Source of the DNA: Streptomyces cadmiisoli
Lineage (GTDB): Bacteria; Actinomycetota; Actinomycetes; Streptomycetales; Streptomycetaceae
Assembly (NCBI RefSeq): GCF_003261055.1
Contig: NZ_CP030073.1
Location: 248,001-312,000 of the forward strand
Direction: 5' to 3'
Length of the DNA: 64,000 bases
Part shown: one piece after another, positions 1 through 64,000 of the stretch
Layout: every line of letters begins with the position of its first letter
Numbering within the stretch: position 1 is the stretch's first letter
The notes under the pieces: generated by a model
Told to the model about the DNA's origin: nothing
The model's database searches: none
The model's input: only the letters and a program-made list of their open reading frames with translations
Made by a program: the position numbers and the translations under genes

Positions 1-3000
1 GTGACCAGCGAGGAGTCGGGTTCGGCCGTCATGGGACCCTTGTAGTCGATGTCCCATCCACCCCCGTCGTTCATGCTGCAGGTGTAACCGGACTCGTTGC
101 ACTCGATGGGACGGTGACCGTCGTACTCGATGAACGAGGACGGGTTGCCGCCGGCGAAGGCGTAGCGGTTGCCGGTGTAAGGGTCGGTGCCGAGGCCCAT
201 GTCGGCCAGGGCGCCGGTGTACATGTCCCGGGTGGTGAAGCGATTCAGGCCCGGGTCGTAGTTGCGGAAGCCCATGTCGTACGTACCCGACTGGGCGTCC
301 CAGCGCTTGGCGTTGAAGCGGTAGGCGTTGTAGGCCTCCTTCGTCGGGTCGGCGGCGTCGGGCTTGTCGATGCCGGTGAACTCGGAGTCGTCGTCCTTGC
401 CGTAGGCGGTGTAGCCGTAGGTCGTCTCGGTGTCGCCGTTGCCGTCGGTGACGGTCTCGACGTCGGTGTGGCTGTTGTAGCCGTAGTAGCCGTCCTCGGT
501 TGTACCGTCCGTGTTGTGCTTGACCTGGGACAGGCGCTCTCCCCACGGGCTGTACTGGTACGACTTGGTCAGGGCACCGGAGACCTCTTCGTTCAGGACC
601 TCGCCGGACAGGCCGAGGTAGGTGAAGTGGGTGGTCTTGCCGTCCGCGGTCTTCGACATGGTGCGGTCGAGCGGGTCGAAGGTGTACTTCGTCGACTTCA
701 TCGCTCCGGTGTCGTCCATCTTCTGGGACTCCACGACGTGGTCGAAGCCGTCGTACACGCTCCGTTCGATGACCTGGCTGCCTGAGGTCACCGACTCCTG
801 GCGGCCGAAGGGGTCGTAGGTGTACTTCGCCGTGGAGGTGCCGCTGGTGGCGGTCAGCAGGCGGTTGCGGTCGTAGTTGAAGTTGGTCGTGGTGTTGTCG
901 ACGGTCTGGGTGATGACGTTGGCGTTGTCGTCGTGGACGTACGTCTCCGTCCCCGCGCCGTTACCGGTCTTGACCGACTCCTTGAGCCGGTCGGCCGGGT
1001 CGTAGCTGTAGTTGGTCGTCGACTCCAGGTATGCCGTGCGGTTGTCGGCGTTCATCTTCTTCGTCACGTCCTGCGCCTTGTTGCCGTTGGCGTCGTAGGC
1101 GTAGGTGTGGGAGGTGACGAGGGTGCCGTTGGGCTTCTTCTCGGCCGACGTCCTCAGGGCCGCATTCAGGTAGTAGGTGTAGTCGACGGTGTTGCCGTTG
1201 CCCTTGGTCTCCTTCAGCATCTGGCCGCGGTCGGTGTAGGTGTACGACGTGACCTTCGGCGAGGCGTCGGTCGCCGTCTTGCCGACCGAGACCGTCTTGA
1301 CCAGTTCACGCAGGTCGTAGGTGTACTTGGAGAACTGGTCGGGGTGGGTGACCGTCTCCGGCTGGCTGTTGGCGTCGTAGGTGTACGACGTCGACTTCTT
1401 CTCGTCGCCGGCGAGCGTCTCGGTGACCTTCTGGACTTGATTGAGGCCGGTGTAGGCGATCGTGTAGGCATCGATCTTCGCCGTCGACGACGTGTCGTCG
1501 ATCTTGGTCATGTTGCCGTTGAGGTCGTAGGTGTAGGCGAAGTCGCTCTTCTCCGTGTCAGCGGGCTCCCCGGCGGTGTCTCGCACCAGCTTGACGCCGT
1601 CGGCGACCACCGTGCCACCGCCGTTCTGGAACAGCTGCAGCTTGGCCGCGTTGCCCTGCTTGAAGGCGTACGAGCCCAGGGACACCCAAGTTCCCTGGTT
1701 CGTGGACGCGTTCTGGTCGACCGTCTTGTCGGCCGTGCCCGTGGAGTGCGTCACGGTGTATTTCGCCGTGGTCGCAGCGCCGGTGACCTTCGGGAACTTG
1801 ACGTACGCGGTGTACGTGCCGTCCTTGGGGATGTTGAGCGTCCAGGTGAAGGCGTCCGTGCCGGCGCCCGCCGCGTGGGTGGCGTGGTCGTAGCCGTGCT
1901 GGCCGGTGGCGGTTGCCTTCGTCCAGGTACCGGTGGAGGAAGTGTGCTGGGTATCGGAGTTGTCCACCAGGACCACATCCAGACCCACCGGTACACCGTC
2001 GTCCGAGCGGGCCTTGAGGGAGCCGTCCGGGTGGTACGACCACGTCATCGTGCGGTTGGAGGAACCGCCCGCCGAGGTCAACGTGCGCTTGGTCTGCAGC
2101 CCGAGCTCGTTGTAGTCGTAGGTGGTGGCGATGTCCCACGGGTCCGTGGACGACTCCACCCACCCGTTGTCGAAATAGGAGTAGTCCGTGTCATTGCGGA
2201 CCGTCTCACCCTCCGACGGCGGCAGCGACGTCTTCGCCACCCGGCCCAGCTTGTCGTACACGGTCTGCGTGTAGACGTTCGGGTCGTTGTAGCGGCCGTC
2301 CGTCGGGTCGTAGGGCTGGTACTGCTTGACTGGACGGTTCAGCTCGTCGTACTCGGTCCGCGCGGTGAACGCCGTGGTGGTGCCGGCCGCGACGGCGCGC
2401 GGAGTGATCACCTTGGTGACGTTGCCGATCTGGTCGTACTCGTACTTCGTCGACCGGGTCGTCGTGCCCTCGTACGGGACCTTGACCTCGCTCTGCTTGC
2501 CGCGCTCGTCGTAGGTGACGGTCGTGGTGTTGTTCTCCGCGTCCGTGGTGGAGAGCACCAGCGAGTCCTTGTCGTAGGTACGCGAGGTGGTCTTTCCGGC
2601 CGCGTCCGTGACGGTGGTGACCCGATGGTCCAGATCGTAGGTCGTCTTGGTGGTGTAGTCGGTGGTGTCGGCGGTCGCGTTCTTCTTCGGGTCGATGACT
2701 CTGACGACGTTGCCGGCGTTGTCGTACTCGTAACTGACCCTGTCACCCGCCGCGTTGACCACCGAGGTGAGCTGGTAGATCTCGTTGTAATTGTTGGTGG
2801 TGACGTAGTCGGCGTCATCCGCCGTCGTGGTCGTGCCCTTGGGCTCGGTCGTCGTCCTGAGGTGGCCGACCTTGTCGTAGGTGTACGTCGTGGTGCGTGG
2901 GTCGGTGAGGTTGTTCGCCGGCGCGCTCGCCGAGGTGACCTGGTCCGCCTTGTCGTACATCGCCGTGGAGACGGCCCCGTTGGGCGCCTTGGACTTGGTG

Positions 3001-6000
3001 ATGTTGTCGTTGGCGTCGTACTCCGGAGCCGGAGTGGTGATCAGAACGCCGGTGTCCTGCTTCTTCGGCACCGTGCCGACCAGCGGACGTCCGTAGACGT
3101 CGTAGCTCTGCGTGGTCACCTTCTCGTCCGCGTCGGTGACCTTCGTGACCTGGCCCCGATGGTCGTGGACGAAGTCCGTCGAGAAGGTCTTCGCGTCCGT
3201 GATCCGGCTCGGGTTGCCGGTGGGCCCGAAGTCGGAGTACCGCGTCGGGTGACCGTTGGCGTCCGTTGCCTTGGTCAACTGGCCGTAGACGTCGTACTCG
3301 TACTTCGTGGTGTAGTCGTCCGCCGTGGCGGTCGCCACGCCCTTCGGGTCGGTGACCGTCTTGAGATTGCCGAAGGTGTCATAACCGAACTGCCAGATCC
3401 GCCCCTCGGGAGAGGTCTTGCGAACCAGGTCCGCGGCGTAGCCGTCGGCGCGGGTCTGGTACTCGAACCTGGACGCGTTGGCCGGGAAGGTACCGGGCAC
3501 ACACTCCGAGGCGGCCGGGACGCCGTTCTTGTTGTTCTCCGCGTCACGCTGCCAGATCGGGTAGCCCGTCTTCTGGTCGTAGCAGTACGCAGTCTTGGCG
3601 CCGTTGCCCTCTTCCAGATACGTGACGTTGTTGTCCGCGTCCCAGCTCATTTTCGTGACCTGGGACTTGGCGTTGGTGGTCTGCACCGGTCGGCCGTAGT
3701 CGTCGGCGACGTACTTCGCCGCGTTGTTCTCGGCGTCGGTGACGGTGGCGTCGGTGAACTTCGTGTTCGTGGTGTTCGCCGCGTACGCGAACAGGGTGTC
3801 GCCGTCGAGACGGTCGGTGATCTTCTTGGTCCACCAGTGGTACTTCGGGTCGTCACCGGCCTGCGGGGCGTGGTAATCGAGCCCGGTGTCGTGACCGCGC
3901 GGATCCGTGATCGTGACCAGCTTGACGTTCTTGTTGCCCTGGGTCGAGTCGTAGGTGAAGCCGAACACCTTCGGCTGAGCCGAGCCCGCACCGTCGGTCA
4001 GCTTCGTCAGAAGACCCTGGTCGGAGTACTCGAAGGTCACCTTGCGCACGGGCAGCCCGGTGACCGACCCCGAGATGTCCGTGATCGACTTGACGTGGTC
4101 GGCGGTCTTCGGGCTGGTCGCCTCGGCCTTGGAGTAGTACTCAACCGTCAGCGACTGCCGCCCGGCCGGGTCGGTGATGTAGGAGAGGAACTTGGTCGGC
4201 TTGGCGTTGGACTTGCGCTCCTCGTATGTGTACGTCTGTGTGTTGCCGTTCTTGTCGATCACCGAGGTCAGGTAGCCGTCGCAGCCGAAGAGGAAGCGCG
4301 TGCCGTCCGGGCGCAGCATGGTCCAGGCGTCCGGAACCGGGTCCTTTTCCGGCGTGCAGTCCAGGCCCGGCTTCATCGTGATCCGGAAGTGGACACCCGC
4401 CGGAGCCTTCCAGGTGCCGTCGGCCTGCTTGGTGAACACGTGCGTGGTGCCGTCACCGTCGGGCAGGCGGATCTCGGTGGCGTTAGCGCTGGGGTTGGGA
4501 TGGAAGTCCAGCGGCGCGCCGAGACGGATGGGGCCGGCGAGCTGCGCGGACCACCCCGCGCCCAGGACGGTGTCGCTGGTGTCCAGGGAGTTGTAAGCGA
4601 AGCGGGCGAAGGTGGTCAGACCGCGGCCCGGGTTGGTGAACGCGTTGTAGGACCACACGGTATTGCCGGCGGCCAGGTTGTTCATCACCGTCGAATTGGC
4701 ACCGGTGTTCTTGCCCGTGTAGGAGTAGAATTTCTCCAGCCCCAGGCTGTTGGAGGTCGGGTCCTCCACCGCCACGGTCTGCTTCAGGCCGGGGATGCCG
4801 CCAGTACCCGCCGACAGCCAAGTCCCGGCCGTCTTGTTGAACAGGTCCCAGGTCAGGACATAGTCCGTGCGCTTGTTCCCGTTGTCGCTGTTGATCGGCG
4901 TGTTGACCTGCGCCTGGAGCGTGACCGTCTCGCCGGGAGCCACGTCCTCGGGCAGCGCGGTCCGCACCTGGTTGCCGCCGGTGGTCTTGTCCGTGCCATC
5001 GGGCAGGGCCCAGGTGTACGACAGCACCTGGTCGGCCATCGTCCAGATCTCGTCGGTGGTGTTGGTGAGGGTGAACTCGACCGAATAGGCGGAGTTCGGG
5101 GTCATCCGCGCCGGGGTCTTGGGCGCGTAGTACGTCGAATCGGTCGTCGAGTCGACGTAGGTGACGACCATGCGCGGGCGCAGCTTCTTCTCGGACGCCT
5201 CGGAGGACAGGAATACGGTGCGTTCCTGCTTGACCGACTCGTCGGCCATCTTCACCAGCACGCCCTGCTGGGAGCCGGGCGTGGTCACCCAGTCCTGCAC
5301 GAGAGAAGCGGCGCTCCAGTCGTGGCGGGCGGGGTCGTTGCTCATCGCGGGGACGGTGTCGGCGACCGTGGCGCCGAAGTCACCACCGGAAGTGGTCCAG
5401 TTGGTGGAGGAGTCGGCCTTCACCCAGGTCGCCGACGCCTCGTCGAAGTCGCGGGTCAGCGGCCGCATCTCGTAGAGCGCGCCGGTGTTCTCCGTGCTGG
5501 TCTGGGTGCCCCACATGCGCAGGGTGGCGTCCAGCACGCGGGCACTGGTCGGGATGCTGGACAGGGCCGGGAACTTCAGCAGGGCCCGGGTGGTGCCGTA
5601 GGTGGGCGAGTTGTTGCCCACCGTCAGCCACTTCTGCGCCACCCCGTCGGTCAGCGTGTCGTGCGGGGTCGTCGACTCCGTCTGCGACAGGGTCGTGTCC
5701 TGTCCCGCCTCGACGATCTTCGTGGTGCGGCCGGCCTTGGGCAGGCGCACCAGCTGCGTCGGCGCGCCGACCACCTGACCGTCCGCGGTCTTGACCGCAA
5801 CCGTGTAGTAGTAGGCCCGCCCGAACGGATCCGCGCTGTCCGCCGCGGTCGGCGTGGCCGAGGTGTCGGTGTAGGAGGTCACCGTCTTCGCGACCGGCGA
5901 GACCAGAGTAGCCGCCGACGGGGTGAAGGTCTGGTAGATGGAGCGGTGGACCTGGTACTCGACGATGTCGTCACCGGTCGCGGTGGAGGGGTCGGTGTAG

Positions 6001-7982
6001 GCCGACCACTTCAGCTCCGCGCCGGTGTCATGGATCGTCGTCGGCGCCTCCAGCTCGACACCCGCACGGCCGTAGGTCAGCACCAGACGCGGGTAGTTGG
6101 CGGTCTCGCCCTCGTAGGCGTATTCGCTGCCCTCGTAGCGCGGACCGCCCTTGGGGGCGTTCGCGGACTCGTCCCCTGCCTTGACGACGAAGCCGTGGTT
6201 GGCGTTGGTCCCGTCGATCCAGGACTGCACCGTCTTCGTCACCGGGAATGAGTGCCACACGTTCAGTTCGGAGGGCTGCTTGGTGACCGCTCCGCCCTTG
6301 GTGAACCGCACCGCGTCCGCGATCACCGCCGTGCTCGTCGAGGCCGGGCCGTCCCCGAGGACTATCTTGCCGGCCGTGCCCGCCTTGAACGGGTGCGTGC
6401 CCAGCGTCTTCCACACCCCGGCCGAACCGGCCTGCTGGTTGACGGTGTAGGTCTGGCTGCCGCCGTTGTAGGTGACGGTGTACGGGGCGTTCGTCGCCCG
6501 GTCCGAGGCCGCCACGTAGTGCGCCTGAACCTGGTAGTCACCGTCCTCCGGCAAGTTGGGCTGCCAGGTGTAGGTGTTCCCGGCCACCGAGTCCTTGTTG
6601 AACAGGTAGTCCTGGTTCACTGCGTATTGCGTGAACGCCGTGTTCCCCGACGCCGGCCAGGAGCCGTTCGCGGCCGTGGTGCCGGCGTCCCCGTCGTCGA
6701 CCAGGACCGAGGTCCCCGACAGCTCACCGGTGATCCCGTTGGCGCTGTTCCAGGTTGCCCTGTCCTCGCTCCAGTCGGCGGTCGCCCGGTGCGCCTCCAG
6801 ATGCACCTCGGTGTCGCCCGTGGTGTGCGTCTGGTCGTAGTACAGATTCAGATCGGCCGAGTCCAGTTTCGTCCCGGCGGGCACGCCCGTGAGCGGGAAC
6901 TTCAGCAGGGCTCGCGAGCTACCGGTGCTCGTGTTGCCCACCGACAGACGCCAGTTGGTGTCGTAGTTCGACGTAGGGCCGTCCGAGGAGATCATCACGT
7001 CCTGCGCCGTGGACGGCGTCGGAGCGATCTGGATCGTCGGGTCGATCGTGACCGGATACCGACGCTCCGGCGAGGCCAGCCACTTCGCGTTCGGGACGAC
7101 AGTCAGCTTCCAGCCTTTGCCTTCCCTCGAAAGCTTCTGCTGCACGGCCGTGCTGTACGCGGTGCCGTACGGCGACTCGGCATCCTTCTCGGTGTCCGCC
7201 ATGAACGGCGCCGGGATCACCAGCACCGGGTCGGCACCCTCGCCGTAGAAGGCGATCGAGCCGTCCTTCGCGGCCTTCGGCGTCAGCCCGTCGGTGTCCA
7301 GCGTGAAGACGAACTTCACCGGACCGTCAGGTCGTTCGGCCAGAGTGATGTTTTCCTTCACCCGGCCCGGACCCACCTCGTACGACAGGTCCGCACCCGG
7401 CACGGCGTCCCGGTAGGTGACGGTGTCACCCTTCGCCACGGGCTTCAGCGACGCCCCCGCGCCCTCCAGGCCCAGGACCACCGCGTGGCCGTCGGCGGAC
7501 TCCACCCGCATCAGCCGGTCCGGCTCACTGCCGAACCAACTTCTGGCCGCGTTGGTCGTGTTGGCGTACCGGTAACCGTCCCGGTCGCTCTCCCCCACCC
7601 GGGCGTCGACGTCGCGCCACGACTTGCCCGCCCGGTAGGCGGTCGGTACGGCCGACACCTCGGCCTGCACCCGCCCGTCCGACAACTTGAAGAACCGGGC
7701 ATTCGCCGTACGCCTGCCGGTCAGTTCCGCGACCCGCTTCGCCTTCGGCGCCACCTTGCCCTTCCGCAGCTTCTGCCGGTCGGCAACTCCCGCCTCATCG
7801 TGCGAGGACGGCTCGTCCAACTCCTTGCTGTCGTCCGCGAACCAGTCCTTGATGCTGTCGACGAGACCCTTGCCGTCGTCACCACCAGAGGCGTTCGCGG
7901 CATAAGCGGCCTGCGGCAGCAGTGAACTTGTCACCGCGGTCACCACAAGGCACGCCAGCACCCTGCCCAATCTGGGACTCAC
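1..7982 (-). CDS. Giant secreted RHS/YD-repeat protein, C-terminal end beyond window
   Basis: Reading the minus strand gives one open frame of about 2,660 codons that leaves the window at its left edge. It starts with a Sec signal peptide (hydrophobic LACLVVTAVTSSLLPQ, AxA cleavage near residue 30). DNRLRE-type beta domains follow (about 310-610 and 750-930) with an inserted golvesin-like domain (about 475-545) and an FN3-like segment (about 645-740). Many YD repeats (YDANGN, YEYDNAGN, YTYDPFGR) run from about 1230 to 2500, interrupted by a second golvesin-like domain (about 1995-2130). The RHS-associated core (NYDPGLNRFTTRD) is near residue 2575. RHS proteins encase a variable C-terminal toxin; here that part lies outside the window, so toxin activity is inference. 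The GTG at 7982 has GGAAAGG six bases upstream; an in-frame ATG at 7997 is the alternative start. Confidence 0.93.
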   Translation of the reverse strand, partial: MSPRLGRVLACLVVTAVTSSLLPQAAYAANASGGDDGKGLVDSIKDWFADDSKELDEPSSHDEAGVADRQKLRKGKVAPKAKRVAELTGRRTANARFFKLSDGRVQAEVSAVPTAYRAGKSWRDVDARVGESDRDGYRYANTTNAARSWFGSEPDRLMRVESADGHAVVLGLEGAGASLKPVAKGDTVTYRDAVPGADLSYEVGPGRVKENITLAERPDGPVKFVFTLDTDGLTPKAAKDGSIAFYGEGADPVLVIPAPFMADTEKDAESPYGTAYSTAVQQKLSREGKGWKLTVVPNAKWLASPERRYPVTIDPTIQIAPTPSTAQDVMISSDGPTSNYDTNWRLSVGNTSTGSSRALLKFPLTGVPAGTKLDSADLNLYYDQTHTTGDTEVHLEAHRATADWSEDRATWNSANGITGELSGTSVLVDDGDAGTTAANGSWPASGNTAFTQYAVNQDYLFNKDSVAGNTYTWQPNLPEDGDYQVQAHYVAASDRATNAPYTVTYNGGSQTYTVNQQAGSAGVWKTLGTHPFKAGTAGKIVLGDGPASTSTAVIADAVRFTKGGAVTKQPSELNVWHSFPVTKTVQSWIDGTNANHGFVVKAGDESANAPKGGPRYEGSEYAYEGETANYPRLVLTYGRAGVELEAPTTIHDTGAELKWSAYTDPSTATGDDIVEYQVHRSIYQTFTPSAATLVSPVAKTVTSYTDTSATPTAADSADPFGRAYYYTVAVKTADGQVVGAPTQLVRLPKAGRTTKIVEAGQDTTLSQTESTTPHDTLTDGVAQKWLTVGNNSPTYGTTRALLKFPALSSIPTSARVLDATLRMWGTQTSTENTGALYEMRPLTRDFDEASATWVKADSSTNWTTSGGDFGATVADTVPAMSNDPARHDWSAASLVQDWVTTPGSQQGVLVKMADESVKQERTVFLSSEASEKKLRPRMVVTYVDSTTDSTYYAPKTPARMTPNSAYSVEFTLTNTTDEIWTMADQVLSYTWALPDGTDKTTGGNQVRTALPEDVAPGETVTLQAQVNTPINSDNGNKRTDYVLTWDLFNKTAGTWLSAGTGGIPGLKQTVAVEDPTSNSLGLEKFYSYTGKNTGANSTVMNNLAAGNTVWSYNAFTNPGRGLTTFARFAYNSLDTSDTVLGAGWSAQLAGPIRLGAPLDFHPNPSANATEIRLPDGDGTTHVFTKQADGTWKAPAGVHFRITMKPGLDCTPEKDPVPDAWTMLRPDGTRFLFGCDGYLTSVIDKNGNTQTYTYEERKSNAKPTKFLSYITDPAGRQSLTVEYYSKAEATSPKTADHVKSITDISGSVTGLPVRKVTFEYSDQGLLTKLTDGAGSAQPKVFGFTYDSTQGNKNVKLVTITDPRGHDTGLDYHAPQAGDDPKYHWWTKKITDRLDGDTLFAYAANTTNTKFTDATVTDAENNAAKYVADDYGRPVQTTNAKSQVTKMSWDADNNVTYLEEGNGAKTAYCYDQKTGYPIWQRDAENNKNGVPAASECVPGTFPANASRFEYQTRADGYAADLVRKTSPEGRIWQFGYDTFGNLKTVTDPKGVATATADDYTTKYEYDVYGQLTKATDANGHPTRYSDFGPTGNPSRITDAKTFSTDFVHDHRGQVTKVTDADEKVTTQSYDVYGRPLVGTVPKKQDTGVLITTPAPEYDANDNITKSKAPNGAVSTAMYDKADQVTSASAPANNLTDPRTTTYTYDKVGHLRTTTEPKGTTTTADDADYVTTNNYNEIYQLTSVVNAAGDRVSYEYDNAGNVVRVIDPKKNATADTTDYTTKTTYDLDHRVTTVTDAAGKTTSRTYDKDSLVLSTTDAENNTTTVTYDERGKQSEVKVPYEGTTTRSTKYEYDQIGNVTKVITPRAVAAGTTTAFTARTEYDELNRPVKQYQPYDPTDGRYNDPNVYTQTVYDKLGRVAKTSLPPSEGETVRNDTDYSYFDNGWVESSTDPWDIATTYDYNELGLQTKRTLTSAGGSSNRTMTWSYHPDGSLKARSDDGVPVGLDVVLVDNSDTQHTSSTGTWTKATATGQHGYDHATHAAGAGTDAFTWTLNIPKDGTYTAYVKFPKVTGAATTAKYTVTHSTGTADKTVDQNASTNQGTWVSLGSYAFKQGNAAKLQLFQNGGGTVVADGVKLVRDTAGEPADTEKSDFAYTYDLNGNMTKIDDTSSTAKIDAYTIAYTGLNQVQKVTETLAGDEKKSTSYTYDANSQPETVTHPDQFSKYTYDLRELVKTVSVGKTATDASPKVTSYTYTDRGQMLKETKGNGNTVDYTYYLNAALRTSAEKKPNGTLVTSHTYAYDANGNKAQDVTKKMNADNRTAYLESTTNYSYDPADRLKESVKTGNGAGTETYVHDDNANVITQTVDNTTTNFNYDRNRLLTATSGTSTAKYTYDPFGRQESVTSGSQVIERSVYDGFDHVVESQKMDDTGAMKSTKYTFDPLDRTMSKTADGKTTHFTYLGLSGEVLNEEVSGALTKSYQYSPWGERLSQVKHNTDGTTEDGYYGYNSHTDVETVTDGNGDTETTYGYTAYGKDDDSEFTGIDKPDAADPTKEAYNAYRFNAKRWDAQSGTYDMGFRNYDPGLNRFTTRDMYTGALADMGLGTDPYTGNRYAFAGGNPSSFIEYDGHRPIECNESGYTCSMNDGGGWDIDYKGPMTAEPDSSLV

Positions 7983-8091
7983 GCCAAACCTTTCCATCAA
8001 CGGTCGGTGAATCCACCCGCAATTCCCCAGCTGGCCCGAAGGGCCGACCAGGGCATACACGCAGTGGCGGCCAGAGGTGTAGTGATTGAAC

Positions 8092-8132
8092 TGACGCCAC
8101 GTCAAGTGATCGGACAAAGCGTCAACTTGACG
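8092..8132. promoter_or_regulatory. Paired palindromes, candidate operator between divergent genes
   Basis: Two related palindromes sit between the divergent RHS gene and the gene at 8289: TGACGccaCGTCA at 8092-8104 and CGTCAAcTTGACG at 8120-8132, centres 28 bp apart. Their arms also pair with each other (ACGTCAAGT at 8099-8107 with ACTTGACGT at 8125-8133). A TATGAT hexamer follows at 8133. The arrangement looks like two sites for a dimeric repressor or activator, but no regulator is assigned and function is inferred from symmetry and position only. Confidence 0.5.
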
Positions 8133-8288
8133 TATGATCATTCGCAAATCCGGCCATGCGGGAGCGGCTTGATGTCCGATATTTCCGCTCACTGGAAAAG
8201 GGGCGACGTCGTGGGTTATAACCCCGCCTGGGCTCAGTCCGCGCGAGCTGAGCACACCGGAAATTGACCTGCCGAGGAGCGGACATCG

Positions 8289-8831
8289 ATGGACGACAAC
8301 TGCGCGAGACCCGAAGATCGGGCCGATAGCGAAGAACGGGCGCGAGCCGAAGATCGGGCGCAAGACGCGGAATCCGGTGCCAGCACCGGCCGCCCGGACC
8401 GCGCGGGGGTGATCACAGCCGCCGTGGCGCTCGCCGCCTGCGGCGCCCTCGTGCTGTACGGGGTGCTCTCCCCGGGCGGCGAGCAGCAGAAGAAGAAGCC
8501 CCAGGTGCCAACCGCCTCCGTCACCTACGAGGTGACCGGCACCGGCACTGCCGACATCACCTACCAGGCGCGCAGCAAGTCCGGGAAAGCCACCGTCGTG
8601 AAGGCGGCAGCCCTGCCCTGGAGCAGGACCGTGCCGGTCCCGCTCGGCCGCAGCCCCATCGTGAGCATCGTGCTCGGCGAGCAGGGCGGCCAGGCCCGCT
8701 GCGCCGTCGCCGTACGCGGCCAGCACCTGCAGAGCGCCACCGCGAGCGGCGGGTTCGGGCGCGCCACATGCACCGGGACGCTACCGAACGCCAGTCCGAG
8801 CCCGGACCCGGCCGACGCATCCGCGGGCTGA
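8289..8831 (+). CDS. Small single-pass membrane protein with extracytoplasmic beta domain
   Basis: This 180-residue protein has a highly charged cytoplasmic N-terminus (about 1-38, rich in Glu, Asp and Arg), one transmembrane helix (about 39-62, VITAAVALAACGALVLYGVL) and an exported C-terminal domain of about 110 residues. The exported part has alternating short beta-like stretches (ASVTYEVTGTGTADITYQ) and ends in a Pro/Ser tail. The layout resembles the actinobacterial MmpS-type family of small anchored proteins, but that similarity is by pattern only. GAGGAG lies about nine bases before the ATG. It is divergent from the RHS gene and shares the palindromic region with it. Function unknown. 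Confidence 0.75.
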   Translation: MDDNCARPEDRADSEERARAEDRAQDAESGASTGRPDRAGVITAAVALAACGALVLYGVLSPGGEQQKKKPQVPTASVTYEVTGTGTADITYQARSKSGKATVVKAAALPWSRTVPVPLGRSPIVSIVLGEQGGQARCAVAVRGQHLQSATASGGFGRATCTGTLPNASPSPDPADASAG

Positions 8832-9354
8832 CCACGCCCTCGTGCGCCCCACAGCAGGCGCCAGCGCACGAAGGAGAAGGAGGGCAAACCACACCAAGCG
8901 CACGAGCCGCAGTATCTGCGGTCCCAGCGCCGCCAGGATCCGGCAGTCGGCACGGACAGGTGTGGCGGCGTTGTCGAGGGCACTTGCCCGCCACCGTCCT
9001 GCCCCGCACCTCGTGTCACCACAGCCGGCCCCAGTCGGGAGGGGCGGCGTTCGCCACACACCGACCACCACCGTCGCGCAGTTGGTCACTGCCCAGGTTC
9101 CCGAGCCCCACAGCACGCTCCCCCTCGCCGCCGTTCTGCACCTGAACAGCGCGCGGCAACAGTCGACGCGTCGTGGCGTTCGTCCTCCGCTTTCTGCTCC
9201 TCGGCCGGCTCCATAACTTCGTAGCCCCTAAGGGCTGGCCCGACCGACGAGACAGCAAAAGCCGGGCCACGATCCGGACCATTCCCGGACGCAGCTCAAC
9301 GGCGCGCAATGCACATCCCACCAGCAGACACGGAACCCGCCGGTCGCTTTGAGG
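8832..9354. other. Intergenic stretch without a convincing gene
   Basis: Open frames exist here on both strands, but their translations are Arg/Pro/Ala-rich and show no recognisable domain. A hydrophobic run on the minus strand (about 8870-8950) is not backed by a start signal. I see no intact gene, terminator hairpin or repeat that I can support. Confidence 0.5.
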
Positions 9355-9570
9355 GCTTCGTGTGACCGCGGTCTTCTTTAGCTGACGAGGCACAATCCTG
9401 GTCCTGGCGAGGTGCCCGTACACCGTCGACCGCGGGACCCCGTACATATCGGCGATCTGCTGGACCGTCTTCCCGCTCGGCGAGCCGACGACCTCGCACG
9501 GCCATTCGCTTCCACCAAGTGCCGGTATCACCGTTGATCCGTAATGCCACGGAGTGCCACGGAATGCCAT
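9355..9570 (-). pseudogene. Recombinase/invertase helix-turn-helix fragment
   Basis: A minus-strand frame encodes a segment of the form SGKTVQQIADMYGVPRSTVY followed by GHLARTR. This has the spacing and residues of the Hin/resolvase-type C-terminal helix-turn-helix (x-QQIA-x3-GV-x-RSTVY). No serine recombinase catalytic domain precedes it, and the frame continues into low-complexity Arg-rich sequence. I read it as the leftover end of a site-specific recombinase or transposase gene. A small free-standing HTH protein is a less likely alternative. Confidence 0.45.
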
Positions 9571-9688
9571 TCGAATGGAAGTGCACTGATTGGCCGTGTT
9601 AACTTCGCGCGCCTTCGACGGACGGCTCCGCGAAGAGCAGGTCTCCTCGCTCCACCTGCCGTTCTCCGCCGACTACTTGGAGGTCCCT

Positions 9689-10804
9689 GTGCCCCAAAGT
9701 CACCCGCTCCTGACCACTGCGCTCGCCGCGCTCACCCTCGCCACCGGCACCGTGGTGACGCTCGCGCCCACGGCACACGCCGCTCCCGGCGCCCTCGGCG
9801 CCCAGCACCTCTCCTCCTCGCAAACCCCCGCCCCCGCCCCGGTCCAGTACGTACAGGACTTGCTCTACGCCGCCGGAGACTCCGGCTATCTACACCGCCG
9901 CGCGAACGCCGACGGTTCGGCAGGCCCGTACACCTGGCGCGGCTACGAAGGTGGCGAACGAACCCTCGGCAGCTACGGCGGCGCACTTCCGGGCGAGTAC
10001 GGCTACTACGGCACGGGCAGCGACACCGTCCTCACCTCGCAGCAGTACGCCGGCGGCCAGGCTCAGCTGCAGAACCTCGCGACCGGAGAGACGACCGCCG
10101 TCACCGTGCCAGAAGGACAGTACGTGGCCGCCGCCTTCGGTTCCACGCTGATCACTCAGGAGTACAACGAGGTATGGCAGGCGGCCCGTCTACACATCCT
10201 GCGGCTGTCGGACGCCGGGGCGATCGTCAGCGACATCCCGGTGGACCCGCCCTCGGACCAGTTCTTCGAGAAGCAGCAGACGGTGCTGGCGGGTGACGGC
10301 ACCTCGGCGCTGATCCGGCTGCGCCACGCGACCGACATCGGACTGCTCGACCTCGCCACCGGCTCGCTCACGACCATCAGCACCCATGCGACCGACGACG
10401 ACCCGCTCTACCTCCAGGCGGCACTCTCCCCGACTCATATCGCCGTCTACCACGAGGGCGCGAACCAGGCCCGCGTCGTACGACGGGACGACCCGACCGG
10501 CGCGCAGACCGCGGTGACGGTCTCACAATCCCCGACCGGCACAGCCTTCGTCGGCCTCGTCGGCAACTGGCTCCTCACGTCCTACCGCCCGCCGTACGGC
10601 ACCACACCCGGCCCCGGCGGCCCTCTGCTGGCCACTCCCCTGACGGGCGGCGACCCGCGCACGCTGCTGCCTGCCGCCGAGCCGCAGATCGGCCAGGTTC
10701 CGGGCGGCGGCGCGATCGCCGTCGGCCAGTCGGCCGCCGGCACGTGGAGCGTGCACCGCATCACGGTGGCCCCGAGCGGCAAACTCGCGCTCCAGGTCCT
10801 GTGA
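9689..10804 (+). CDS. Secreted beta-propeller-like protein, probably C-terminally truncated
   Basis: The GTG at 9689 has GGAGG five bases upstream and begins a signal peptide (TTALAALTLATGTVVTLAP, then AHA-AP). The mature part of about 340 residues contains recurring short strands and turns (DLLYAAGDSGYLHRR, IGLLDLATGSLTTI, NWLLTSYRP) that look like blades of a propeller-type extracellular protein. From memory, Streptomyces relatives of this type usually continue into FG-GAP/VCBS repeats; this one stops at residue 371 right after a strand (GKLALQVL), with no continuation in any frame. It may be a shortened but expressed protein or a decaying gene. Function unknown. Confidence 0.7.
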   Translation: MPQSHPLLTTALAALTLATGTVVTLAPTAHAAPGALGAQHLSSSQTPAPAPVQYVQDLLYAAGDSGYLHRRANADGSAGPYTWRGYEGGERTLGSYGGALPGEYGYYGTGSDTVLTSQQYAGGQAQLQNLATGETTAVTVPEGQYVAAAFGSTLITQEYNEVWQAARLHILRLSDAGAIVSDIPVDPPSDQFFEKQQTVLAGDGTSALIRLRHATDIGLLDLATGSLTTISTHATDDDPLYLQAALSPTHIAVYHEGANQARVVRRDDPTGAQTAVTVSQSPTGTAFVGLVGNWLLTSYRPPYGTTPGPGGPLLATPLTGGDPRTLLPAAEPQIGQVPGGGAIAVGQSAAGTWSVHRITVAPSGKLALQVL

Positions 10805-10931
10805 CCTGAGGCGGTGAGGAGCGCGCCCCCTTGGACTCCGTGGGGTATGCCCCCTCCACACCCTGGGGGCGCGTCCCGGCCCTCCGACTGCCTCCAGCAG
10901 GCCCTGGGACGGTCACTGCACCTGAGGGCTG

Positions 10932-11045
10932 TCAACCCACGTCCGCCGGAAAGCGCATGCCCCCGTCGAACACCGCACGGATCTCCTCGCGCGTCTCCTG
11001 GCTCCACGCGAAGGTCCGCCCCTGGTGAGCGATCAGGTCGACGCA
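10932..11045 (-). pseudogene. 3' remnant of an unrecognised gene
   Basis: A minus-strand frame of 37 codons, bounded upstream by an in-frame TAG and lacking any start codon with a ribosome site, reads VDLIAHQGRTFAWSQETREE and then IRAVFDGGMRFPADVG before a stop. The residue and codon choice is that of a real protein tail, unlike the surrounding sequence. The family is not recognised. It lies in a 418-bp gap that otherwise holds nothing I can support. Confidence 0.35.
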
Positions 11046-11222
11046 CTAGAAGCGATGGGACCAGCAACGGAACACCACGCCAACACCACACGAAGCAGTA
11101 CATCGACCAGCCACGGAGTCCGGGGTGGTACTCATGTGCGGACAACCGTCTCCCGGTTGAGTGGGAGTTGAAGTACTTCGGCTCGGAGCGCGACAGCGGC
11201 GCTTGCGGGCTGCTGTCCCACC

Positions 11223-11654
11223 TCAGGCCGCCGTTCCGTGCGCCCGGCCGTGCAGCGTCAGATAGAAGGTCTGCAGGGACTCCTCCGGACCGCCCAGCTC
11301 GAACCGGTTGTGCACCTTCCCCACGGGGTTCCAGATCCGGCCGTCCGGCATCCGCACACCGACTGGCTGACCGAAGTACGTCCGCTGGTCGGCGTCGAAA
11401 TCCACCCACACCGCGCCCGCGCGGCGCACGAGCACCTCACCGACGTACGCGCCGAGCCCGAAGAGCGTCGCACGCGCGCCCTCCTGGTCGGCCCCGCCCT
11501 TGCGCAACCCGTCGACCAGGAAGTCGACGACGCGCAGACTGGCCACGGAGTAGTCCAGCGGCAGCCGGTTGCGTGCCGTGATGCGCGCCACGAAGCCCGT
11601 CGCACACGCCCTCATCTCACCCGCGCCAGGAACACGCTCGCTCCCTGTGCTCAT
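11223..11654 (-). CDS. Small conserved-looking cytosolic protein, unknown function
   Basis: The product is 143 residues with no signal peptide or membrane segment. The central part (LRVVDFLVDGLRKGG, LFGLGAYVGEVLVRRAGAVW) and the C-terminal part (RMPDGRIWNPVGKVHNRFEL) look like a compact alpha/beta protein. GGGGTGG lies just before the ATG. It sits among toxin/immunity-type genes (SUKH protein downstream on the same strand, RHS gene nearby), so an immunity role is possible, but no residue shows that. Family not recognised with confidence. Confidence 0.7.
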   Translation of the reverse strand: MSTGSERVPGAGEMRACATGFVARITARNRLPLDYSVASLRVVDFLVDGLRKGGADQEGARATLFGLGAYVGEVLVRRAGAVWVDFDADQRTYFGQPVGVRMPDGRIWNPVGKVHNRFELGGPEESLQTFYLTLHGRAHGTAA

Positions 11655-12200
11655 GCAACCACCCCTTCACTCGCCCAGCGAGGACCAGATCGCCCTCCCG
11701 CTGACCAAGCGGATTCCAGCTCACGAACATCACAGGTCACGGACGTGTCGATCACCACACATCAAATGCACAGCGGACGTACAACCTTTTCGCGCTCCGC
11801 GTGAGCCTCATCAGGGACGAGTGACGAACCGAGCCTCGGACAGGGAAGGGCCCAGGAGCACGACCCCTTCCTCCGCGTCGAGCACGTACTCGGATGGGTA
11901 CGGCTCCCCGCGCTCGGCTTCGTGCTGTCGACCGCCCCAAGGGTCCGGCAGTACCTTCGCCCGCCGGTGAGAACGCACCCCTACGGCTGCCGGGATCGAA
12001 CATGCCCTCCACCCCCACCGGCAGCCCCTACTCGCCCACCACCCGCAGGGCTGGCCGTACACCAGCCGCCCGCCTCCGACGCGTCCGCCGCCGGCCCGAG
12101 CCGGCCCGCCCGATTCCACGCCCACACGGCCACCCAGCGATACTCCGACCTCGCTGGCGTTCCCACCTGCTGGGAGCGGTGACCCCACCCGGAGCGCAGC
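11655..12200. other. Degenerate stretch with a short coding-like tail
   Basis: No intact gene is visible. On the minus strand, about 11811-11905 reads PYPSEYVLDAEEGVVLLGPS and then LSEARFVTRP before a stop. This looks like the end of a real protein, but upstream the frame dissolves into Gly/Arg-rich sequence. I take it as another gene remnant; the family is not recognised. Confidence 0.35.
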
Positions 12201-12209
12201 TCATCTCAC

Positions 12210-12537
12210 GCCGCCTGTGCCCATGGTCCTCTTGTGCGGGATGGAGACCGGCGCCCCAACGTCGCGTTCTCTCACGCCAGTTGACGAAGGACGGCTCTTC
12301 CGGGAGAACGACGCTGATCGTCTCCTCCTGAAACGCGGCATCGGTGAGCAGTCGGCGCAGGAAGTCCGCCTCCCGAAGGGATGGACCTGGAAGGCCGGTT
12401 CCGTGTGCCTCCCGCAGATGAGCACCGGCCATCGGTCGGGGTCGTCGTCCGTGGTCAGCCAGCAGTAGATGTCCGCGCCGGTGGTCACGCCCCAGGCCAG
12501 ACACGTCACCCCGGCTCGCCCGCTCCGGGCCAGGTGA
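12210..12537 (-). pseudogene. Frameshifted SUKH (SMI1/KNR4) gene remnant
   Basis: Directly behind the intact SUKH gene, the minus strand encodes LAWGVTTGADIYCWLTTDDD and PDRWPVL. This closely matches the equivalent stretch of the intact neighbour (DGDQICWLTEGDDPDGWPLI). At about 12375 the frame breaks: the continuation ADFLRRLLTDAAFQEE is found one frame over (one base short in GGGAGGCGG). No start codon with a ribosome site is present at its 5' side. It is a truncated, frameshifted copy of a SUKH immunity-type gene, most likely from a tandem array. Confidence 0.65.
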
Positions 12538-13719
12538 TCAGCCGTAGCTCTCCAGCTTGATGAACTCCAGCGGATCGTCGTCCGCGTCGAACCCGGGAAA
12601 GCCCTCCCACCGGAAACGCCCCCGAAGCCAGGCCAGCAACGTGTCCGTGAGACCCATCGGCAGCGGCCCGCCCTGCTCCGCGTGCCGGGGTACCACGATC
12701 AGCGGCCAGCCGTCGGGATCGTCGCCCTCCGTCAGCCAGCAGATCTGGTCACCGTCGATGGTCGACGCGAACGGCAGGAAGCCGCCCTTCTCCGGCCAGA
12801 CCGGCAGGGGATGGTACTGGGGGTGATTCGCGCGCAGTCTGCGGTAGCCGTCGCGGTACCACTGCTCGGCCACCAGCCCGGAGCGACCGGTGTCCAAGGG
12901 CGCGGGCAGGCTCAGCCAGCCCAGCCAGCCGCTGCCGCCATAGGTCTCCGTCAGCGTGACGTACTCGGCGGGCAGCCGCGTGCCCAACTGCCCGTACACC
13001 CAGTCCCAGTCGGCTTCACCGAGGTACGGCTCGGCCGGTGGCGGCAGCAGGACCCGCAGCGCCTGAAGCCCGGTGCCCTCGGTGAGCGCTGCCCGGCGCC
13101 GAGCCTGCGCGGCGGCCTCCGCGTCCCGGCTCGGCGGCGTCCAGGGCTGCGCTTCCTCAAGGAACGCCGTGCGGCGCGCCGTGGCGGGCAGCGGCCCGAG
13201 CGTCCCGGCGCCGGGCAGCGACAGCCCGTCCCGCAGGACCGCGGCGAGGGTCTCCGACAGGGGCGTCCCGTAGTTGAGCCAAGGATTCACACCCTGGTAC
13301 ACCGCGTCCCTGTGGAAGATGACGACCGGCCAGGCGTCGGGATCGTCGGACGCCGACGTGTCCCAGAGCAGACAACTGGCCGCCCGGGTCTCCCCCAGGG
13401 CGAGCAGCCCGCCCGCCTCCGGCCAGAACACGGGTGGCTCGTACGGCGGAGCGCCTCGGGAGCCGATGCGGCAGTTGCGGTGGGTCGACGTCAGCCAGGA
13501 GCCGTAGTCGAAAAGACCGTCGCGCACACACGGACTGTGCAGCCAGACGAAGTCACCGATGTCGAGTGGGCCGTACGACGCCAGCGTCTTGTAGTCGGTC
13601 GGCAGCGTCGTCCCGAGCCAGGTCTCGACGGCGCCCCAGTCGACCGGCGACGACCGGTCGGAGGGCAGCAGCGCCACGAGCGCGGAGAGAGTGTCCGACG
13701 AGCGTGAGAGCTCCGACAC
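12538..13719 (-). CDS. Two-domain SUKH (SMI1/KNR4) family protein
   Basis: The 393-residue protein contains two copies of the SUKH fold. The first is about residues 25-170 (VETWLGTTLPTDYKTLASYG, WPEAGGLLALGETRAASCLL, DDPDAWPVVIF). The second is about 230-390 (VYGQLGTRLPAEYVTLTETY, WPEKGGFLPFASTIDGDQIC, DDPDGWPLIVV). SUKH proteins commonly act as immunity proteins against polymorphic toxins by binding the toxin domain, including RHS toxins, and are often found in tandem. The RHS gene nearby and the broken SUKH copy behind it fit that role, which remains inference. Start is GTG at 13719 with only a weak ribosome site. Confidence 0.88.
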   Translation of the reverse strand: MSELSRSSDTLSALVALLPSDRSSPVDWGAVETWLGTTLPTDYKTLASYGPLDIGDFVWLHSPCVRDGLFDYGSWLTSTHRNCRIGSRGAPPYEPPVFWPEAGGLLALGETRAASCLLWDTSASDDPDAWPVVIFHRDAVYQGVNPWLNYGTPLSETLAAVLRDGLSLPGAGTLGPLPATARRTAFLEEAQPWTPPSRDAEAAAQARRRAALTEGTGLQALRVLLPPPAEPYLGEADWDWVYGQLGTRLPAEYVTLTETYGGSGWLGWLSLPAPLDTGRSGLVAEQWYRDGYRRLRANHPQYHPLPVWPEKGGFLPFASTIDGDQICWLTEGDDPDGWPLIVVPRHAEQGGPLPMGLTDTLLAWLRGRFRWEGFPGFDADDDPLEFIKLESYG

Positions 13720-13929
13720 GCGTCAGCCGATCACAAGGGAAGCGGCAGACTGCTCCTGGCCGCTGCGGGCCGACACGAGAGCCGTCGCCGCGATGACGGC
13801 CGGCACGGATGAATACCTACGGGAAGAACGCAGCACGAAGTGATTCCTCGGTTCGTCGGAACAGCACGGCGCAGCACCACCACGCCTCAAGGCGACCCGG
13901 TTTATACAGGGCCCGCGACGACCGTTGCC

Positions 13930-14403
13930 AGGCGACGGACATTACGGACCCGGCGGACGGCACCGCCGCGCGGCACGTCGGGCATCTCCGGACGTACGGC
14001 AGGTCCCGCAGGCAGAACATCGACGCCTTCCTGGACGTCAAGAACATCCCGGCCGGTCAGCAGGTCATCGTCACCTGCGGCCTCAACGTCGACTCGCAAA
14101 CGCCCGAGTACGCCTCGCTGCCGGCCGACGGCGGCCCGGTCGCAGCCGACAGCCGCAAACGGCCACCAATACTCCATCGCCCTCGACCACCACGCGAGCT
14201 CTCCGCGCGAGGACCTCGACCACGTCCTGCACCGCGCGAGCCACACCCGCCCGGCGTCCTGGAACAACAATGTGGTCAAGGAGCAGACCGCCCTGTGGAC
14301 CATCGCCGGCGGGGGCCAGAACTACACGTACACGAACCGCTCCGACCGCTACCCGGTGGCTGGGAGCGGCGACCGACGATGCCCCGGGCGGGACCGGGAG
14401 TGA
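13930..14403 (+). pseudogene. Frameshifted gene of unknown family
   Basis: Two consecutive coding-like segments lie in different plus-strand frames. About 13930-14155 reads RQNIDAFLDVKNIPAGQQVI, VTCGLNVDSQTPEYASLPAD. About 14158-14376 continues as NGHQYSIALDHHASSPREDL ... ASWNNNVVKEQTALWTIAGG. The junction near 14155 needs a single-base correction. No clear start codon or signal peptide is found upstream. The segment ends convergently against the lipoprotein gene. Family not recognised. Confidence 0.5.
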
Positions 14404-14421
14404 CGTCGTCCGCGAGGAGCG

Positions 14422-15360
14422 TCACTTCGCGTCCGACGGCAAGGTCACGCTCCCGCTGAACACTCCGCGGTTGTCGGCCCGAACCTCCTGGCTCACCGTG
14501 ATGTCTCCGCCCTGGAAGGGGACGAGGAGCGTCAACGTATAACGGTGCGATGTGAGCCGGTACCCCTGCGCCGCGTCCAGGTCCCACGTCTCGGTGAAGC
14601 TCTTGAGCGTGATCTGACCGTCGGTCGCCGTCACCCCGACCTCGCGCAGCTGAGTCAGCGTGGGCTCCACTTCCCGCACCGCCCGTTTCAGAGCGGGGCG
14701 CTCCCGAGCGGCCGACAACGTCCCGCCGTCATGGGTGACTTGAAGCCGCACGCCCTCGCCGGTCGCCCCCGTGCGCCGCACAATCGCGCTCTTGGCGTAC
14801 GCCACGAACGCGTCCAGCTCGGACACGGGATCCTCGACGCTGTTGGCCACTCCGGGATCTGCGAGGGGCCCCTTGATCCACGCCTCGGCGCCCTTCTTGA
14901 CGTAGCCCGTGCCGTCGACGACGTACACCACCTCGGACTTGCGCTCCCCCTTGCTGGTGGTGATCGTGCCGGTCTGCTGGAGCGCCTCGGGGGCGGTGGT
15001 GCGGTGCACGGTCGCGGCGTACGTGGCGGACGAGGGCGCCTGTCCCTGCACGGCGGCGGACTCGCTGCCGCGCAGATCGAACATCCATCCCTCCTCGGCG
15101 CCCATGGCCTGCCGGGCTCGGGAGACGAACTGTGCGGCGGTCCTCGGCTTCGGCGCGAGCTTGGTTCCGGCCCCGGCTTGCGACGTGCCCCTCGGATCGG
15201 GTTGGGCCTGCGTCGTCTTCGAGGAATCGTGGCGCCCCGCCGGCTTCCGATTGCCATCCTGCGGAGAACATCCGGACACTGCCACCACGACCGCGGCCAA
15301 CACAACCACGACAGCGCGACGATCACTCGAACACAGACGTATTCCGGTACCGGACAGCAC
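14422..15360 (-). CDS. Secreted lipoprotein of about 310 residues
   Basis: The N-terminus is a lipoprotein signal: basic residues (SSDRRA), a hydrophobic run (VVVVLAAVVVAV) and the lipobox VSGC. A Lys/Gln/Pro-rich linker follows, then a globular domain of about 240 residues (AAQFVSRARQAMGAEEGWMF, SEVVYVVDGTGYVKKGAEAW, YRLTSHRYTLTLLVPFQGGD). The domain resembles the beta-rich LppX/LprG-like or LolA-like extracytoplasmic lipoproteins of actinomycetes, by pattern only. The GTG at 15360 has GAAGGGG six bases upstream; an ATG at 15378 is in frame but lacks a site. Probably membrane-anchored on the outer face; ligand unknown. Confidence 0.78.
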   Translation of the reverse strand: MLSGTGIRLCSSDRRAVVVVLAAVVVAVSGCSPQDGNRKPAGRHDSSKTTQAQPDPRGTSQAGAGTKLAPKPRTAAQFVSRARQAMGAEEGWMFDLRGSESAAVQGQAPSSATYAATVHRTTAPEALQQTGTITTSKGERKSEVVYVVDGTGYVKKGAEAWIKGPLADPGVANSVEDPVSELDAFVAYAKSAIVRRTGATGEGVRLQVTHDGGTLSAARERPALKRAVREVEPTLTQLREVGVTATDGQITLKSFTETWDLDAAQGYRLTSHRYTLTLLVPFQGGDITVSQEVRADNRGVFSGSVTLPSDAK

Positions 15361-15464
15361 GCATTGCCCCTTCGACATGGACAGGCAGTTTGATGGCGGC
15401 CCGGTTATACAGCAGCAGCCGACGCGATGGCGACCGCCCGGAAGAAGTGGGTCAAACGGGCCCT

Positions 15465-15820
15465 TCGATCCAACGGTCAGCCGCCCCGAACAGCGCGATC
15501 GAGCCGAACTTGCGGGCCTGCGGCACGAGCCCGTCGATGTCCAGAGCGAAGGCACACCGGGCCGTCCGGGGGTGGGGTTCGGCCAGGGCGATGTTCTCCT
15601 TCGCCCGGCCCGCACGGACCACGTACTGCAGATCCTCACCGCCCAGCGCGTTCTTGTACGAGATGGTGGAACCTTCGCCATCCCGATGTCCGAGAGGGCC
15701 TGGAAGTCGTGGAAGGTGTTACCCCGCGGCTGAGGCTGCGTGGGCGCGGAGGCGACGGCGGCGAGGGAGTGGGCGCGACGACAGTTCCGCCTCGACCCGG
15801 CCGTCCGACAGCTGCCAAGG
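15465..15820 (-). pseudogene. Remnant of an RHS N-terminal domain
   Basis: The minus strand encodes QLSDGRVEAELSS and, in another frame, TISYKNALGGEDLQYVVRAG then RAKENIALAEPHP and FALDIDGLVPQARKFGSIAL. These match segments of the intact RHS gene in the same order: KLSDGRVQAEVSA, TVTYRDAVPGADLSYEVGPG, RVKENITLAERPDG, FTLDTDGLTPKAAKDGSIAF. Frames shift at least once and no RHS repeats follow. It is a broken second copy of an RHS-type gene start, oriented like the intact one. Confidence 0.65.
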
Positions 15821-16002
15821 ACTACTCCCACCACGCCGTTGCGAGGCTGCTGAACGAGGCCAGGCTCACCGCCGCCCAGACATGGGCCACACACCAAGAG
15901 AAAGGGCGCCAGACTAACGCACACACCCCCTGCGAAGAATCGACCGATGGCAACTGCATGCGGACCACACGGAACCACCCGTCCCAACGACCGTCACAGG
16001 CC

Positions 16003-18552
16003 TCAAGACCCATTCCTGAGCCGGATCCGCAGCCGTGCGCCGTCCTCGCCGCCCGGCCAGGTGACCAGTCGGCAGCCATTCTCCTCCTCTGTCACCTCGG
16101 CGCCGCTGCCGTCGTCGACGAGGACCTCCCGGCCGGTCTCGAGCAGCGCACTGCCGGGGCCGTTGTCACGGCGCAGCAGGAGGGTGGAACCGTCGCCCGC
16201 GCCGTCCAGTTCGGCGGTGGCCCACCGCAGCACGCCGCCGTCCAGGCGGATGCCTACCGGCAGCATCCGCCCACTGCGCACCGGCAGTTCCAGCGCGGCA
16301 CCGTCGGCCAGCGGCATGCCGTTCACGTCCAGGGTGAACTTCTGTGGGACCTGGGCGACGTTGACCAGGTGGAGGAGACGCTGGCCGGTCGCGTCCGCCG
16401 TGCTGGTGACGACGAGGCCGGGCGCCTCGCCGTGGGCGACCAGGCGCCGGTGCACTCCGAGCCGGGCGACCAGGGCGCGCCAGAAGTCGAGGTGGCAGGG
16501 GTAGTCGCAGGCCATGACGATCGCGAGGCCGCCGCCCTCCGTCCGTACCTCGAAGGCGACCGGGGAGCCATCGGCGACGTCGAGGGCGAGCGGCTGCGCG
16601 TCGGTCTCCCCTGTGGCGCGCAGGCGTTGCAGGACGCCGACCCGGACCTCGGGCTGCGGGCCGGCCCAGTCGGTGGCCCGCACGGACGGGAAGTGGTGGA
16701 CCGTGCCGTCGACGGTCTCGGTGACGGCGACGCCGAGGGTGTCGGCGAGCACCGTGCACGGTGTCCCGTCGTCGTCCAGGACGGGCAGCACGCCGTGCAG
16801 CAGCAGGCGTCCGCCGCCCTGGACGAACGCGGCGAGGCGTTCCTGCACCGCCCGGCCGAGGACGGGCGGCGTGGCCAGGGCCACGGCCGGTCCGGCCGGG
16901 TCGAGTGCGCTGTCGGCCGAGGTGGGGGCGGCCGAGAGGTCGACCGCCCCGAAGGAGTGACCGCCGAGCAGCAGGGCGCGGGCCAGGATGTCGCGGGGGC
17001 CCATGCCCCGGTACCGCTCGACCTCGTGGACGAGCTCGCGCCGCCGGGCGGCTTCCGGGTGGGTGTACTCGGTGAGGTAGTGGTCCTGGACGTAGCCGAG
17101 AACGATGTCGTCGTGCTCCTCGTCCATGTCGGCCAGCAGGTGTTCGGCACCGTGGACGGCCCGGACCACGCTCCGGAGGGCCGGATAGGTGGGGCTGAGG
17201 CGGCCCTCGGGGTCTACGGGGGCGGCGAATCCGTGGCGCTCCCCGGTGAAGGCGATCCGGTCGTTGCCGTCTCCGACGGGCTCGTCGAGGGGCGGGTTGT
17301 GGCCTCCGGCGAAGAGGTAGTAGCTGATCAGCCGGTTGCCCTGGGCGACGCACAGCCGGGTCTTCAGATCGGTGGCCTCCGGGCTCGCCTCACGGCTGAG
17401 GTCCTCGACGTAGTTGCCGGTGCCGGACTCGAACTCCAGGGAGGTCAGGGGCTGGTCTGCGTCATGGACGGCGGCCATGAACGCGTTCATGACGTAGAGG
17501 TCCGGGACGTTCTCGACGGTCAGTTCGCCGAGGTAGTGGTCGGAGCCCGAAGTGGTCTGCGGCATGCCCGCGTACGCCTTGGAAAGCTGGCTGATACCGA
17601 TCGGGAACGTCCGGCCGCGTCCCTCGGACGTTCCGTGCAGGTTGACGAGGAACGGCACACCGTGGATGCCGTGCTGCACGGCCATCTCGCGCAGTCGCAG
17701 CAAGTACCGGGCGTAGCGGTCGCGGTGGTGGGCTCCGAGGTCGTGATGGAGTGCGAGCTGCTGCGCCTCGCTGCCGCCCCGGGTTCCTCCCGCGCGCCAC
17801 TGGGCGACCCAGGCTTCGGGTTCGCGCGGGTCGGCGCCGTAGCGCTGTCGCGCGTCGTCGGCTCCCCAGTGCTCGATCGCCCAGGACGCCAGGTCATGGA
17901 GGGTGCGGTCGGTCAGCTCAGGGGTGTTGGTGACCCAGGAGAGCATGCCGACCTCGTTGTCGAGCTGCACCGCTGCGACCGGTCCGCCGCGGGTGACCAG
18001 TCGGTCGGCAAGGACGGGCATGATCTCGGCGAACCAGCGCTCGGCCTGGGCGAGGTAGCCGGGTTCGAGATAGTCGAGGGTCTGTGTCGGGCCGCGCTCG
18101 CCGTCCCAGCCGAGGGGTATGGCGGCAGGGTGTTCGCGGTAGATGCGGAACGGTATGCCCTCGTTCTTGAGCTCGGCCATGATGAACGGGCCGGGGCGGG
18201 CGATGACCAGGAGGTCGCGTTCGGCGGCGAGCTCGAGGAAGCCGACGAGGTCGCGGTATTCGCTGGTGGCGCCCGTCAGGTCGACCGTGCCGGAGGCGGT
18301 CTCGTGGACGAGCCACGGCATGTAGCTGGCGACTGCGGTGCATCCCGCGGCGACCAGCTTGTCGAGACGGTCGGCCCAATCGCGGCGGTGGAGGCGGAAG
18401 TAGTGCACCTCGCCGGCCATCAGGATCCGCGGAACTCCGTCGACGAGGAGTCGGCGCCGCTCCAGCCGCACTCCTTCCACGGATTGATCAAGTGTCTCGG
18501 GGTGGCCGGAAGTCGTCGCTGACGTGGGGTTGTCTGCAGGAGATGTCTTCAC
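16003..18552 (-). CDS. Beta-galactosidase, GH35-like
   Basis: The 849-residue protein begins its catalytic TIM barrel with RLLVDGVPRILMAGEVHYFR and the typical RDWADRLDKLVAAGC segment. The acid/base Glu is probably in VAAVQLDNEVGM (about residue 199) and the nucleophile in the segment around LTSLEFESGTGNY (about 375). The C-terminal half is beta-rich and resembles accessory jelly-roll domains. No signal peptide is seen, so it likely hydrolyses imported galactosides in the cytosol. It is the last gene of the minus-strand sugar region, separated from the formylglycine-generating enzyme gene by 333 bp. Start is GTG at 18552. Alternative: a related large beta-glycosidase of the same clan. Confidence 0.82.
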   Translation of the reverse strand: MKTSPADNPTSATTSGHPETLDQSVEGVRLERRRLLVDGVPRILMAGEVHYFRLHRRDWADRLDKLVAAGCTAVASYMPWLVHETASGTVDLTGATSEYRDLVGFLELAAERDLLVIARPGPFIMAELKNEGIPFRIYREHPAAIPLGWDGERGPTQTLDYLEPGYLAQAERWFAEIMPVLADRLVTRGGPVAAVQLDNEVGMLSWVTNTPELTDRTLHDLASWAIEHWGADDARQRYGADPREPEAWVAQWRAGGTRGGSEAQQLALHHDLGAHHRDRYARYLLRLREMAVQHGIHGVPFLVNLHGTSEGRGRTFPIGISQLSKAYAGMPQTTSGSDHYLGELTVENVPDLYVMNAFMAAVHDADQPLTSLEFESGTGNYVEDLSREASPEATDLKTRLCVAQGNRLISYYLFAGGHNPPLDEPVGDGNDRIAFTGERHGFAAPVDPEGRLSPTYPALRSVVRAVHGAEHLLADMDEEHDDIVLGYVQDHYLTEYTHPEAARRRELVHEVERYRGMGPRDILARALLLGGHSFGAVDLSAAPTSADSALDPAGPAVALATPPVLGRAVQERLAAFVQGGGRLLLHGVLPVLDDDGTPCTVLADTLGVAVTETVDGTVHHFPSVRATDWAGPQPEVRVGVLQRLRATGETDAQPLALDVADGSPVAFEVRTEGGGLAIVMACDYPCHLDFWRALVARLGVHRRLVAHGEAPGLVVTSTADATGQRLLHLVNVAQVPQKFTLDVNGMPLADGAALELPVRSGRMLPVGIRLDGGVLRWATAELDGAGDGSTLLLRRDNGPGSALLETGREVLVDDGSGAEVTEEENGCRLVTWPGGEDGARLRIRLRNGS

Positions 18553-18885
18553 GGAGGAGTCCTCGGGTGATCGTCAGGGGCATCGGACGGGCGGTGGTTC
18601 GCATGGCCGGCCGCACTCGACGACGCGGTCGCGCCGCGGCCACGCCGAGGGGAGGGTGCCGACGATTGCACCGCCCGGGCCGATGTCAGCGGGCGTGAAT
18701 CCTGGTGAATCCCGTGGCGGGCCTACCCGCGCGCCGGGACGGCGGGCAGGTCGAAGCCGAGGTCGGCGACGTCGTGCTGCCGGCGTTCCAGGACCCTGCC
18801 AGGGCCGCCGGCTCCGGGTCGATGCGACGAGCCCATGAGCGACAACACAGCTGCAACCTCGTCCCGCTGGTGCCGGCCGCTCCAC
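18553..18885. other. Intergenic gap with a coding-like tail
   Basis: No intact gene is visible. On the minus strand, about 18725-18790 reads VLERRQHDVADLGFDLPAVP then ARG and a stop, with coding-like codon use but no open upstream frame of known type. It could be the end of a lost gene in the sugar locus. No LacI-type palindrome like those near the importer is present before the beta-galactosidase. Confidence 0.35.
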
Positions 18886-19818
18886 TCAGAGCTCTCGCCC
18901 CTCTCGGGTCTCCGGTCCCCGCACCACTCTGAACCCGATGTTCCCGCTGGAGCTGTCCGGGGTGTTGCCCATGCGGGCCGATGTGCGGTAGCGCAGGCAG
19001 TACGACTCGTGGCACAGGTGCGAACCGCCCTTGAGGACGCGGGCGCCCGGGGCGAACCGGTCCGCGCACCATTCCCACACGTTGCCCGTCATGTTGAAAA
19101 GGCCGTAGGCGTTGGCCGGGAAGGCATCCACCGGGCAGGTCCCGCGGTAGCCGTCGGCGGCGGTGTTACCTCCCGGGAACGTGCCGCGGAAGATGTTCAT
19201 GCGGTACTCGCCGCCCGGGTCGCGTTCGTCCCCCCAGGGGTACGGCTCGCCCTCCAAGCCGCCGCGGGCGGCGTACTCCCACTCGGCCTCGGACGGGAGC
19301 CGCACCCCCGCCCAGCGGCAGTACGCGAGGGCGTCGTCGTACGACACGTGGACCACCGGGTGATCGTCGCGGCCGTCGAGGACGGATGCGGGGCCCTCCG
19401 GGTGGCGCCAGTCGGCGCCGTGGACCTGCCGCCACCAGGGGGTGGCGGCCGCCGCGCGGGTCGGCGGGAAGTCGTCGGGGAGGAAGCCCCCGAAAACGAA
19501 GGACCAGCCGAGGCGTTCGGCGTCCGTACGGTAGCCGGTGGCGTCGGCGAAGACGGCGAACTCCGCGTGGGTGACGGCTGTCGCGCCCATGGTGAAGGCG
19601 TCGACCGTCTCCTCGCGGACCGGGCCCTCGCGGTCCGCCGGGTACGGGGAGTCTTCGCTGCCCATGAGGAAGGGACCACCGGGCAGCTCCCGCCAGCCAC
19701 CCCGCGGGGCGGCGGCAGCGGGGGCGTGCTCGACGCGGATCGCGGTCGCCGCTGCCGTGCGTGCCTGCGGGGGCCGCTGCGGGGCGCAGCAGGCCGAGCG
19801 ACCCGGGTCGTCGCTCAC
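18886..19818 (-). CDS. Formylglycine-generating enzyme (sulfatase-modifying factor)
   Basis: This 310-residue protein matches the FGE/SUMF1 family along its length: GGPFLMGSEDSPYPADREGP, HPVVHVSYDDALAYCRWAGV, RLPSEAEWEYAARGG and YGLFNMTGNVWEWCAD. The active-site pair is visible in RVLKGGSHLCHESYCLRYR, giving Cys about 269 and Cys about 274, the residues that bind copper and oxidise the target Cys in known FGEs. It converts the Cys of a CxPxR motif in type I sulfatases to formylglycine, in the cytosol before export or folding. The sulfatase at 21486 carries that motif (CSPAR). Its start overlaps the GH13 stop by four bases, so the two are co-translated. Confidence 0.93.
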   Translation of the reverse strand: MSDDPGRSACCAPQRPPQARTAAATAIRVEHAPAAAAPRGGWRELPGGPFLMGSEDSPYPADREGPVREETVDAFTMGATAVTHAEFAVFADATGYRTDAERLGWSFVFGGFLPDDFPPTRAAAATPWWRQVHGADWRHPEGPASVLDGRDDHPVVHVSYDDALAYCRWAGVRLPSEAEWEYAARGGLEGEPYPWGDERDPGGEYRMNIFRGTFPGGNTAADGYRGTCPVDAFPANAYGLFNMTGNVWEWCADRFAPGARVLKGGSHLCHESYCLRYRTSARMGNTPDSSSGNIGFRVVRGPETREGREL

Positions 19819-21473
19819 CGGGCAACCCTCACGCCGGCGCTGCCGAGATCGAAGACGCCGTACGCGAAGCCCGCGGCGGTCAGCAGGTCGTCGTTCACGT
19901 CGACTCCGGCGGCCTCGACGGCCTGGGCCCGGGTCAGGCCGCTGGTGATGCCCTCGGGCAGAGTGAATTCCGACCGCTCACGGCGGGGGTTGACGACGAT
20001 CAGGTAGCGCCCGCCGCGCAGGTACACGAAGGGGTATCCCTCGTGCAGCACCTGCACCCCTGCCTGGCTGCCCAGCTCGGGCGTCGACTTGCGCAGGGCG
20101 ATCAAGCGGCGCACCAGGTTGAGGAGGGAGCCGGGATCCTCGCGCTGGGCGGCGACCGTGGGGCGGGCGGGGTCCGGGTCCAGGGGGAGGTAGAGGCGTT
20201 CGGCAGCGGCGGTGGAGAAGCCGGCATTGTCGGTGGCGTCCCACTGCATCGGGGTGCGCGAACCGGCCCGGTTGTAGCGGGCGCCGAGGACGCTGCCCTC
20301 GCGCTCCGGCAAGTCGGGAATGTAGCGCATGCCGATCTCGTCGCCGTAGTACACGGCGGGGAGAGTCGGCCAGGTGAGCTGGAAGGCGAAGGCCGCGGGA
20401 AGCTGCTCGGTGGTGCGCGGTCCGCAGGCGAGGCGGGAGAAGTCGTGGTTGGCGGTGGGCAGCGCGACGAAGCCACCGCGCCCGGCGGCGGAGATCGCGT
20501 CGGTGGCGGTCCGCCAGCCGTCGAGGAAGGTCCCCAGGGACCCGGTGCCGTCGGCCCCGAAGTAGGGCTCCAGCGGCGCCCAGCCCTCGCTGACGGTACC
20601 GGTGTTGTTGTTCCACAGGGAGCGCAGCTTGAGGCCGTCGTCCTCGGCACCGAACTGCAGGAAGAAGTCGGCGTGGAAGCCCGCCGGTACGGAGACCGCC
20701 GGGTCGCCCCACTCGGACAGGAGCGCGGCCTGCGGATGGCTCTTGTCCATCCAGTCGCGCATGTCGCGCCACAGGCGGGCCGACTCGGCGTGGCCGGGGT
20801 CGTCCTTGACGAGCGAGGCGGCCATGTCGACGCGGAATCCGGACAGGCCCAGGTCGAGCCAGTGCTCCATGATGTCGCGCAGGGCCTGGCGGTTGGCTCG
20901 TGGTCCGTCGGCGTCGACGGGCTGCCGCCAGGGCTCGTCCGGGTGTGTGCGCGCGTAGCCGAAGTTGAGGGCGGGCTGGCTGGGGAAGAAGTTCGGCTTG
21001 TACCAGCCGGGGCGGGTGCCGGGCGAGGGCTGGAAGCCGTCGCCCGGGTGGGTGTCGCCCTCGGCCCAGATGTAGCGGTGATCGGAGGGGTCGTCGGCGG
21101 ACGCCGTGAACCACGGGTGCCGGTCGGAGGTGTGGCCCGCCACCAGGTCGAGCAGGAGGCGTATGCCGTGGCGCCGGGCGCTGTCGGCGAGCCTGGCCAG
21201 GCTGTCGTTGGTGCCGTAGCGGGGGGCGACGGTGAGGTAGTCGGACACGTCGTAGCCGGCGTCCTGGAAGGGCGAGGCGAAGCACGGGTTGAGCCAGACG
21301 GTGTTCACGCCGAGCCAGGCAAGATGCTCCAGCCGCTGCTCGATGCCGGCGAAGTCGCCGATGCCGTCGCCGTCCGCGTCGGCGAAGCTCTGCGGATAGA
21401 TCTGGTAGAGGACTGCGTCGGCCAGCCATTCGGTGGCCGGGCGGTTGTCGGGGCCGGAGCCGGTTGTCGTCAT
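19815..21473 (-). CDS. GH13 alpha-glucosidase
   Basis: The 552-residue protein has the four GH13 barrel signatures: LLLDLVAGHTS (region I), GFRVDMAASL with the nucleophile Asp (about residue 215), LLSEWGD with the general acid Glu (about 253) and TANHDFSR with the transition-state Asp. The start (DAVLYQIYPQSFADADGDGI) is typical of oligosaccharide-acting alpha-glucosidases and related enzymes. No signal peptide, so a cytosolic enzyme acting on imported oligosaccharides is likely. It follows the sulfatase gene by 12 bp and overlaps the FGE gene. Trehalose synthase or amylosucrase-like activity cannot be excluded. Confidence 0.87.
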   Translation of the reverse strand: MTTTGSGPDNRPATEWLADAVLYQIYPQSFADADGDGIGDFAGIEQRLEHLAWLGVNTVWLNPCFASPFQDAGYDVSDYLTVAPRYGTNDSLARLADSARRHGIRLLLDLVAGHTSDRHPWFTASADDPSDHRYIWAEGDTHPGDGFQPSPGTRPGWYKPNFFPSQPALNFGYARTHPDEPWRQPVDADGPRANRQALRDIMEHWLDLGLSGFRVDMAASLVKDDPGHAESARLWRDMRDWMDKSHPQAALLSEWGDPAVSVPAGFHADFFLQFGAEDDGLKLRSLWNNNTGTVSEGWAPLEPYFGADGTGSLGTFLDGWRTATDAISAAGRGGFVALPTANHDFSRLACGPRTTEQLPAAFAFQLTWPTLPAVYYGDEIGMRYIPDLPEREGSVLGARYNRAGSRTPMQWDATDNAGFSTAAAERLYLPLDPDPARPTVAAQREDPGSLLNLVRRLIALRKSTPELGSQAGVQVLHEGYPFVYLRGGRYLIVVNPRRERSEFTLPEGITSGLTRAQAVEAAGVDVNDDLLTAAGFAYGVFDLGSAGVRVAR

Positions 21474-21485
21474 GGGATCGTCCCT

Positions 21486-22922
21486 TCAGGAAGCGGTCGG
21501 CGCGGGCAGCATGCCCTCCGGCGTGTCACCGAAGTGGCGCTGGAGTTCGGCAAGTTGTGCCGTCAGGTCCTTGACCATGTCCGCGTACAGCGGGTCGTCG
21601 TAGCGGTTGTGCAGCTCGTGCGGGTCCTGTGTCAGGTCGAACAGTTCCCAGGCGGGCGGGCGCGGCGCGTCCTTGGCTCCGTCCGCGCCCGAGCCGTGGC
21701 CCGGGTAGTGGATGAGCTTGTGCGTGCGGGTGCGGATGCCGTAGCAGGCCTGGACGTTGTGGCAGACGTCCAGGTGCATGTAGTAGCGGTAGTAGACGGC
21801 GTCCCGCCACTCCTGCCCGTCCTCCCCCTTCAGGAGGGGTAGCAGCGACCGGCCCTGCATACGGGAATGGGGCGCCAGGCCCGCCATGTCCAGCAGAGTG
21901 GGGGCGTAGTCGATGTTGGCCACCAGTTCACCGTGGCGGGAACCGGCCTGGGTGACTCCGGGCCAGCGGAGCACCAGCGGGATGCGCATGCCCTCCTCGT
22001 ACATGAACCGCTTGTCGAACCAGCCGTGCTCGCCGAGGAAGAAACCGTGGTCCGAGGTGTACGCGACGGCGGTCGAGGCCTCCAGGCCGGTGACGTCGAG
22101 GTAGTGCAGCACACGGCCGACGTTCTCGTCGAGGGCGGCGATCACCCGGAGGTAGTCCTTGATGTAGCGCTGGTAGCGCCACTCGCGCTCGTCGCGTGGT
22201 GACAGTCCGGGCGGCACCGGTACGCCCTTGAGGTCCTCGTCCGTGAGGTCCTCCATGCTCATCTTCGCCTCGTGCGCGGCAGGGGCGCGGCTGCCGAGGT
22301 CGTCGTGGAGGGTGGGCGGGGCGGGGATCTCCTCGTGCTCGTACAGGTGCCGGTGGCGTTCGGCGGGCTCGAACGGGCGGTGCGGCGCCTTGTGCTGGAT
22401 CAGCAGGCAGAAGGGCTTGTCGGGGTCGCGCTGGTCGAGCCAGTTCAGCGCGAGGTCGGTGATGATGTCGGTGACGTAGCCCGGGTACGTCTTCCTGCCG
22501 TGGGCGGTGACGAAGTCGGGGTCGTGGTAGACGCCGTGCTCCGGCAGGATCTCCCAGTGGTCGAAGCCCTCGGGGTCGTGGCCCTCGCCGTGGCCGAGGT
22601 GCCACTTGCCGACGATCGCGGTCTGGTAGCCCGACTCCTGGAGCAGCTTCGGGAACGACGGCTGGCTCGCGTCGAACGTGTGGTCCGGGCCCTCCAGCGA
22701 CGTCATGCCGTTGACATGGCTGTAGGTGCCGGTCAGCAGGGTGGCGCGGGCGGGCGAGCAGATCGCGTTGGTGCAGAAGGTGTTCTCGAAGACCGCGCCC
22801 TCGGCTGCCAGGCGGTCGACCGACGGGGTCTTGTTGATCACGCTGCCGTAGGCACCGACGGCTGCGGGGGCGTGATCGTCGGTCATGAACAGGATGATGT
22901 TCGGACGCTGGTCGATGGTCAT
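21486..22922 (-). CDS. Type I sulfatase (formylglycine-dependent)
   Basis: The 478-residue protein has the alkaline-phosphatase-like sulfatase fold: metal ligands in NIILFMTDDHAPAAVGAYG, the modification motif NAICSPARATLLTG with Cys55 (CxPxR) for conversion to formylglycine, GKWHLGHG, and AYTSDHGFFLGEHGWFDKR near residue 300. No signal peptide is apparent, so it probably desulfates imported sugars in the cytosol. FGE is encoded two genes downstream in the same operon. The ATG at 22922 is preferred because the frame upstream is not protein-like and GGAG lies about ten bases before it. The sugar substrate is unknown; the adjacent glycosidases favour a sulfated oligosaccharide. Confidence 0.92.
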   Translation of the reverse strand: MTIDQRPNIILFMTDDHAPAAVGAYGSVINKTPSVDRLAAEGAVFENTFCTNAICSPARATLLTGTYSHVNGMTSLEGPDHTFDASQPSFPKLLQESGYQTAIVGKWHLGHGEGHDPEGFDHWEILPEHGVYHDPDFVTAHGRKTYPGYVTDIITDLALNWLDQRDPDKPFCLLIQHKAPHRPFEPAERHRHLYEHEEIPAPPTLHDDLGSRAPAAHEAKMSMEDLTDEDLKGVPVPPGLSPRDEREWRYQRYIKDYLRVIAALDENVGRVLHYLDVTGLEASTAVAYTSDHGFFLGEHGWFDKRFMYEEGMRIPLVLRWPGVTQAGSRHGELVANIDYAPTLLDMAGLAPHSRMQGRSLLPLLKGEDGQEWRDAVYYRYYMHLDVCHNVQACYGIRTRTHKLIHYPGHGSGADGAKDAPRPPAWELFDLTQDPHELHNRYDDPLYADMVKDLTAQLAELQRHFGDTPEGMLPAPTAS

Positions 22923-23007
22923 GGGCGGCGGGCTCCGGTAGGGGTGAGGACGTACGTTCCGGTGCGAGACCTGTGGTGGCACCGCGGCGAGAGGCGACGC
23001 GAACGCC

Positions 23008-23048
23008 CCCGGTCACGTCCGCCGTTGCGCACGGCGGACGTGACCGGG
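23008..23048 (-). terminator. Strong hairpin after the GH3 gene
   Basis: Perfect 18-bp inverted repeat (arms 23008-23025 and 23031-23048, loop TGCGC) ending ten bases beyond the GH3 stop on the minus strand. It lies between the GH3 gene and the sulfatase gene and should largely separate their transcripts. Confidence 0.8.
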
Positions 23049-23058
23049 CTCGGGCGTG

Positions 23059-25206
23059 TCAGCCGACCGTCAGGGTGCAGCGGGCCTCGGCCAGGGAGCT
23101 CGTACCGGCGTAGAGGTCGATCCTGCCCGGCTCGACGGTGAAGTGACCGGCCTGGTCGTTCGTCCAGAACCCGAGGTCCTCGGCGCCGAGCGTGAAGCGT
23201 ACCTGCGTGGTCTGCCCCGGCTCGAGCGTGACGCGACGGAAGCCGCGCAGCCGGCGTACCGGCTGGGCGATACTCGCCACCGGGTCGTGGACGTAGAGCT
23301 GGACGACCTCGTCGCCGGTGAGTTCGCCGGTGTTCGTCACGTCCACGCGGACCTCGACGCACTCGCCGTGCTCGAGTTCGTCGACGGTGACCGACTGCCG
23401 GTCGAGCTGCGGCTCTCCGGTGGCGAACGTGGTGTAGCTCAGGCCGTGCCCGAAGGCGAACTGTGGTCCGTCGGCGAGGTCCAGGTACTTGGAGACGTAC
23501 TTCTCGTCGTCGTGCGCCGGGTCGTAAGGGCGTCCCGTGCTCTCCCGGTTGTAGTAGACCGGGATCTGGCCGACCGCGCGGGGGAAGGTGACCGGCAGCT
23601 TGCCGCCGGGGTTGACGGCCCCGAAGAGCACATCGGCGACGGCGTTTCCGGCCTCGATGCCCGGGTGCCATGCCTCGAGCAACGCCGGGACGCTGTCCAG
23701 CCAGTTGCCGATCGTCAGGGGCCGGCCGTTGACCAGCACGACCGCGAACGGCTTGCCGGTGGCGGCGACGGCGGCGATGAGTTCCTCCTGCCCGTCGGGC
23801 AGGGAGATGTCGCTGCGCACCGCGGCCTCACCGCTGAGCTCGGGCTCCTCGCCGATGACGACGACCGTGACCTCGGCGGACTCGGCGGCGGCGACGGCCT
23901 GGGCCACGTCGGCCCCGGCGTGAACGACCTTCGCGGCAGGGGCGGCGGCGCGTACCGCATCGAGGATGCTCACCGTCGGGAACCGGCGGCAGCCGGGACC
24001 GGCCCATGTGCCGTGCAGATCCGTGTGGTCGGCGAACGGGCCCACCACCGCGATGGACCCAGCACCGGCGTCCAGCGGCAGCACGCCGCCGTCGTTCTTC
24101 ATGAGCACCATGGAGCGGGCGGCGGTCTGCCGCGCCGCCTCCCTGGCCTGCGGTGTCGGCACGTCGACGGCCGCGGACTCGTCGGTGTACGGGTCGTCGA
24201 AGAGACCGAGCGCGAACTTCAGCCGCAGGATGCGGGCGACCGCGTCGTCCAGTCGGTCCTCGGTGATCCGCCCGTCGGCGAGCAGCCGCTTGCCGTGGGC
24301 GGCGATGTTCGTGCTGACCATCTCCATGTCGAGGCCGGCCATCAGGGCCAGCCGCGCGGCGTCGGCGCCGTCCTCGGCGTAGCCGTGGGCGATGAGCTCT
24401 TCGACGCCCGTGTAGTCGCTGACGACCACCCCGTCGAAGCCCCACTCCTCCTTGAGGATGCCGGTCATCGTGTGCGGGTTGCCGTGCGCCGGGACGCCGC
24501 TGACGGTGTTGAACGCCGCCATGACGGTGGCCACTCCGGCATCGACGGCGGCTCGGAACGGCGGCAGGTACAGATTGCGCAGCCGCTGCTCGGAGACGTC
24601 GACCGTGTTGTAGTCCCGCCCGCCCTCGGCGCCGCCGTAGGCGACGAAGTGCTTCGCGCAGGCGGCGACCTTGTCGTCGGCGGTGAGGTCGTCGCCCTGG
24701 TAGCCGCGGACCTTGGCCACCGCGAGGACGGCGTTGAGGTACGGGTCCTCGCCGCAGCTCTCCGCGATGCGGCCCCAGCGGGGCTCGTGGGTGACGTCCA
24801 TCATCGGCGAGAACGTCCAGCGCACGCCGTTGGACCTGGTCTCCCTCGCCGAAACCTCGGCGTCGCGCTCGACCACCGCCGGGTCGAAGCTGGAGGCCTG
24901 TGCAAGCGGGATCGGGAAGGTGGTCCAGAAGCCGTGGATCACGTCGAAGCCGAAGAGCAGCGGGATGCCGAGTCGGGACTCCTCGACCGCCATGCGCTGC
25001 AGGGTGTTGGTGTGGGCCGCGCCGTGCAGGTTCAGGACCGAGCCGAGCAGGCCGGCACGGGCCGCACGCTCGACCTCCTCGGTCTGGCCACCGCCGGGGC
25101 CGGTGTCGCCGGTCCAGGTCAACTGCTGGAGCTGGCCCAGCTTCTCCTCGATCGTCATCCTGTCGAGCAGGTCCTTGACCTTGTCTTCGTACGGTCCGCC
25201 GAGCAT
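23059..25206 (-). CDS. GH3 beta-glucosidase/beta-xylosidase family enzyme
   Basis: The 715-residue protein has the GH3 two-domain core plus a C-terminal FN3-like domain. Visible signatures are GIPLLFGFDVIHGFWTTFPI, KVAACAKHFVAYG, the nucleophile region GFDGVVVSDYTGVEEL (Asp about 262), MVLMKNDGGVLPL, GHGLSYTTF and DVTNTGELTGDEVVQLYV. No signal peptide, so cytosolic hydrolysis of imported oligosaccharides is likely. The ATG at 25206 is chosen because AAAGGA lies five bases upstream; the open frame extends further but without protein character. A LacI-type operator lies 53 bp upstream. Exact sugar specificity cannot be read from sequence. Confidence 0.92.
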   Translation of the reverse strand: MLGGPYEDKVKDLLDRMTIEEKLGQLQQLTWTGDTGPGGGQTEEVERAARAGLLGSVLNLHGAAHTNTLQRMAVEESRLGIPLLFGFDVIHGFWTTFPIPLAQASSFDPAVVERDAEVSARETRSNGVRWTFSPMMDVTHEPRWGRIAESCGEDPYLNAVLAVAKVRGYQGDDLTADDKVAACAKHFVAYGGAEGGRDYNTVDVSEQRLRNLYLPPFRAAVDAGVATVMAAFNTVSGVPAHGNPHTMTGILKEEWGFDGVVVSDYTGVEELIAHGYAEDGADAARLALMAGLDMEMVSTNIAAHGKRLLADGRITEDRLDDAVARILRLKFALGLFDDPYTDESAAVDVPTPQAREAARQTAARSMVLMKNDGGVLPLDAGAGSIAVVGPFADHTDLHGTWAGPGCRRFPTVSILDAVRAAAPAAKVVHAGADVAQAVAAAESAEVTVVVIGEEPELSGEAAVRSDISLPDGQEELIAAVAATGKPFAVVLVNGRPLTIGNWLDSVPALLEAWHPGIEAGNAVADVLFGAVNPGGKLPVTFPRAVGQIPVYYNRESTGRPYDPAHDDEKYVSKYLDLADGPQFAFGHGLSYTTFATGEPQLDRQSVTVDELEHGECVEVRVDVTNTGELTGDEVVQLYVHDPVASIAQPVRRLRGFRRVTLEPGQTTQVRFTLGAEDLGFWTNDQAGHFTVEPGRIDLYAGTSSLAEARCTLTVG

Positions 25207-25258
25207 CTCAGTCCTTTTACTCGTTCGCGCCGCCATCTCAGGGCTGACGACCCCTGGC

Positions 25259-25272
25259 TGTAAGCGCATACA
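25259..25272. promoter_or_regulatory. LacI-type operator A upstream of GH3 gene
   Basis: TGTAAGCGCATACA, a palindrome with a central GCGC and one mismatch, 53 bp before the GH3 start. It is identical to the site before the binding-protein gene at 29168, which supports a shared regulator, most likely the LacI-family protein encoded at 29481. Confidence 0.8.
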
Positions 25273-25379
25273 TTCTACCTTGCAAGATATCCCCCGCACC
25301 TGCACGTGGGGCAATACCGGTGGGTACGACATGCGGCGGGCCCCTTGCCGGGTGCCGCAGCCAGCCGGCGTGGGGAAGT

Positions 25380-25754
25380 TCAGCCCCGGTACACGGTGAA
25401 CTCCGGCCGACGCTCCCGCAGTGCCGTGCGGCGGCCCTCGAAGAAGACCCTCGCGTCGGTGCGGCGCGCCCGACCGACGACGGCCACGTCCCCCGACGGA
25501 CGAAACGTCACCCGCTCCTCCTCCACGGCGCCGATCTCGTCCGTGGCGTACGCGATGCACATCCCCGCGGCCGTGAGGCCCCTCAGCCGCATCGCGGCGC
25601 CGCGATGCGGCGGATGCGGCCGTTCGCCGCCGAACAACGGCCTGCCGCGTCCCGCGGCGGTGACGTCCTCGGCGTTACCGGAGCCGATGCGAAGGCGTGC
25701 AGCAACCGCCCGCCCGTCCGGGTCCGTCGCGGTGAGGAAGGTGCGGCGGTGCAT
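25380..25754 (-). CDS. Hypothetical small protein or gene remnant
   Basis: A frame of 124 codons reads RRTFLTATDPDGRAVAARLR ... LRGLTAAGMCIAYATDEIGA ... RTDARVFFEGRRTALRERRP and ends in EFTVYRG. Codon choice is coding-like, but no family is recognised and no convincing ribosome site precedes any start, so it may be the tail of a lost glycosidase gene. It lies between the importer terminator and the GH3 operator, on the same strand. Confidence 0.4.
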   Translation of the reverse strand: MHRRTFLTATDPDGRAVAARLRIGSGNAEDVTAAGRGRPLFGGERPHPPHRGAAMRLRGLTAAGMCIAYATDEIGAVEEERVTFRPSGDVAVVGRARRTDARVFFEGRRTALRERRPEFTVYRG

Positions 25755-25880
25755 GCGGCGTTCCAACTCCCAGGGCTGCAGTTGTGTGCGGGGGGTGGCG
25801 CGTGGCCCGGCAGGGCAGGGAGGCGCGGTGCCGGGCAACGCGGTGGTCCGGAAGAGGGCTGGTTCGCACGGCGGCGGATG

Positions 25881-25921
25881 GTACGGGGCCGGCAGCCGTC
25901 AGGGTGCTGCCGGCCCCGTAC
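25881..25921 (-). terminator. Terminator of the importer operon
   Basis: Perfect 16-bp inverted repeat, GTACGGGGCCGGCAGC at 25881-25896 and its complement at 25906-25921, with a 9-base loop, 18 bp after the stop of the second permease gene on the minus strand. Confidence 0.85.
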
Positions 25922-25939
25922 AAATGAGGGGCGCGCCCG

Positions 25940-26833
25940 CTACTTGATGCCCGCCGTGGCGATGCTCTGCGTGAAGTAGCGCTGCAGCACGATGAAAACT
26001 GCGAGCACCGGCAGAACGACGAGGAACGCGCCGGCCATCAGCACACCGTTGGAGCCGTTGGCCTTGGTCGGGTCGGTGGCGAAGGTGGCCAGCGCCACCG
26101 GGAGCGTGTACTTCTCGACGTCGTTGGTCGCGATCAGCGGCCACAGGAAGTTGTTCCACGAGCCGAGGAAAACAAAGATCGACAGGGTCGCCAGAGCGGG
26201 TTTGACCTGGGGAATCACGATCCGCCAGAAGATGTACCACTCGCGTGCCCCATCCACCCGAGCGGCCTCCAGCAGCTCGTCGGGGACAGCTGACATGAAC
26301 TGCCGCATCAAGAAGACCCCGAAGGCACCGGCCGCGGACGGCAGGACGAGCGCCGCGTAGGTGTCGAGGAGGTTCATCTTGCTCACCATCACGAACTGCG
26401 GCATCAGCATCAGGTTGCCGGGCACCATCAAGGCCCCCATGACGACGCCGAAGATCACCTTTTTGCCCGCAAAGTTCAGCTTGGCCAGGGCGTAGCCCAG
26501 CATGGAGCAGAACAGCAGGTTGCACAGGGTGACGATGAGCGCGACGAGTGTCGAGTTGAAGAAGTAGCGCGGCACGTCCAGGAGGTCGAACAGCTTGCTG
26601 AAGTTGGCCAGCGTCCAGTCAGTGGGGATCCACACCGGCGGACTCGCCGAGAGGTCCTGGGGCGTCTTGAACGCGGACAGGCCCATCCACAGGAAAGGCG
26701 CGGTCGTGATCAGCAGACCAAGGCCGAGCAGTACGTAGGTGACGCCCCTGGTCCGGCGGGTACGGCGGTCCCGCGCCGCGTACCCGTCGCGGCGGGCGGT
26801 GGCGGTGGCACTCGTGTCGGTCGTGGCGCTCAT
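25940..26833 (-). CDS. Sugar ABC importer permease (MalG/CebG-like)
   Basis: The 297-residue protein has a basic N-terminal tail and six predicted membrane segments (VTYVLLGLGLLITTAPFLWM first). The EAA loop that docks the ATPase is visible at DELLEAARVDGAREWYIFWR followed by IVIPQVKP. It would form the membrane channel of a CUT1-type oligosaccharide importer with the permease encoded just upstream. The ATG at 26833 overlaps the stop of that gene by four bases. No ATPase gene is present in the locus; in Streptomyces a shared MsiK ATPase usually serves such importers, so that partner is inferred. Confidence 0.92.
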   Translation of the reverse strand: MSATTDTSATATARRDGYAARDRRTRRTRGVTYVLLGLGLLITTAPFLWMGLSAFKTPQDLSASPPVWIPTDWTLANFSKLFDLLDVPRYFFNSTLVALIVTLCNLLFCSMLGYALAKLNFAGKKVIFGVVMGALMVPGNLMLMPQFVMVSKMNLLDTYAALVLPSAAGAFGVFLMRQFMSAVPDELLEAARVDGAREWYIFWRIVIPQVKPALATLSIFVFLGSWNNFLWPLIATNDVEKYTLPVALATFATDPTKANGSNGVLMAGAFLVVLPVLAVFIVLQRYFTQSIATAGIK

Positions 26834-27885
26834 TTGGTCTTGTCCTTCAGCAGCCGCATCTGGAGCAGCGTGACGGCCAGGATGATCACGAACAGGGTGT
26901 AGGCCATCGAGCTGGCGTAGCCCATGTTGAAGAAGTTGAAGCCCTCGCGGTACATGAGGAGCGAGACCGTGAGCGTGCTGTCCGAGGGACCGCCGTTGGT
27001 CATCACGAACGGCTCCTCGAAGACGTTCAGGAAGCCGATCGTCGTCATCACCGTGACGTAGAGCATGGTGGGCCGCAGCAGCGGAACGGTGATCCTGCGG
27101 AACTCCTGGAAGGCGCCCGCACCGTCGAGCTTCGCCGCCTCCCGTACCTCGGTGGGGATCGCCTGCAGTCCTGCGAGGAACAGCACCATCGACGTGCCCA
27201 GGTTGCGCCAGACCGCCATCGCGATCAGCGACGGCATGGCGAGGGACTCGGAGGCGAGGAAGTCGGGGGCGGTGAGTCCCACCTGGGCGGCCAGCCCGGC
27301 GATCAGGCCCTCACTGGGGTCGAGGACGAAGCGCCACACCACGGCGACAGCGACGATGGCCGTGACCACCGGGGCGTAGAAACCGACCCGGAAGAAGGTA
27401 CGGAACCGTTCGATGCCGGAGTTCAGCAGCACCGCCGCCAGCAGGCCGCAGCCGATGGTGAGCGGTACGCCCAGCACCACGAAGTAGCCGGTGTTGAACA
27501 GCGCCCGCAGGAACTGCTCGTCCCCGAGCAGCTCGGAGTAGTTCTCCAGGCCGACGAACTCCGCGTCGAACGGGTTCGTGACGTTGCGCAGACCGAAGTC
27601 CGTGAAGCTCATCACCAGCGTCGCCAGGATGGGGACCGCCATGAAGGTGACGAAGAACGCCAGGAACGGCGTCGAGTAGAGCCAGCCGGAGAGGTTGTGC
27701 CGGGAGAGCCGGTCGGGCCGCAGCGGTGTGCCGCCCGACGTCGTCCGGGTGCCGGCTCCGGCCGCTTTGCGCAGCGGTCGGGCGGCGGCCTTGCCGGTCA
27801 CGGCCGACTCGGCGGGGGTGTCGGTGGTGCCGGCGGCGGCCCGCCCGCTGGAAGCGGGCCGCTCGGCAGAGTTCGTACCGCTCAT
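26830..27885 (-). CDS. Sugar ABC importer permease (MalF/CebF-like)
   Basis: The 351-residue protein has a long Ala/Thr/Arg-rich cytoplasmic extension (about 1-65) and then six predicted membrane helices starting with GWLYSTPFLAFFVTFMAVPI. Its EAA loop is PTEVREAAKLDGAGAFQEFR followed by RITVPLLRP. It pairs with the following permease and the preceding binding lipoprotein in one operon; only three bases separate it from the lipoprotein stop. CUT1 family by pattern. Confidence 0.92.
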   Translation of the reverse strand: MSGTNSAERPASSGRAAAGTTDTPAESAVTGKAAARPLRKAAGAGTRTTSGGTPLRPDRLSRHNLSGWLYSTPFLAFFVTFMAVPILATLVMSFTDFGLRNVTNPFDAEFVGLENYSELLGDEQFLRALFNTGYFVVLGVPLTIGCGLLAAVLLNSGIERFRTFFRVGFYAPVVTAIVAVAVVWRFVLDPSEGLIAGLAAQVGLTAPDFLASESLAMPSLIAMAVWRNLGTSMVLFLAGLQAIPTEVREAAKLDGAGAFQEFRRITVPLLRPTMLYVTVMTTIGFLNVFEEPFVMTNGGPSDSTLTVSLLMYREGFNFFNMGYASSMAYTLFVIILAVTLLQMRLLKDKTK

Positions 27886-27888
27886 GCC

Positions 27889-29136
27889 TCAGGACACCAG
27901 GCCCTCGGTCTTCTTCTGCAGCTCCTCGGCGAGCGCAGCCGGGTCGCCACCCTTGGCGAGCTTCTCCAGGGTGACGTCGATCTCGTGGGCGACCTGCTCC
28001 CACTGCGCCAGCGGCGGGATCTCCCCGGCGCTGTTCAGCGCCTCCTCGAAGACAGCCACATCGGCGTTCTTGAGCGCCGGCTCGTCCCAGGCCTTCTTGT
28101 TGGCGGGCAGCGACTTGGACATCTCGTACCAGTCCGCCTGCGTCGCCGGGCTCGTGAGGAACTTGGTGAACTCCTTGGCCGCCGCCTTGTGCTCACTGCT
28201 CTCGAAGGTGACGAGGTTGGAGCCGCCGATGATGGAGGCGGGCTGCTTGCCGGCCGGGAGCGGGACCGCCGCCCACTTGCCCTCGATCTGCGGGGCCTGG
28301 TCGGCTATGTTCTGCACCATCCAGGGGCCGGAAGGGAACATCGGCACGCTGCCCGCGCCGAAGTCCTTGATCACGTCATAGCCGGGGGCGGCAGGCGTGT
28401 CCTTCGCCAGACCCTTGTCGAAGTACTTGGCGTACTCGGTGAACGCCGTGACCGCCTCCGGCGAGTCCAGCGCCGGCTTGCCGTCCTTGTCCAGAATGGT
28501 GCCGCCCGCCGAGAACAGGTACGGCGCCCAGTTCTGCCAGGAGCCCTGGCCGCCCGCGGGGTGGGAGAAGGCCCACTTCGTGGAGTCGAGCTTCTTGAAC
28601 GCCTCGGCGAGGGCGAGCTGGTCGGTCCAGGTTTCCGGGGCCTTGGCCACCCCGGCCTTCTCGGCCAGGTCGGTGCGGTAGTAGAGGACGCGGGTGTCGA
28701 CGTACCACGGCACGCCGTAGACCTGCCCGTCCCTCTCGCTGCCCTTCCAGGCGGCGGGGAAGAAGTCGTCCGCCTTGAACGCCTTCGTGTCCACCGGCTC
28801 CAGCACACCCAGGTCCATGAACTCGCCCATCCAGGTGGAGCCGAGCTGAGCCAGGTCGGGCAGCTGGTCGGCGGCCGCGGCGGAAACGAGCTTCTGATGC
28901 GCGACGTCCCAGCCCACCGGGGTCACCTTGACGGTGATGTCCGGGTGCGTTTCGTTGAACTTCTTGGCGATCTCCGCGACCCGCTTGCCCTCCTCACCCA
29001 TGGCCCACACGGTGAGAGTCTGCTTGGCGTCCGCGCCCAACTGGTCGCCGTCTCCGCTGCTGCAGGCCGTCAATCCGAGCGACAATGCCACAGCGGTCGT
29101 GGCGATGGCGGCACGCGACAAAGCAATACGGGACAT
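27889..29136 (-). CDS. Sugar-binding lipoprotein of ABC importer
   Basis: The 415-residue protein starts with a lipoprotein signal (AAIATTAVALSLGLTAC-SSG) and continues as a family 1 solute-binding protein: LTVWAMGEEGKRVAEIAKKF, GVPWYVDTRVLYYRTDLAEK, SWQNWAPYLFSAGGTILDKD and FPSGPWMVQNIADQAP. It would capture oligosaccharides outside the membrane and deliver them to the two permeases. AAGGAGGAG lies about six bases before the ATG at 29136, a strong ribosome site. Two LacI-type palindromes lie upstream (29168 and 29403), implying induction by the transported sugar. Ligand unknown. Confidence 0.93.
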   Translation of the reverse strand: MSRIALSRAAIATTAVALSLGLTACSSGDGDQLGADAKQTLTVWAMGEEGKRVAEIAKKFNETHPDITVKVTPVGWDVAHQKLVSAAAADQLPDLAQLGSTWMGEFMDLGVLEPVDTKAFKADDFFPAAWKGSERDGQVYGVPWYVDTRVLYYRTDLAEKAGVAKAPETWTDQLALAEAFKKLDSTKWAFSHPAGGQGSWQNWAPYLFSAGGTILDKDGKPALDSPEAVTAFTEYAKYFDKGLAKDTPAAPGYDVIKDFGAGSVPMFPSGPWMVQNIADQAPQIEGKWAAVPLPAGKQPASIIGGSNLVTFESSEHKAAAKEFTKFLTSPATQADWYEMSKSLPANKKAWDEPALKNADVAVFEEALNSAGEIPPLAQWEQVAHEIDVTLEKLAKGGDPAALAEELQKKTEGLVS

Positions 29137-29167
29137 GCGAGCTCCTCCTTGAGTACGCGCGTCGTTC

Positions 29168-29181
29168 TGTAAGCGCATACA
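29168..29181. promoter_or_regulatory. LacI-type operator B upstream of importer operon
   Basis: TGTAAGCGCATACA, identical to the site before the GH3 gene, 32 bp before the start of the binding-protein gene, where it would block the promoter or early transcription. Confidence 0.82.
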
Positions 29182-29402
29182 TGATCCTTCAGGAGGCGTT
29201 CGAACTGACGCAAGCGACGATCGGTAACGCTTCTGTAAACATGCCGAAACCTTGCCCGCAGCGGGCTGCCTACGCGCGTACGACGGCAGCAGGCGGCCCG
29301 CCGTGCGCTGGACGCGGTGCACCAGGACGTACGGACCGCTTCACTCCGGCGATGCACGGCTGGACAATGACCGCCGGTAGGGCATCACTGGGACAAGTTC
29401 GC

Positions 29403-29416
29403 TGTATGCGCATACC
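29403..29416. promoter_or_regulatory. LacI-type operator C, upstream auxiliary site
   Basis: TGTATGCGCATACC, a palindrome over 12 of its 14 bases (only the outer pair mismatched), in the gap between the regulator stop and the importer operon. Its centre is 235 bp from the centre of operator B, a spacing compatible with looping by a tetramer or with a second promoter. Confidence 0.7.
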
Positions 29417-29480
29417 GGGTCGGGCCGACCCGAAGTGCGGAGCATGCCGGGTGCCGGGAACCGACCGGGTGCGAGGCTCC

Positions 29481-30527
29481 CTAGACCCCGCACCCGCAAC
29501 TGGCGCGCAGGGCCAAAGTGGTCGGCAGGGTGCGCGAGAGCGCCGGGCGGCCACGGTCGGCGATCCGCGCGACGAGCAACTCCACGGCCTCCTCCCCGAG
29601 TCGGCTCATGGGCTGCCGGACGGTGGTGAGCGCCGGGGTGACCAGACGGCCCAGCGGAATACCGTCGAACCCGGTGACGGCCAGGTCGGTGGGAACGCGG
29701 ATCCCCCGCTCGGCGAGCACCTGGAGTGCCCCCACGGCCATCTGGTCGTTCGCGAAGACCATGCCCTGCGGGCGCGGCCCCTCCCCGTCCAACAGCTCCA
29801 TCGCGGCCTTGCGTCCGGAGAGCAGCGTCAGGTCGCCACGCACCGAGGGCCGCTCGGGCAGCGGCAGCCCCGCCGCGAGATGGGCCGCCTGGAAGCCGCG
29901 GAATCGGGCCTCCGCGTCCGGCGAGTCCTCGGCGCCGCCGACGAACGCGAGGTTCTTCAGCCTGTGGCCGTCGATCAGGTGCCGGGTGAGTTCCAGCAGG
30001 CCGTCGAAGTTGGCCACCTCGACGGCGTCGAGACCGGACGACAGCGGTCCGGCAAGCACGACCAAGGGCAGCCGCCGCGAAACGACGTCCAGCACCGCTG
30101 GCGGAACGTGCTGAGCGAGAATCGCCAGGCCGTCGACCCGCCCGGCCACGTCGGACAGCACCTCCCCCGCCCGGTCGGCATGGGCGGCCGAGATGAGCAG
30201 CGCATAACCGTGCCGCCGCGCGGCGCGCTCCATCCCCCGGATGACCTCGTCGCCGTAGAAACTCAGCTCGGCCTCGTCGGCGTCCGGCGCCGTCCCCTCG
30301 GCCTCCGGATCTGCGAAGTCGGGAAAGCACAGCCCGAGCACCCCGGTCGCCCGGCTGGCCAGCCCCCGCGCGCTCGCGCTGGGCAAGTAGCCCAGATCGT
30401 ACGCCGCGGAAAGCACCCTCTCGCGCGTTGCGACCCGCACCGAGTCGGGCATGCGGTAGACACGGGAAACCGTCGCGATGGACACACCGGCGCGCTCGGC
30501 GACGTCGTAAACGGTGGGATCACCCAT
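29481..30527 (-). CDS. LacI-family transcriptional regulator of the sugar locus
   Basis: The 348-residue protein begins with the LacI helix-turn-helix and hinge: TVYDVAERAGVSIATVSRVY, RVLSAAYDLGYLPSASARGL. A periplasmic-binding-like effector domain follows (GLCFPDFADPEAEG, LVVLAGPLSSGLDAVEVANF, GMVFANDQMAVGALQVLAER, DLAVTGFDGIPLGRLVTPAL). It should repress the importer and GH3 genes by binding the AAGCGCAT-centred palindromes and release on sugar binding. One similar palindrome lies upstream of its own gene, suggesting autoregulation. The ATG at 30527 is chosen because it places the HTH at the very N-terminus, as usual for the family. Confidence 0.92.
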   Translation of the reverse strand: MGDPTVYDVAERAGVSIATVSRVYRMPDSVRVATRERVLSAAYDLGYLPSASARGLASRATGVLGLCFPDFADPEAEGTAPDADEAELSFYGDEVIRGMERAARRHGYALLISAAHADRAGEVLSDVAGRVDGLAILAQHVPPAVLDVVSRRLPLVVLAGPLSSGLDAVEVANFDGLLELTRHLIDGHRLKNLAFVGGAEDSPDAEARFRGFQAAHLAAGLPLPERPSVRGDLTLLSGRKAAMELLDGEGPRPQGMVFANDQMAVGALQVLAERGIRVPTDLAVTGFDGIPLGRLVTPALTTVRQPMSRLGEEAVELLVARIADRGRPALSRTLPTTLALRASCGCGV

Positions 30528-30584
30528 GATTGAGCCGCTGCTTTCGATACCCGCTGAGATTTTCACAGCTGCGCCGTCTGACTG

Positions 30585-30598
30585 TGGAAGCGCATTCA
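30585..30598. promoter_or_regulatory. LacI-type operator D upstream of the regulator gene
   Basis: TGGAAGCGCATTCA, sharing the AAGCGCAT core with operators A and B (C has ATGCGCAT), 58 bp before the regulator start. It is a less perfect palindrome, consistent with weaker autoregulation. Confidence 0.65.
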
Positions 30599-30599
30599 G

Positions 30600-31015
30600 C
30601 CTAGTTCTCCGGCTCCGGGCTGACAACCGGGCCGGCGGCGCGCGGACACCGTCGTTCCCCGCCCCGCTGCGACCGGAACCACGTCCCGCGCCGGTTCGCA
30701 TGGCGCCGGCGCCCACCAACATCAAGCCGCGGAAGCGAATCGCCCCTGGCACAAGGTCACCGCCGCCGGCAAGCTGCAGGTGCCGATCAATCACCCGGCC
30801 AGGTCACGCCGAGATCGGCGACCCCCGGTAGGACCGCCGAAGGTCCCGCTGTCATCACGTGGACAGGGACGGGCGGCATCACTACTGCTTGACCTTGACT
30901 CACCGGGGCCTTCTACAGGAGTCCCGGTGAAGAGTGCCCCGGCAAGCGCCGCCCGGCAGCCCTCTGACACCCCAACAGAAGCCTGTAGTCACCTATTCAT
31001 CGGAGTGAGATCGCC
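30600..31015. other. Intergenic gap between the sugar and lanthipeptide regions
   Basis: No gene is supported in either strand. The segment marks a change from the very GC-rich sugar genes to the less GC-rich lanthipeptide operon. A partial direct repeat (CTTGACCTTGAC near 30890) is present but without a clear partner. Confidence 0.5.
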
Positions 31016-31999
31016 TCACTGGGCCGCTGCAGAGCCGGCCTGTGGAATGTCCGCCAGCATCGTCTGCAAGTCGTTGAGAGCCACACGGCTGCCGAACTTC
31101 GCTGCGACGCCGGTGACGTTCAGAACGATTTCGTCGGCTCCAGCCTGGCGGAACTGATCAAGCTGATGGGCTAGTTCCTCCCCGGTTCCGAAGAGGAACC
31201 CGCCGCCCTCGATCAGCGCTTCCGCGCCAGCTTCGGGATTGGTCATGTCGATGTCGATCCCGGACAGCCTCAGCATGCCGGCGTAGTTTGGCTGGCGCAG
31301 GTGACCGGCGTTGCTGGCCAGTACCAATTGCGTGGCGACCCGGTCCGGTCCGCTGAGGGCGACGGGAACGATCGCGGTGAGGCGAGGCCGGGGCCGCCCC
31401 GCTGCCGTGGCACCGGCGTCGAGAGCAGGCACGATGACGTCCGCCAGATAGCTCGCCGGTGTCATCCAGGTGATCGCTACGTCGGCGATCTCGCCTGCCA
31501 GCCGTGCCATACCGGGGCGCAATACGCCGAGACCGAGTTCGATCGGCGGTCCGGGAACACGCTTCAGCGTCGCGTCACATGTAAAGTGCTTGCCCTTGTA
31601 CGCGATGCCACCATCGTTGAGCAGTCCGCGGACGATCGTGAGGTAATCCCGTGTGGCGCCCAGTTGGCTGGTGTACTCCTCGCCGAGCAGACGGCGCTGT
31701 ACATCGGCAGTACCGGGTCCGTAGCCCACGACGAGGGGGTGCCCCAGGGTCAGGGAGAGAGTACGGGCTTGAAGGGCGGCGTCGAAGGGGTGACGGAACG
31801 GCATCAGGGTCACCCCGATGCCGGCGGGAACCCGAAATCCGCTGACCGCAGCCGCAGTGAACGTTTGGTGGGGGTCACTCGTCGGTGCCTGGCCCTGCCA
31901 GAGCCGGACAGCGTGGCTCATCTGCGTCAGAGCCGCGAAAGGCAGGATCTGCTCGCTGCGCGGCGGCGCGATCGGTGCGTAGATCGAGAAGGTGGTCAC
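31016..31999 (-). CDS. Luciferase-like (LLM class) flavin-dependent oxidoreductase
   Basis: The 327-residue protein shows the bacterial luciferase/F420-dependent oxidoreductase pattern: GIGVTLMPFRHPFDAALQAR, LTLGHPLVVGYGPGTADVQR, LGEEYTSQLGATRDYLTIVR and EIADVAITWMTPASYLADVI. These enzymes use FMN or F420 for hydride transfer or mono-oxygenation. Start is GTG at 31999 with AAGGAG six bases upstream. It is the last gene of the lanthipeptide operon, 119 bp after the second ABC exporter gene, so it may tailor the peptide (for example reduce dehydro residues), which is inference. The cofactor cannot be told from sequence alone. Confidence 0.85.
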   Translation of the reverse strand: MTTFSIYAPIAPPRSEQILPFAALTQMSHAVRLWQGQAPTSDPHQTFTAAAVSGFRVPAGIGVTLMPFRHPFDAALQARTLSLTLGHPLVVGYGPGTADVQRRLLGEEYTSQLGATRDYLTIVRGLLNDGGIAYKGKHFTCDATLKRVPGPPIELGLGVLRPGMARLAGEIADVAITWMTPASYLADVIVPALDAGATAAGRPRPRLTAIVPVALSGPDRVATQLVLASNAGHLRQPNYAGMLRLSGIDIDMTNPEAGAEALIEGGGFLFGTGEELAHQLDQFRQAGADEIVLNVTGVAAKFGSRVALNDLQTMLADIPQAGSAAAQ

Positions 32000-32118
32000 T
32001 CAGTGCTCCTTGCGTGCATCGCTTCGTGTGGTGCGGTTGATTCCCGTCACTGAAAGGTTCCAGCGAGGAAGCACGCTGGACGGGTGCAGCGTGGCCGCAG
32101 CCTGATGCTTGCCCTCCG

Positions 32119-33864
32119 TCACGGAGTCACCGGTCGGCCCGGCCGTTCCCAGTAGCGGAACAGCTCGGCGTATGGCGGTGAGAGGCTGAGCAGTTCGTCG
32201 TGGCGGGCGTGAGTTGCCCGGCCGTTTTCCATGAAGAGGACTTCGTCGGCCCTGGTCGCGGAGTCGAGCCGGTGTGCGATCACGATGAGCGCGCCGGGAC
32301 GGCTCCGGAAAGCGGCTTCGACCGCCGACTCGGTTGCCGCATCGAGGTTACTGGTCGCCTCATCCATGATCACGGTGTGGGCGTTGCTCACGTATCCCCG
32401 TACTAGGGCGACCAGTTGGCGCTCTCCGGCCGTGGAAGTCGTACGGCTCATCGGCCGGTCGAGTCCCTGGCTTCCGGTGAGGAGAAGGTCGGCGCTGAGT
32501 GTCCGGACTGCATGGACGAGTTCGTCGTCGGAGACGTCGTCTCTCAAATAGCGGAGGTTCTCTCGCAGCGTGCCGCTGAACACGTACGCTTCCTGAGGGA
32601 GCAGCAGGACGCGGTGAGTGATGTCCTCCTGGTCGGCTGCGGTGAGAGGAACTCCGGCCCACGCGACGTGGCCGGAAGTAGGGGTGAGTAGACCAGCGAG
32701 TAGGAACGCCAGGGTGGACTTGCCAGCACCGCTTGGTCCCACGACCGCCAGGTGCGCACCGGGGGCGACAGTCAGGTTCACTCCGCTCACCAGCGGCGCC
32801 GCGTCGTCGTCATGGCGGAAAGTCACATCGACGGCGCGTAGGGTACCCGTCTTGGGCAGGGCAGTACCGGGGGCGTAGGTGCGCGGGTGCGTAGTCCTGT
32901 GCTCCGCGAGTCGACGCAGAGCCGCCGACAGTGGTGCCGCTATGCCGGCCGCCGTGCGGGAGAGGGTCAACAGCGCAGGGATGCATCCGTTGGCTGTGTA
33001 AATCGCCGCGCCTACGAGTGCGCCGGGACTGAGCAGGGAGCTTTCCAGCAGACGCGGTGCTGTGCCAATGAGCAAAACCAAGGGGAGGTATCCGCCGATT
33101 GCAGTGGTTAGACCCCGGGCGATGCCACTGCGTGCGACTTGAGTGGCGAGGATACTGTGTCGGTCTATCGCCTCCCTCACGTCCGCGACGGCACGCTGGG
33201 TGGCGTCCTCGGCAACAATGTCACGGATGGCGTGTAGCACCTGTCCTGTACGGTGACTGATCCTTTCGTTCGCCACCACCATGTTGTGGTGCACCGCCGC
33301 TAGGGGTGCGCTCTGCCAGCGCAGCAGGAGCAGTCCGGCCGCAATGGCGGGGAGCACCAGCGGCAGGGTTGGGGGCGCGGTGCAGGCGACGCCAACGATG
33401 GAAGCCGCCAGAGTGACCGACGCGGTCAAACCGGCGCTCAGAAGCGCGCCGGTCATCCGGCGCACGGACTCCACTTGTGAGGTGAGCGCTGCCGCGGCCT
33501 CGTACCGCGGAGGGCTCCAGCCATTTTCCGTGCTCGTGGCAATCACTGAGACCACGACGTCGCGGGTCAGCCGTTCGCGCAGGGCTTCGGCGAGACGCGA
33601 CTGCGCGCGAACCACGTGCTGTTCAGCGCCCGCCTGGATCAGCAAGGTGACGACCAGCCCGCTCAGCCAGGCGGCTCCTGTCCAGGGAGCGTGCGCGAGG
33701 AAACCGTCGTCCACAGCCCGGGAGATCAGATAGCCAGAGGCAAGCGCGGGCATGGACGTCACCGCCGTCCACAGCAGGAGCGAAATGACGATCCGCCGGT
33801 CTGTGGCGAGGACGCGCATCAGCGGTGACAGGAATCCATGGTCCTGTTGGGAAGAGGCAACCAC
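32119..33864 (-). CDS. ABC exporter half-transporter with intact ATPase site
   Basis: The 581-residue protein has an N-terminal six-helix exporter domain (about 20-320) and a C-terminal nucleotide-binding domain: Walker A GPSGAGKST, Q-loop LLPQEAYVFSG, a variant signature STAGERQL, Walker B HTVIMDEATSNLD with the catalytic Glu, and H-loop IVIAHRLDSAT. It likely pairs with the adjacent half-transporter as a heterodimer exporting the lanthipeptide. The GTG at 33864 has AAGGA five bases upstream and lies eight bases after the stop of the preceding gene. No peptidase C39 domain is present, so leader removal must be done by another protease. Confidence 0.88.
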   Translation of the reverse strand: MVASSQQDHGFLSPLMRVLATDRRIVISLLLWTAVTSMPALASGYLISRAVDDGFLAHAPWTGAAWLSGLVVTLLIQAGAEQHVVRAQSRLAEALRERLTRDVVVSVIATSTENGWSPPRYEAAAALTSQVESVRRMTGALLSAGLTASVTLAASIVGVACTAPPTLPLVLPAIAAGLLLLRWQSAPLAAVHHNMVVANERISHRTGQVLHAIRDIVAEDATQRAVADVREAIDRHSILATQVARSGIARGLTTAIGGYLPLVLLIGTAPRLLESSLLSPGALVGAAIYTANGCIPALLTLSRTAAGIAAPLSAALRRLAEHRTTHPRTYAPGTALPKTGTLRAVDVTFRHDDDAAPLVSGVNLTVAPGAHLAVVGPSGAGKSTLAFLLAGLLTPTSGHVAWAGVPLTAADQEDITHRVLLLPQEAYVFSGTLRENLRYLRDDVSDDELVHAVRTLSADLLLTGSQGLDRPMSRTTSTAGERQLVALVRGYVSNAHTVIMDEATSNLDAATESAVEAAFRSRPGALIVIAHRLDSATRADEVLFMENGRATHARHDELLSLSPPYAELFRYWERPGRPVTP

Positions 33865-33872
33865 GGTTGTCC

Positions 33873-35648
33873 TTAGGTTCGGCTCGTTCGCGGAAGCGAG
33901 GAACTGAAGAGTTCGCGATACGCAGAGTGATTCCACAGCTCAGCGTGAGGTCCGACCGCGCGTACGCGGCCGTTCTCAAGCCAGACAGTCAGGTCCGCTT
34001 GGGCCGCGAGCGGTTCACGATAGGTGATCCATACTCGGACTCGGCCTTCAAGCGCCGATTCCACGCTGGCCACCACCTGTGATTCGGTCACCGCGTCGAG
34101 ACTGGAGACCGCGTCATCCAGCACGGCGACAGGACAATTGTGTATGAGCATGCGTGCCACCCCGAGCCTCTGCAGCTCGCCAGCGGAAAGCTGCACATCA
34201 GCAAGTGGTGTGCGCAGACCCAAAGGAAGGCCGCGCACCAGGGAGGCTGCCCGCGCGTTCTCCAGAGCGCTGTTGATGATTTCCCGTGATGGTACGGTCT
34301 CGCGCCCGTAAGTGAGAGCGTCCCAGAGGGTCTCGCCGACCAGCCGGGGGCGTTCAAAGGCAAAGGCCACGTCGCCGGGGCGGACGGCTCGTCCCCTGCA
34401 GGTCACAATGCCACGTTCGGGGGACAGTACGCCGCCCAGAACGAGCCCCAGCGTGGTCTTGCCCGAGCCGGGACGGCCCACCACCGCCACCGACGAACCG
34501 GCAGGAAAGCTGAGGTCGATCGCTTCGAGGGCGCTACGACTGTCACGCGTCACCCACACGTTGCGCAGGCGCAGTTCGTGCGTCGTGGATGTGGGCTGTG
34601 GTTCTACTGTGCCGATCGTGTCACTGGCTTCGTTCATCTTTAGCAGGTCGGACACGCGGTTTGCGCTACTGAGCGTCTCCGGGATGAAGCCGATACCACC
34701 TAGCTGGGAGAGGTAGGGTACGCCGACAGCCATGAAAGCAACCGCTTCCACGAGCTGTCCTGGCTGGAGTCGGCCTTGCACGACGCCGACGCCCGCGACG
34801 ATCAGTACGGCTACTTCTCCCAGCCCAGTGAGCAGCGTTCTTTGCAGGTTCACGCGGCCGGCGACCTGCCAGGTGGCCTGGCCGGCCGTAGCCAGCGTCG
34901 GGAGTGAGGACAGCACCCGGGCTGTCTCCACCCTCTGCGTACGGCTGACCCAGATGGTTGAGATTCCGGCCGTCGCGTCGGTCAGCGCCGCTGACAGTGC
35001 CGACTGAGCGCGCTGGTAGATGCCGAACTCTGGGTAGGACTTCGTGCTCCCCCGGTGCGACAGCAGCAGCGCCAAAGCCGCTGTGCCACACAGGATCAGC
35101 GCCAGCGGGTAGTACAGAAGCCAGAGCGCCACAATGACGTAAGCTCCGCCCAACGCGGCGATCGCGTAACTGATGAACTCGTATCCCGAGTGGGCGACAA
35201 CCTCAGTGCTTCCGAGCAACCGGGACATTACGTCGCCGGCGGGGTGCTTCTGGTCAACAGCATTCTGTGAGGTGAGCACCCGGCTGATGAGTTTCGTGCG
35301 CAGCCAGACGATGGACTGGGCGGCTGACCGAGCGCGGCAGAAACTGGTCAAGGCTGTCGCGAACGATCTGATGAGAACCAGTACCACGAGCCATGGGAGC
35401 ACCCGCGCGCTATGGTCCGTGAATTCGGCATCGAGGGCAGCGCCGAGGACCGAAGGGAAAAGCAGAGACGAAGCGACGCTCGTCAGCGTTCCCACGACAG
35501 TAAGCACGTTCCATCGCCACGCGTGGGCCAGCACTGACCACGTGAGACTGACGGCGTCATCTCGTTCACCGTGCACGGCTATCCAGCGCAGCAGACGCGC
35601 GCTTCGCCGTCGCGAAAGGGCCGCGGACGCGGAGCCATTCCTCGGCAT
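33873..35648 (-). CDS. ABC exporter half-transporter with degenerate ATPase site
   Basis: The 591-residue protein has exporter membrane helices (about 55-310) and an ATPase domain with Walker A GRPGSGKTT and signature LSAGELQRL. Its Walker B reads VAVLDDAVSSLD, with Asp where the catalytic Glu is usual, and the H-loop position reads WITYREP, with Tyr instead of His. These changes are typical of the non-hydrolysing half of heterodimeric exporters, whose partner here is the gene downstream. It follows the precursor peptide gene after a hairpin. GAGG lies six bases before the ATG at 35648. Confidence 0.87.
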   Translation of the reverse strand: MPRNGSASAALSRRRSARLLRWIAVHGERDDAVSLTWSVLAHAWRWNVLTVVGTLTSVASSLLFPSVLGAALDAEFTDHSARVLPWLVVLVLIRSFATALTSFCRARSAAQSIVWLRTKLISRVLTSQNAVDQKHPAGDVMSRLLGSTEVVAHSGYEFISYAIAALGGAYVIVALWLLYYPLALILCGTAALALLLSHRGSTKSYPEFGIYQRAQSALSAALTDATAGISTIWVSRTQRVETARVLSSLPTLATAGQATWQVAGRVNLQRTLLTGLGEVAVLIVAGVGVVQGRLQPGQLVEAVAFMAVGVPYLSQLGGIGFIPETLSSANRVSDLLKMNEASDTIGTVEPQPTSTTHELRLRNVWVTRDSRSALEAIDLSFPAGSSVAVVGRPGSGKTTLGLVLGGVLSPERGIVTCRGRAVRPGDVAFAFERPRLVGETLWDALTYGRETVPSREIINSALENARAASLVRGLPLGLRTPLADVQLSAGELQRLGVARMLIHNCPVAVLDDAVSSLDAVTESQVVASVESALEGRVRVWITYREPLAAQADLTVWLENGRVRAVGPHAELWNHSAYRELFSSSLPRTSRT

Positions 35649-35694
35649 CGGAAACCTCTACTGTCAAGTGCGCTGTGATAGGTGGAAAATCGCC

Positions 35695-35726
35695 CTGGGG
35701 CCAGGGCCGTCCAGCCCTGGCCCCAG
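35695..35726 (-). terminator. Hairpin between precursor gene and exporter genes
   Basis: Perfect 13-bp inverted repeat (CTGGGGCCAGGGC at 35695-35707 and its complement at 35714-35726) with a 6-base loop, 12 bp past the precursor stop. It probably acts as a partial terminator or stabiliser so that precursor mRNA exceeds exporter mRNA, as is common for lanthipeptide operons. Confidence 0.78.
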
Positions 35727-35737
35727 AGGTTGTTCGA

Positions 35738-35851
35738 TCAGAGAGTCCAGGACCGCGAGCAGCCCATGGACGAGCCGTGCATTTCCAGGTCGCCCGGGGT
35801 CTCCTCGGCAACCAGCTGGTTCAGGGACTCAAAAATCTCATCGGCACTCAT
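35738..35851 (-). CDS. lanA: Lanthipeptide precursor peptide (37 residues)
   Basis: A short minus-strand gene with a strong ribosome site (AAGGAG six bases before the ATG) lies 62 bp after lanKC. The acidic, helical-looking leader contains DEIFESLNQLVAEETPG, where FESLNQLV may play the part of the class III leader recognition helix. The C-terminal part, EMHGSSMGCSRSWTL, has four Ser, one Thr and a single Cys. LanKC would phosphorylate and eliminate Ser/Thr and could close a small ring from Ser27 or Ser28 to Cys31. The common class III pattern Ser-x2-Ser-x(2-5)-Cys is absent, so a labionin is not expected. The leader-core boundary is inferred. Confidence 0.82.
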   Translation of the reverse strand: MSADEIFESLNQLVAEETPGDLEMHGSSMGCSRSWTL

Positions 35852-35887
35852 GTGTATCTCCTTGCTCTCATGTGGTTTCTCATCTAT

Positions 35888-35909
35888 CCGGGCTCACGGA
35901 CGAGCCCGG
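35888..35909 (-). promoter_or_regulatory. Small hairpin between lanKC and the precursor gene
   Basis: CCGGGCTC at 35888-35895 pairs with GAGCCCGG at 35902-35909 around a 6-base loop, just past the lanKC stop. It could be an attenuator or an mRNA-end stabiliser before the precursor reading frame. Confidence 0.6.
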
Positions 35910-35913
35910 AAGT

Positions 35914-38628
35914 TCAAGGGACCTGCGGGGCAAGGCCCGGCTCCGGTGTCATCCACGGAGCAGCAGCGCCATGGTGCGCTCGCAGCAGGAAGGACAGGAC
36001 TCCCGGTACACCAGTGGCGAAGTCCCACTCGACCGCGCGCTTGTCATACAGAGTCAAGCCCTGGCGTCCGGATGTGGCATGGGACGTCAGCAGCGCGGTC
36101 ACCAAGCCGGCCCACCGGCCGGCGGCGGAGGTAGGGCCTTCGTCGCCTGCGATGTCCAGCAGGAAATGTCCGTCGCCGGCCAGCCCCCACCAGGCACCCA
36201 GCGGCGCGCGGGGAGCCGAGTAGCGCACGGCCGCCGCTGCGGCGGCTGCAGTGTCCCGGTACGCAAGCCGGTTGGAATCTGCGCCCAGACTCCACAGGAA
36301 TGCCCCGATTCCCGCCGGGCCACCCCACCATCCGTGCGGCGTTCGTCCGTCGTCCGTCTGATCGCTCCACCACGCGGCCCGGTAGGTCCGTGCTCGACCG
36401 TTTTCCAGGACGTCTACATCCCGCAGCCGTGCCTGAGCGACGAGTTCGTCACCGGCCAACTGGGCCACTTCAGCGAACCGGGGTTCCTGAAGGATCTGGG
36501 CTGCGCTGAGAAGGAACCGGCCTATGCCGGCTGTGCCTGTGGCGATTCCATTGTGGGCTGTGGGAGTGTTCTGCTCGGCCATCCACCGCACCCCGACGGA
36601 GCCTTTTCGGACGGCTGTGTCCACCAGGTGTTCCGCGCACTCCAGTGCCTTCTGCCGGAACTCCCACCGGCCTGTGGTACGCCAGAGGTGCAGCATTGTG
36701 GCGCCTGTCCCGGCGATCCCGTGCGCCACTGTGGGTATATGCCAACGAGTCGGCAGCTGCTCGGCGATCTCCAGAGCATGGTCGAGGGTGACCGAGTCGC
36801 CGACGGCCTGTGCCACGTCGGCTGCGGCCCAGATCATACCGGCGTGGCCGTTGTACAAGCCTGGCAGCAGCGTGACGGTGGGCCGGCCGAGATTCCTGTC
36901 CCACCAGCGGCTCAAGGTGACCAACGCATCCTGGAGCACGTCGTCCAAGTCACGGTCGCCACCATTGATCACCGCCGGACAGCGCGCCGCCTGAAGCAGC
37001 ACACCTGTCACACCAGCAGCGCCAGCCTGAACGAATCGAGGGTCTAGCCTACGCATCGTTCCCAGTGTTGGTACCAGCGCAGCGGCTTGTGGTCGCAGGG
37101 CAGAGATCATGTTCAGCAACGACTCACGGATGAGCTGATCGGGGTCAGGCTCCGCAGGGGTGCCGGCTGTACTCATGGAAGGGTGCACGCGAGCGGCTGC
37201 GTGTAGTTCCCGTTCGGCGCGCGACCAGGTCCAGCGGTCTTCGGGCGCGAACGCCATCAAGCCGTGTACCAGAGGATTCAGGGCGTGTATCAACGGGTTG
37301 TCCGCAGCCATGACATCCATGGGCGAAGACGTCTTGGAGCCAGTGTCCAACCCGCTTGGGCGAGTAACCGGACGCCGCTGCAGGCACAGAGCGGCGATCA
37401 GGGCCCCCGCGCCGTAGCGGTCCATCTCGGGCGTTGCGAGCAGGACGTCGTCCCGCTCAGACTCAAGCTTTTCCGGGGCGGCATACCCGGGAGTTCTCAG
37501 CTTGGGGATGGGCGCGCCAACCTCTGCGGCGCTCTCCAGGTCCAGCAGTTGAAGTCGGCCGTCGGGGCCCATCAGGAAGTTGCCCGGCGACAAGTCGCCC
37601 ACAACGATGCCGGCATCGTGCACAGCTTGGAGGGTCTTCACGATCTGGCGTGCCAGGTTCAGGACGATTGCGTCCGACGGTGGCGGCGCGTCGTCCTCAT
37701 CGGGTGTGACCAGGTCCTGCAGAGGCCGTCCAGCGAGTTCCTCCTCGACGAGGAATGTCTGGTCCGCGAGGTCGAACAGGTCCACCAGTTCGGGGACAAC
37801 TGCCACATCCGCCAACCTGCGGAGCATCGCCGCTTCCCCGCGTAGAAGGTCCCGTGCGTCCGCACCATCACTCGATGGATCAATCCCTGCGCGACTCTGC
37901 TTGATAACGACCCTGCGGTCGGTCTTGGTATCCAGCGCCCGGAACACGCCTCCGCGATTGGTGTGCCGAATTGCGCCTGTGACCTGGTAACGGTCGGCTA
38001 GTAGCAGCGACTTGCTCTTCTTCGTGGACCCTGCGTCCGCCGCCGGCTGCTCGACCGGGTCGCTGAGCCATGAGGGCGGGCTGAACCAGGCAACGCGCCG
38101 GTCCTCCACCAGGGAGCCGTCCGGGGAGACGATCATCTCCTCAACCGCACCCTTGTCGTCCAGTCGGGTCATCTGCGAGATGCCGCCATAGCGATAATGG
38201 ACGATCCCGCCTTGGTACTGGCGGTCGGACATGATCCGTGGCCCCCAGTGGTCCGTCAGTGGTGTGTGCAGCTTGTCTAGAAGATCGCGGAACTGACCGT
38301 CGTCATTCGGGTAGACAGTGATGAACTTCCCGCTCGCTGCCGGATCGCTCCCACGTGATAGCGAGTCGTGCAGAAGATCCGGCGTACCAACAAACTTGAA
38401 AGCGACGCCCAGGGGCACAAGCACGGAGCTGACCTTGCCCAGGATGTCCGCCGCGGTGTCGGGCGTAGCGGACACGTGAATCTTCCAGCCTTGCAGGCGG
38501 TGGCGGTGTCGAGATGGCTCTACGAAATGCCAGTAATCGGTCTCTCGGATGCGCCAATAGGAATCTGGATGGGTGTTCAGAACGTCAAGCACAACTTTCT
38601 TGAACATCACTTGACGAACACCCTTCAT
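35914..38628 (-). CDS. lanKC: Class III lanthionine synthetase LanKC
   Basis: The protein of about 904 residues has the LanKC order. An N-terminal lyase domain (about 1-215; SYWRIRETDYWHFVEPS, GWKIHVSATPDTAADILGKV) is followed by a Ser/Thr kinase-like domain (about 230-490) with RVVIKQSRAG, DAGIVVGDLSPGNFLM and LLDLESAAEVG. A LanC-like cyclase barrel follows (about 530-900; GLYNGHAGMIWAAADVA, VAHGIAGTGATML, PHGWWGGPAGIGAFLW). The Cys-Cys-His zinc ligands of LanC and class IV LanL are not seen, which fits class III. It would phosphorylate, eliminate and cyclise the nearby precursor. The ATG at 38628 is chosen; an ATG 24 bases downstream is possible. Confidence 0.9.
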   Translation of the reverse strand: MKGVRQVMFKKVVLDVLNTHPDSYWRIRETDYWHFVEPSRHRHRLQGWKIHVSATPDTAADILGKVSSVLVPLGVAFKFVGTPDLLHDSLSRGSDPAASGKFITVYPNDDGQFRDLLDKLHTPLTDHWGPRIMSDRQYQGGIVHYRYGGISQMTRLDDKGAVEEMIVSPDGSLVEDRRVAWFSPPSWLSDPVEQPAADAGSTKKSKSLLLADRYQVTGAIRHTNRGGVFRALDTKTDRRVVIKQSRAGIDPSSDGADARDLLRGEAAMLRRLADVAVVPELVDLFDLADQTFLVEEELAGRPLQDLVTPDEDDAPPPSDAIVLNLARQIVKTLQAVHDAGIVVGDLSPGNFLMGPDGRLQLLDLESAAEVGAPIPKLRTPGYAAPEKLESERDDVLLATPEMDRYGAGALIAALCLQRRPVTRPSGLDTGSKTSSPMDVMAADNPLIHALNPLVHGLMAFAPEDRWTWSRAERELHAAARVHPSMSTAGTPAEPDPDQLIRESLLNMISALRPQAAALVPTLGTMRRLDPRFVQAGAAGVTGVLLQAARCPAVINGGDRDLDDVLQDALVTLSRWWDRNLGRPTVTLLPGLYNGHAGMIWAAADVAQAVGDSVTLDHALEIAEQLPTRWHIPTVAHGIAGTGATMLHLWRTTGRWEFRQKALECAEHLVDTAVRKGSVGVRWMAEQNTPTAHNGIATGTAGIGRFLLSAAQILQEPRFAEVAQLAGDELVAQARLRDVDVLENGRARTYRAAWWSDQTDDGRTPHGWWGGPAGIGAFLWSLGADSNRLAYRDTAAAAAAAVRYSAPRAPLGAWWGLAGDGHFLLDIAGDEGPTSAAGRWAGLVTALLTSHATSGRQGLTLYDKRAVEWDFATGVPGVLSFLLRAHHGAAAPWMTPEPGLAPQVP

Positions 38629-38862
38629 GATTTTGCGCGTTGCTCTCGTGAAGTCCACGGCAACAAATCTTCGTGAAGTCGGAGAGCAGCTACCGACATC
38701 AACGAGCAAGGAAATCGCATTGCCTCCGAACGGATTCGGAATGTAGCAGCGGATCGCAACCGATGCGAGTTGACATTGACCCGCGAAGCGAGCGCCCTAC
38801 ACCAATTCTTCACCTTTTGTTTACAAGGCAGCAAACCCTTGTCCCGCCGGCTCGGCTAAAGA

Positions 38863-38903
38863 AAATATGCGACATATTTCCAGGGATGGAAGAAGTGTCG
38901 CAT
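38863..38903. promoter_or_regulatory. AT-rich control region upstream of lanKC with nested palindromes
   Basis: The roughly 300 bp before lanKC is markedly AT-richer than the rest of the window. It holds AAATATGcgaCATATTT (38863-38879) and an 8-bp inverted pair ATGCGACA (38867-38874) / TGTCGCAT (38896-38903). This is a candidate operator for the lanthipeptide operon; no regulator gene is adjacent. Confidence 0.45.
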
Positions 38904-39149
38904 CCCGCTATTCTGCCGTATGGCAATTGAATGCCACTATTGAATTTAAGCGCCAAAAATCAGTGTGATGCACGTCACCGATCTTCGCGCCCCTCCGGCC
39001 TGTGCGGGCGTGGCCTGGGAGGTCCGTCGACGGCTCGAGGTCGCGCTGGAGGAGCAATTCGTCGCAGGGTCCGCAGATGAGCAGCTTGATCGCATGCCGC
39101 AGCACAGAGGTCGGACGCCAGGCGCGCTACAGCGTCGCGCAGCTGCAGA

Positions 39150-39480
39150 AACCTCATCGACGAACGGCTCGTGCGCTTCCACCACCGCCCCCACGAAGGG
39201 CTGCGCCACCCGGTACCGCCGAAGATCACGCCATCCCCGAACCGGATGTGGGCGGCCCTGGTCGCCGTCACCGGATACGTATCGGTCTCGCTGAGCGGCA
39301 GTGACTACCTGGAGTTGCCGCCGGTGCGGTGACAAGCCATCACCAAACGCCGCATCCGCCAGCGCCACCACACCTACGGCCAAGACCTGTTCGGCCCCTG
39401 ACGGGGCCAGACATCAGGCGTCGCACCCCTCGGCGGGAAGTGGGGAGTCCACACCAACCCACCGAGCAGGTCCCAACCTC
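39150..39480 (+). pseudogene. Degenerate Mu-type integrase/transposase C-terminal fragment
   Basis: One plus-strand frame reads NLIDERLVRFHHRPHEGLRH ... SPNRMWAALVAVTGYVSVSL ... SDYLELPPVR, then a TGA, then QAITKRRIRQRHHTYGQDLF, a second TGA, then GVAPLGGKWGVHTNPP. I recognise this series as the C-terminal Mu-transposase beta-barrel region of actinobacterial rve-type transposases (ITxRGIRxxxxTY, GGKWxVHxNP). The two in-frame TGA codons and the missing catalytic core show that it is dead. Confidence 0.6.
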
Positions 39481-40246
39481 AGAAGAACACCGCGGCAGCG
39501 ACGAGGAGTGCAGCGGTGAAGATGCGGTCAAACACGGTGCCGACCGGCTACCGGCGCAGGCCACGCCGTTCAATCCGGCACCGCGATGTAGGGACTCCAA
39601 TACACGGCCAGGGCTGCATCGGCGAGTGACCGATTGCGGCGTGCTTCGGTTGAAGCATCGGCACGAGCGCGGCAACGCGTCGAGGTGGCTGTTGTTCGTG
39701 TGGGAGCGACGGCGGCGGACGTGCCGGTGCTGTTCCCCTGGGTTCCAGATCCTGTCTGCACGCTGGCATCTGCCCGGTGCTAGAGCGCGGCGGCCCGGCC
39801 AGCGCTCGACAGCAAACACCGCCGCCCGATCCCGCGAAGCGCGCCCACCCCGCCCCTTTCCCTTGCCTCTTCCTGCCTGAGGCGGGGTTGCGGGGGCGTG
39901 CAGAGAGACATGTCCGGCTGCTTACCCCGCCCGAAGGACGTGATCACCTGCGAGTAGGCCGTCAGGAGCCCCGCAGGCGCGGACAGTTGTCGGCGGGGAT
40001 ACCGGTGGGGTCTTCAGCGGGGATACCGGCGTGGTCCCATCGTGATGCTGGTCGGCCCTTCATGGTCGACGGTCTGGTCGGGGCCAGCTGATGACGTGGC
40101 CAGTACACGCGGGGCCGGGCAGAGCAACGCCGCACCGTACGGCGAGAGCGTCGACAGATGCAGAGCGTGGATGCGGGTGGTGGGGACCGGCTGGCGCTGG
40201 CGGTGCTGGCGCAGTACCCGATGGCGACCACCCAGCAGATGCACCA
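39481..40246. other. Gene-poor transition between the two biosynthetic regions
   Basis: Frames here give Arg/Pro-rich or otherwise non-protein-like translations with no recognised domains. No hairpin or repeat of note was seen. It appears to be eroded insertion-element DNA, judging from the transposase remnants on both sides. Confidence 0.45.
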
Positions 40247-40458
40247 CGCTCTGCGCGTCGATCAAGGAGGCTGACGGCTTCACGCTTCGGCCCTCCCTTT
40301 GCCGCACCTGTTCCCGCAGCAGACCCGTTGGGCTCGGCGAAGGCGACCTCCTTCTGCCACTTCGCGAAGTAGTCATAGACGGCTTCCCACAGCGGGAAGT
40401 CGTGCGGCAGGTAACGCCGCAGCACACAGGTGCGGTCCGCGTACAAGATCGCGTTCAT
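40247..40458 (-). pseudogene. IS5-family transposase N-terminal fragment, frameshifted
   Basis: The minus strand reads MNAILYADRTCVLRRYLPHD, FPLWEAVYDYFAKWQKEVAF, which is the typical N-terminal segment of IS5-type transposases (NAILY-x-RTG-x2-WR-x-LP-x-DFP-x-W-x2-VY). After about 40325 the continuation LLREQVRQREGRSVKPSASL, IDAQSV is in another frame. The DDE catalytic core that should follow is missing. Dead remnant. Confidence 0.65.
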
Positions 40459-41009
40459 GATCTAACGCAACTCGTGCTCGCGCGGCCGGCCAAAGCCCAG
40501 AGCCCGCCCGCGGCATTGGAAGTGCCACGTCGTCGGAGCTTGCTCGTTCAAATCCAGCGAACATCGGACAGATCCGTCGGATACGCACGACGAGTGTCAC
40601 GCTGCTCGTGAACGGCCCGTCCGTGACTCGCGATGCCTCACCTGCACTGTGGTGTCCCGGCCGCAGACCACTGCCCGCAGGCCCCACCAGCCGTCACGAC
40701 TGCCTGACCGACGACGGACCACACCGGATCGCCTTGTCTCCGGGTGGCGCAGCGCCCGTGCCGGCTGAGGACTTCTGGCGACGCCATGTCCCGGGCGGTT
40801 GACCCCACTTGTGCCGCGCGCCCCCGGCGCCGCACCTCAACGTGCGGCCGTCCGCGTGTGGACGGTCTCCGTCTCCCTTTGCGTCACGCCTCGTTCACTT
40901 CCCGCGCTGACGATCCGACTGGCGAAACCGGCGTTACGGCAGTGACTCATTAGTGCTTCAGGGTCACGCCGTGACTGTCGTCGAGCTCAAGTGGACCAAG
41001 TCGGTTGGT
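40459..41009. other. Intergenic stretch before the NRPS/PKS cluster
   Basis: No supported gene. It leads into the 9-bp repeat at 41010 and probably carries the promoter of the first cluster gene, but I cannot point to clear hexamers. Confidence 0.4.
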
Positions 41010-41050
41010 GGACCAGGTGGTCCGCTTGGTCCGAGTGGACCAAGCGGACC
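41010..41050. repeat. Nine-base GGWCC repeat with perfect hairpin
   Basis: GGACC or GGTCC recurs exactly every nine bases at 41010, 41019, 41028, 41037 and 41046, with another GGACC at 40993. The last four copies form a perfect 14-bp inverted repeat (GGTCCGCTTGGTCC at 41019-41032, loop GAGT, complement at 41037-41050). Read as protein it gives Gly-x-Pro triplets (GGPGGPLGPSGPSGP) inside a short open frame without a convincing start. It may be an operator array, a hairpin or a minisatellite; it lies 145 bp before the first NRPS/PKS gene. Confidence 0.7.
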
Positions 41051-41194
41051 GAGTGATGGGCGGAAGATGTACGCAGGCTGTCCGTGTCCGGGGCGGCGGA
41101 AGGACGCGCGCGGCGGCATGTGCCCCGCTCTGTCCAGGATTTCTCTGCCCTTCTTGCTTCCTCCGCGCCAATCCTGCTCCGGGGTGAGCGAGAA

Positions 41195-42943
41195 ATGACC
41201 GATGTCGAAGAGACCGACGAGGACATGCAGAGCGCCGTGGCTGTCATCGGCATGGCTGCCCGGGTGCCCGGCGTCGCGGACCTCGACGAGTTCTGGGGCG
41301 CGCTCGTGTCTGGCCGCGATCTGACGACTCGTCTCGAAGGCGGTGCCGCGTACGGAGTGGTCGCCGGCACGGAGCGGTTCGACGCGGCGTTCTTCGGCTT
41401 CGGGCCGCAGGATGCACAACTGCTCGACCCGCAGGACCGGGTGTTCCTCGAATGCGCCCGGGAGGCGCTCGAGGACGCGGGTCAAAATCCCCGGACGTAC
41501 CCGGGAGCCGTCGGTGTGTACGCGGGGAGTGGCGAGTCGGAACACCTCGCCGTGCTGCGCGCACAACGCCACCGGTTTCCGGAGGCGACCGACGAGCAGC
41601 TCCGCCTCGCAGGCAGCCGGGACTTCCTCACCGGCCGGGTGGCGTACGCGCTGAACCTGCAGGGCCCGGCGGTCACCGTGCACACCGGCTGCTCGACCTC
41701 CCTGGTGGCGGTTCACCTGGCCTGTCAGGCGCTGCTCGCCGGCGACTGCGACCTGGCCCTGGCCGGTGGAGTCACGGTCCGCGGCGCCGCGGGTGCCGGT
41801 GAGGGCGACGACCTGCTTTCGGCGGACGGCCGCTGCCGACCCTTCGACGCGGACGCCGACGGCATGGTCGCCGCCGACGGCGCGGGGATCGTGGTGCTGA
41901 AGCGGTTCTCCGACGCGCTCGCCGACGGGGACCAGGTCGAGGCCGTGATCCGGGGTTCGGCGCTCAGCAACGACGGGTCGGGCAAGGTGAGTTTCACCGC
42001 GCCGAGCGTGACCGGACAAGTGGCCGCGATCCGTTCGGCGCACGTCGTCGCCGACGTGTGCCCGGATTCGATCGGGTATGTCGAGGCGCACGGCACCGGC
42101 ACCCTGATCGGCGACGCCATGGAGGTCCGTGCTCTGTCGGAGGCGTTCGGGCAGCCGGGGCCGTCGCGGCGGTGCGTGCTCAGCTCCGTCAAGTCGAACA
42201 TCGGCCACACCGACACGGCGGCGGGAGTGATCGGCCTCATCAAGGTGGTCCTCGCCCTGCGGCACGGCCTGATACCGGGCACGGCGCATTTCCGCAGTCC
42301 GAGTCCGCACCTCGACCTCGAGGCCAGCGGATTCGTGGTGACGCGTGATGCGACACCCTGGCCGCCGGGTCACGGTCCTCGCCGTGCCGGGGTCAACGCG
42401 ACGGGCATCGGGGGGACCAACGCCCACCTCCTGGTCGAGGAGGCGCCGACTCCGGACGGGGCCGCGGACGAGGATCGCGATCACCTTCCGGCGCGGGCGG
42501 CGCGTACCGCTCCCGCAGGCGTGGACGCCGCGGTGTGGCACGGCGACCGGACCGGTGAGGAGCGCGACAGCGCGGCGCCTGCGGCAGAGCAGGATGCGGG
42601 CGGGGGCGAATCCGGCCCGGCTACATCGGTGCGGGACGCAGATGAGTCCGAATCCCAGGCGCCTGCGGCCGTGCGGGATGCGAGCGCGGCGGCGGCCGAG
42701 GCGCGTACCCCGGCGGAAAAGGTGATCGCCGGGGTGTGGAGTGACGTACTCGGCGTGGCCGACGTCGGCATGGACGACGACTTCTTCGAGCTCGGCGGCC
42801 ACTCCCTGCACGCGACGCGGGTCCTGGCCCGGCTGGGTCCGGCGCTCGGCAGCCAGGCACGGCGGCTCACCGTCCTGGACATCTTCGACCACCCCACCGT
42901 CCGCGAGCTCGCCGCGCTGGTGAGTGCGTCCGGCCCGCGGTGA
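41195..42943 (+). CDS. Ketosynthase-carrier didomain protein
   Basis: The 582-residue protein has an N-terminal modular-type ketosynthase (about 10-430) with Cys in VHTGCSTSLVAVH (about 167), His in VEAHGTGT and Lys/His in KSNIGHTDTAAG, so the catalytic set is complete. A linker of about 70 residues rich in Ala, Glu and Asp leads to a carrier domain with the phosphopantetheine Ser in DDDFFELGGHSLHA (about residue 536). That motif is of the peptidyl-carrier type, not the PKS-ACP type. There is no AT, so the extender must come from a separate enzyme. It is the first gene of the plus-strand cluster. The ATG at 41195 is the first plausible start with the KS at the N-terminus. Confidence 0.88.
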   Translation: MTDVEETDEDMQSAVAVIGMAARVPGVADLDEFWGALVSGRDLTTRLEGGAAYGVVAGTERFDAAFFGFGPQDAQLLDPQDRVFLECAREALEDAGQNPRTYPGAVGVYAGSGESEHLAVLRAQRHRFPEATDEQLRLAGSRDFLTGRVAYALNLQGPAVTVHTGCSTSLVAVHLACQALLAGDCDLALAGGVTVRGAAGAGEGDDLLSADGRCRPFDADADGMVAADGAGIVVLKRFSDALADGDQVEAVIRGSALSNDGSGKVSFTAPSVTGQVAAIRSAHVVADVCPDSIGYVEAHGTGTLIGDAMEVRALSEAFGQPGPSRRCVLSSVKSNIGHTDTAAGVIGLIKVVLALRHGLIPGTAHFRSPSPHLDLEASGFVVTRDATPWPPGHGPRRAGVNATGIGGTNAHLLVEEAPTPDGAADEDRDHLPARAARTAPAGVDAAVWHGDRTGEERDSAAPAAEQDAGGGESGPATSVRDADESESQAPAAVRDASAAAAEARTPAEKVIAGVWSDVLGVADVGMDDDFFELGGHSLHATRVLARLGPALGSQARRLTVLDIFDHPTVRELAALVSASGPR

Positions 42944-43150
42944 AGTCGCGGGCCCATGAATGGCGCCGCGGTCGCATGGGCCACGTGGATCCTACCGACC
43001 GCATCGCCCGTTCCGGCAAATCGCCTGTACCGGTGACATCCCCCGTACTGGCGGCATCGCCGGTACCGGCCGCGCACCCCGACCGTCAGCCGCGCGGCCC
43101 GTGGAACGCGTGGCCTGTTGCACCGTCACACGATTTCTGGAGGACGACCT

Positions 43151-46100
43151 GTGAGTGACCTGACCGAGCTGCCCGGGACACCGACGACGATCCCCGTCCG
43201 GCCCGACGGGGAACCCGTGATGTCGTTCGCGCAGGAACGTCTCTGGTTCATGGACGCGTACGCCCCCGGGACGACGGCGTACACCATCCCGGAAGCCTGG
43301 CGGCTGCGCGGTGCGGCGGTCGATCCGGACGCGCTGACAGCGGCGTTGAACCGGGTCGCGGAACGGCACGAGCCGCTGCGGACCCGCTTCCCCGCCACGG
43401 TGGACGGGCGGGCCGTCATGGTCGTCGACGACGCCGGCGCGATCCCGTTGACCACCGCGGAGGCCGTCGACGACGACGCCGTGGGTGTCCTCGTCGACGC
43501 CTTCATGGCCGAACCCTTCGACCTGGCGACCGGCCCCGTGGCCCGCGCGCTGCTCATCACCGTCGGCCCCGAGGAGCAGGTGTTCGCGCTCGCGGTGCAC
43601 CACATCGCGGCCGACGGCTGGTCCACCGAACTCCTTCTCGGTGAGGTGCTGACCTGCCTGGCCGGCCTCCCGCTGCCCGAACTGCCGGTTCGTTACGGCG
43701 ACTTCGCGGCGTGGCAGCGTGCCCAGTCCGACTCCGGTCAGGATGTGGCGTACTGGGGGGAGCAGCTGGCCGGCGTGGCGCCGCTCGAGCTGCCCACCGA
43801 CCGGCAGCGGCCACCGCTGCCGACGTACGCCGGTGCCGCGCACGAGTTCTCGGTGGCGCCGGACGTGCTCGACGCGTTGCTCCGGCTCGGGCGCCGGTAC
43901 CGGGCCACGCCGTACATGGTTCTGCTCGCGGCCTTCGCGGTCCTGCTGGGCCGCCGGGCCGGGCAGGACGACATCACGATCGGGTCGCCGACGGCCGGCC
44001 GGCCCGTTCCTGAGCTCGACGACCTCGTGGGCTGCTTCGTCAACATGGTCACCATGCGGGTCGACGCGTCGGGCGACCCGACGTTCGTCGAACTGCTGCA
44101 GCGGGTCCGCAGCACGGCCGCGCACGCCTTCGCCCACCAGGAACTGCCCTTCGAGCGCCTGGTCACGGAACTGAACGTGCCGCGGGAGGTGTCGCGTTCG
44201 CCGCTGTTCCAGGTCGTCTTCTCCCTGCAGAGCTACGAATCGGACCTGCCGAGCCATCCGTCGTTCACCGTCACCGCCGACGTCCCGATGTCCTACCGGG
44301 TGACCCGCTTCGATCTCGAACTGCACACCGCGGGTGACGGCACCTTCCTGTTCGTCTACAACACGGCGCTGTTCACCGCGGACTCGGTCGCGGCGATGAG
44401 CGCCCACCTGCGGGTGCTGCTGGAGGGCATCGCCGCCGACCCGGACGCCGCGATCTCGAGCTACGAGCTGCTCACGGCCGAAGAGCGTGAGCAGCGCGCC
44501 CGCTGGAACGACACCGGTGCCGATCTCGGCCCCGACCTGTGCCTGCACGAGCCGGTGGAGGCACAGGCGGGCAGGACGCCGGACCACCCGGCCGTGATCT
44601 ATCCCGGCGGTCAGCTGTCGCACGCCGAGGTCGATCGGAGGGCCGGTCATCTCGCGGCGCGCCTGACGGCCGCCGGCGTGAGGCGGGGCGACCTGGTGGC
44701 CGTCGCGATGCGGCGGGGGTGGGAGCAGGTCGTCGCGGTCCTGGCTGTCAACAAGGCCGGCGCCGCCTACCTGCCCGTCGACGCCGACCTGCCCGACAGC
44801 CGTCGCGGCGAGCTCATCGCACGCGGTGACTGCACCGTGGTTCTCACCCAGCCGGCCCTGGCTGCGCGGCTGACCTGGCCGGACGGGCTGACGGTACTGC
44901 CGGTCACCGGGGAAGCGGCCTCGCTGTCCGGGGTGAGCGAGGAGCCCGGCGGCGGGTCGGTGGCGCTGTCCGGGGTGAGGGAGGAAGCGAGTGCTGCGGT
45001 GCTGCTCGGTTCCGCGGAGCCCGACGACCTCGCGTACGTCATCTTCACCTCGGGGTCGACCGGCACGCCGAAGGGCGTGATGATCGAGCACCGGGCCGCC
45101 CTCAACACCGTCCGCGACATCAACGAGCGCTTCGCCGTGGGCCCCGACGACCGGGTGCTCGCGCTGTCCGCGCTGAGCTTCGACCTGTCGGTCTACGACG
45201 TCTACGGCACGCTGGCCGCCGGTGCCGCTCTGGTCATGGGGCAGCCCGCAGAGGACAAGGACCCGGCCGCCTGGGCGCGGATCGTCACCGAGCAGCGGAT
45301 CACCGTGTGGAACTCGGTGCCCGCGCTCATGGAGCTCCTGGTCGAGCACGCGGAGCAGGAAGGGACGGACATCAGCTCGTTGCGGCTGGTGATGATGTCC
45401 GGCGACTGGATCCCGCCGACGCTCCCCGACCGGATCCGCGCGCTCGCACCGCATGCGGAGATCATCAGCCTGGGCGGAGCCACCGAGGGGTCGATCTGGT
45501 CCATCTCGTATCCGATCGAGCGCGTCAGCCCGGAGTGGTCCTCGATCCCGTACGGCCGCCCGCTGACCAACCAGCGGTTCCATGTTCTCGATCGCGGACT
45601 GTGTGACGTCCCGGTCGGTGTGCCCGGCGAGCTGTGCATCGGGGGCACCGGGGTGGCTACCGGGTACTGGAAGGACCCGGAGCGGACCGCGGCGGCGTTC
45701 GTCACGCACCCGCGCACCGGCGAGCGTCTCTACCGGACCGGCGACCTGGGGCGCTATCGGTCGGACGGTGTCATCGAGTTCCTCGGGCGGGCCGACGCCC
45801 AGGTCAAGGTCCGCGGCTACCGGATCGAACTCGGCGAGATCGAGGCACACCTGGCCCGCCATCCCGCGGTGGCCGAATGCGTGGTGACCGTGCACGGGTC
45901 CGGCAACGCCGCGCAGCTCGTCGCGTACGTCATCGCCGAATCCATGACCGGGACCGAAACCGCGACCGGAACCGGGACAGAAGCGAGGACCAGCACCGCT
46001 GCCCCACTCGACCCCCGCCCGGGACCCGGTCCCGACCCCGCCCTGCTGCGGTCGCACCTCGCGGCGGCGCTGCCGGCCTACATGGTGCCCAGCTCGTTCG

Positions 46101-48685
46101 TCACGTTGGCCCGGCTGCCGCTGACCGCGAACGGCAAGGTGGACCGCGGGCGGCTGCCGGCGCCCGAGCCGACCGGCGAGGCAGTGGCCCACCGGACACC
46201 GCCACGTAGCGATCGCGAGCGGTCGATCCATGCGGTGTGGGCGGACGTCCTCGACCGGGAAGACTTCGGGGTCAACGACGACTTCTTCGCCGTGGGCGGC
46301 CACTCATTGCTCGCCATCAAGCTGGTGGAGCGGCTACGGCGCGTGTCCGGCGGTACCGCGATCGCCGTGATGGACCTGTTCACCCACCCGACGGTCCGCC
46401 AGCTCGCCGCCCTGCTCGACGGGAACAGCACGACGGCACCGCGCGGACTCCTCCACCAGCTGACGCCCGAGCCGCAGGACCAGCCTCAACTCACCTACGT
46501 GGCCGTTCCGTTCGGTGGCGGAAGCGCGATGGTCTACAAGCCGCTCGCGGACTCCCTGTCGGAGACGCACGCCCTGTGGTCGGTCGCCATCCCCGGTCAC
46601 GACGCCGGCGGCGACGAGCAGCGCGCACCGCTTGAGGACATCGCAGCGCGATGCGTGCGGGAGATCCAGGAGAAGGTCACCGGGCCGGTCGCGCTGTACG
46701 GGCACTGCGGTGTCGGCTCGGCGCTCGTCGTGGAGATCGCCCGGAAACTGGAGGCGGCCGGTCGTGTCCCGGAGGCCGTGTACATCGGGGCGATCTTCCC
46801 GTTCGCCCGGCCGGACCGCGGGGTACTCGGCGCGCTGGGCCGGTTCACCAACCCGGACGCTTTGCGCAGCGACCGCTCGTTCGGGAACGGCCTGACCGCG
46901 GTCGGGCTGGAACTCGGCGACGTCGACGCCACGCAGGCACGGCGTGTCGTACGCAACACGCGCCGCGACACCGAAGCGGCGGAGGAGTACTTCACCCGGC
47001 TCTTCGCCAGCCCCGTCGAGCGGCTGCGGGCGCCCGTCATCAGCGTGGCCGGAGAGCGGGACCCGGCGTCCGACTACTACCAGGAACGCTTCCGCGAGTG
47101 GCACTTCCTCAGCGAGACCACGGCCGTGGTGTCGCTGGACGAAGCGGGTCACTTCTTCCAGAAGCACCGCGCCGCCGAACTGGCCGAGATCGTCACGACC
47201 ACGCACCCGGCGATCGCCTCCGGTGCGCCGGCCGGCGGCGAGGGGTGGCGGCTGCTCGATGTGTCGCACGCCGGTTCGCCGGACGTGCCCGGCGAACCGC
47301 AACGCGCGGTGCGCCGGTTCCTCTCGGTGGCTGCGGGACATCTGTTCTCGGCCGGCGCCTCGGCGCTGACCGCGTTCGCGATGCTGGTCTGGATCTACGT
47401 CACCACCGGTTCGCTCGGCCAGCTCGCGCTCTCCGCGGCCGCCGTGGTGACGCCGGGGCTGCTCGCCGCGCCGCTGGCCGGCCCGGTGGCGGACCGCTGG
47501 GGCCGGCGCACGCTCCTGATCGCGAGCGATGTCGGCGCGACAGCCGCCCAGTTGGCGTTGGGAGCGCTGGTGTGGTCCGGGAACGTACAGGCATGGCACC
47601 TGTATCCGCTGTTCGCGGCGCTGTCGGTCACCTTCACCTTCCGGCGGTCCGCGTTCGGGGCGTCGGTGCCGCATCTCGTGCCGAAGCGGTACCTGGGGCA
47701 CGTCAGCGGACTCGTCCAGATCTCCGGCGCGGCGGGCGTGCTGCTCGTGCCCGTCGCGTCCGTTGCCCTGAGCGCCGCCGTGGGGCTTGAGGGCGTCCTG
47801 GTGCTCGGTGTGGCGAGCTGTGCGGCCGCGTTCGCGGTCACTCTCCCGGTGCGGTTCCCGGGGGCCGAGGCGGGGCCGGCCGAGCCGGTGGTCGCCGAGG
47901 TCGCTGCGGGGCTGCGCTACGCGTGGGGCCAGCCGTGGTTCCGCCGGCTGCTGGTCTTCTCCGCGGTGTCCCAGGTGCTGCTGACACCGCTGTTCCTCCT
48001 GGTCGCGCCGCTGGTGCTGGAGGACGGCGGGCTCGGTGACGCCGGCTGGGTCCTGCTCGTCGCGGCACTGGGGGGTGTGCTCGGCGGCGCCGTCATCACG
48101 GTGTGGGGCGGCCCGGCGCGGCGTCGGATGCGAGGGGTGCTGCTGGGCACGCTGTGCCTGGCCGGGTTCAGCCTGCTGACCGGCTCGACGGCGAACCTGG
48201 TGACGGTCGGCCTCGGGCTGTTCGGCCTCGCGCTGACACTGACCGTGCTCCACGGAATCCATGCCGCGATCGTCGAGGTCAAGGTGCCGCAGCGGTTCCA
48301 TGGCAGGGTCGCCGCGCTCCACACGGTGATCGCGTGGGCCGCGCCGCCGGCCGGCCTCGCGCTGGCCGCGGTCTCGGCATGGGCGCTGTCCGGGCCCCTG
48401 CTGTCCCCCGGCGGGACGTTCACACCGGCCGTCGAGGCGGTGACCGCCGCCGGACCGGGGCGCACCGTCGCGCTGCTCTACGCCCTGTCCGCGGCAGCCC
48501 TCGCGTTCCTGGCACTGGGCGCGCTGTGCGCCGGGCTGCCCCGGCTCGTCGACGACGGTCCCGACGCGACCCCCGACGACGTGATCGGGCTGCACGCGCT
48601 GGGCCGGGCGCCGCTGAACCTTGCGGTGGACGCCCGTCCGGCCGGTCGTGGTTCGTCGGCGCTCTCCGGCCACAACGAGTCCTGA
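43151..48685 (+). CDS. NRPS (C-A-PCP-TE) fused to an MFS exporter
   Basis: The 1,844-residue protein contains a condensation domain (about 20-440; HHIAADGW), an adenylation domain (about 465-1000; YVIFTSGSTGTPKG, YRTGDLGRY), a PCP (GGHSLLAIK, Ser about 1053), a thioesterase (about 1080-1370) and then an MFS transporter domain (about 1385-1830) with many hydrophobic helices and PVADRWGRRTLLI. Binding-pocket residues read by alignment with PheA give D-L-Y-N-M-S-L-I-W, one change from the known Cys code DLYNLSLIW, so cysteine is the likely substrate. The TE nucleophile motif is GHCGVG, with Cys for Ser; EAGHFF supplies His. The GTG at 43151 has GGAGG seven bases upstream. The fusion suggests release and export are coupled. 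Confidence 0.9.
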   Translation: MSDLTELPGTPTTIPVRPDGEPVMSFAQERLWFMDAYAPGTTAYTIPEAWRLRGAAVDPDALTAALNRVAERHEPLRTRFPATVDGRAVMVVDDAGAIPLTTAEAVDDDAVGVLVDAFMAEPFDLATGPVARALLITVGPEEQVFALAVHHIAADGWSTELLLGEVLTCLAGLPLPELPVRYGDFAAWQRAQSDSGQDVAYWGEQLAGVAPLELPTDRQRPPLPTYAGAAHEFSVAPDVLDALLRLGRRYRATPYMVLLAAFAVLLGRRAGQDDITIGSPTAGRPVPELDDLVGCFVNMVTMRVDASGDPTFVELLQRVRSTAAHAFAHQELPFERLVTELNVPREVSRSPLFQVVFSLQSYESDLPSHPSFTVTADVPMSYRVTRFDLELHTAGDGTFLFVYNTALFTADSVAAMSAHLRVLLEGIAADPDAAISSYELLTAEEREQRARWNDTGADLGPDLCLHEPVEAQAGRTPDHPAVIYPGGQLSHAEVDRRAGHLAARLTAAGVRRGDLVAVAMRRGWEQVVAVLAVNKAGAAYLPVDADLPDSRRGELIARGDCTVVLTQPALAARLTWPDGLTVLPVTGEAASLSGVSEEPGGGSVALSGVREEASAAVLLGSAEPDDLAYVIFTSGSTGTPKGVMIEHRAALNTVRDINERFAVGPDDRVLALSALSFDLSVYDVYGTLAAGAALVMGQPAEDKDPAAWARIVTEQRITVWNSVPALMELLVEHAEQEGTDISSLRLVMMSGDWIPPTLPDRIRALAPHAEIISLGGATEGSIWSISYPIERVSPEWSSIPYGRPLTNQRFHVLDRGLCDVPVGVPGELCIGGTGVATGYWKDPERTAAAFVTHPRTGERLYRTGDLGRYRSDGVIEFLGRADAQVKVRGYRIELGEIEAHLARHPAVAECVVTVHGSGNAAQLVAYVIAESMTGTETATGTGTEARTSTAAPLDPRPGPGPDPALLRSHLAAALPAYMVPSSFVTLARLPLTANGKVDRGRLPAPEPTGEAVAHRTPPRSDRERSIHAVWADVLDREDFGVNDDFFAVGGHSLLAIKLVERLRRVSGGTAIAVMDLFTHPTVRQLAALLDGNSTTAPRGLLHQLTPEPQDQPQLTYVAVPFGGGSAMVYKPLADSLSETHALWSVAIPGHDAGGDEQRAPLEDIAARCVREIQEKVTGPVALYGHCGVGSALVVEIARKLEAAGRVPEAVYIGAIFPFARPDRGVLGALGRFTNPDALRSDRSFGNGLTAVGLELGDVDATQARRVVRNTRRDTEAAEEYFTRLFASPVERLRAPVISVAGERDPASDYYQERFREWHFLSETTAVVSLDEAGHFFQKHRAAELAEIVTTTHPAIASGAPAGGEGWRLLDVSHAGSPDVPGEPQRAVRRFLSVAAGHLFSAGASALTAFAMLVWIYVTTGSLGQLALSAAAVVTPGLLAAPLAGPVADRWGRRTLLIASDVGATAAQLALGALVWSGNVQAWHLYPLFAALSVTFTFRRSAFGASVPHLVPKRYLGHVSGLVQISGAAGVLLVPVASVALSAAVGLEGVLVLGVASCAAAFAVTLPVRFPGAEAGPAEPVVAEVAAGLRYAWGQPWFRRLLVFSAVSQVLLTPLFLLVAPLVLEDGGLGDAGWVLLVAALGGVLGGAVITVWGGPARRRMRGVLLGTLCLAGFSLLTGSTANLVTVGLGLFGLALTLTVLHGIHAAIVEVKVPQRFHGRVAALHTVIAWAAPPAGLALAAVSAWALSGPLLSPGGTFTPAVEAVTAAGPGRTVALLYALSAAALAFLALGALCAGLPRLVDDGPDATPDDVIGLHALGRAPLNLAVDARPAGRGSSALSGHNES

Positions 48686-49069
48686 TGCGCCGGGAATTCC
48701 GGGCACGCGCTTCGAAAGGGCTCGAATCAAATGTGCCGCCTCCGCAATTGTGGCCGCCGTTCACCTTGCGGGCCTCCCTGGTTCAGGCCGAGTTGCCTTC
48801 CGAACCGTGGGGTGAGGTTACACATGTGCGTCACTGAGTTTCCGTGCGCCAAGCACAGGGACGGCGAGTGACGCGACGCCTACATGTGAATTCTGTGGCG
48901 GTTCCTTCCGGCGACGCATCGTGTCGCCCACCTTCCGCGAGCTCCTTTTCGTCATGCCTATCGGGTATTTCGTGAAGTGAATCGGGCAGTCGTGTGCTTT
49001 CAGTCGGGTGTGTTCCCTTCACACGACGTGCCCGCGACAAGTGTCAAACGTCAAGAGAGGAAATGTACG
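48686..49069. other. Intergenic gap, likely promoter region for the SET/NRPS pair
   Basis: No gene is supported. The stretch is less GC-rich than its flanks and contains the palindrome ACACATGTG and a second CATGTG nearby. It probably carries the promoter for the SET-domain and second NRPS genes, since these two overlap. Confidence 0.45.
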
Positions 49070-49642
49070 TTGCAAGAGCGGGATTCTTACGTCGATGCGG
49101 GCGCGGTGCGCGGCGGCCTGGGAGACGAGGTGCACGCCAACGGGGTCCGGATCGTCATGGATCGCGACAAGGGGCGCTGCGTGGTCTCGGCCAGGCGATT
49201 CGCACCGGGAGAGACCGTGGTCGCGGGCGATGTCGAGAGGGCCGTACCGATCCGGACGAACCATTCGTTCCAGGTCGGATGGGACACGCATGTCGATCTG
49301 ACGACGCCGGCCCGGGACATCAACCACTCCTGCGAGCCGAACACCGGAATCCGGGACAACGACCGGGGCGGGTTCGACTTCGTCGCGCTTCGCGAGATCT
49401 TCCCGTCGGAAGAGATCACCTGGGACTACGAGACGAGCGAGTACGTGAGCATCGCCGTGTCCCGGTGCCTGTGCGGCGAGAACCGGTGCCGGTCGGCGAT
49501 ACGTGGGTTCAAGTACCGCCAGGAAGACGAGACGTGGCAGCCCACGCACCTGGCCGGCTACCTCCGTGAGGAGTACGACGCCGTGAGCACGGCCCGCGAG
49601 GCGTCGGGCGCCGGGCGCCATCCAGTCGCCCGGGAGGTCTGA
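49070..49642 (+). CDS. SET-domain protein
   Basis: The 190-residue protein has SET-domain lysine methyltransferase signatures: GRCVVSARRFAPGETVV at the start, the pseudoknot motif ARDINHSCEPNTGI (about 80), the catalytic-type EEITWDYET and a post-SET Cys cluster CLCGENRCRS. Such proteins bind S-adenosylmethionine and usually methylate Lys in proteins. In this cluster it might act on a carrier protein or on a carrier-bound substrate; that is inference. The TTG at 49070 has GAGGAA seven bases upstream; upstream in-frame codons lack a site. Its stop overlaps the ATG of the next NRPS gene. Confidence 0.85.
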   Translation: MQERDSYVDAGAVRGGLGDEVHANGVRIVMDRDKGRCVVSARRFAPGETVVAGDVERAVPIRTNHSFQVGWDTHVDLTTPARDINHSCEPNTGIRDNDRGGFDFVALREIFPSEEITWDYETSEYVSIAVSRCLCGENRCRSAIRGFKYRQEDETWQPTHLAGYLREEYDAVSTAREASGAGRHPVAREV

Positions 49643-52600
49643 TGCCCGAGGACCAAGTGTTCCGGGGCGAAGCCACCGCAATCCCCGAGGCGCTCACCGG
49701 GCTTCCGGGAGCCGGGCCCGCATGGGAGCCGAGCGGCCACAACGCCGCGAACGCGATCGGGCCCGCACTGGTGACCCCGCTACCGGCACCGGTCCCCGGA
49801 CCGGACGCCGGTGCCGGGAACCCGTTGTCGCTCCAGCAGGAACAGGTCTGGTTTGCGCGGCAGCTGGCTCCGGAGGGCCACGCCCACCACGCACAAACGA
49901 TGATCCACGTGGCCGGACCCTTCGACGTCGACCTGCTCGACCGGGTCCTCACGGAGATGACCCGGCGCCACGAGATACTGCGCACGACCTACGCCGAGAC
50001 AGACGGCACGCCGTGTCAGGTGGTGCACGCGCCGCAGCCGGTACGGGCGAAGCGGGTGGACCTCCGTGCCCACCGCGAAGGACAGCACAAGCTGCTGGAC
50101 GAGATCGCCGGCGCGGAACTGCGTACACCCTTCGACGCGGAACACCTGCCGCTGATCCGCTGGACCGTGGTGCAACTGGCGGACGAACAGCACGAACTCA
50201 TCGTGGTGGCCCACCACCTGCTTCACGACGGGTGGACCTTCTCGCTGCTCCTTCGCGAATTCAGGACGCTGTACAACGCGTTCGGCCAAGGCGCCGAGTC
50301 GTCACTGCCGGAACCAGGCCTGCAGTACCGGGACTTCGCTCACTGGCAACGCGCGACGCTGCAGACCCGCCTCATGCAGGAGCAGCTCGCCTACTGGCAG
50401 AACCAGCTCAGGGACCTCCCGCCGCTGCTGGAACTGCCGTTGGACCGCCCCAGGCCGGCCACCCAGAGCTTCCGGGGACAGACCATACGGGTGGATCTTC
50501 CGGACGGGCTGTCGGCCGGGCTGCACGGGTTCTGCCAGGACCATGAAGTGACCGTTTTCAGCACCATGCTGGCGGCGTTCCACACCCTCCTGTACCGCTA
50601 CACCGGGCAGGCGGACGTCTGCGTCGGATCCTGGTTCGCCGGCAGACGGGTACCGCGGACCGAGGACGTCGTCGGCAGGTTGGTCAACACCGTGCTGCTG
50701 CGATGCGAGGTGGACGCCACCCTGGGCTTCGCGGACCTGGTGGAGAAGGTGCACCGCGTCGTGCTGGACGCGACGGCCAACGACCTGCTGCCCTTCCCGG
50801 AGTTGGTCAGGGTCCTCAACCCCGACCGGGAGCCGGGCCGCAACCCGCTGACCGATGTCCTGTTCAGCGTGGACGACTCCCCGAGCGAGGGTCTTGTCCT
50901 CGACCTCGCCGGAGCGACCGGAACGGTTTCCGGGCACGGGAACGCAGGCGGAGACGGTTCGGCCAAGACGGACCTGCACGTCACGGTGACCCGCCTGGAC
51001 GGGCGGGGTCCGGACCGCAAAGAGGCGGACGGCCGGATCACCTTGCTCTGGGAGTACGCCGCCGACCTGTTCGACGCCGCGACCGTGCAGCGGATGGCCG
51101 ACGGCTACCTGAGGCTACTGGCGGATGCGATCCACCGGCCGACCGCACCGTTGTTCAAGCTGGCCGTACTCAGCCCGCAGGAACGCAAGACGATACTGGA
51201 CGACTGGAATCCCGAACCCCGGCCCACCGCCCACGCCGACGCGGGCCCGCTCGTCCGCGCCGGCTCAGGCGTCCACAGCCGTCCTGGTGGCCACGACGGC
51301 CTGCTCGTCCACGACGCGGTGCGGGCGCAGGCCCGGAGGACACCGGACGCTCCGGCGGTCCGTGACGGTGCCCGCGAGGTGAGTTACGCCGAACTCATAC
51401 ACCGGGCGGACTCGCTTGCCGGCATCCTCCACGCGCGGGGTGTCGTCCCCCGGGCGGTGGTGGGGGTGTGCCTGCCGCGCGGCGCGGACCTGGTCATCGC
51501 CCAACTGGCCGTCCTCTTCGCCGGAGCCGCCTACTTGCCCCTGGACCCGGAGAACCCGCCGGTCCGCCTGGCCGACCAGTACACCGCGGCCGGGGCTGTC
51601 CTCGTCCTCACGGACCGGGTGACCGCGGAGCGCCTCCCCGGTGACCTCCCGCAATTGCCGATGGACCGGCTGCCGGAGCCCGCCGAAGCGGTCCCCGCAG
51701 ACCGGCCGCCGACCAGGCCCGACGACCTCGCGTACCTCATCGCGACCTCCGGCTCGACCGGCCGGCCGAAGCTCGTGATGGTCGAGCACCGGTCGCTGGC
51801 CAACGCGGTCGCCTGGCGCTGCCGCCGCTGCGCCCTCGGACCGACGGACCGCATCGGCCAGGTCGCCTCCCCGGGGTTCGACACGTCCGTGATGGACATC
51901 TGGCCGACGCTGGTCTCCGGCGCCGCCCTGTACGTACCCGACCTGGACACCCGGCTCGACCCGGAGCGCCTGCGCACCTGGCTGGTCGAGGAGGGGATCA
52001 CGGTCACCGAGCTGCCGACCGCGCTCGGCGAGCGCGTGTTGGCGTTGAGCTGGCCGCCCGCCCCGGCCCTCCGGGAGCTGATCACCGGCGGTGACCGCCT
52101 CCGGGTCCGGCCTGCCGCCGACCTGCCGTTCCGGGTGCTGAACGAGTACGGCCCGACGGAGATCACGGCGACCGCGACGGCCGGGCACGTCGACCCCGCA
52201 GGATCCGACGGGCCACCCGACATCGGGCGCCCCATCACCGGTGCCCGCGCCTACGTCCTGGACGCCGGGCGGCAGCTGGTACCGCCCGGGGCGACCGGGG
52301 AGTTGTGGATCGGGGGCATCGGCGTCGCCCGCGGCTACCACGGTGCGCCCGGGCTCACCGCGGACCGTTTCGTCGCCGACCCGTACGCCGGCGTTCCGGG
52401 GCGGCGCATGTACCGCACCGGCGACCTCGCCCGGCATCTCCCCGACGGGCGCATCGCCTTCATCGGCCGCCGGGACCGCCAGATCAAACTGCGGGGCTAC
52501 CGGATCGAACCCGCTGAGATCGTCGAGGTGCTGCGCGCCCACCCCGCGGTCACCGACGCGGTGGTGCTGGCCAGATCTGCCGAGGACGGACTGGGCGAGA

Positions 52601-53166
52601 AGCGTCTGGTCGCCTACCTGGAGGCGAAGGACCGCCCGGACCTGCGGCAGCAGGTGCGGGAGCACCTCGCCAACCGCCTGCCGCGTTACATGATCCCCAG
52701 CGATGTCATGGTCCTGGACGCGTTGCCGCTCAACCGGAACGGAAAGGTCGACGAGCGGGCGCTGCCGGCTCCAGGCCCGGCCGAGCCGGAAGCCGGATTC
52801 CGGCCTCCCCGCACCGAGACCGAGCGTCGGCTCGCGGACACCTGGTGCGCGGTACTGCGCCTGGAACGCGTCGGCGTCGACGACAACTTCTTCGACGTCG
52901 GCGGGCACTCGCTGCTCCTGGCCGCGGTGCAGCGGGAACTCGCCCGGCAGGGTCACGACCTGCCGATCGTGACGTTCTTCGAGCACACCACCGTCCACCA
53001 GTTGGCGGCGTACCTGGATGACCGCGCCGTGGCCGAGGGCAAGGACGTCGACGAGTCCGGTGGGGCGGCCCGGGGCGCCGGGCGCGCTCGCCTGGACCGG
53101 CGGCGGGCTGCGGCGCGTTCGGCCGGCGTGGTCGGGGGCGGTGACTCCACCCGGCAGCAGACGTGA
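49642..53166 (+). CDS. Nonribosomal peptide synthetase, C-A-PCP
   Basis: The 1,174-residue protein has a condensation domain (about 58-480; active motif AHHLLHDGW at about 190), an adenylation domain (about 540-1040; YLIATSGSTGRPKLVMVEH, NEYGPTEITATA, YRTGDLARH, NGKVDERALP) and a PCP (DDNFFDVGGHSLLLA, Ser about 1088). A charged, Arg-rich tail follows. Pocket residues by hand alignment are about D-T-M-T-I-G-E-A-T, which I cannot match to a known code, so the amino acid is unassigned. There is no TE, so its peptidyl-PCP must pass the chain on, possibly to the TE-bearing NRPS upstream. The ATG overlaps the SET-gene stop by one base. Confidence 0.9.
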   Translation: MPEDQVFRGEATAIPEALTGLPGAGPAWEPSGHNAANAIGPALVTPLPAPVPGPDAGAGNPLSLQQEQVWFARQLAPEGHAHHAQTMIHVAGPFDVDLLDRVLTEMTRRHEILRTTYAETDGTPCQVVHAPQPVRAKRVDLRAHREGQHKLLDEIAGAELRTPFDAEHLPLIRWTVVQLADEQHELIVVAHHLLHDGWTFSLLLREFRTLYNAFGQGAESSLPEPGLQYRDFAHWQRATLQTRLMQEQLAYWQNQLRDLPPLLELPLDRPRPATQSFRGQTIRVDLPDGLSAGLHGFCQDHEVTVFSTMLAAFHTLLYRYTGQADVCVGSWFAGRRVPRTEDVVGRLVNTVLLRCEVDATLGFADLVEKVHRVVLDATANDLLPFPELVRVLNPDREPGRNPLTDVLFSVDDSPSEGLVLDLAGATGTVSGHGNAGGDGSAKTDLHVTVTRLDGRGPDRKEADGRITLLWEYAADLFDAATVQRMADGYLRLLADAIHRPTAPLFKLAVLSPQERKTILDDWNPEPRPTAHADAGPLVRAGSGVHSRPGGHDGLLVHDAVRAQARRTPDAPAVRDGAREVSYAELIHRADSLAGILHARGVVPRAVVGVCLPRGADLVIAQLAVLFAGAAYLPLDPENPPVRLADQYTAAGAVLVLTDRVTAERLPGDLPQLPMDRLPEPAEAVPADRPPTRPDDLAYLIATSGSTGRPKLVMVEHRSLANAVAWRCRRCALGPTDRIGQVASPGFDTSVMDIWPTLVSGAALYVPDLDTRLDPERLRTWLVEEGITVTELPTALGERVLALSWPPAPALRELITGGDRLRVRPAADLPFRVLNEYGPTEITATATAGHVDPAGSDGPPDIGRPITGARAYVLDAGRQLVPPGATGELWIGGIGVARGYHGAPGLTADRFVADPYAGVPGRRMYRTGDLARHLPDGRIAFIGRRDRQIKLRGYRIEPAEIVEVLRAHPAVTDAVVLARSAEDGLGEKRLVAYLEAKDRPDLRQQVREHLANRLPRYMIPSDVMVLDALPLNRNGKVDERALPAPGPAEPEAGFRPPRTETERRLADTWCAVLRLERVGVDDNFFDVGGHSLLLAAVQRELARQGHDLPIVTFFEHTTVHQLAAYLDDRAVAEGKDVDESGGAARGAGRARLDRRRAAARSAGVVGGGDSTRQQT

Positions 53167-53210
53167 CGCTCCCGGGTGGATGAGGCGGAGAGCCCTCTGA
53201 GGAAGGTCCA

Positions 53211-53241
53211 CGCCCGCCGCACGCACGAGACGTGGCGGGCG
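53211..53241. terminator. Hairpin between convergent NRPS and MFS genes
   Basis: CGCCCGCC(GC)ACG pairs with CGTGGCGGGCG (53231-53241) with a two-base bulge, 44 bp past the NRPS stop and in the gap between convergent genes; it may serve both strands. Confidence 0.55.
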
Positions 53242-53321
53242 CGGACCGAGCTGACGGGGGTCTGCGCCGCCACCCCGCTGCCCCCGACGCCTCCGCCAGG
53301 GACGCCCCCGCCAGGTGGACG

Positions 53322-54641
53322 TCACCGTCCGTCCGTCACCGGGTCTTCCGAACGCTCGCGTGTCTCACCGGCCATGGCTTTCGGGGCCGGCTGATCCGCA
53401 CCGTGGTGGACGACCTCGCCGAGCCGGGGGATCGCGGAGAACAGCACCGGCAGGACGGCCACGGCGTTCAGTCCGGCGGCGATCCAGAAGACGCCCTGCA
53501 GCCCGATGTGGTCGACCAGCAGTCCGCCACCGGCTGCGCCCAGGGGGATGACGCCCCAGGTGGCGAAGCGGAACACGGAGTTCATCCGCCCCAGCAGGTG
53601 CGGCGGGGTGACGGCCTGGCACAGACTGACCTGCAGCACGTTGAAGACCAGTGCGCCGAGGTACGCCACGAACATCCCGGCCGCGAACGTCACCGGACCG
53701 GACGCCATCGGCAGTACCGCTGTTCCCGCGGTGAACAGCACGATCGACACCACGAAGGCCCTGCCGGTGCCGAAACGGCGCGCGAAGGGCTCCGCCACGA
53801 GCGCCCCGACCACACCGCCGCCGTTGCCGACGGCCAGCGCGACGCCAATCACGGCCGGGCTCATGGACAGCCCGTCGGAGGCGTAGACCACCTGCAGGGC
53901 GAGGATGATCGCGGACGCCAGTTCGGCGAGCGTGGCGCACAGCAGCAGCGGCCGCATCAGCGGGTGGCCGAAGACGAACCGCACCCCCTCGCCGATGTTC
54001 CGGCGCAGGCTGCTGTGCTCGGCCGGCGGGCTCACCGGTGCCGGCGTACGGATGCGCAGGACGAAGTACGCCGACGCCAGGTACGAGACGGCGTCGGCCA
54101 GCACCGCGAGTGGCGCGGTGAGCAGCTGCACGAGCACACCGCCGACGGCCGGGCTGCCGATCTGCGATACCGAACGGGACAGTTCCAGCTTGCCGTTGGC
54201 ATCGACCAGGCGGTCCTCGGCGACCAGTGCCGGCATCACCGACAACTGCGCCACGTCATAGAACAGCGTGCCCAGGCCGATGAGGAACGTCACCGCGTAC
54301 AGCAACGGCATGCTGAGCGCGTCCAGCGCCAGCGCGGTCGGCACGGCCAGCAGGGCCGCCGCTCGGACCGCGTCGGCCGCCACCATCACCGCACGCAACG
54401 GCAGCCGTTCCACCCAGACGCCCACCGGCAGCCCGAAGAGCAGGATCGGCAAGTACTCCACGGCCCAGAGCACCCCGATCTCGAACGCCGACGCGTCGAG
54501 GCCGTGCAGCGCCACCAGCGGCAGGGCCAGCAAGGTGATGCCGGTGCCGCACAGGCTGGCGGTCTGGGACATCCACAGATTGCGGTAGTCGGCGACGCCC
54601 CACAGGCTCCGACTCAGGCGCGATCGCCACGTGCCCGTCAT
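53322..54641 (-). CDS. MFS drug/metabolite exporter
   Basis: The 439-residue protein has about 12 predicted membrane helices and the MFS pattern of macrolide/enterobactin-type exporters (NLWMSQTASLCGTGITLLAL, LPVGVWVERLPLRAVMVAAD, GNGGGVVGALVAEPFARRFG). It is the only cluster gene on the minus strand and sits convergent to the NRPS gene. It likely exports the product or provides self-resistance. The fused MFS domain at the end of the first NRPS gives the cluster two exporters. The ATG at 54641 overlaps the stop of an 11-codon upstream frame. Confidence 0.88.
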   Translation of the reverse strand: MTGTWRSRLSRSLWGVADYRNLWMSQTASLCGTGITLLALPLVALHGLDASAFEIGVLWAVEYLPILLFGLPVGVWVERLPLRAVMVAADAVRAAALLAVPTALALDALSMPLLYAVTFLIGLGTLFYDVAQLSVMPALVAEDRLVDANGKLELSRSVSQIGSPAVGGVLVQLLTAPLAVLADAVSYLASAYFVLRIRTPAPVSPPAEHSSLRRNIGEGVRFVFGHPLMRPLLLCATLAELASAIILALQVVYASDGLSMSPAVIGVALAVGNGGGVVGALVAEPFARRFGTGRAFVVSIVLFTAGTAVLPMASGPVTFAAGMFVAYLGALVFNVLQVSLCQAVTPPHLLGRMNSVFRFATWGVIPLGAAGGGLLVDHIGLQGVFWIAAGLNAVAVLPVLFSAIPRLGEVVHHGADQPAPKAMAGETRERSEDPVTDGR

Positions 54642-54673
54642 GCCGGGTGCCGCTCGACGATGGTCTGGGGCAT
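54638..54673 (-). CDS. 11-codon upstream frame coupled to MFS gene
   Basis: ATG at 54673, preceded by AAGGA at good spacing, encodes MPQTIVERHPA and ends in an ATGA overlap with the MFS start. The MFS start itself has a weaker site, so ribosomes may reach it by re-initiation. It may be a leader peptide, a translation-coupling device or the end of a lost gene. Confidence 0.45.
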   Translation of the reverse strand: MPQTIVERHPA

Positions 54674-55125
54674 GGGTGTCCTTAGGGAGAGATTGTCAAC
54701 AGTGGCCGCCTCGATGCCGAAAGCGACGCATGTCACCGAATTGCCGTTTAGGTTCGGTGTACGACGCGGAATCGGATTCTCATTCAGCTCATAGTGCCCT
54801 GCGAATGGATGCTTCGGGCGAGTCGGCTGTCTCAATGAACCCAGGAGCTGAATATTTGTCAAGCGGGAGCTGCTGACAGCGGGTTGGAAGGCCGAATCAA
54901 CGGCCCGAGATTGCACTTAGGTGGCCGAGGCCGTCAACTGCGGTGACACGGCCCTGAGTTCCTGGCGGTCGCCATCAGTTGGCCTGCTATTCATCACCCG
55001 GTGACGGGGTGGACGTGTGTGCGGATTTCAGTAGGCACCGTCCTGAACAGCCCGCGGGCCATTGCCCGTCGGACGCCCCTGCCGTCGTGCCGGCGTCCCG
55101 ATCGATTCCGACCGGAGACCGAGTT
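54674..55125. other. Divergent promoter region between MFS and KS-AT genes
   Basis: About 450 bp, clearly less GC-rich than its flanks, with no supported gene. It must hold promoters for both directions. No clear palindromic operator stands out beyond short imperfect ones. Confidence 0.5.
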
Positions 55126-57459
55126 ATGCCTACCGAAGACGTGGACGACAGCGGATTCGTCGCAGTCACGGCCATGGCGGGGCGTTTTCCCGGAGCCCCG
55201 GATATCGAGACCTTCTGGGACAACCTCCGTGCCGGCCGCGAGTCGGTGTCGGTGCTGACCGAGCAGATGCCGGCGGCACAGGACGGACACGTACCGTCCT
55301 ACGGGCTGCTGAGCGACACGGACCGCTTCGACGCCGAGCACTTCGGCTACTCGTCCGAGGACGCCCTGATCATGGATCCGCAGCAGCGACTGCTGCTGGA
55401 GTGCGCCCACGAGGTCCTCGAACGCGCCGGCCACAGCGGTCCGGAACGGCTGCCGACCGGGGTGTTCGTCGGGGGCTCGGCAAGCGACCACGGAGCGTTC
55501 GTGCGCGCGTGGGCGCACGGCCGGGGTGCCCCGCTGACGGAATCCCGGGTCCAGCAGGGCAACGACCTCGACTTCCTCGCCCCCAGGATCTCCTACAAAC
55601 TCGGCCTCACCGGGCCTGCCATGGCGGTGCAGTCGGCCTGCTCCTCATCGCTGGTGGCGGTGCACGTCGCCATCGGTGCGCTGCTCGCGGGTGACTGCTC
55701 AATGGCGATCGCCGGAGGCGTCGCGGTGCCCGCCGCGATCCCGACGCTGTGGCACGACCCGGACGACATCTTCGCCGACGACGGGCGGTGCCGCCCCTTC
55801 GACGCCCACGGCCGCGGCACCGTACGGGCCGGTGCGGTCGGGCTGGTGGTACTGCGCCCCCTCGACGAGGCACTGTCCGACGGCGACCATGTGCACGCGG
55901 TCATCCGCGGTACCGCCGTGAACAACGACGGCCGTCGCAAGATGGGTTTCCACGCGCCGAGCGTGGCCGGGCTGGCCGGAGCGGTCCGCACCGCCCACGT
56001 GGTGGCTGGTGTCGAGGCCGATGAGATCGGCTACGTCGAGGCGCACGGCACCGGCACCGTGCTCGGCGACTCGGTCGAGATGGCCGGTCTGACCAAGGCG
56101 TTCCGCCAGAGCACCGACCGGACGGGATACTGCCGGATCGGCTCCGTCAAGGCCAACATCGGCCACGCGGACGCGGCCGCGGGCATCGTCGGCCTGATCA
56201 AGACCGTGCTCTGCGTGGAACACGGGGTCCTGCCCGCGAGCCTGAACTTCACCGAGCCGAACCCGGCGATCGACTTCGCGTCCTCCCCGTTCGTCGTCAA
56301 CGACCGCACGATCGACTGGGAGTCCGGGGGGCGGCCAAGGATCGGCGCGACCAACGTGATCGCCTACGGCGGCACCAACGCGCACGCCGTGGTCGCCGAG
56401 GCGCCGTCCGCGCCCCCCACCACCCCGGGGCGGCCCGACCACCTGCTGGTCCTGTCGGCACGGACCCGGCCCGCGCTGCGGAAAGCCGCCCGCAATCTGG
56501 CTGACCACCTCGAACGCTTCCCCGACACCGACCTCGCCGACGTCGCCTGGACCCTGCAGACCGGCCGGACCATGCACCCCGAACGCCACTTCGTGGTCGC
56601 CGCGGACGTGGCCGAGGCCGTCGCCGCCCTGCGCGCCGCGATACCGGACGAGCCAGGGCCGGGCCATCTGACACTGCGACGCCTCGCGTTCCTCTTCGCC
56701 GAACCCGACGACAACCGCGCCGGCTCCGCCGCCGCGGTCCACGGCGCCGAAGAGGTGTTCCGCACCCACCTGGACGACGTCGCCGCCGCGGCGCACCCCC
56801 ACCTCGGCCACGACCTGCGCCGGACACTGGCGACATCGTTTCCCAGCGGGCCAACGCTCAGCTCCGCGGCCCTGGCCGAGCAGTACGCGACGGCACGACT
56901 GCTGATGTCCTGGGGACTGCGTCCCGACGCCGTCGCCGGGCAGGGGCGTGGCGCCCGCTGCGCGGCGGCCGTCGCCGCGGATGCCGGCCCCGACGACACG
57001 GCCCGCCTGCTCCTGGGGCTGACCGAAGCCGACAACTCCGCGCTGCCGAGCGCAGCCGACGTCGGCGGAGCGCCTGTGGGGCTCAGCGGTCGCGCGGAGA
57101 AGCCGGCGGAAACCGGCCGCCCCCTGCTCTGCGACGCCTCGGCGCTCCCGGACAGCGGACCAGGACAGATCGTCGTACACATCGGGGCACGGCCACCGGC
57201 AACGCCGGCCGCCGACGACTCCGTGTCGCTGTACGTCGACGTCCTGGACGAGCCCGGCCACCCGGCCACCGGTCTGCGCACGCTGCTCACCGCGGCCGGC
57301 CGACTCTGGGTTGCCGGGGCCGCCCTCGACTTCGCGGCACTGCACACCGGCGAACGCCGTCGCCGGCTGCCCCTGCCCACCTACCCCTTCGAACGACGCA
57401 CCTACCTGGTGCCTCACCCGACCTCCTACCCCCCGGCTTCCCTTACCCACGGAAAGTGA
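55126..57459 (+). CDS. Ketosynthase with inactive acyltransferase-like domain
   Basis: The 777-residue protein has a modular ketosynthase (about 8-425) with Cys in VQSACSSSLVAVH (about 172), VEAHGTGT and KANIGHADAAAG. A KS-AT linker and an AT-like domain (about 520-700) follow. That domain keeps the AT framework (RRLAFLFAEPDDN, QYATARLLMSWGLRPDAVAG), but the GHSxGE active-site motif reads GQGRGA, so the Ser and His are lost. The typical post-AT tail is present (LPLPTYPFERRTYLV). It therefore cannot self-load malonyl. GGAG lies eight bases before the ATG at 55126. It is followed at once by a free ACP gene, its likely partner. Confidence 0.87.
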   Translation: MPTEDVDDSGFVAVTAMAGRFPGAPDIETFWDNLRAGRESVSVLTEQMPAAQDGHVPSYGLLSDTDRFDAEHFGYSSEDALIMDPQQRLLLECAHEVLERAGHSGPERLPTGVFVGGSASDHGAFVRAWAHGRGAPLTESRVQQGNDLDFLAPRISYKLGLTGPAMAVQSACSSSLVAVHVAIGALLAGDCSMAIAGGVAVPAAIPTLWHDPDDIFADDGRCRPFDAHGRGTVRAGAVGLVVLRPLDEALSDGDHVHAVIRGTAVNNDGRRKMGFHAPSVAGLAGAVRTAHVVAGVEADEIGYVEAHGTGTVLGDSVEMAGLTKAFRQSTDRTGYCRIGSVKANIGHADAAAGIVGLIKTVLCVEHGVLPASLNFTEPNPAIDFASSPFVVNDRTIDWESGGRPRIGATNVIAYGGTNAHAVVAEAPSAPPTTPGRPDHLLVLSARTRPALRKAARNLADHLERFPDTDLADVAWTLQTGRTMHPERHFVVAADVAEAVAALRAAIPDEPGPGHLTLRRLAFLFAEPDDNRAGSAAAVHGAEEVFRTHLDDVAAAAHPHLGHDLRRTLATSFPSGPTLSSAALAEQYATARLLMSWGLRPDAVAGQGRGARCAAAVAADAGPDDTARLLLGLTEADNSALPSAADVGGAPVGLSGRAEKPAETGRPLLCDASALPDSGPGQIVVHIGARPPATPAADDSVSLYVDVLDEPGHPATGLRTLLTAAGRLWVAGAALDFAALHTGERRRRLPLPTYPFERRTYLVPHPTSYPPASLTHGK

Positions 57460-57464
57460 TATTC

Positions 57465-57734
57465 GTGAACGACATCGAGCGCGCCATCGGAAACATGCTG
57501 GTCTCCGAACTCTTCGTCGAGGTCCCGCAGGACCGGATGACCTCTGAGGACCAGCTCCGCACCGACTTCGGGCTGGACTCCCTCGGCTTCCTCGAGCTGC
57601 GGGTCATCTGCGAGAACACGTTCGGCATCACCATCACCGACACCGACTTCACCCCGGAGAACTTCACCAGCATCGGGACCGTCGCCGACCTCGTCCGCAG
57701 GCTGACGGAGGGTTCCCCGGTCGCCGCCGAGTGA
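57465..57734 (+). CDS. Free-standing acyl carrier protein
   Basis: The 89-residue acidic protein has the carrier motif DFGLDSLGFLEL with the phosphopantetheine Ser at about residue 38, a helix-rich pattern and usual ACP length. GTG at 57465 has GGAAAG eight bases upstream; an in-frame GTG at 57456 is possible. It starts five bases after the KS-AT stop. It likely carries the acyl chain handled by the KS, aminotransferase, dehydratase-like protein and thioesterase that follow. Confidence 0.92.
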   Translation: MNDIERAIGNMLVSELFVEVPQDRMTSEDQLRTDFGLDSLGFLELRVICENTFGITITDTDFTPENFTSIGTVADLVRRLTEGSPVAAE

Positions 57735-57746
57735 GCGCCGGTACGA

Positions 57747-57817
57747 CCACGGCTCACCACCCTGCTCCGCCGAGTGAACCCCCGCACGTCCACGGTTCAC
57801 CGCCCTGCTCCGCCGAG
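57747..57817. repeat. Imperfect direct repeat after the ACP gene
   Basis: Two 28-bp copies (57747-57774 and 57790-57817) differ at two positions, with a 43-bp period, filling the gap before the aminotransferase gene. They probably arose by local duplication; no function is evident. Confidence 0.75.
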
Positions 57818-57834
57818 AGGACACACCCCACCCC

Positions 57835-59226
57835 ATGTCAGCCGCCGACGCGACCGGAATTCCCGGACGCGAACCGTCCCCGCCCTGGTCCAGCCGGGAT
57901 GTCCAGTTCGACCACTACGGAGGGCAGCGACTGCCGTTCGGCTGCACCGGTGCGAGCGGAATCATTCAGCACTTCGTCGAGCTGTCCGGCAGCGACGCGG
58001 GACGCGCCTTCGACGTCCTCGACGCCAGCGGCGGGTACGGCTCCGCCTGTCTGGGGGCGGGTTCGGAGGTTATCGCCGCGGCCCTTTCGGACGGCGTCCG
58101 CAATGCCGGGTACGTGACCGACGAGATCGCCTCCTCGGAGCGTTCCCTGCTCCTGGAGCGGCTGTTCGCCCCCGGCGGGCTGTTCGCCGACCGGTTTCCT
58201 GCGGCCGACTACCGGGTCAGCGGGCGCAACTCCGGCTCGGAGGGCATGGAACTCGCGCTGCGGCTCGTCCTGGAGTCACGCTTCGACCACCGCAGGCTGC
58301 GGGCCGCGCCGGGGACCGGGGAACGTGACGTCGTCCTCGCCTTCGAGGGCGCCTGGCACGGCTGGACGGGCGGACTGCTGCCGTTGATGAACCGCCGCCA
58401 CTACCGGATCGGTCTGCCGGCCATCGCCCCGGAACCGTTCGGCTTCCGCACCGACCACATCCCCTTCGGTGACCTCGACGCGGCCCGCGAGTGGTTCGAC
58501 CGCAACGGCGAGCGGGTCCTTGCGGTCGTCGTCGAACCCGTCCAGGGCGATGCCGGCATCCTGGTACCCGAACCCGGATACCTGCGGGAGTTGGCCGCGC
58601 TGGCGAAGGACAGCGGCGCGCTGCTGGTCGCCGACGAGGTTCTGACCTTCGCGAAAACCGGCCAGTTCTTCGGCATGACCGACGAGTCGGGCCCGATCCC
58701 CACCGACATCACCGTCATCGGCAAGAGCCTCGGCATGGGGGCACTGTCCACCTCAATGGTGATCGCGCGCCGGGAGCTGGGTGCGCGGCCCACCGGCACC
58801 GTGTCCACGTCCGACCTGCGCCCCCTCACATGCGCGGTGATCAGGGCCGGGCTGGACCACATCGTCAGCGAGGGGCTGGTGGAGCGCTCCGGCAAGCTGG
58901 GAGCCGAACTCGGCCGGCTGCTGCACGAGCAGGTGGTCGCGAAGTTCCCCGACCTGTACGTGGAGGCCCGCGGGGTCGGTGTGATGCACGGCGTCGAGCT
59001 GACCGACCTCGCCGCCGCCCGCATCGGCAAGCTGCGGACCAGCATGATCCGCAACGGCGTGTACGTGGAGTTCATGTCCGGGGCCGGCCGCCGTTCGCGC
59101 GGCCTGCGGTACGTGAACGCGACGATGCGGGTGGCGCCGCCGCTCGTCGCGACCGCGGACGACATCGAGACGATCGTCGCGCGGCTTGCGGCCGGGTCGC
59201 ACGCCCTGCTCCAGGAAACGCCGTGA
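57835..59226 (+). CDS. Class III PLP-dependent aminotransferase
   Basis: The 463-residue protein has fold-type I class III aminotransferase signatures: YRVSGRNSGSEGMELALRLV, AFEGAWHGWTGGLLPL, VVVEPVQGDAGILVPE, LLVADEVLTFAKTG and the PLP Lys in TVIGKSLGMGAL (about 297). Members of this class transaminate keto groups of free or carrier-bound substrates, including beta-keto acyl-ACPs in some PKS-NRPS systems, or act as glutamate-1-semialdehyde-type mutases. Its place between an ACP gene and fatty-acid-type genes favours amination of an acyl chain. The stop overlaps the next start by four bases (GTGA). Confidence 0.9.
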   Translation: MSAADATGIPGREPSPPWSSRDVQFDHYGGQRLPFGCTGASGIIQHFVELSGSDAGRAFDVLDASGGYGSACLGAGSEVIAAALSDGVRNAGYVTDEIASSERSLLLERLFAPGGLFADRFPAADYRVSGRNSGSEGMELALRLVLESRFDHRRLRAAPGTGERDVVLAFEGAWHGWTGGLLPLMNRRHYRIGLPAIAPEPFGFRTDHIPFGDLDAAREWFDRNGERVLAVVVEPVQGDAGILVPEPGYLRELAALAKDSGALLVADEVLTFAKTGQFFGMTDESGPIPTDITVIGKSLGMGALSTSMVIARRELGARPTGTVSTSDLRPLTCAVIRAGLDHIVSEGLVERSGKLGAELGRLLHEQVVAKFPDLYVEARGVGVMHGVELTDLAAARIGKLRTSMIRNGVYVEFMSGAGRRSRGLRYVNATMRVAPPLVATADDIETIVARLAAGSHALLQETP

Positions 59227-59711
59227 CGACGCCCGCACGGCACCCGCAGGCCGGGGCGGCGGCCGGCGTGTCGGCCGCGCCGGCCGGTGCGCGGCTGCTG
59301 CCGGTCCGCCGGCGTGTCGAGCACTCCGACACCGACGCCTACGGCGTCGTGCACTTCGCCCGGTACCCCGCCATGCAGGAAACCGCCCTGCTGGACAACC
59401 TGGAACGCCTCGGTGTCGGACTCGCGGTACTCGCCGAGGAAGGCCTCGGCCTGATCGTCGTCGAGGCGAGGACCAGGTACCACGCCCCGGCGCGCTACCC
59501 CGACGAGCTGACCCTGGAACCCGTCGTCGGCCACCTCGGCATCGCGCGCGCCCGGATCGACACGCTCATCCGGCGGACCACAGACGGCGCCGAACTCGCC
59601 TCCGGTTCCCTCGTCGTGGCGCTGACCGACCGCCTGACCGGCGCGCCCCGCACGCTGTCCCCCGCCCTGTACACCGTCCTTGAGGAGAACCGCTCCGATG
59701 TCCGCCCCTGA
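59223..59711 (+). CDS. Hot-dog fold thioesterase (4HBT-like)
   Basis: The 162-residue protein has the 4-hydroxybenzoyl-CoA thioesterase pattern EHSDTDAYGVVHFARYP near residue 35, with the catalytic-type Asp, then VVEARTRYHAPARYPDELTL. It would hydrolyse acyl-ACP or acyl-CoA thioesters, either releasing the fatty acyl product for re-activation by the AMP ligase downstream or proofreading the ACP. GTG start overlaps the aminotransferase stop (GTGA). Confidence 0.88.
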   Translation: MTTPARHPQAGAAAGVSAAPAGARLLPVRRRVEHSDTDAYGVVHFARYPAMQETALLDNLERLGVGLAVLAEEGLGLIVVEARTRYHAPARYPDELTLEPVVGHLGIARARIDTLIRRTTDGAELASGSLVVALTDRLTGAPRTLSPALYTVLEENRSDVRP

Positions 59712-60198
59712 CCCCGCCGCCGTGACCGACCCCAGCCGGACCATGGGGTTCACCGAGATCAAGAACTGGCTGCGGCACCGGCACCCGATGCTCTACCTCG
59801 ACCGCGTGCTGGACTACGAGCCCGGTGTGCGGCTGGTCAGCAGGCTCTCGGTGTCCGGGCAGATCGACGCGATCGCGGGACACTTCCCCGAGCGCGCGGT
59901 CTTCCCGGCCAGCCACCTGAGTCAGGCGTTCGCCCAGTCCGGGATCATCCTGTTCCAGCTCAGCACCTCGCCGCTCGCCGACGACGAGCTCACCCTCGTC
60001 GGCTCGATGAACTCGCGGTTCTTCCATGTGGTGGCGCCCGGCGACACCGTCACGTTCACCGTGACGGCCGACCGTCTGGTCGACGGCACGACGTTCTTCT
60101 TCTCCGGCCGTGCGTTCGTGGACGGCAAGACGGTGGGCGCGTTCCGGTCCAGCCTGGTGCGGCGCAAGGCCGACGCCCTGGGGCACCAGTGGTGGTGA
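59698..60198 (+). CDS. FabZ-like hydroxyacyl-ACP dehydratase with altered active site
   Basis: The 166-residue protein matches FabZ: RHRHPMLYLDRVLDYEPG at the start and GHFPERAVFPASHLSQAFAQ at about 61, where the catalytic His is kept. The position of the catalytic Glu in FabZ (x-x-E-A-x-A-Q) is Gln here (SQAFAQ). It may therefore be an impaired dehydratase, a binding partner or a variant using another residue. The start overlaps the thioesterase gene by 14 bases; GAGGAG lies ten bases before the ATG. Confidence 0.85.
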   Translation: MSAPDPAAVTDPSRTMGFTEIKNWLRHRHPMLYLDRVLDYEPGVRLVSRLSVSGQIDAIAGHFPERAVFPASHLSQAFAQSGIILFQLSTSPLADDELTLVGSMNSRFFHVVAPGDTVTFTVTADRLVDGTTFFFSGRAFVDGKTVGAFRSSLVRRKADALGHQWW

Positions 60199-61331
60199 AC
60201 GAGCCCGGCCGCAACGGCGCGGCTCTGGTCACCGGGATGGCCTGGTGGACGGCACTCGGCTCGGACTTGGACGAGGTGTGGCGGGCGTTGCTGGCGGGCG
60301 CGACCGGTGTGGCACCGGTCGCGAGCGCTCACCCGCTGCGCAACGACCGGGCGGCGGCCGTCGGGGACCTGCCGGCGGAACTCGGCCCGGAGCAGCGCCA
60401 GTACGAACTCGCCGCGCGCGCCGTGCGGACCGCGGTGTCGGACGCCGGGCTCGACGTCACCGACCCGCGGCTGCGGCTGGTGGCCGGCACCAGCCACGGC
60501 TCCCACCTGGACGTCCCGCCCGACCGCCTGGACCGCTGGGGCGAGACGCTCGCCGCAGGGCTTGGCATGGCCCGCCGCCCGCTGCTGGTGAGCACCGCCT
60601 GCTCGGCGGCATCGGACGCCCTGCTGGTGGCCGCTGCGCTGATCGCCGAGGGAGAGGAGGAGGTCTGCGTCGTCGGCGGCGTGGACGTGCTGACCCCCGC
60701 CAAGCGGCTCGGGCACTCCGCGCTCGGCACCATGTCCCCCACCGAGCTGCGGGCCTTCGACGAGCGGCACGACGGCACGCTTCTCGGCGAGGGCGCGGCG
60801 TTCCTCGTGCTGGAGCGCGCCGACCGCGCTCGGGAGCGCGGCGCCCGGATACGGGGCCGGCTGTCCGGCACGGGCTCGGCGAACGACGCGGCCGGCCCGA
60901 CAGCCCCGGACCTGAGCGGCGACACCGTCGTACGAGCGGTGACCGCCGCACTGGCCGCGGCCGGCCGCGGCCCCGGCGAGGTGGGTGTGCTGAACGCGCA
61001 CGGCTCCGGCACTCCCGTCAACGACGACGTCGAAAGCCGCGGTTTCGCCCGGGTGTTCACCGACGGGAAGGCACCCGTCGTGTTCGCGACCAAGGGCGCT
61101 TTCGGTCACACGCTGGGCGCCACCGGGGCGTTGGAGGCGGTCGCCGTGCTGCTGGCCCTGCGGGACCAAGCGGTTCCGCCGGTGCCCGGGCTGAAAACGG
61201 CGCTTCCGGGCTTCCCGTTGCCCCTGCCGGGCGGAGCCGCACCTCTGCCGTTCACCGGGAACGTCGGGCTCAGCATCACGATCGGGTTCGGCGGGTTCAC
61301 CACCTGCCTCGCTCTGGAGGTCCCTGCGTGA
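60195..61331 (+). CDS. FabF-type ketosynthase
   Basis: The 378-residue free-standing ketosynthase has Cys in VSTACSAASDALLVAA, His in LNAHGSGTPVND and the Lys/His pair in TKGAFGHTLGATGALE, so it is catalytically complete. It resembles type II condensing enzymes more than modular KS domains (no linker, no AT). It likely extends the ACP-bound chain with the FabZ-like protein and the KS-like half protein encoded next to it. GTG at 60195 overlaps the previous stop (GTGA); GTG codons at 60189 and 60192 are alternatives. Confidence 0.9.
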   Translation: MNEPGRNGAALVTGMAWWTALGSDLDEVWRALLAGATGVAPVASAHPLRNDRAAAVGDLPAELGPEQRQYELAARAVRTAVSDAGLDVTDPRLRLVAGTSHGSHLDVPPDRLDRWGETLAAGLGMARRPLLVSTACSAASDALLVAAALIAEGEEEVCVVGGVDVLTPAKRLGHSALGTMSPTELRAFDERHDGTLLGEGAAFLVLERADRARERGARIRGRLSGTGSANDAAGPTAPDLSGDTVVRAVTAALAAAGRGPGEVGVLNAHGSGTPVNDDVESRGFARVFTDGKAPVVFATKGAFGHTLGATGALEAVAVLLALRDQAVPPVPGLKTALPGFPLPLPGGAAPLPFTGNVGLSITIGFGGFTTCLALEVPA

Positions 61332-61903
61332 CGGCCGACCATCTGCCCACACCCGTCCAGGACATCGCGGTGCCGGAAAACTCCGGGCTTGCCGTCCTCG
61401 GCACCGCACGCGTCAGCCGCTCCGCGGACGCCCCGCCGACCCGGCGGATCCCGTCCTTCTACGCCGATCCGGCGTCCTGGGCGGTCCTCGAAGCCGTCGA
61501 CGCACTGCGGGCGGGCTGCCCGGAGGTGACCGCCGCCCCCGAGACCACGGCCACGGTCATGGTCACCACCCACAGCACCCTGGACACCATGAGGGTGATC
61601 GCCGGAGGGCTGCCGGGCGGGCGTGTGTCGCCGTTGCGCTTCGCCGGTGCGAACGCCGGTGGGCCGGTCAGTCTCGTCTGCATGACGCACGGCCTCCGCG
61701 GACCGACCCTCACCCTGACCAGCGATGGGACGGAGGGCGCGCCGACAGCCCTGACGATGGCCCGGCACTGGCTGCGCACGGGTGCGGCCGACCGCGTCGT
61801 GATCGTCGCGCACCACCACGACGCCGCGCTGGGCCGGCACGAGGTCCGCTGCGCCGCCGTCGGGGCCGCACCGGACCTGCGCCCGCAGGGAGCACGACGA
61901 TGA
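61328..61903 (+). CDS. Ketosynthase-like half protein (chain-length-factor-like)
   Basis: The 191-residue protein resembles only the N-terminal half of a ketosynthase: GANAGGPVSLVCMTHGLRGP, TLTLTSDGTEGAPTALTMAR, TGAADRVVIVAHH. At the position of the KS Cys it has the TSDGTEG run, with no Cys, so it is not a condensing enzyme by itself. Short KS-like partners of this kind accompany type II systems such as aryl-polyene clusters. It overlaps both neighbours by four bases. Structural or chain-length role inferred. Confidence 0.75.
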   Translation: MTADHLPTPVQDIAVPENSGLAVLGTARVSRSADAPPTRRIPSFYADPASWAVLEAVDALRAGCPEVTAAPETTATVMVTTHSTLDTMRVIAGGLPGGRVSPLRFAGANAGGPVSLVCMTHGLRGPTLTLTSDGTEGAPTALTMARHWLRTGAADRVVIVAHHHDAALGRHEVRCAAVGAAPDLRPQGARR

Positions 61904-63381
61904 GCGCCCACGTCCGGGGGCACTCGGACAACTCATCAGCCCCAGGCCTTTCAGGCGCGCCGGCCAGCACCGCTGCCTCTGGCGCAGCAAGCACCCCGGG
62001 CATCCCGGAGCGTGCCGCGGTGCTGGACTTCCTGTCCGCGGCCGTGGACGTCGCCGCGGGACCCGGCGCCGGCCCGGACGAGCCCGAGGCCGTCATCGAC
62101 GCGGTGGCCGGCCTCGGTCTGCCGCCGGGCTCCCCGGTACTGATCGCGATGCCGAACAGCCGGGCCGCGCTCGCCGCGTTCTTCGGGACGCTGCTCGCCG
62201 GCACCGTCCCGGTGCTGCTCCCTCCGGCGGCAACGGCCGCGCGGATCGCCGACATCGGCCGGCAACTGGGCGGCGCCGCGCTGATCGCCCCCCGGATCGA
62301 CCCGGCACGCTTCGGCGCGCCGGAGCTGCACTCGCTGGGCGGCCGGTGCGAGGCGGCGCTGCTGGACGCCGGGGCGCACCAGCGGTACAGCCCCGGCGAG
62401 GTCGTCCTCATGACGTCGGGCACCTCCGGGATCGCCAGCGGCTGCCTGCACGGTGTCGGCGCCCTGCTGCGCAACGCCGACCGCCACGCCACCGCGATCG
62501 GCCAGCGCGCCGACGACACGGTCCTGGTGTCCCTGCCCCTCTTCTACTCCTACGGCCTCGTCGCGCAGGCGCTGGCCGCCTTCGTACGGGGCTCCCGGCT
62601 GGTCGTCTCCGGACCACCGTTCACCCCGAAGTCCTTCACCGAGACCCTGCGCGCTCACGACGTGACGGTCTCCGCGCTGACCCCCAGCTCGGCCGTCCGG
62701 CTCGCCGAGGAGCTGGCCGAAGGACGCACCGCCAGAGCAACTACCCTGCGTACACTGACAGTTGGCGGCGACACACTCGACCCGGTGCACGTCCGCTCCC
62801 TGCTGAAGAGCGGTTTCCCCGAGCTCTACCTCACCTACGGCCTCACCGAGGCCGGTCCGCGCGTGACCACGCTCGCCGCGCACCGCGAGCCCGAGCACCG
62901 CTGGGCCTCGGTCGGCGTCCCGCTACCCGGCGTGCGGACGCACCTGCGCGAGAGGACGGGCGACGGGCCGGGCGCTGAACTGGTCGTCGAATCCGACACG
63001 GTGCTGCGACGCAAGCTCCCGGGGGGCGCCCCGACCGCCGACAGCTCCGTCAGCACCGGTGATCGCTTCGACATCGACACCGACGGTTACCACTACTTCC
63101 TCGGCCGGTCCGGCGACTGCGTCGTCATCGGCGGGGAGAAGATCTGGCTGCCCTCGGTGCGGCGCATCGCCGCCGGCGTCCCCGGCGTCCGCCGCGTCGC
63201 CACGACCACCTACCACGACGACGACAACGAGCTGCGCTACGGACTGGACGTCACCGTGGACGACCCCGGCCCCCGTCTGGAGACCGAGATCAGGAACGCG
63301 CTCAACCGCGTCCTGCTGCGCGCCGAGCGCCCCCACCGCATCACCGTGCGCCCGGCGACGCCCGAAGAGTGGCGCAAGTGA
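61900..63381 (+). CDS. Acyl-AMP ligase (adenylate-forming enzyme)
   Basis: The 493-residue protein of the ANL superfamily has the P-loop VVLMTSGTSGIASG, VSLPLFYSYGL, YLTYGLTEAGPRVTTL, STGDRFDIDTDGYHYFLGRS and GEKIWLPSVRR. It would activate a carboxylic acid as its adenylate for transfer to CoA or to a carrier protein. Given its neighbours, it could load the finished acyl chain onto the NRPS, or load a starter onto the ACP. The ATG overlaps the preceding stop (ATGA). A Ser/Ala/Gly-rich N-terminal tail of about 35 residues precedes the domain. Confidence 0.87.
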   Translation: MSAHVRGHSDNSSAPGLSGAPASTAASGAASTPGIPERAAVLDFLSAAVDVAAGPGAGPDEPEAVIDAVAGLGLPPGSPVLIAMPNSRAALAAFFGTLLAGTVPVLLPPAATAARIADIGRQLGGAALIAPRIDPARFGAPELHSLGGRCEAALLDAGAHQRYSPGEVVLMTSGTSGIASGCLHGVGALLRNADRHATAIGQRADDTVLVSLPLFYSYGLVAQALAAFVRGSRLVVSGPPFTPKSFTETLRAHDVTVSALTPSSAVRLAEELAEGRTARATTLRTLTVGGDTLDPVHVRSLLKSGFPELYLTYGLTEAGPRVTTLAAHREPEHRWASVGVPLPGVRTHLRERTGDGPGAELVVESDTVLRRKLPGGAPTADSSVSTGDRFDIDTDGYHYFLGRSGDCVVIGGEKIWLPSVRRIAAGVPGVRRVATTTYHDDDNELRYGLDVTVDDPGPRLETEIRNALNRVLLRAERPHRITVRPATPEEWRK

Positions 63382-63460
63382 GGACGCAGGGGTCGCGCTC
63401 GCGACGACCGACGAGCAGCGCCGACGAAGTGGCACACATGAAGACCGAGGAGTGGCGCAC

Positions 63461-64000
63461 ATGAGCCCCGAGACCCGTACCGCACAGACCCCCGTCCTGG
63501 CGCCGGGCACCGCACGCCCCACCGCCCCGGCGTTGCACGCCGTCGCCGACCGGGTCCGGTGGACTCCGGAAGCCGAGGCTGTCCGCGCGGGCCACGAAGC
63601 CGTCGACTACCGCACCCTGTGGGAGCGCTCCGCACAGGTCGCGGCACGCGTCGGCCAGCTCGGCGCCACACCCGGCACGGCCGTCGGCATCCACCTGACG
63701 CGCTCGGTCGACCTCATCGTGACCCTCGTCGGGCTGCTGCGGTCCGGCTGCGTCGCCGTGCCGCTGGACGTCGGCTACCCGGCCGAGCGACTGCGCTTCA
63801 TGTGCGAGGACGCCGGCGTGCAGCTGATCATCGGCCACCGGAAGCCCCTCGACCGCCTGAGCGGCTTCACCCCCGTCATCACCGACGGGAAGGTCGGCTA
63901 CGCCCTCGCCGACCCGGCACAGCCCGCCCCGGGCGCCGACACGGACGCTGGTCCCGGCCCCGCCCCGGCATTCCAGGCCCCGCGGATCGACGGCGACGAC
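63461..64000 (+). CDS. Adenylation-domain protein (NRPS-type), runs off the right edge
   Basis: The first 180 codons encode an amino-acid adenylation domain start: ADRVRWTPEAEAVRAGHEAV, DYRTLWERSAQVAARVGQLG, GIHLTRSVDLIVTLVGLLRS, GCVAVPLDVGYPAERLRFMC. There is no condensation domain before it, so it is a stand-alone A protein or starts an A-PCP module. GAGGAG lies eight bases before the ATG. A short duplicated segment (GTGGCGCA-x2-TGAG) links the end of the preceding gene with the bases before this start. Substrate cannot be judged because the pocket lies beyond the window. Confidence 0.85.
   Translation, partial: MSPETRTAQTPVLAPGTARPTAPALHAVADRVRWTPEAEAVRAGHEAVDYRTLWERSAQVAARVGQLGATPGTAVGIHLTRSVDLIVTLVGLLRSGCVAVPLDVGYPAERLRFMCEDAGVQLIIGHRKPLDRLSGFTPVITDGKVGYALADPAQPAPGADTDAGPGPAPAFQAPRIDGDD

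Follow-up and report, generated by a model that had tools for sequence, protein, structure and literature searches.

A probable one-Cys lanthipeptide-type precursor gene beside a synthetase that looks derived from class IV and has no zinc ligands, in Streptomyces cadmiisoli

We will start with the genes found around a short peptide gene in Streptomyces cadmiisoli. They lie in the window, by which we mean the whole stretch of 64,000 nucleotides that was analysed, and they follow each other on the same strand: the synthetase gene (38628–35914), the peptide gene, a hairpin, two ABC transporter genes (35648–33873 and 33936–32119) and an oxidoreductase gene (31999–31016). The features are the following:

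35914..38628, minus strand: trifunctional synthetase (lyase, kinase and LanC-like cyclase), apparently of class IV LanL type without zinc ligands; from Pfam, NCBIfam and an AlphaFold2 model
36325..36327, minus strand: codon of Trp768, which stands where zinc enzymes have their first ligand Cys (NisC Cys284); from the 120 best of 404 hits, aligned
36187..36192, minus strand: codons of Trp813-Trp814, which stand where zinc enzymes have the ligand pair Cys-His (NisC Cys330-His331); from the same 120 best of 404 hits, aligned
35738..35851, minus strand: very probable precursor gene (lanA-like), 37 aa; from its translation, its Shine-Dalgarno AAGGAG and its place after lanL
35693..35728, minus strand: GC-rich hairpin in the interval between the precursor gene and the exporter genes; from the RNA fold of an 81-nt stretch (-38.6 kcal/mol, z -3.86)
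33873..35648, minus strand: ABC exporter half-transporter 1 (membrane domain and ATPase), 591 aa; from Pfam
32119..33936, minus strand: ABC exporter half-transporter 2, up to 605 aa; from Pfam ABC_tran
31016..31999, minus strand: luciferase-like F420-type oxidoreductase, possible LanJC (dehydroalanine reductase); from PF00296

The ORF at 35738–35851 is translated as MSADEIFESLNQLVAEETPGDLEMHGSSMGCSRSWTL. Its ATG is preceded by AAGGAG with a spacing of 6 nt. The gene starts 62 nt after the stop codon of the synthetase and ends 89 nt before the next ORF. A preliminary description of this DNA had pointed out a 37-residue ORF with a strong AAGGAG site next to the synthetase gene, and we find it as described. 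The core region corresponds approximately to residues 24–37, and the C-terminus is HGSSMGCSRSWTL. The tail contains four Ser and one Thr (Ser27, Ser28, Ser32, Ser34 and Thr36) together with a single Cys (Cys31), with the same composition and numbering as had been proposed. The labionin spacing, S-x2-S-x(2-5)-C, was said to be absent from the peptide, and it is: three residues before Ser27 and Ser28 we find Met24 and His25.

A closed ATG ORF of at least 35 aa with a strong Shine-Dalgarno site appears in 83 of 5000 dinucleotide shuffles of the 265-nt gap. When the Shine-Dalgarno site is not required, the number rises to 1830 of 5000. The hairpin starts at the tenth nucleotide 3' of the peptide stop codon and has 16 inner pairs; its fold energy is equalled by one of 200 shuffles. 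It is likely to be a partial terminator or an RNA stabiliser. The ribosome site, the position, the hairpin and the tail with Ser and Cys make it very probable that the 37-aa gene is a lanthipeptide-type precursor gene, as the preliminary description had claimed. A better precursor nearby had been named there as a ground for giving up this claim. Among the ORFs of 20–100 aa with a Shine-Dalgarno-like site at 30700–43200, judged by eye, no other looks like a precursor.

The sequence of the peptide appears to be isolated. Out of 150 genomes of the genus only its own was matched, and a looser search in 21 relatives gave two more matches at chance level (E 0.3 and 0.8). None of the NCBIfam models, including NF038157 (ALQxL), matched the peptide. 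When its leader was compared with a profile of class IV leaders, built with no held-out positive control, 934 of 2000 shuffles scored equally high. The SLNQL stretch was considered as a degenerate ALQxL motif and rejected: the pattern was defined post hoc and is found in 2.7% of shuffles. Since the leader profile gave no support either, we do not count this stretch as evidence.

The synthetase has 904 aa, as the public protein P0005, and carries a lyase, a kinase and a cyclase in a single chain (Pfam domains RamC_N, Pkinase and LANC_like). In NCBIfam it passes the class IV LanL model with 721.5 bits (cut-off 650) and fails the class III LanKC model with 450.9 bits (cut-off 575); the Pfam and NCBIfam scans used the longer ORF which starts at 38709. 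With these scores, and with the best trees described below, the enzyme goes with class IV, and the class III LanKC of the preliminary description is not supported. Its four nearest relatives are found on both sides of the LanL cut-off, two above (702.5 and 699.2) and two just below (638.2 and 648.2); none of the four passes the LanKC cut-off. The AlphaFold2 model has a mean pLDDT of 91.4. Its best fold match in the PDB is CuvL (8cav), which we take to be class IV, with a TM-score by query of 0.76; the listed ThurKC chains have 0.58–0.67. A search with the whole protein matched 73 of 392 genomes of the genus at 1e-60, none with more than 40% identity among the matches listed, except its own.

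A peculiarity of this enzyme is that all three places of the zinc ligands are occupied by Trp. We aligned the best 120 of 404 database hits, a set to which the window protein belongs. The first ligand column has Cys in 114 proteins, Trp in five and a gap in one; the second has Cys in 114 and the third has His in 113. The three intact nearest relatives, which are 49–51% identical to the window enzyme, have Trp, Phe and Trp at these places. In the fourth relative, P0009, the first place is again Trp, and the C-terminus after it is garbled. The flanks of the site are kept: APLGACHG in the zinc LanL P0010 corresponds to APLGAWWG or APLGAFWG in the zinc-free group. An aromatic residue at the second place is also found in 63 of 73 zinc-free class III-like rows (one of the 63, L095, is garbled).

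A DNA pattern for HGWW was found in none of 70 Kitasatospora genomes and in one of 391 genomes of the order, which is the genome studied here. The contig scan gave at least 79 loci; among the 79 kept, the zinc-free group is represented by L036 alone. LanL enzymes are described in a passage of PMC2843593 as retaining the conserved zinc site. According to a passage of PMC10604976, NisC Cys284, Cys330 and His331 correspond to Ser, Phe and Asp in ThurKC. The titles and abstract openings of the literature on LanL and zinc or on class IV lanthipeptides, a sample mostly outside subscription journals, contain no description of a LanL without zinc ligands. Some variation at this site is seen elsewhere. 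Trp813-Trp814 are aligned with CC of the solved CuvL, which has these two Cys at the second and third ligand places. The LanL-type proteins P0094 and L114 have Cys-Cys-Cys instead of Cys-Cys-His.

The origin of the zinc-free group was studied with several trees. In a FastTree of 226 rows a branch with support 1.0 sets the 72 class III-like zinc-free rows apart, and the five members of the group are nested among 149 zinc-type rows. This tree does not contain P0108, which is partial, two duplicates (the window and ALI-1.44 enzymes), and L102 and L095, which have garbled ends. The ligand columns were removed for IQ-TREE, which we ran on two selections of 40 and 59 rows: both the group and an enclosing clade with P0010–P0013 and P0015 have SH-aLRT 100. 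The enclosing clade has 10 rows in FastTree (support 1.0), 10 rows in one IQ-TREE subset and 9 rows in the other, the 59-row tree, where P0009 was left out because its C-terminus looks frameshifted. The grouping is unchanged in a tree of the cyclase domain alone. With p 0.153 and 0.255, AU tests did not reject a tree in which the group is joined to the class III-like rows.

The cyclase domain of the window enzyme is 39–42% identical to that of three zinc LanLs, against 21–28% for three class III-like rows. His636, which by its motif should be the equivalent of NisC His212, is kept in all five members of the group and in 144 of 147 zinc rows; the 73 class III-like rows, a count which includes the garbled L095, mostly have Gly, Ser or Tyr instead. 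The identity of the cyclase domain, His636 and the flanks of the lost site, as compared with P0010, all favour a nesting inside class IV. Since the best trees place the group within the zinc LanLs, the loss of zinc looks independent of class III, and from these sequence comparisons we consider this highly probable.

Is the cyclase domain still working? The residues K49, H51, K78, K243, D345, N350 and D363, presumably the active-site residues of lyase and kinase, are kept in the five members of the group and in all 147 zinc-type rows. Between the window enzyme and its three intact relatives the cyclase domain is 54–58% identical, and the lyase and kinase part 52–54%. Faster drift would be expected of a domain without use; since the cyclase shows none within the group, it should have a job there. 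When the comparison is made with zinc LanLs the values are 39–42% for the cyclase domain and 44–48% for lyase and kinase: the cyclase has diverged more, and its job may have changed. The third ligand place of the window enzyme is a Trp, which gives no base like the Asp proposed for ThurKC.

Some zinc-free cyclase domains are already known. In ThurKC, changes in the zinc-free pocket also impair dehydration, and Phe770, which is found at the second ligand place, is important for ring formation (passages of PMC10604976). In CcaM the zinc-free cyclase domain is required for dehydration and the product has no lanthionine ring (passage of PMC10676384). The aromatic residue at the second place, shared with class III-like rows, and the role of ThurKC Phe770 favour some cyclization. 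By analogy with these enzymes the domain may be a metal-free ring closer or a binding partner for dehydration; both fit.

We will now compare the precursor genes found beside other synthetases. Of 34 zinc LanL loci, 26 have a recognisable gene for a leader-like peptide, 25 of them downstream and one upstream only; in the other eight none was recognised. There are 25 distinct peptides, many of which are closely related, and 24 of them carry two to five Cys after the leader motif. At L039 (Streptomyces roseoverticillatus), a zinc-type class IV locus, there is a single-Cys precursor candidate downstream of lanL, which ends in NNVCLITLSDGGPITI. One-Cys precursors are therefore not confined to the zinc-free group.

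The zinc-free relative L036 belongs to Actinosynnema sp. ALI-1.44. Its best precursor candidate (L036:6177-6323) is a Cys-less peptide of 48 aa with a strong ribosome site. It is found 3.7 kb before lanL, at the head of a run with two M16-type peptidase genes, lanL and a P450 gene. The whole region at 6382–13733 contains two genes without Pfam match, the two M16-type peptidase genes, lanL, the P450 gene and a divergent ABC pair. The two genes which separate the candidate from the M16-type genes are those for which Pfam gave no match. A likeness between the leaders of the window peptide and the L036 candidate was tried and discarded, as it was equally good in 1300 of 5000 shuffles. A hairpin after this candidate was not retained either: it has z -1.28 and 26 of 200 shuffles fold as well. 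Fewer Cys may be paired with the loss of zinc in two loci, which is no more than suggestive.

The two transporter genes have matches in 66 and 72 loci (the window's own sequence accounts for three of the 66); ABC proteins are common. For half-transporter 1 the best matches beyond the window's own sequence are 32–38% identical, and for half-transporter 2 the best matches in other synthetase loci are 35–39% identical. The start of half-transporter 2 is uncertain because its ORF overlaps the previous gene. The synthetase gene is followed directly by both transporters in L069, L079 and L084, three class III-like loci, as we confirmed from their coordinates.

The predicted oxidoreductase has its best NCBIfam match in TIGR03564 (F420_MSMEG_4879), with 121 bits, below the cut-off of 234.25. 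A sequence search in the PDB gave no match at 1e-10. Relatives with 43–53% identity are found in four other synthetase loci (L021, L096, L098 and L101); another one in L086 is weak, with 29%. In L021 a zinc lanL and its precursor immediately precede the relative, and in L096, L098 and L101 it is 6–9 kb from the synthetase. A passage of PMC8068269 states that LxmJ reduces Dha28 of lexapeptide to D-Ala and that LxmJ and Cao12 carry the F420 MSMEG_4879 domain. By analogy, a D-Ala step carried out by the predicted oxidoreductase is plausible.

From the genes, their order, their domain types, the residue losses and the conservation just described we infer the following chemistry. The 37-aa gene would encode the precursor of a lanthipeptide-like modified peptide, and the synthetase would have class IV LanL enzymes as its ancestors. 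With its kinase and lyase domains it would phosphorylate Ser27, Ser28, Ser32, Ser34 and Thr36 and eliminate the phosphate, giving Dha and Dhb. The cyclase domain has lost zinc and kept its constraint, so that it should be working, most likely both by holding the substrate for dehydration and by promoting, without metal, the closure of at most one ring, between Cys31 and Dha28, Dha27 or Dha34. Part of the Dha may afterwards be reduced to D-Ala by the F420-type oxidoreductase, and export of the product would fall to the ABC pair. This product is likely to have several dehydrated Ser and Thr, perhaps partly as D-Ala, and at most one thioether ring. The frame as such, a precursor with a zinc-free LanL-derived synthetase and dehydration, is in our opinion probable. 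The preliminary description had proposed a single small ring as a new scaffold for class III. A single ring may exist, but class III is the wrong frame, judging by the class IV score and the best trees; and since the zinc ligands are lost in a class IV-type enzyme, the ring is possible and not assured.

The frame overlaps with another explanation which shares it and which we hold tentatively as a possibility. The synthetase could be a dehydratase only, with a cyclase domain that binds and a Cys that stays free or reacts by itself; the product would be a linear dehydrated (or D-Ala) peptide and not a lanthipeptide. This would agree with the loss of all three zinc ligands. Cys31 stands three residues past Ser28, which is an ordinary ring spacing, and this argues for a ring, as does the pocket of the cyclase domain: it keeps in all five enzymes the His636 which is absent from class III-like rows. 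The Cys-less peptide of L036 would also suit a pure dehydratase, but it is distant from its lanL, its leader likeness is at the level of shuffles and its hairpin is not significant. There are precedents: as mentioned above, CcaM dehydrates with the help of a zinc-free cyclase domain and gives a ring-free product (passage of PMC10676384), and zinc-ligand mutants of lacticin 481 synthetase dehydrate with impaired cyclization, according to a title cited in PMC2843593.

The other two explanations depart from the reading of a precursor with a zinc-free LanL-derived synthetase. It is improbable that the short ORF is no gene at all, or encodes something other than the substrate, with the real precursor elsewhere. 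No homologue appeared in the 150 genomes of the genus or in the synthetase loci, a comparable ORF arises in 83 of 5000 gap shuffles and the class IV leader profile is not matched; yet the position, ribosome site, hairpin and Ser/Cys-bearing tail coincide, and there is no better ORF among those at 30700–43200. That the synthetase is a true class III LanKC, acting on a precursor of this class with an unusual core, we consider very improbable. We rejected membership of class III on the LanKC score (450.9, under 575, while the LanL score of 721.5 is over 650), on the best trees, which nest the group in class IV within a clade supported by FastTree 1.0 and SH-aLRT 100, and on the identity of the cyclase domain (39–42% to zinc LanLs against 21–28% to class III-like rows), even if the AU tests do not reject the class III-like grouping. 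The absence of zinc ligands and the order synthetase-ABC-ABC, as in L069, L079 and L084, are features of class III, but in His636 and around the lost site the enzyme agrees with zinc LanLs such as P0010, and the peptide lacks the labionin spacing.

When compared with known systems, the window enzyme resembles class IV LanL (VenL, SgbL and CuvL) in its domain order, its LanL score over the cut-off, its place in the trees, the sequence of its cyclase, His636 and the fold of CuvL. It differs from them by the absence of all three zinc ligands and by a precursor with one Cys, compared with two to five in 24 of 25 zinc LanL peptides. With class III LanKC (RamC, CurKC and ThurKC) it shares the lack of zinc ligands, the aromatic residue at the second ligand place and the two ABC half-transporter genes after the synthetase. 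It differs by a score under the LanKC cut-off, a cyclase only 21–28% identical, the conserved His636 and a peptide without labionin spacing, although this spacing is not required of every class III member.

A third likeness is found with the LanMbC of dehydrazoles, CcaM, which also has a zinc-free cyclase domain fused to a dehydratase and a ring-free product (passage of PMC10676384). However, CcaM has a dehydratase of class II type (DUF4135) and acts on azole-bearing peptides. None of the 17 window ORFs scanned with Pfam matched YcaO. The window oxidoreductase falls in the F420 MSMEG_4879 domain family, like the LanJC reductases LxmJ and Cao12, and it has PF00296 in common with the Streptomyces rimosus enzyme for which the name LanJC was proposed. 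It differs from them by a score below the cut-off of this family.

From its sequence, the locus appears to combine a zinc-free synthetase derived from class IV with a precursor that has a single Cys, and its chemistry can easily be tested. The chances are about even that we are dealing with a separate lineage of synthetases. Such enzymes would have arisen from zinc class IV, lost zinc independently of class III and replaced the ligands by a cluster of Trp and Phe; they would act on Cys-poor precursors, with a single metal-free ring or dehydration only, and in the window cluster D-Ala would be formed by a LanJC-type reductase. Secondary modification was unreported for class IV as of 2020, in a passage of PMC7268733. 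Another published zinc-free case, LanMbC of CcaM type, is described in a passage of PMC10676384 as carrying a class III cyclase domain. If our reading is true, the zinc-free class IV-derived group would be an exception, beside the CcaM-type LanMbC, and a further natural experiment on the working, or the purpose, of a LanC-like cyclase that has no metal. According to a passage of PMC7268733, ORFs lacking Cys in the estimated core were discarded. Mining by Cys-bearing precursors, or assigning the class by zinc ligands, may then misfile such clusters.

Finally we will consider the surroundings of the cluster. Its large genes have a GC content of 0.64–0.66, compared with 0.715–0.724 in the flanking LacI and NRPS-type genes, which would suit an acquisition of the cluster from elsewhere. 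On one side we find a LacI-type regulator and a solute-binding protein, and on the other side NRPS/PKS-type genes. The latter are divergent from the peptide cluster and adjoin it at 41084–59226; those scanned include ketoacyl synthases (one with a carrier domain), a condensation-adenylation-carrier module and a class III aminotransferase. The region upstream of lanL (38700–41000) has no clear genes and holds, at 40060–40458, what may be left of an IS4/5 transposase (DUF4096, with 32.6 bits slightly under the cut-off of 34.3). Such a remnant is in keeping with an insertion of the cluster. A second LanC-like domain is present in the same genome, far from the window (G000:C1:1769959-1770969, locus L001).
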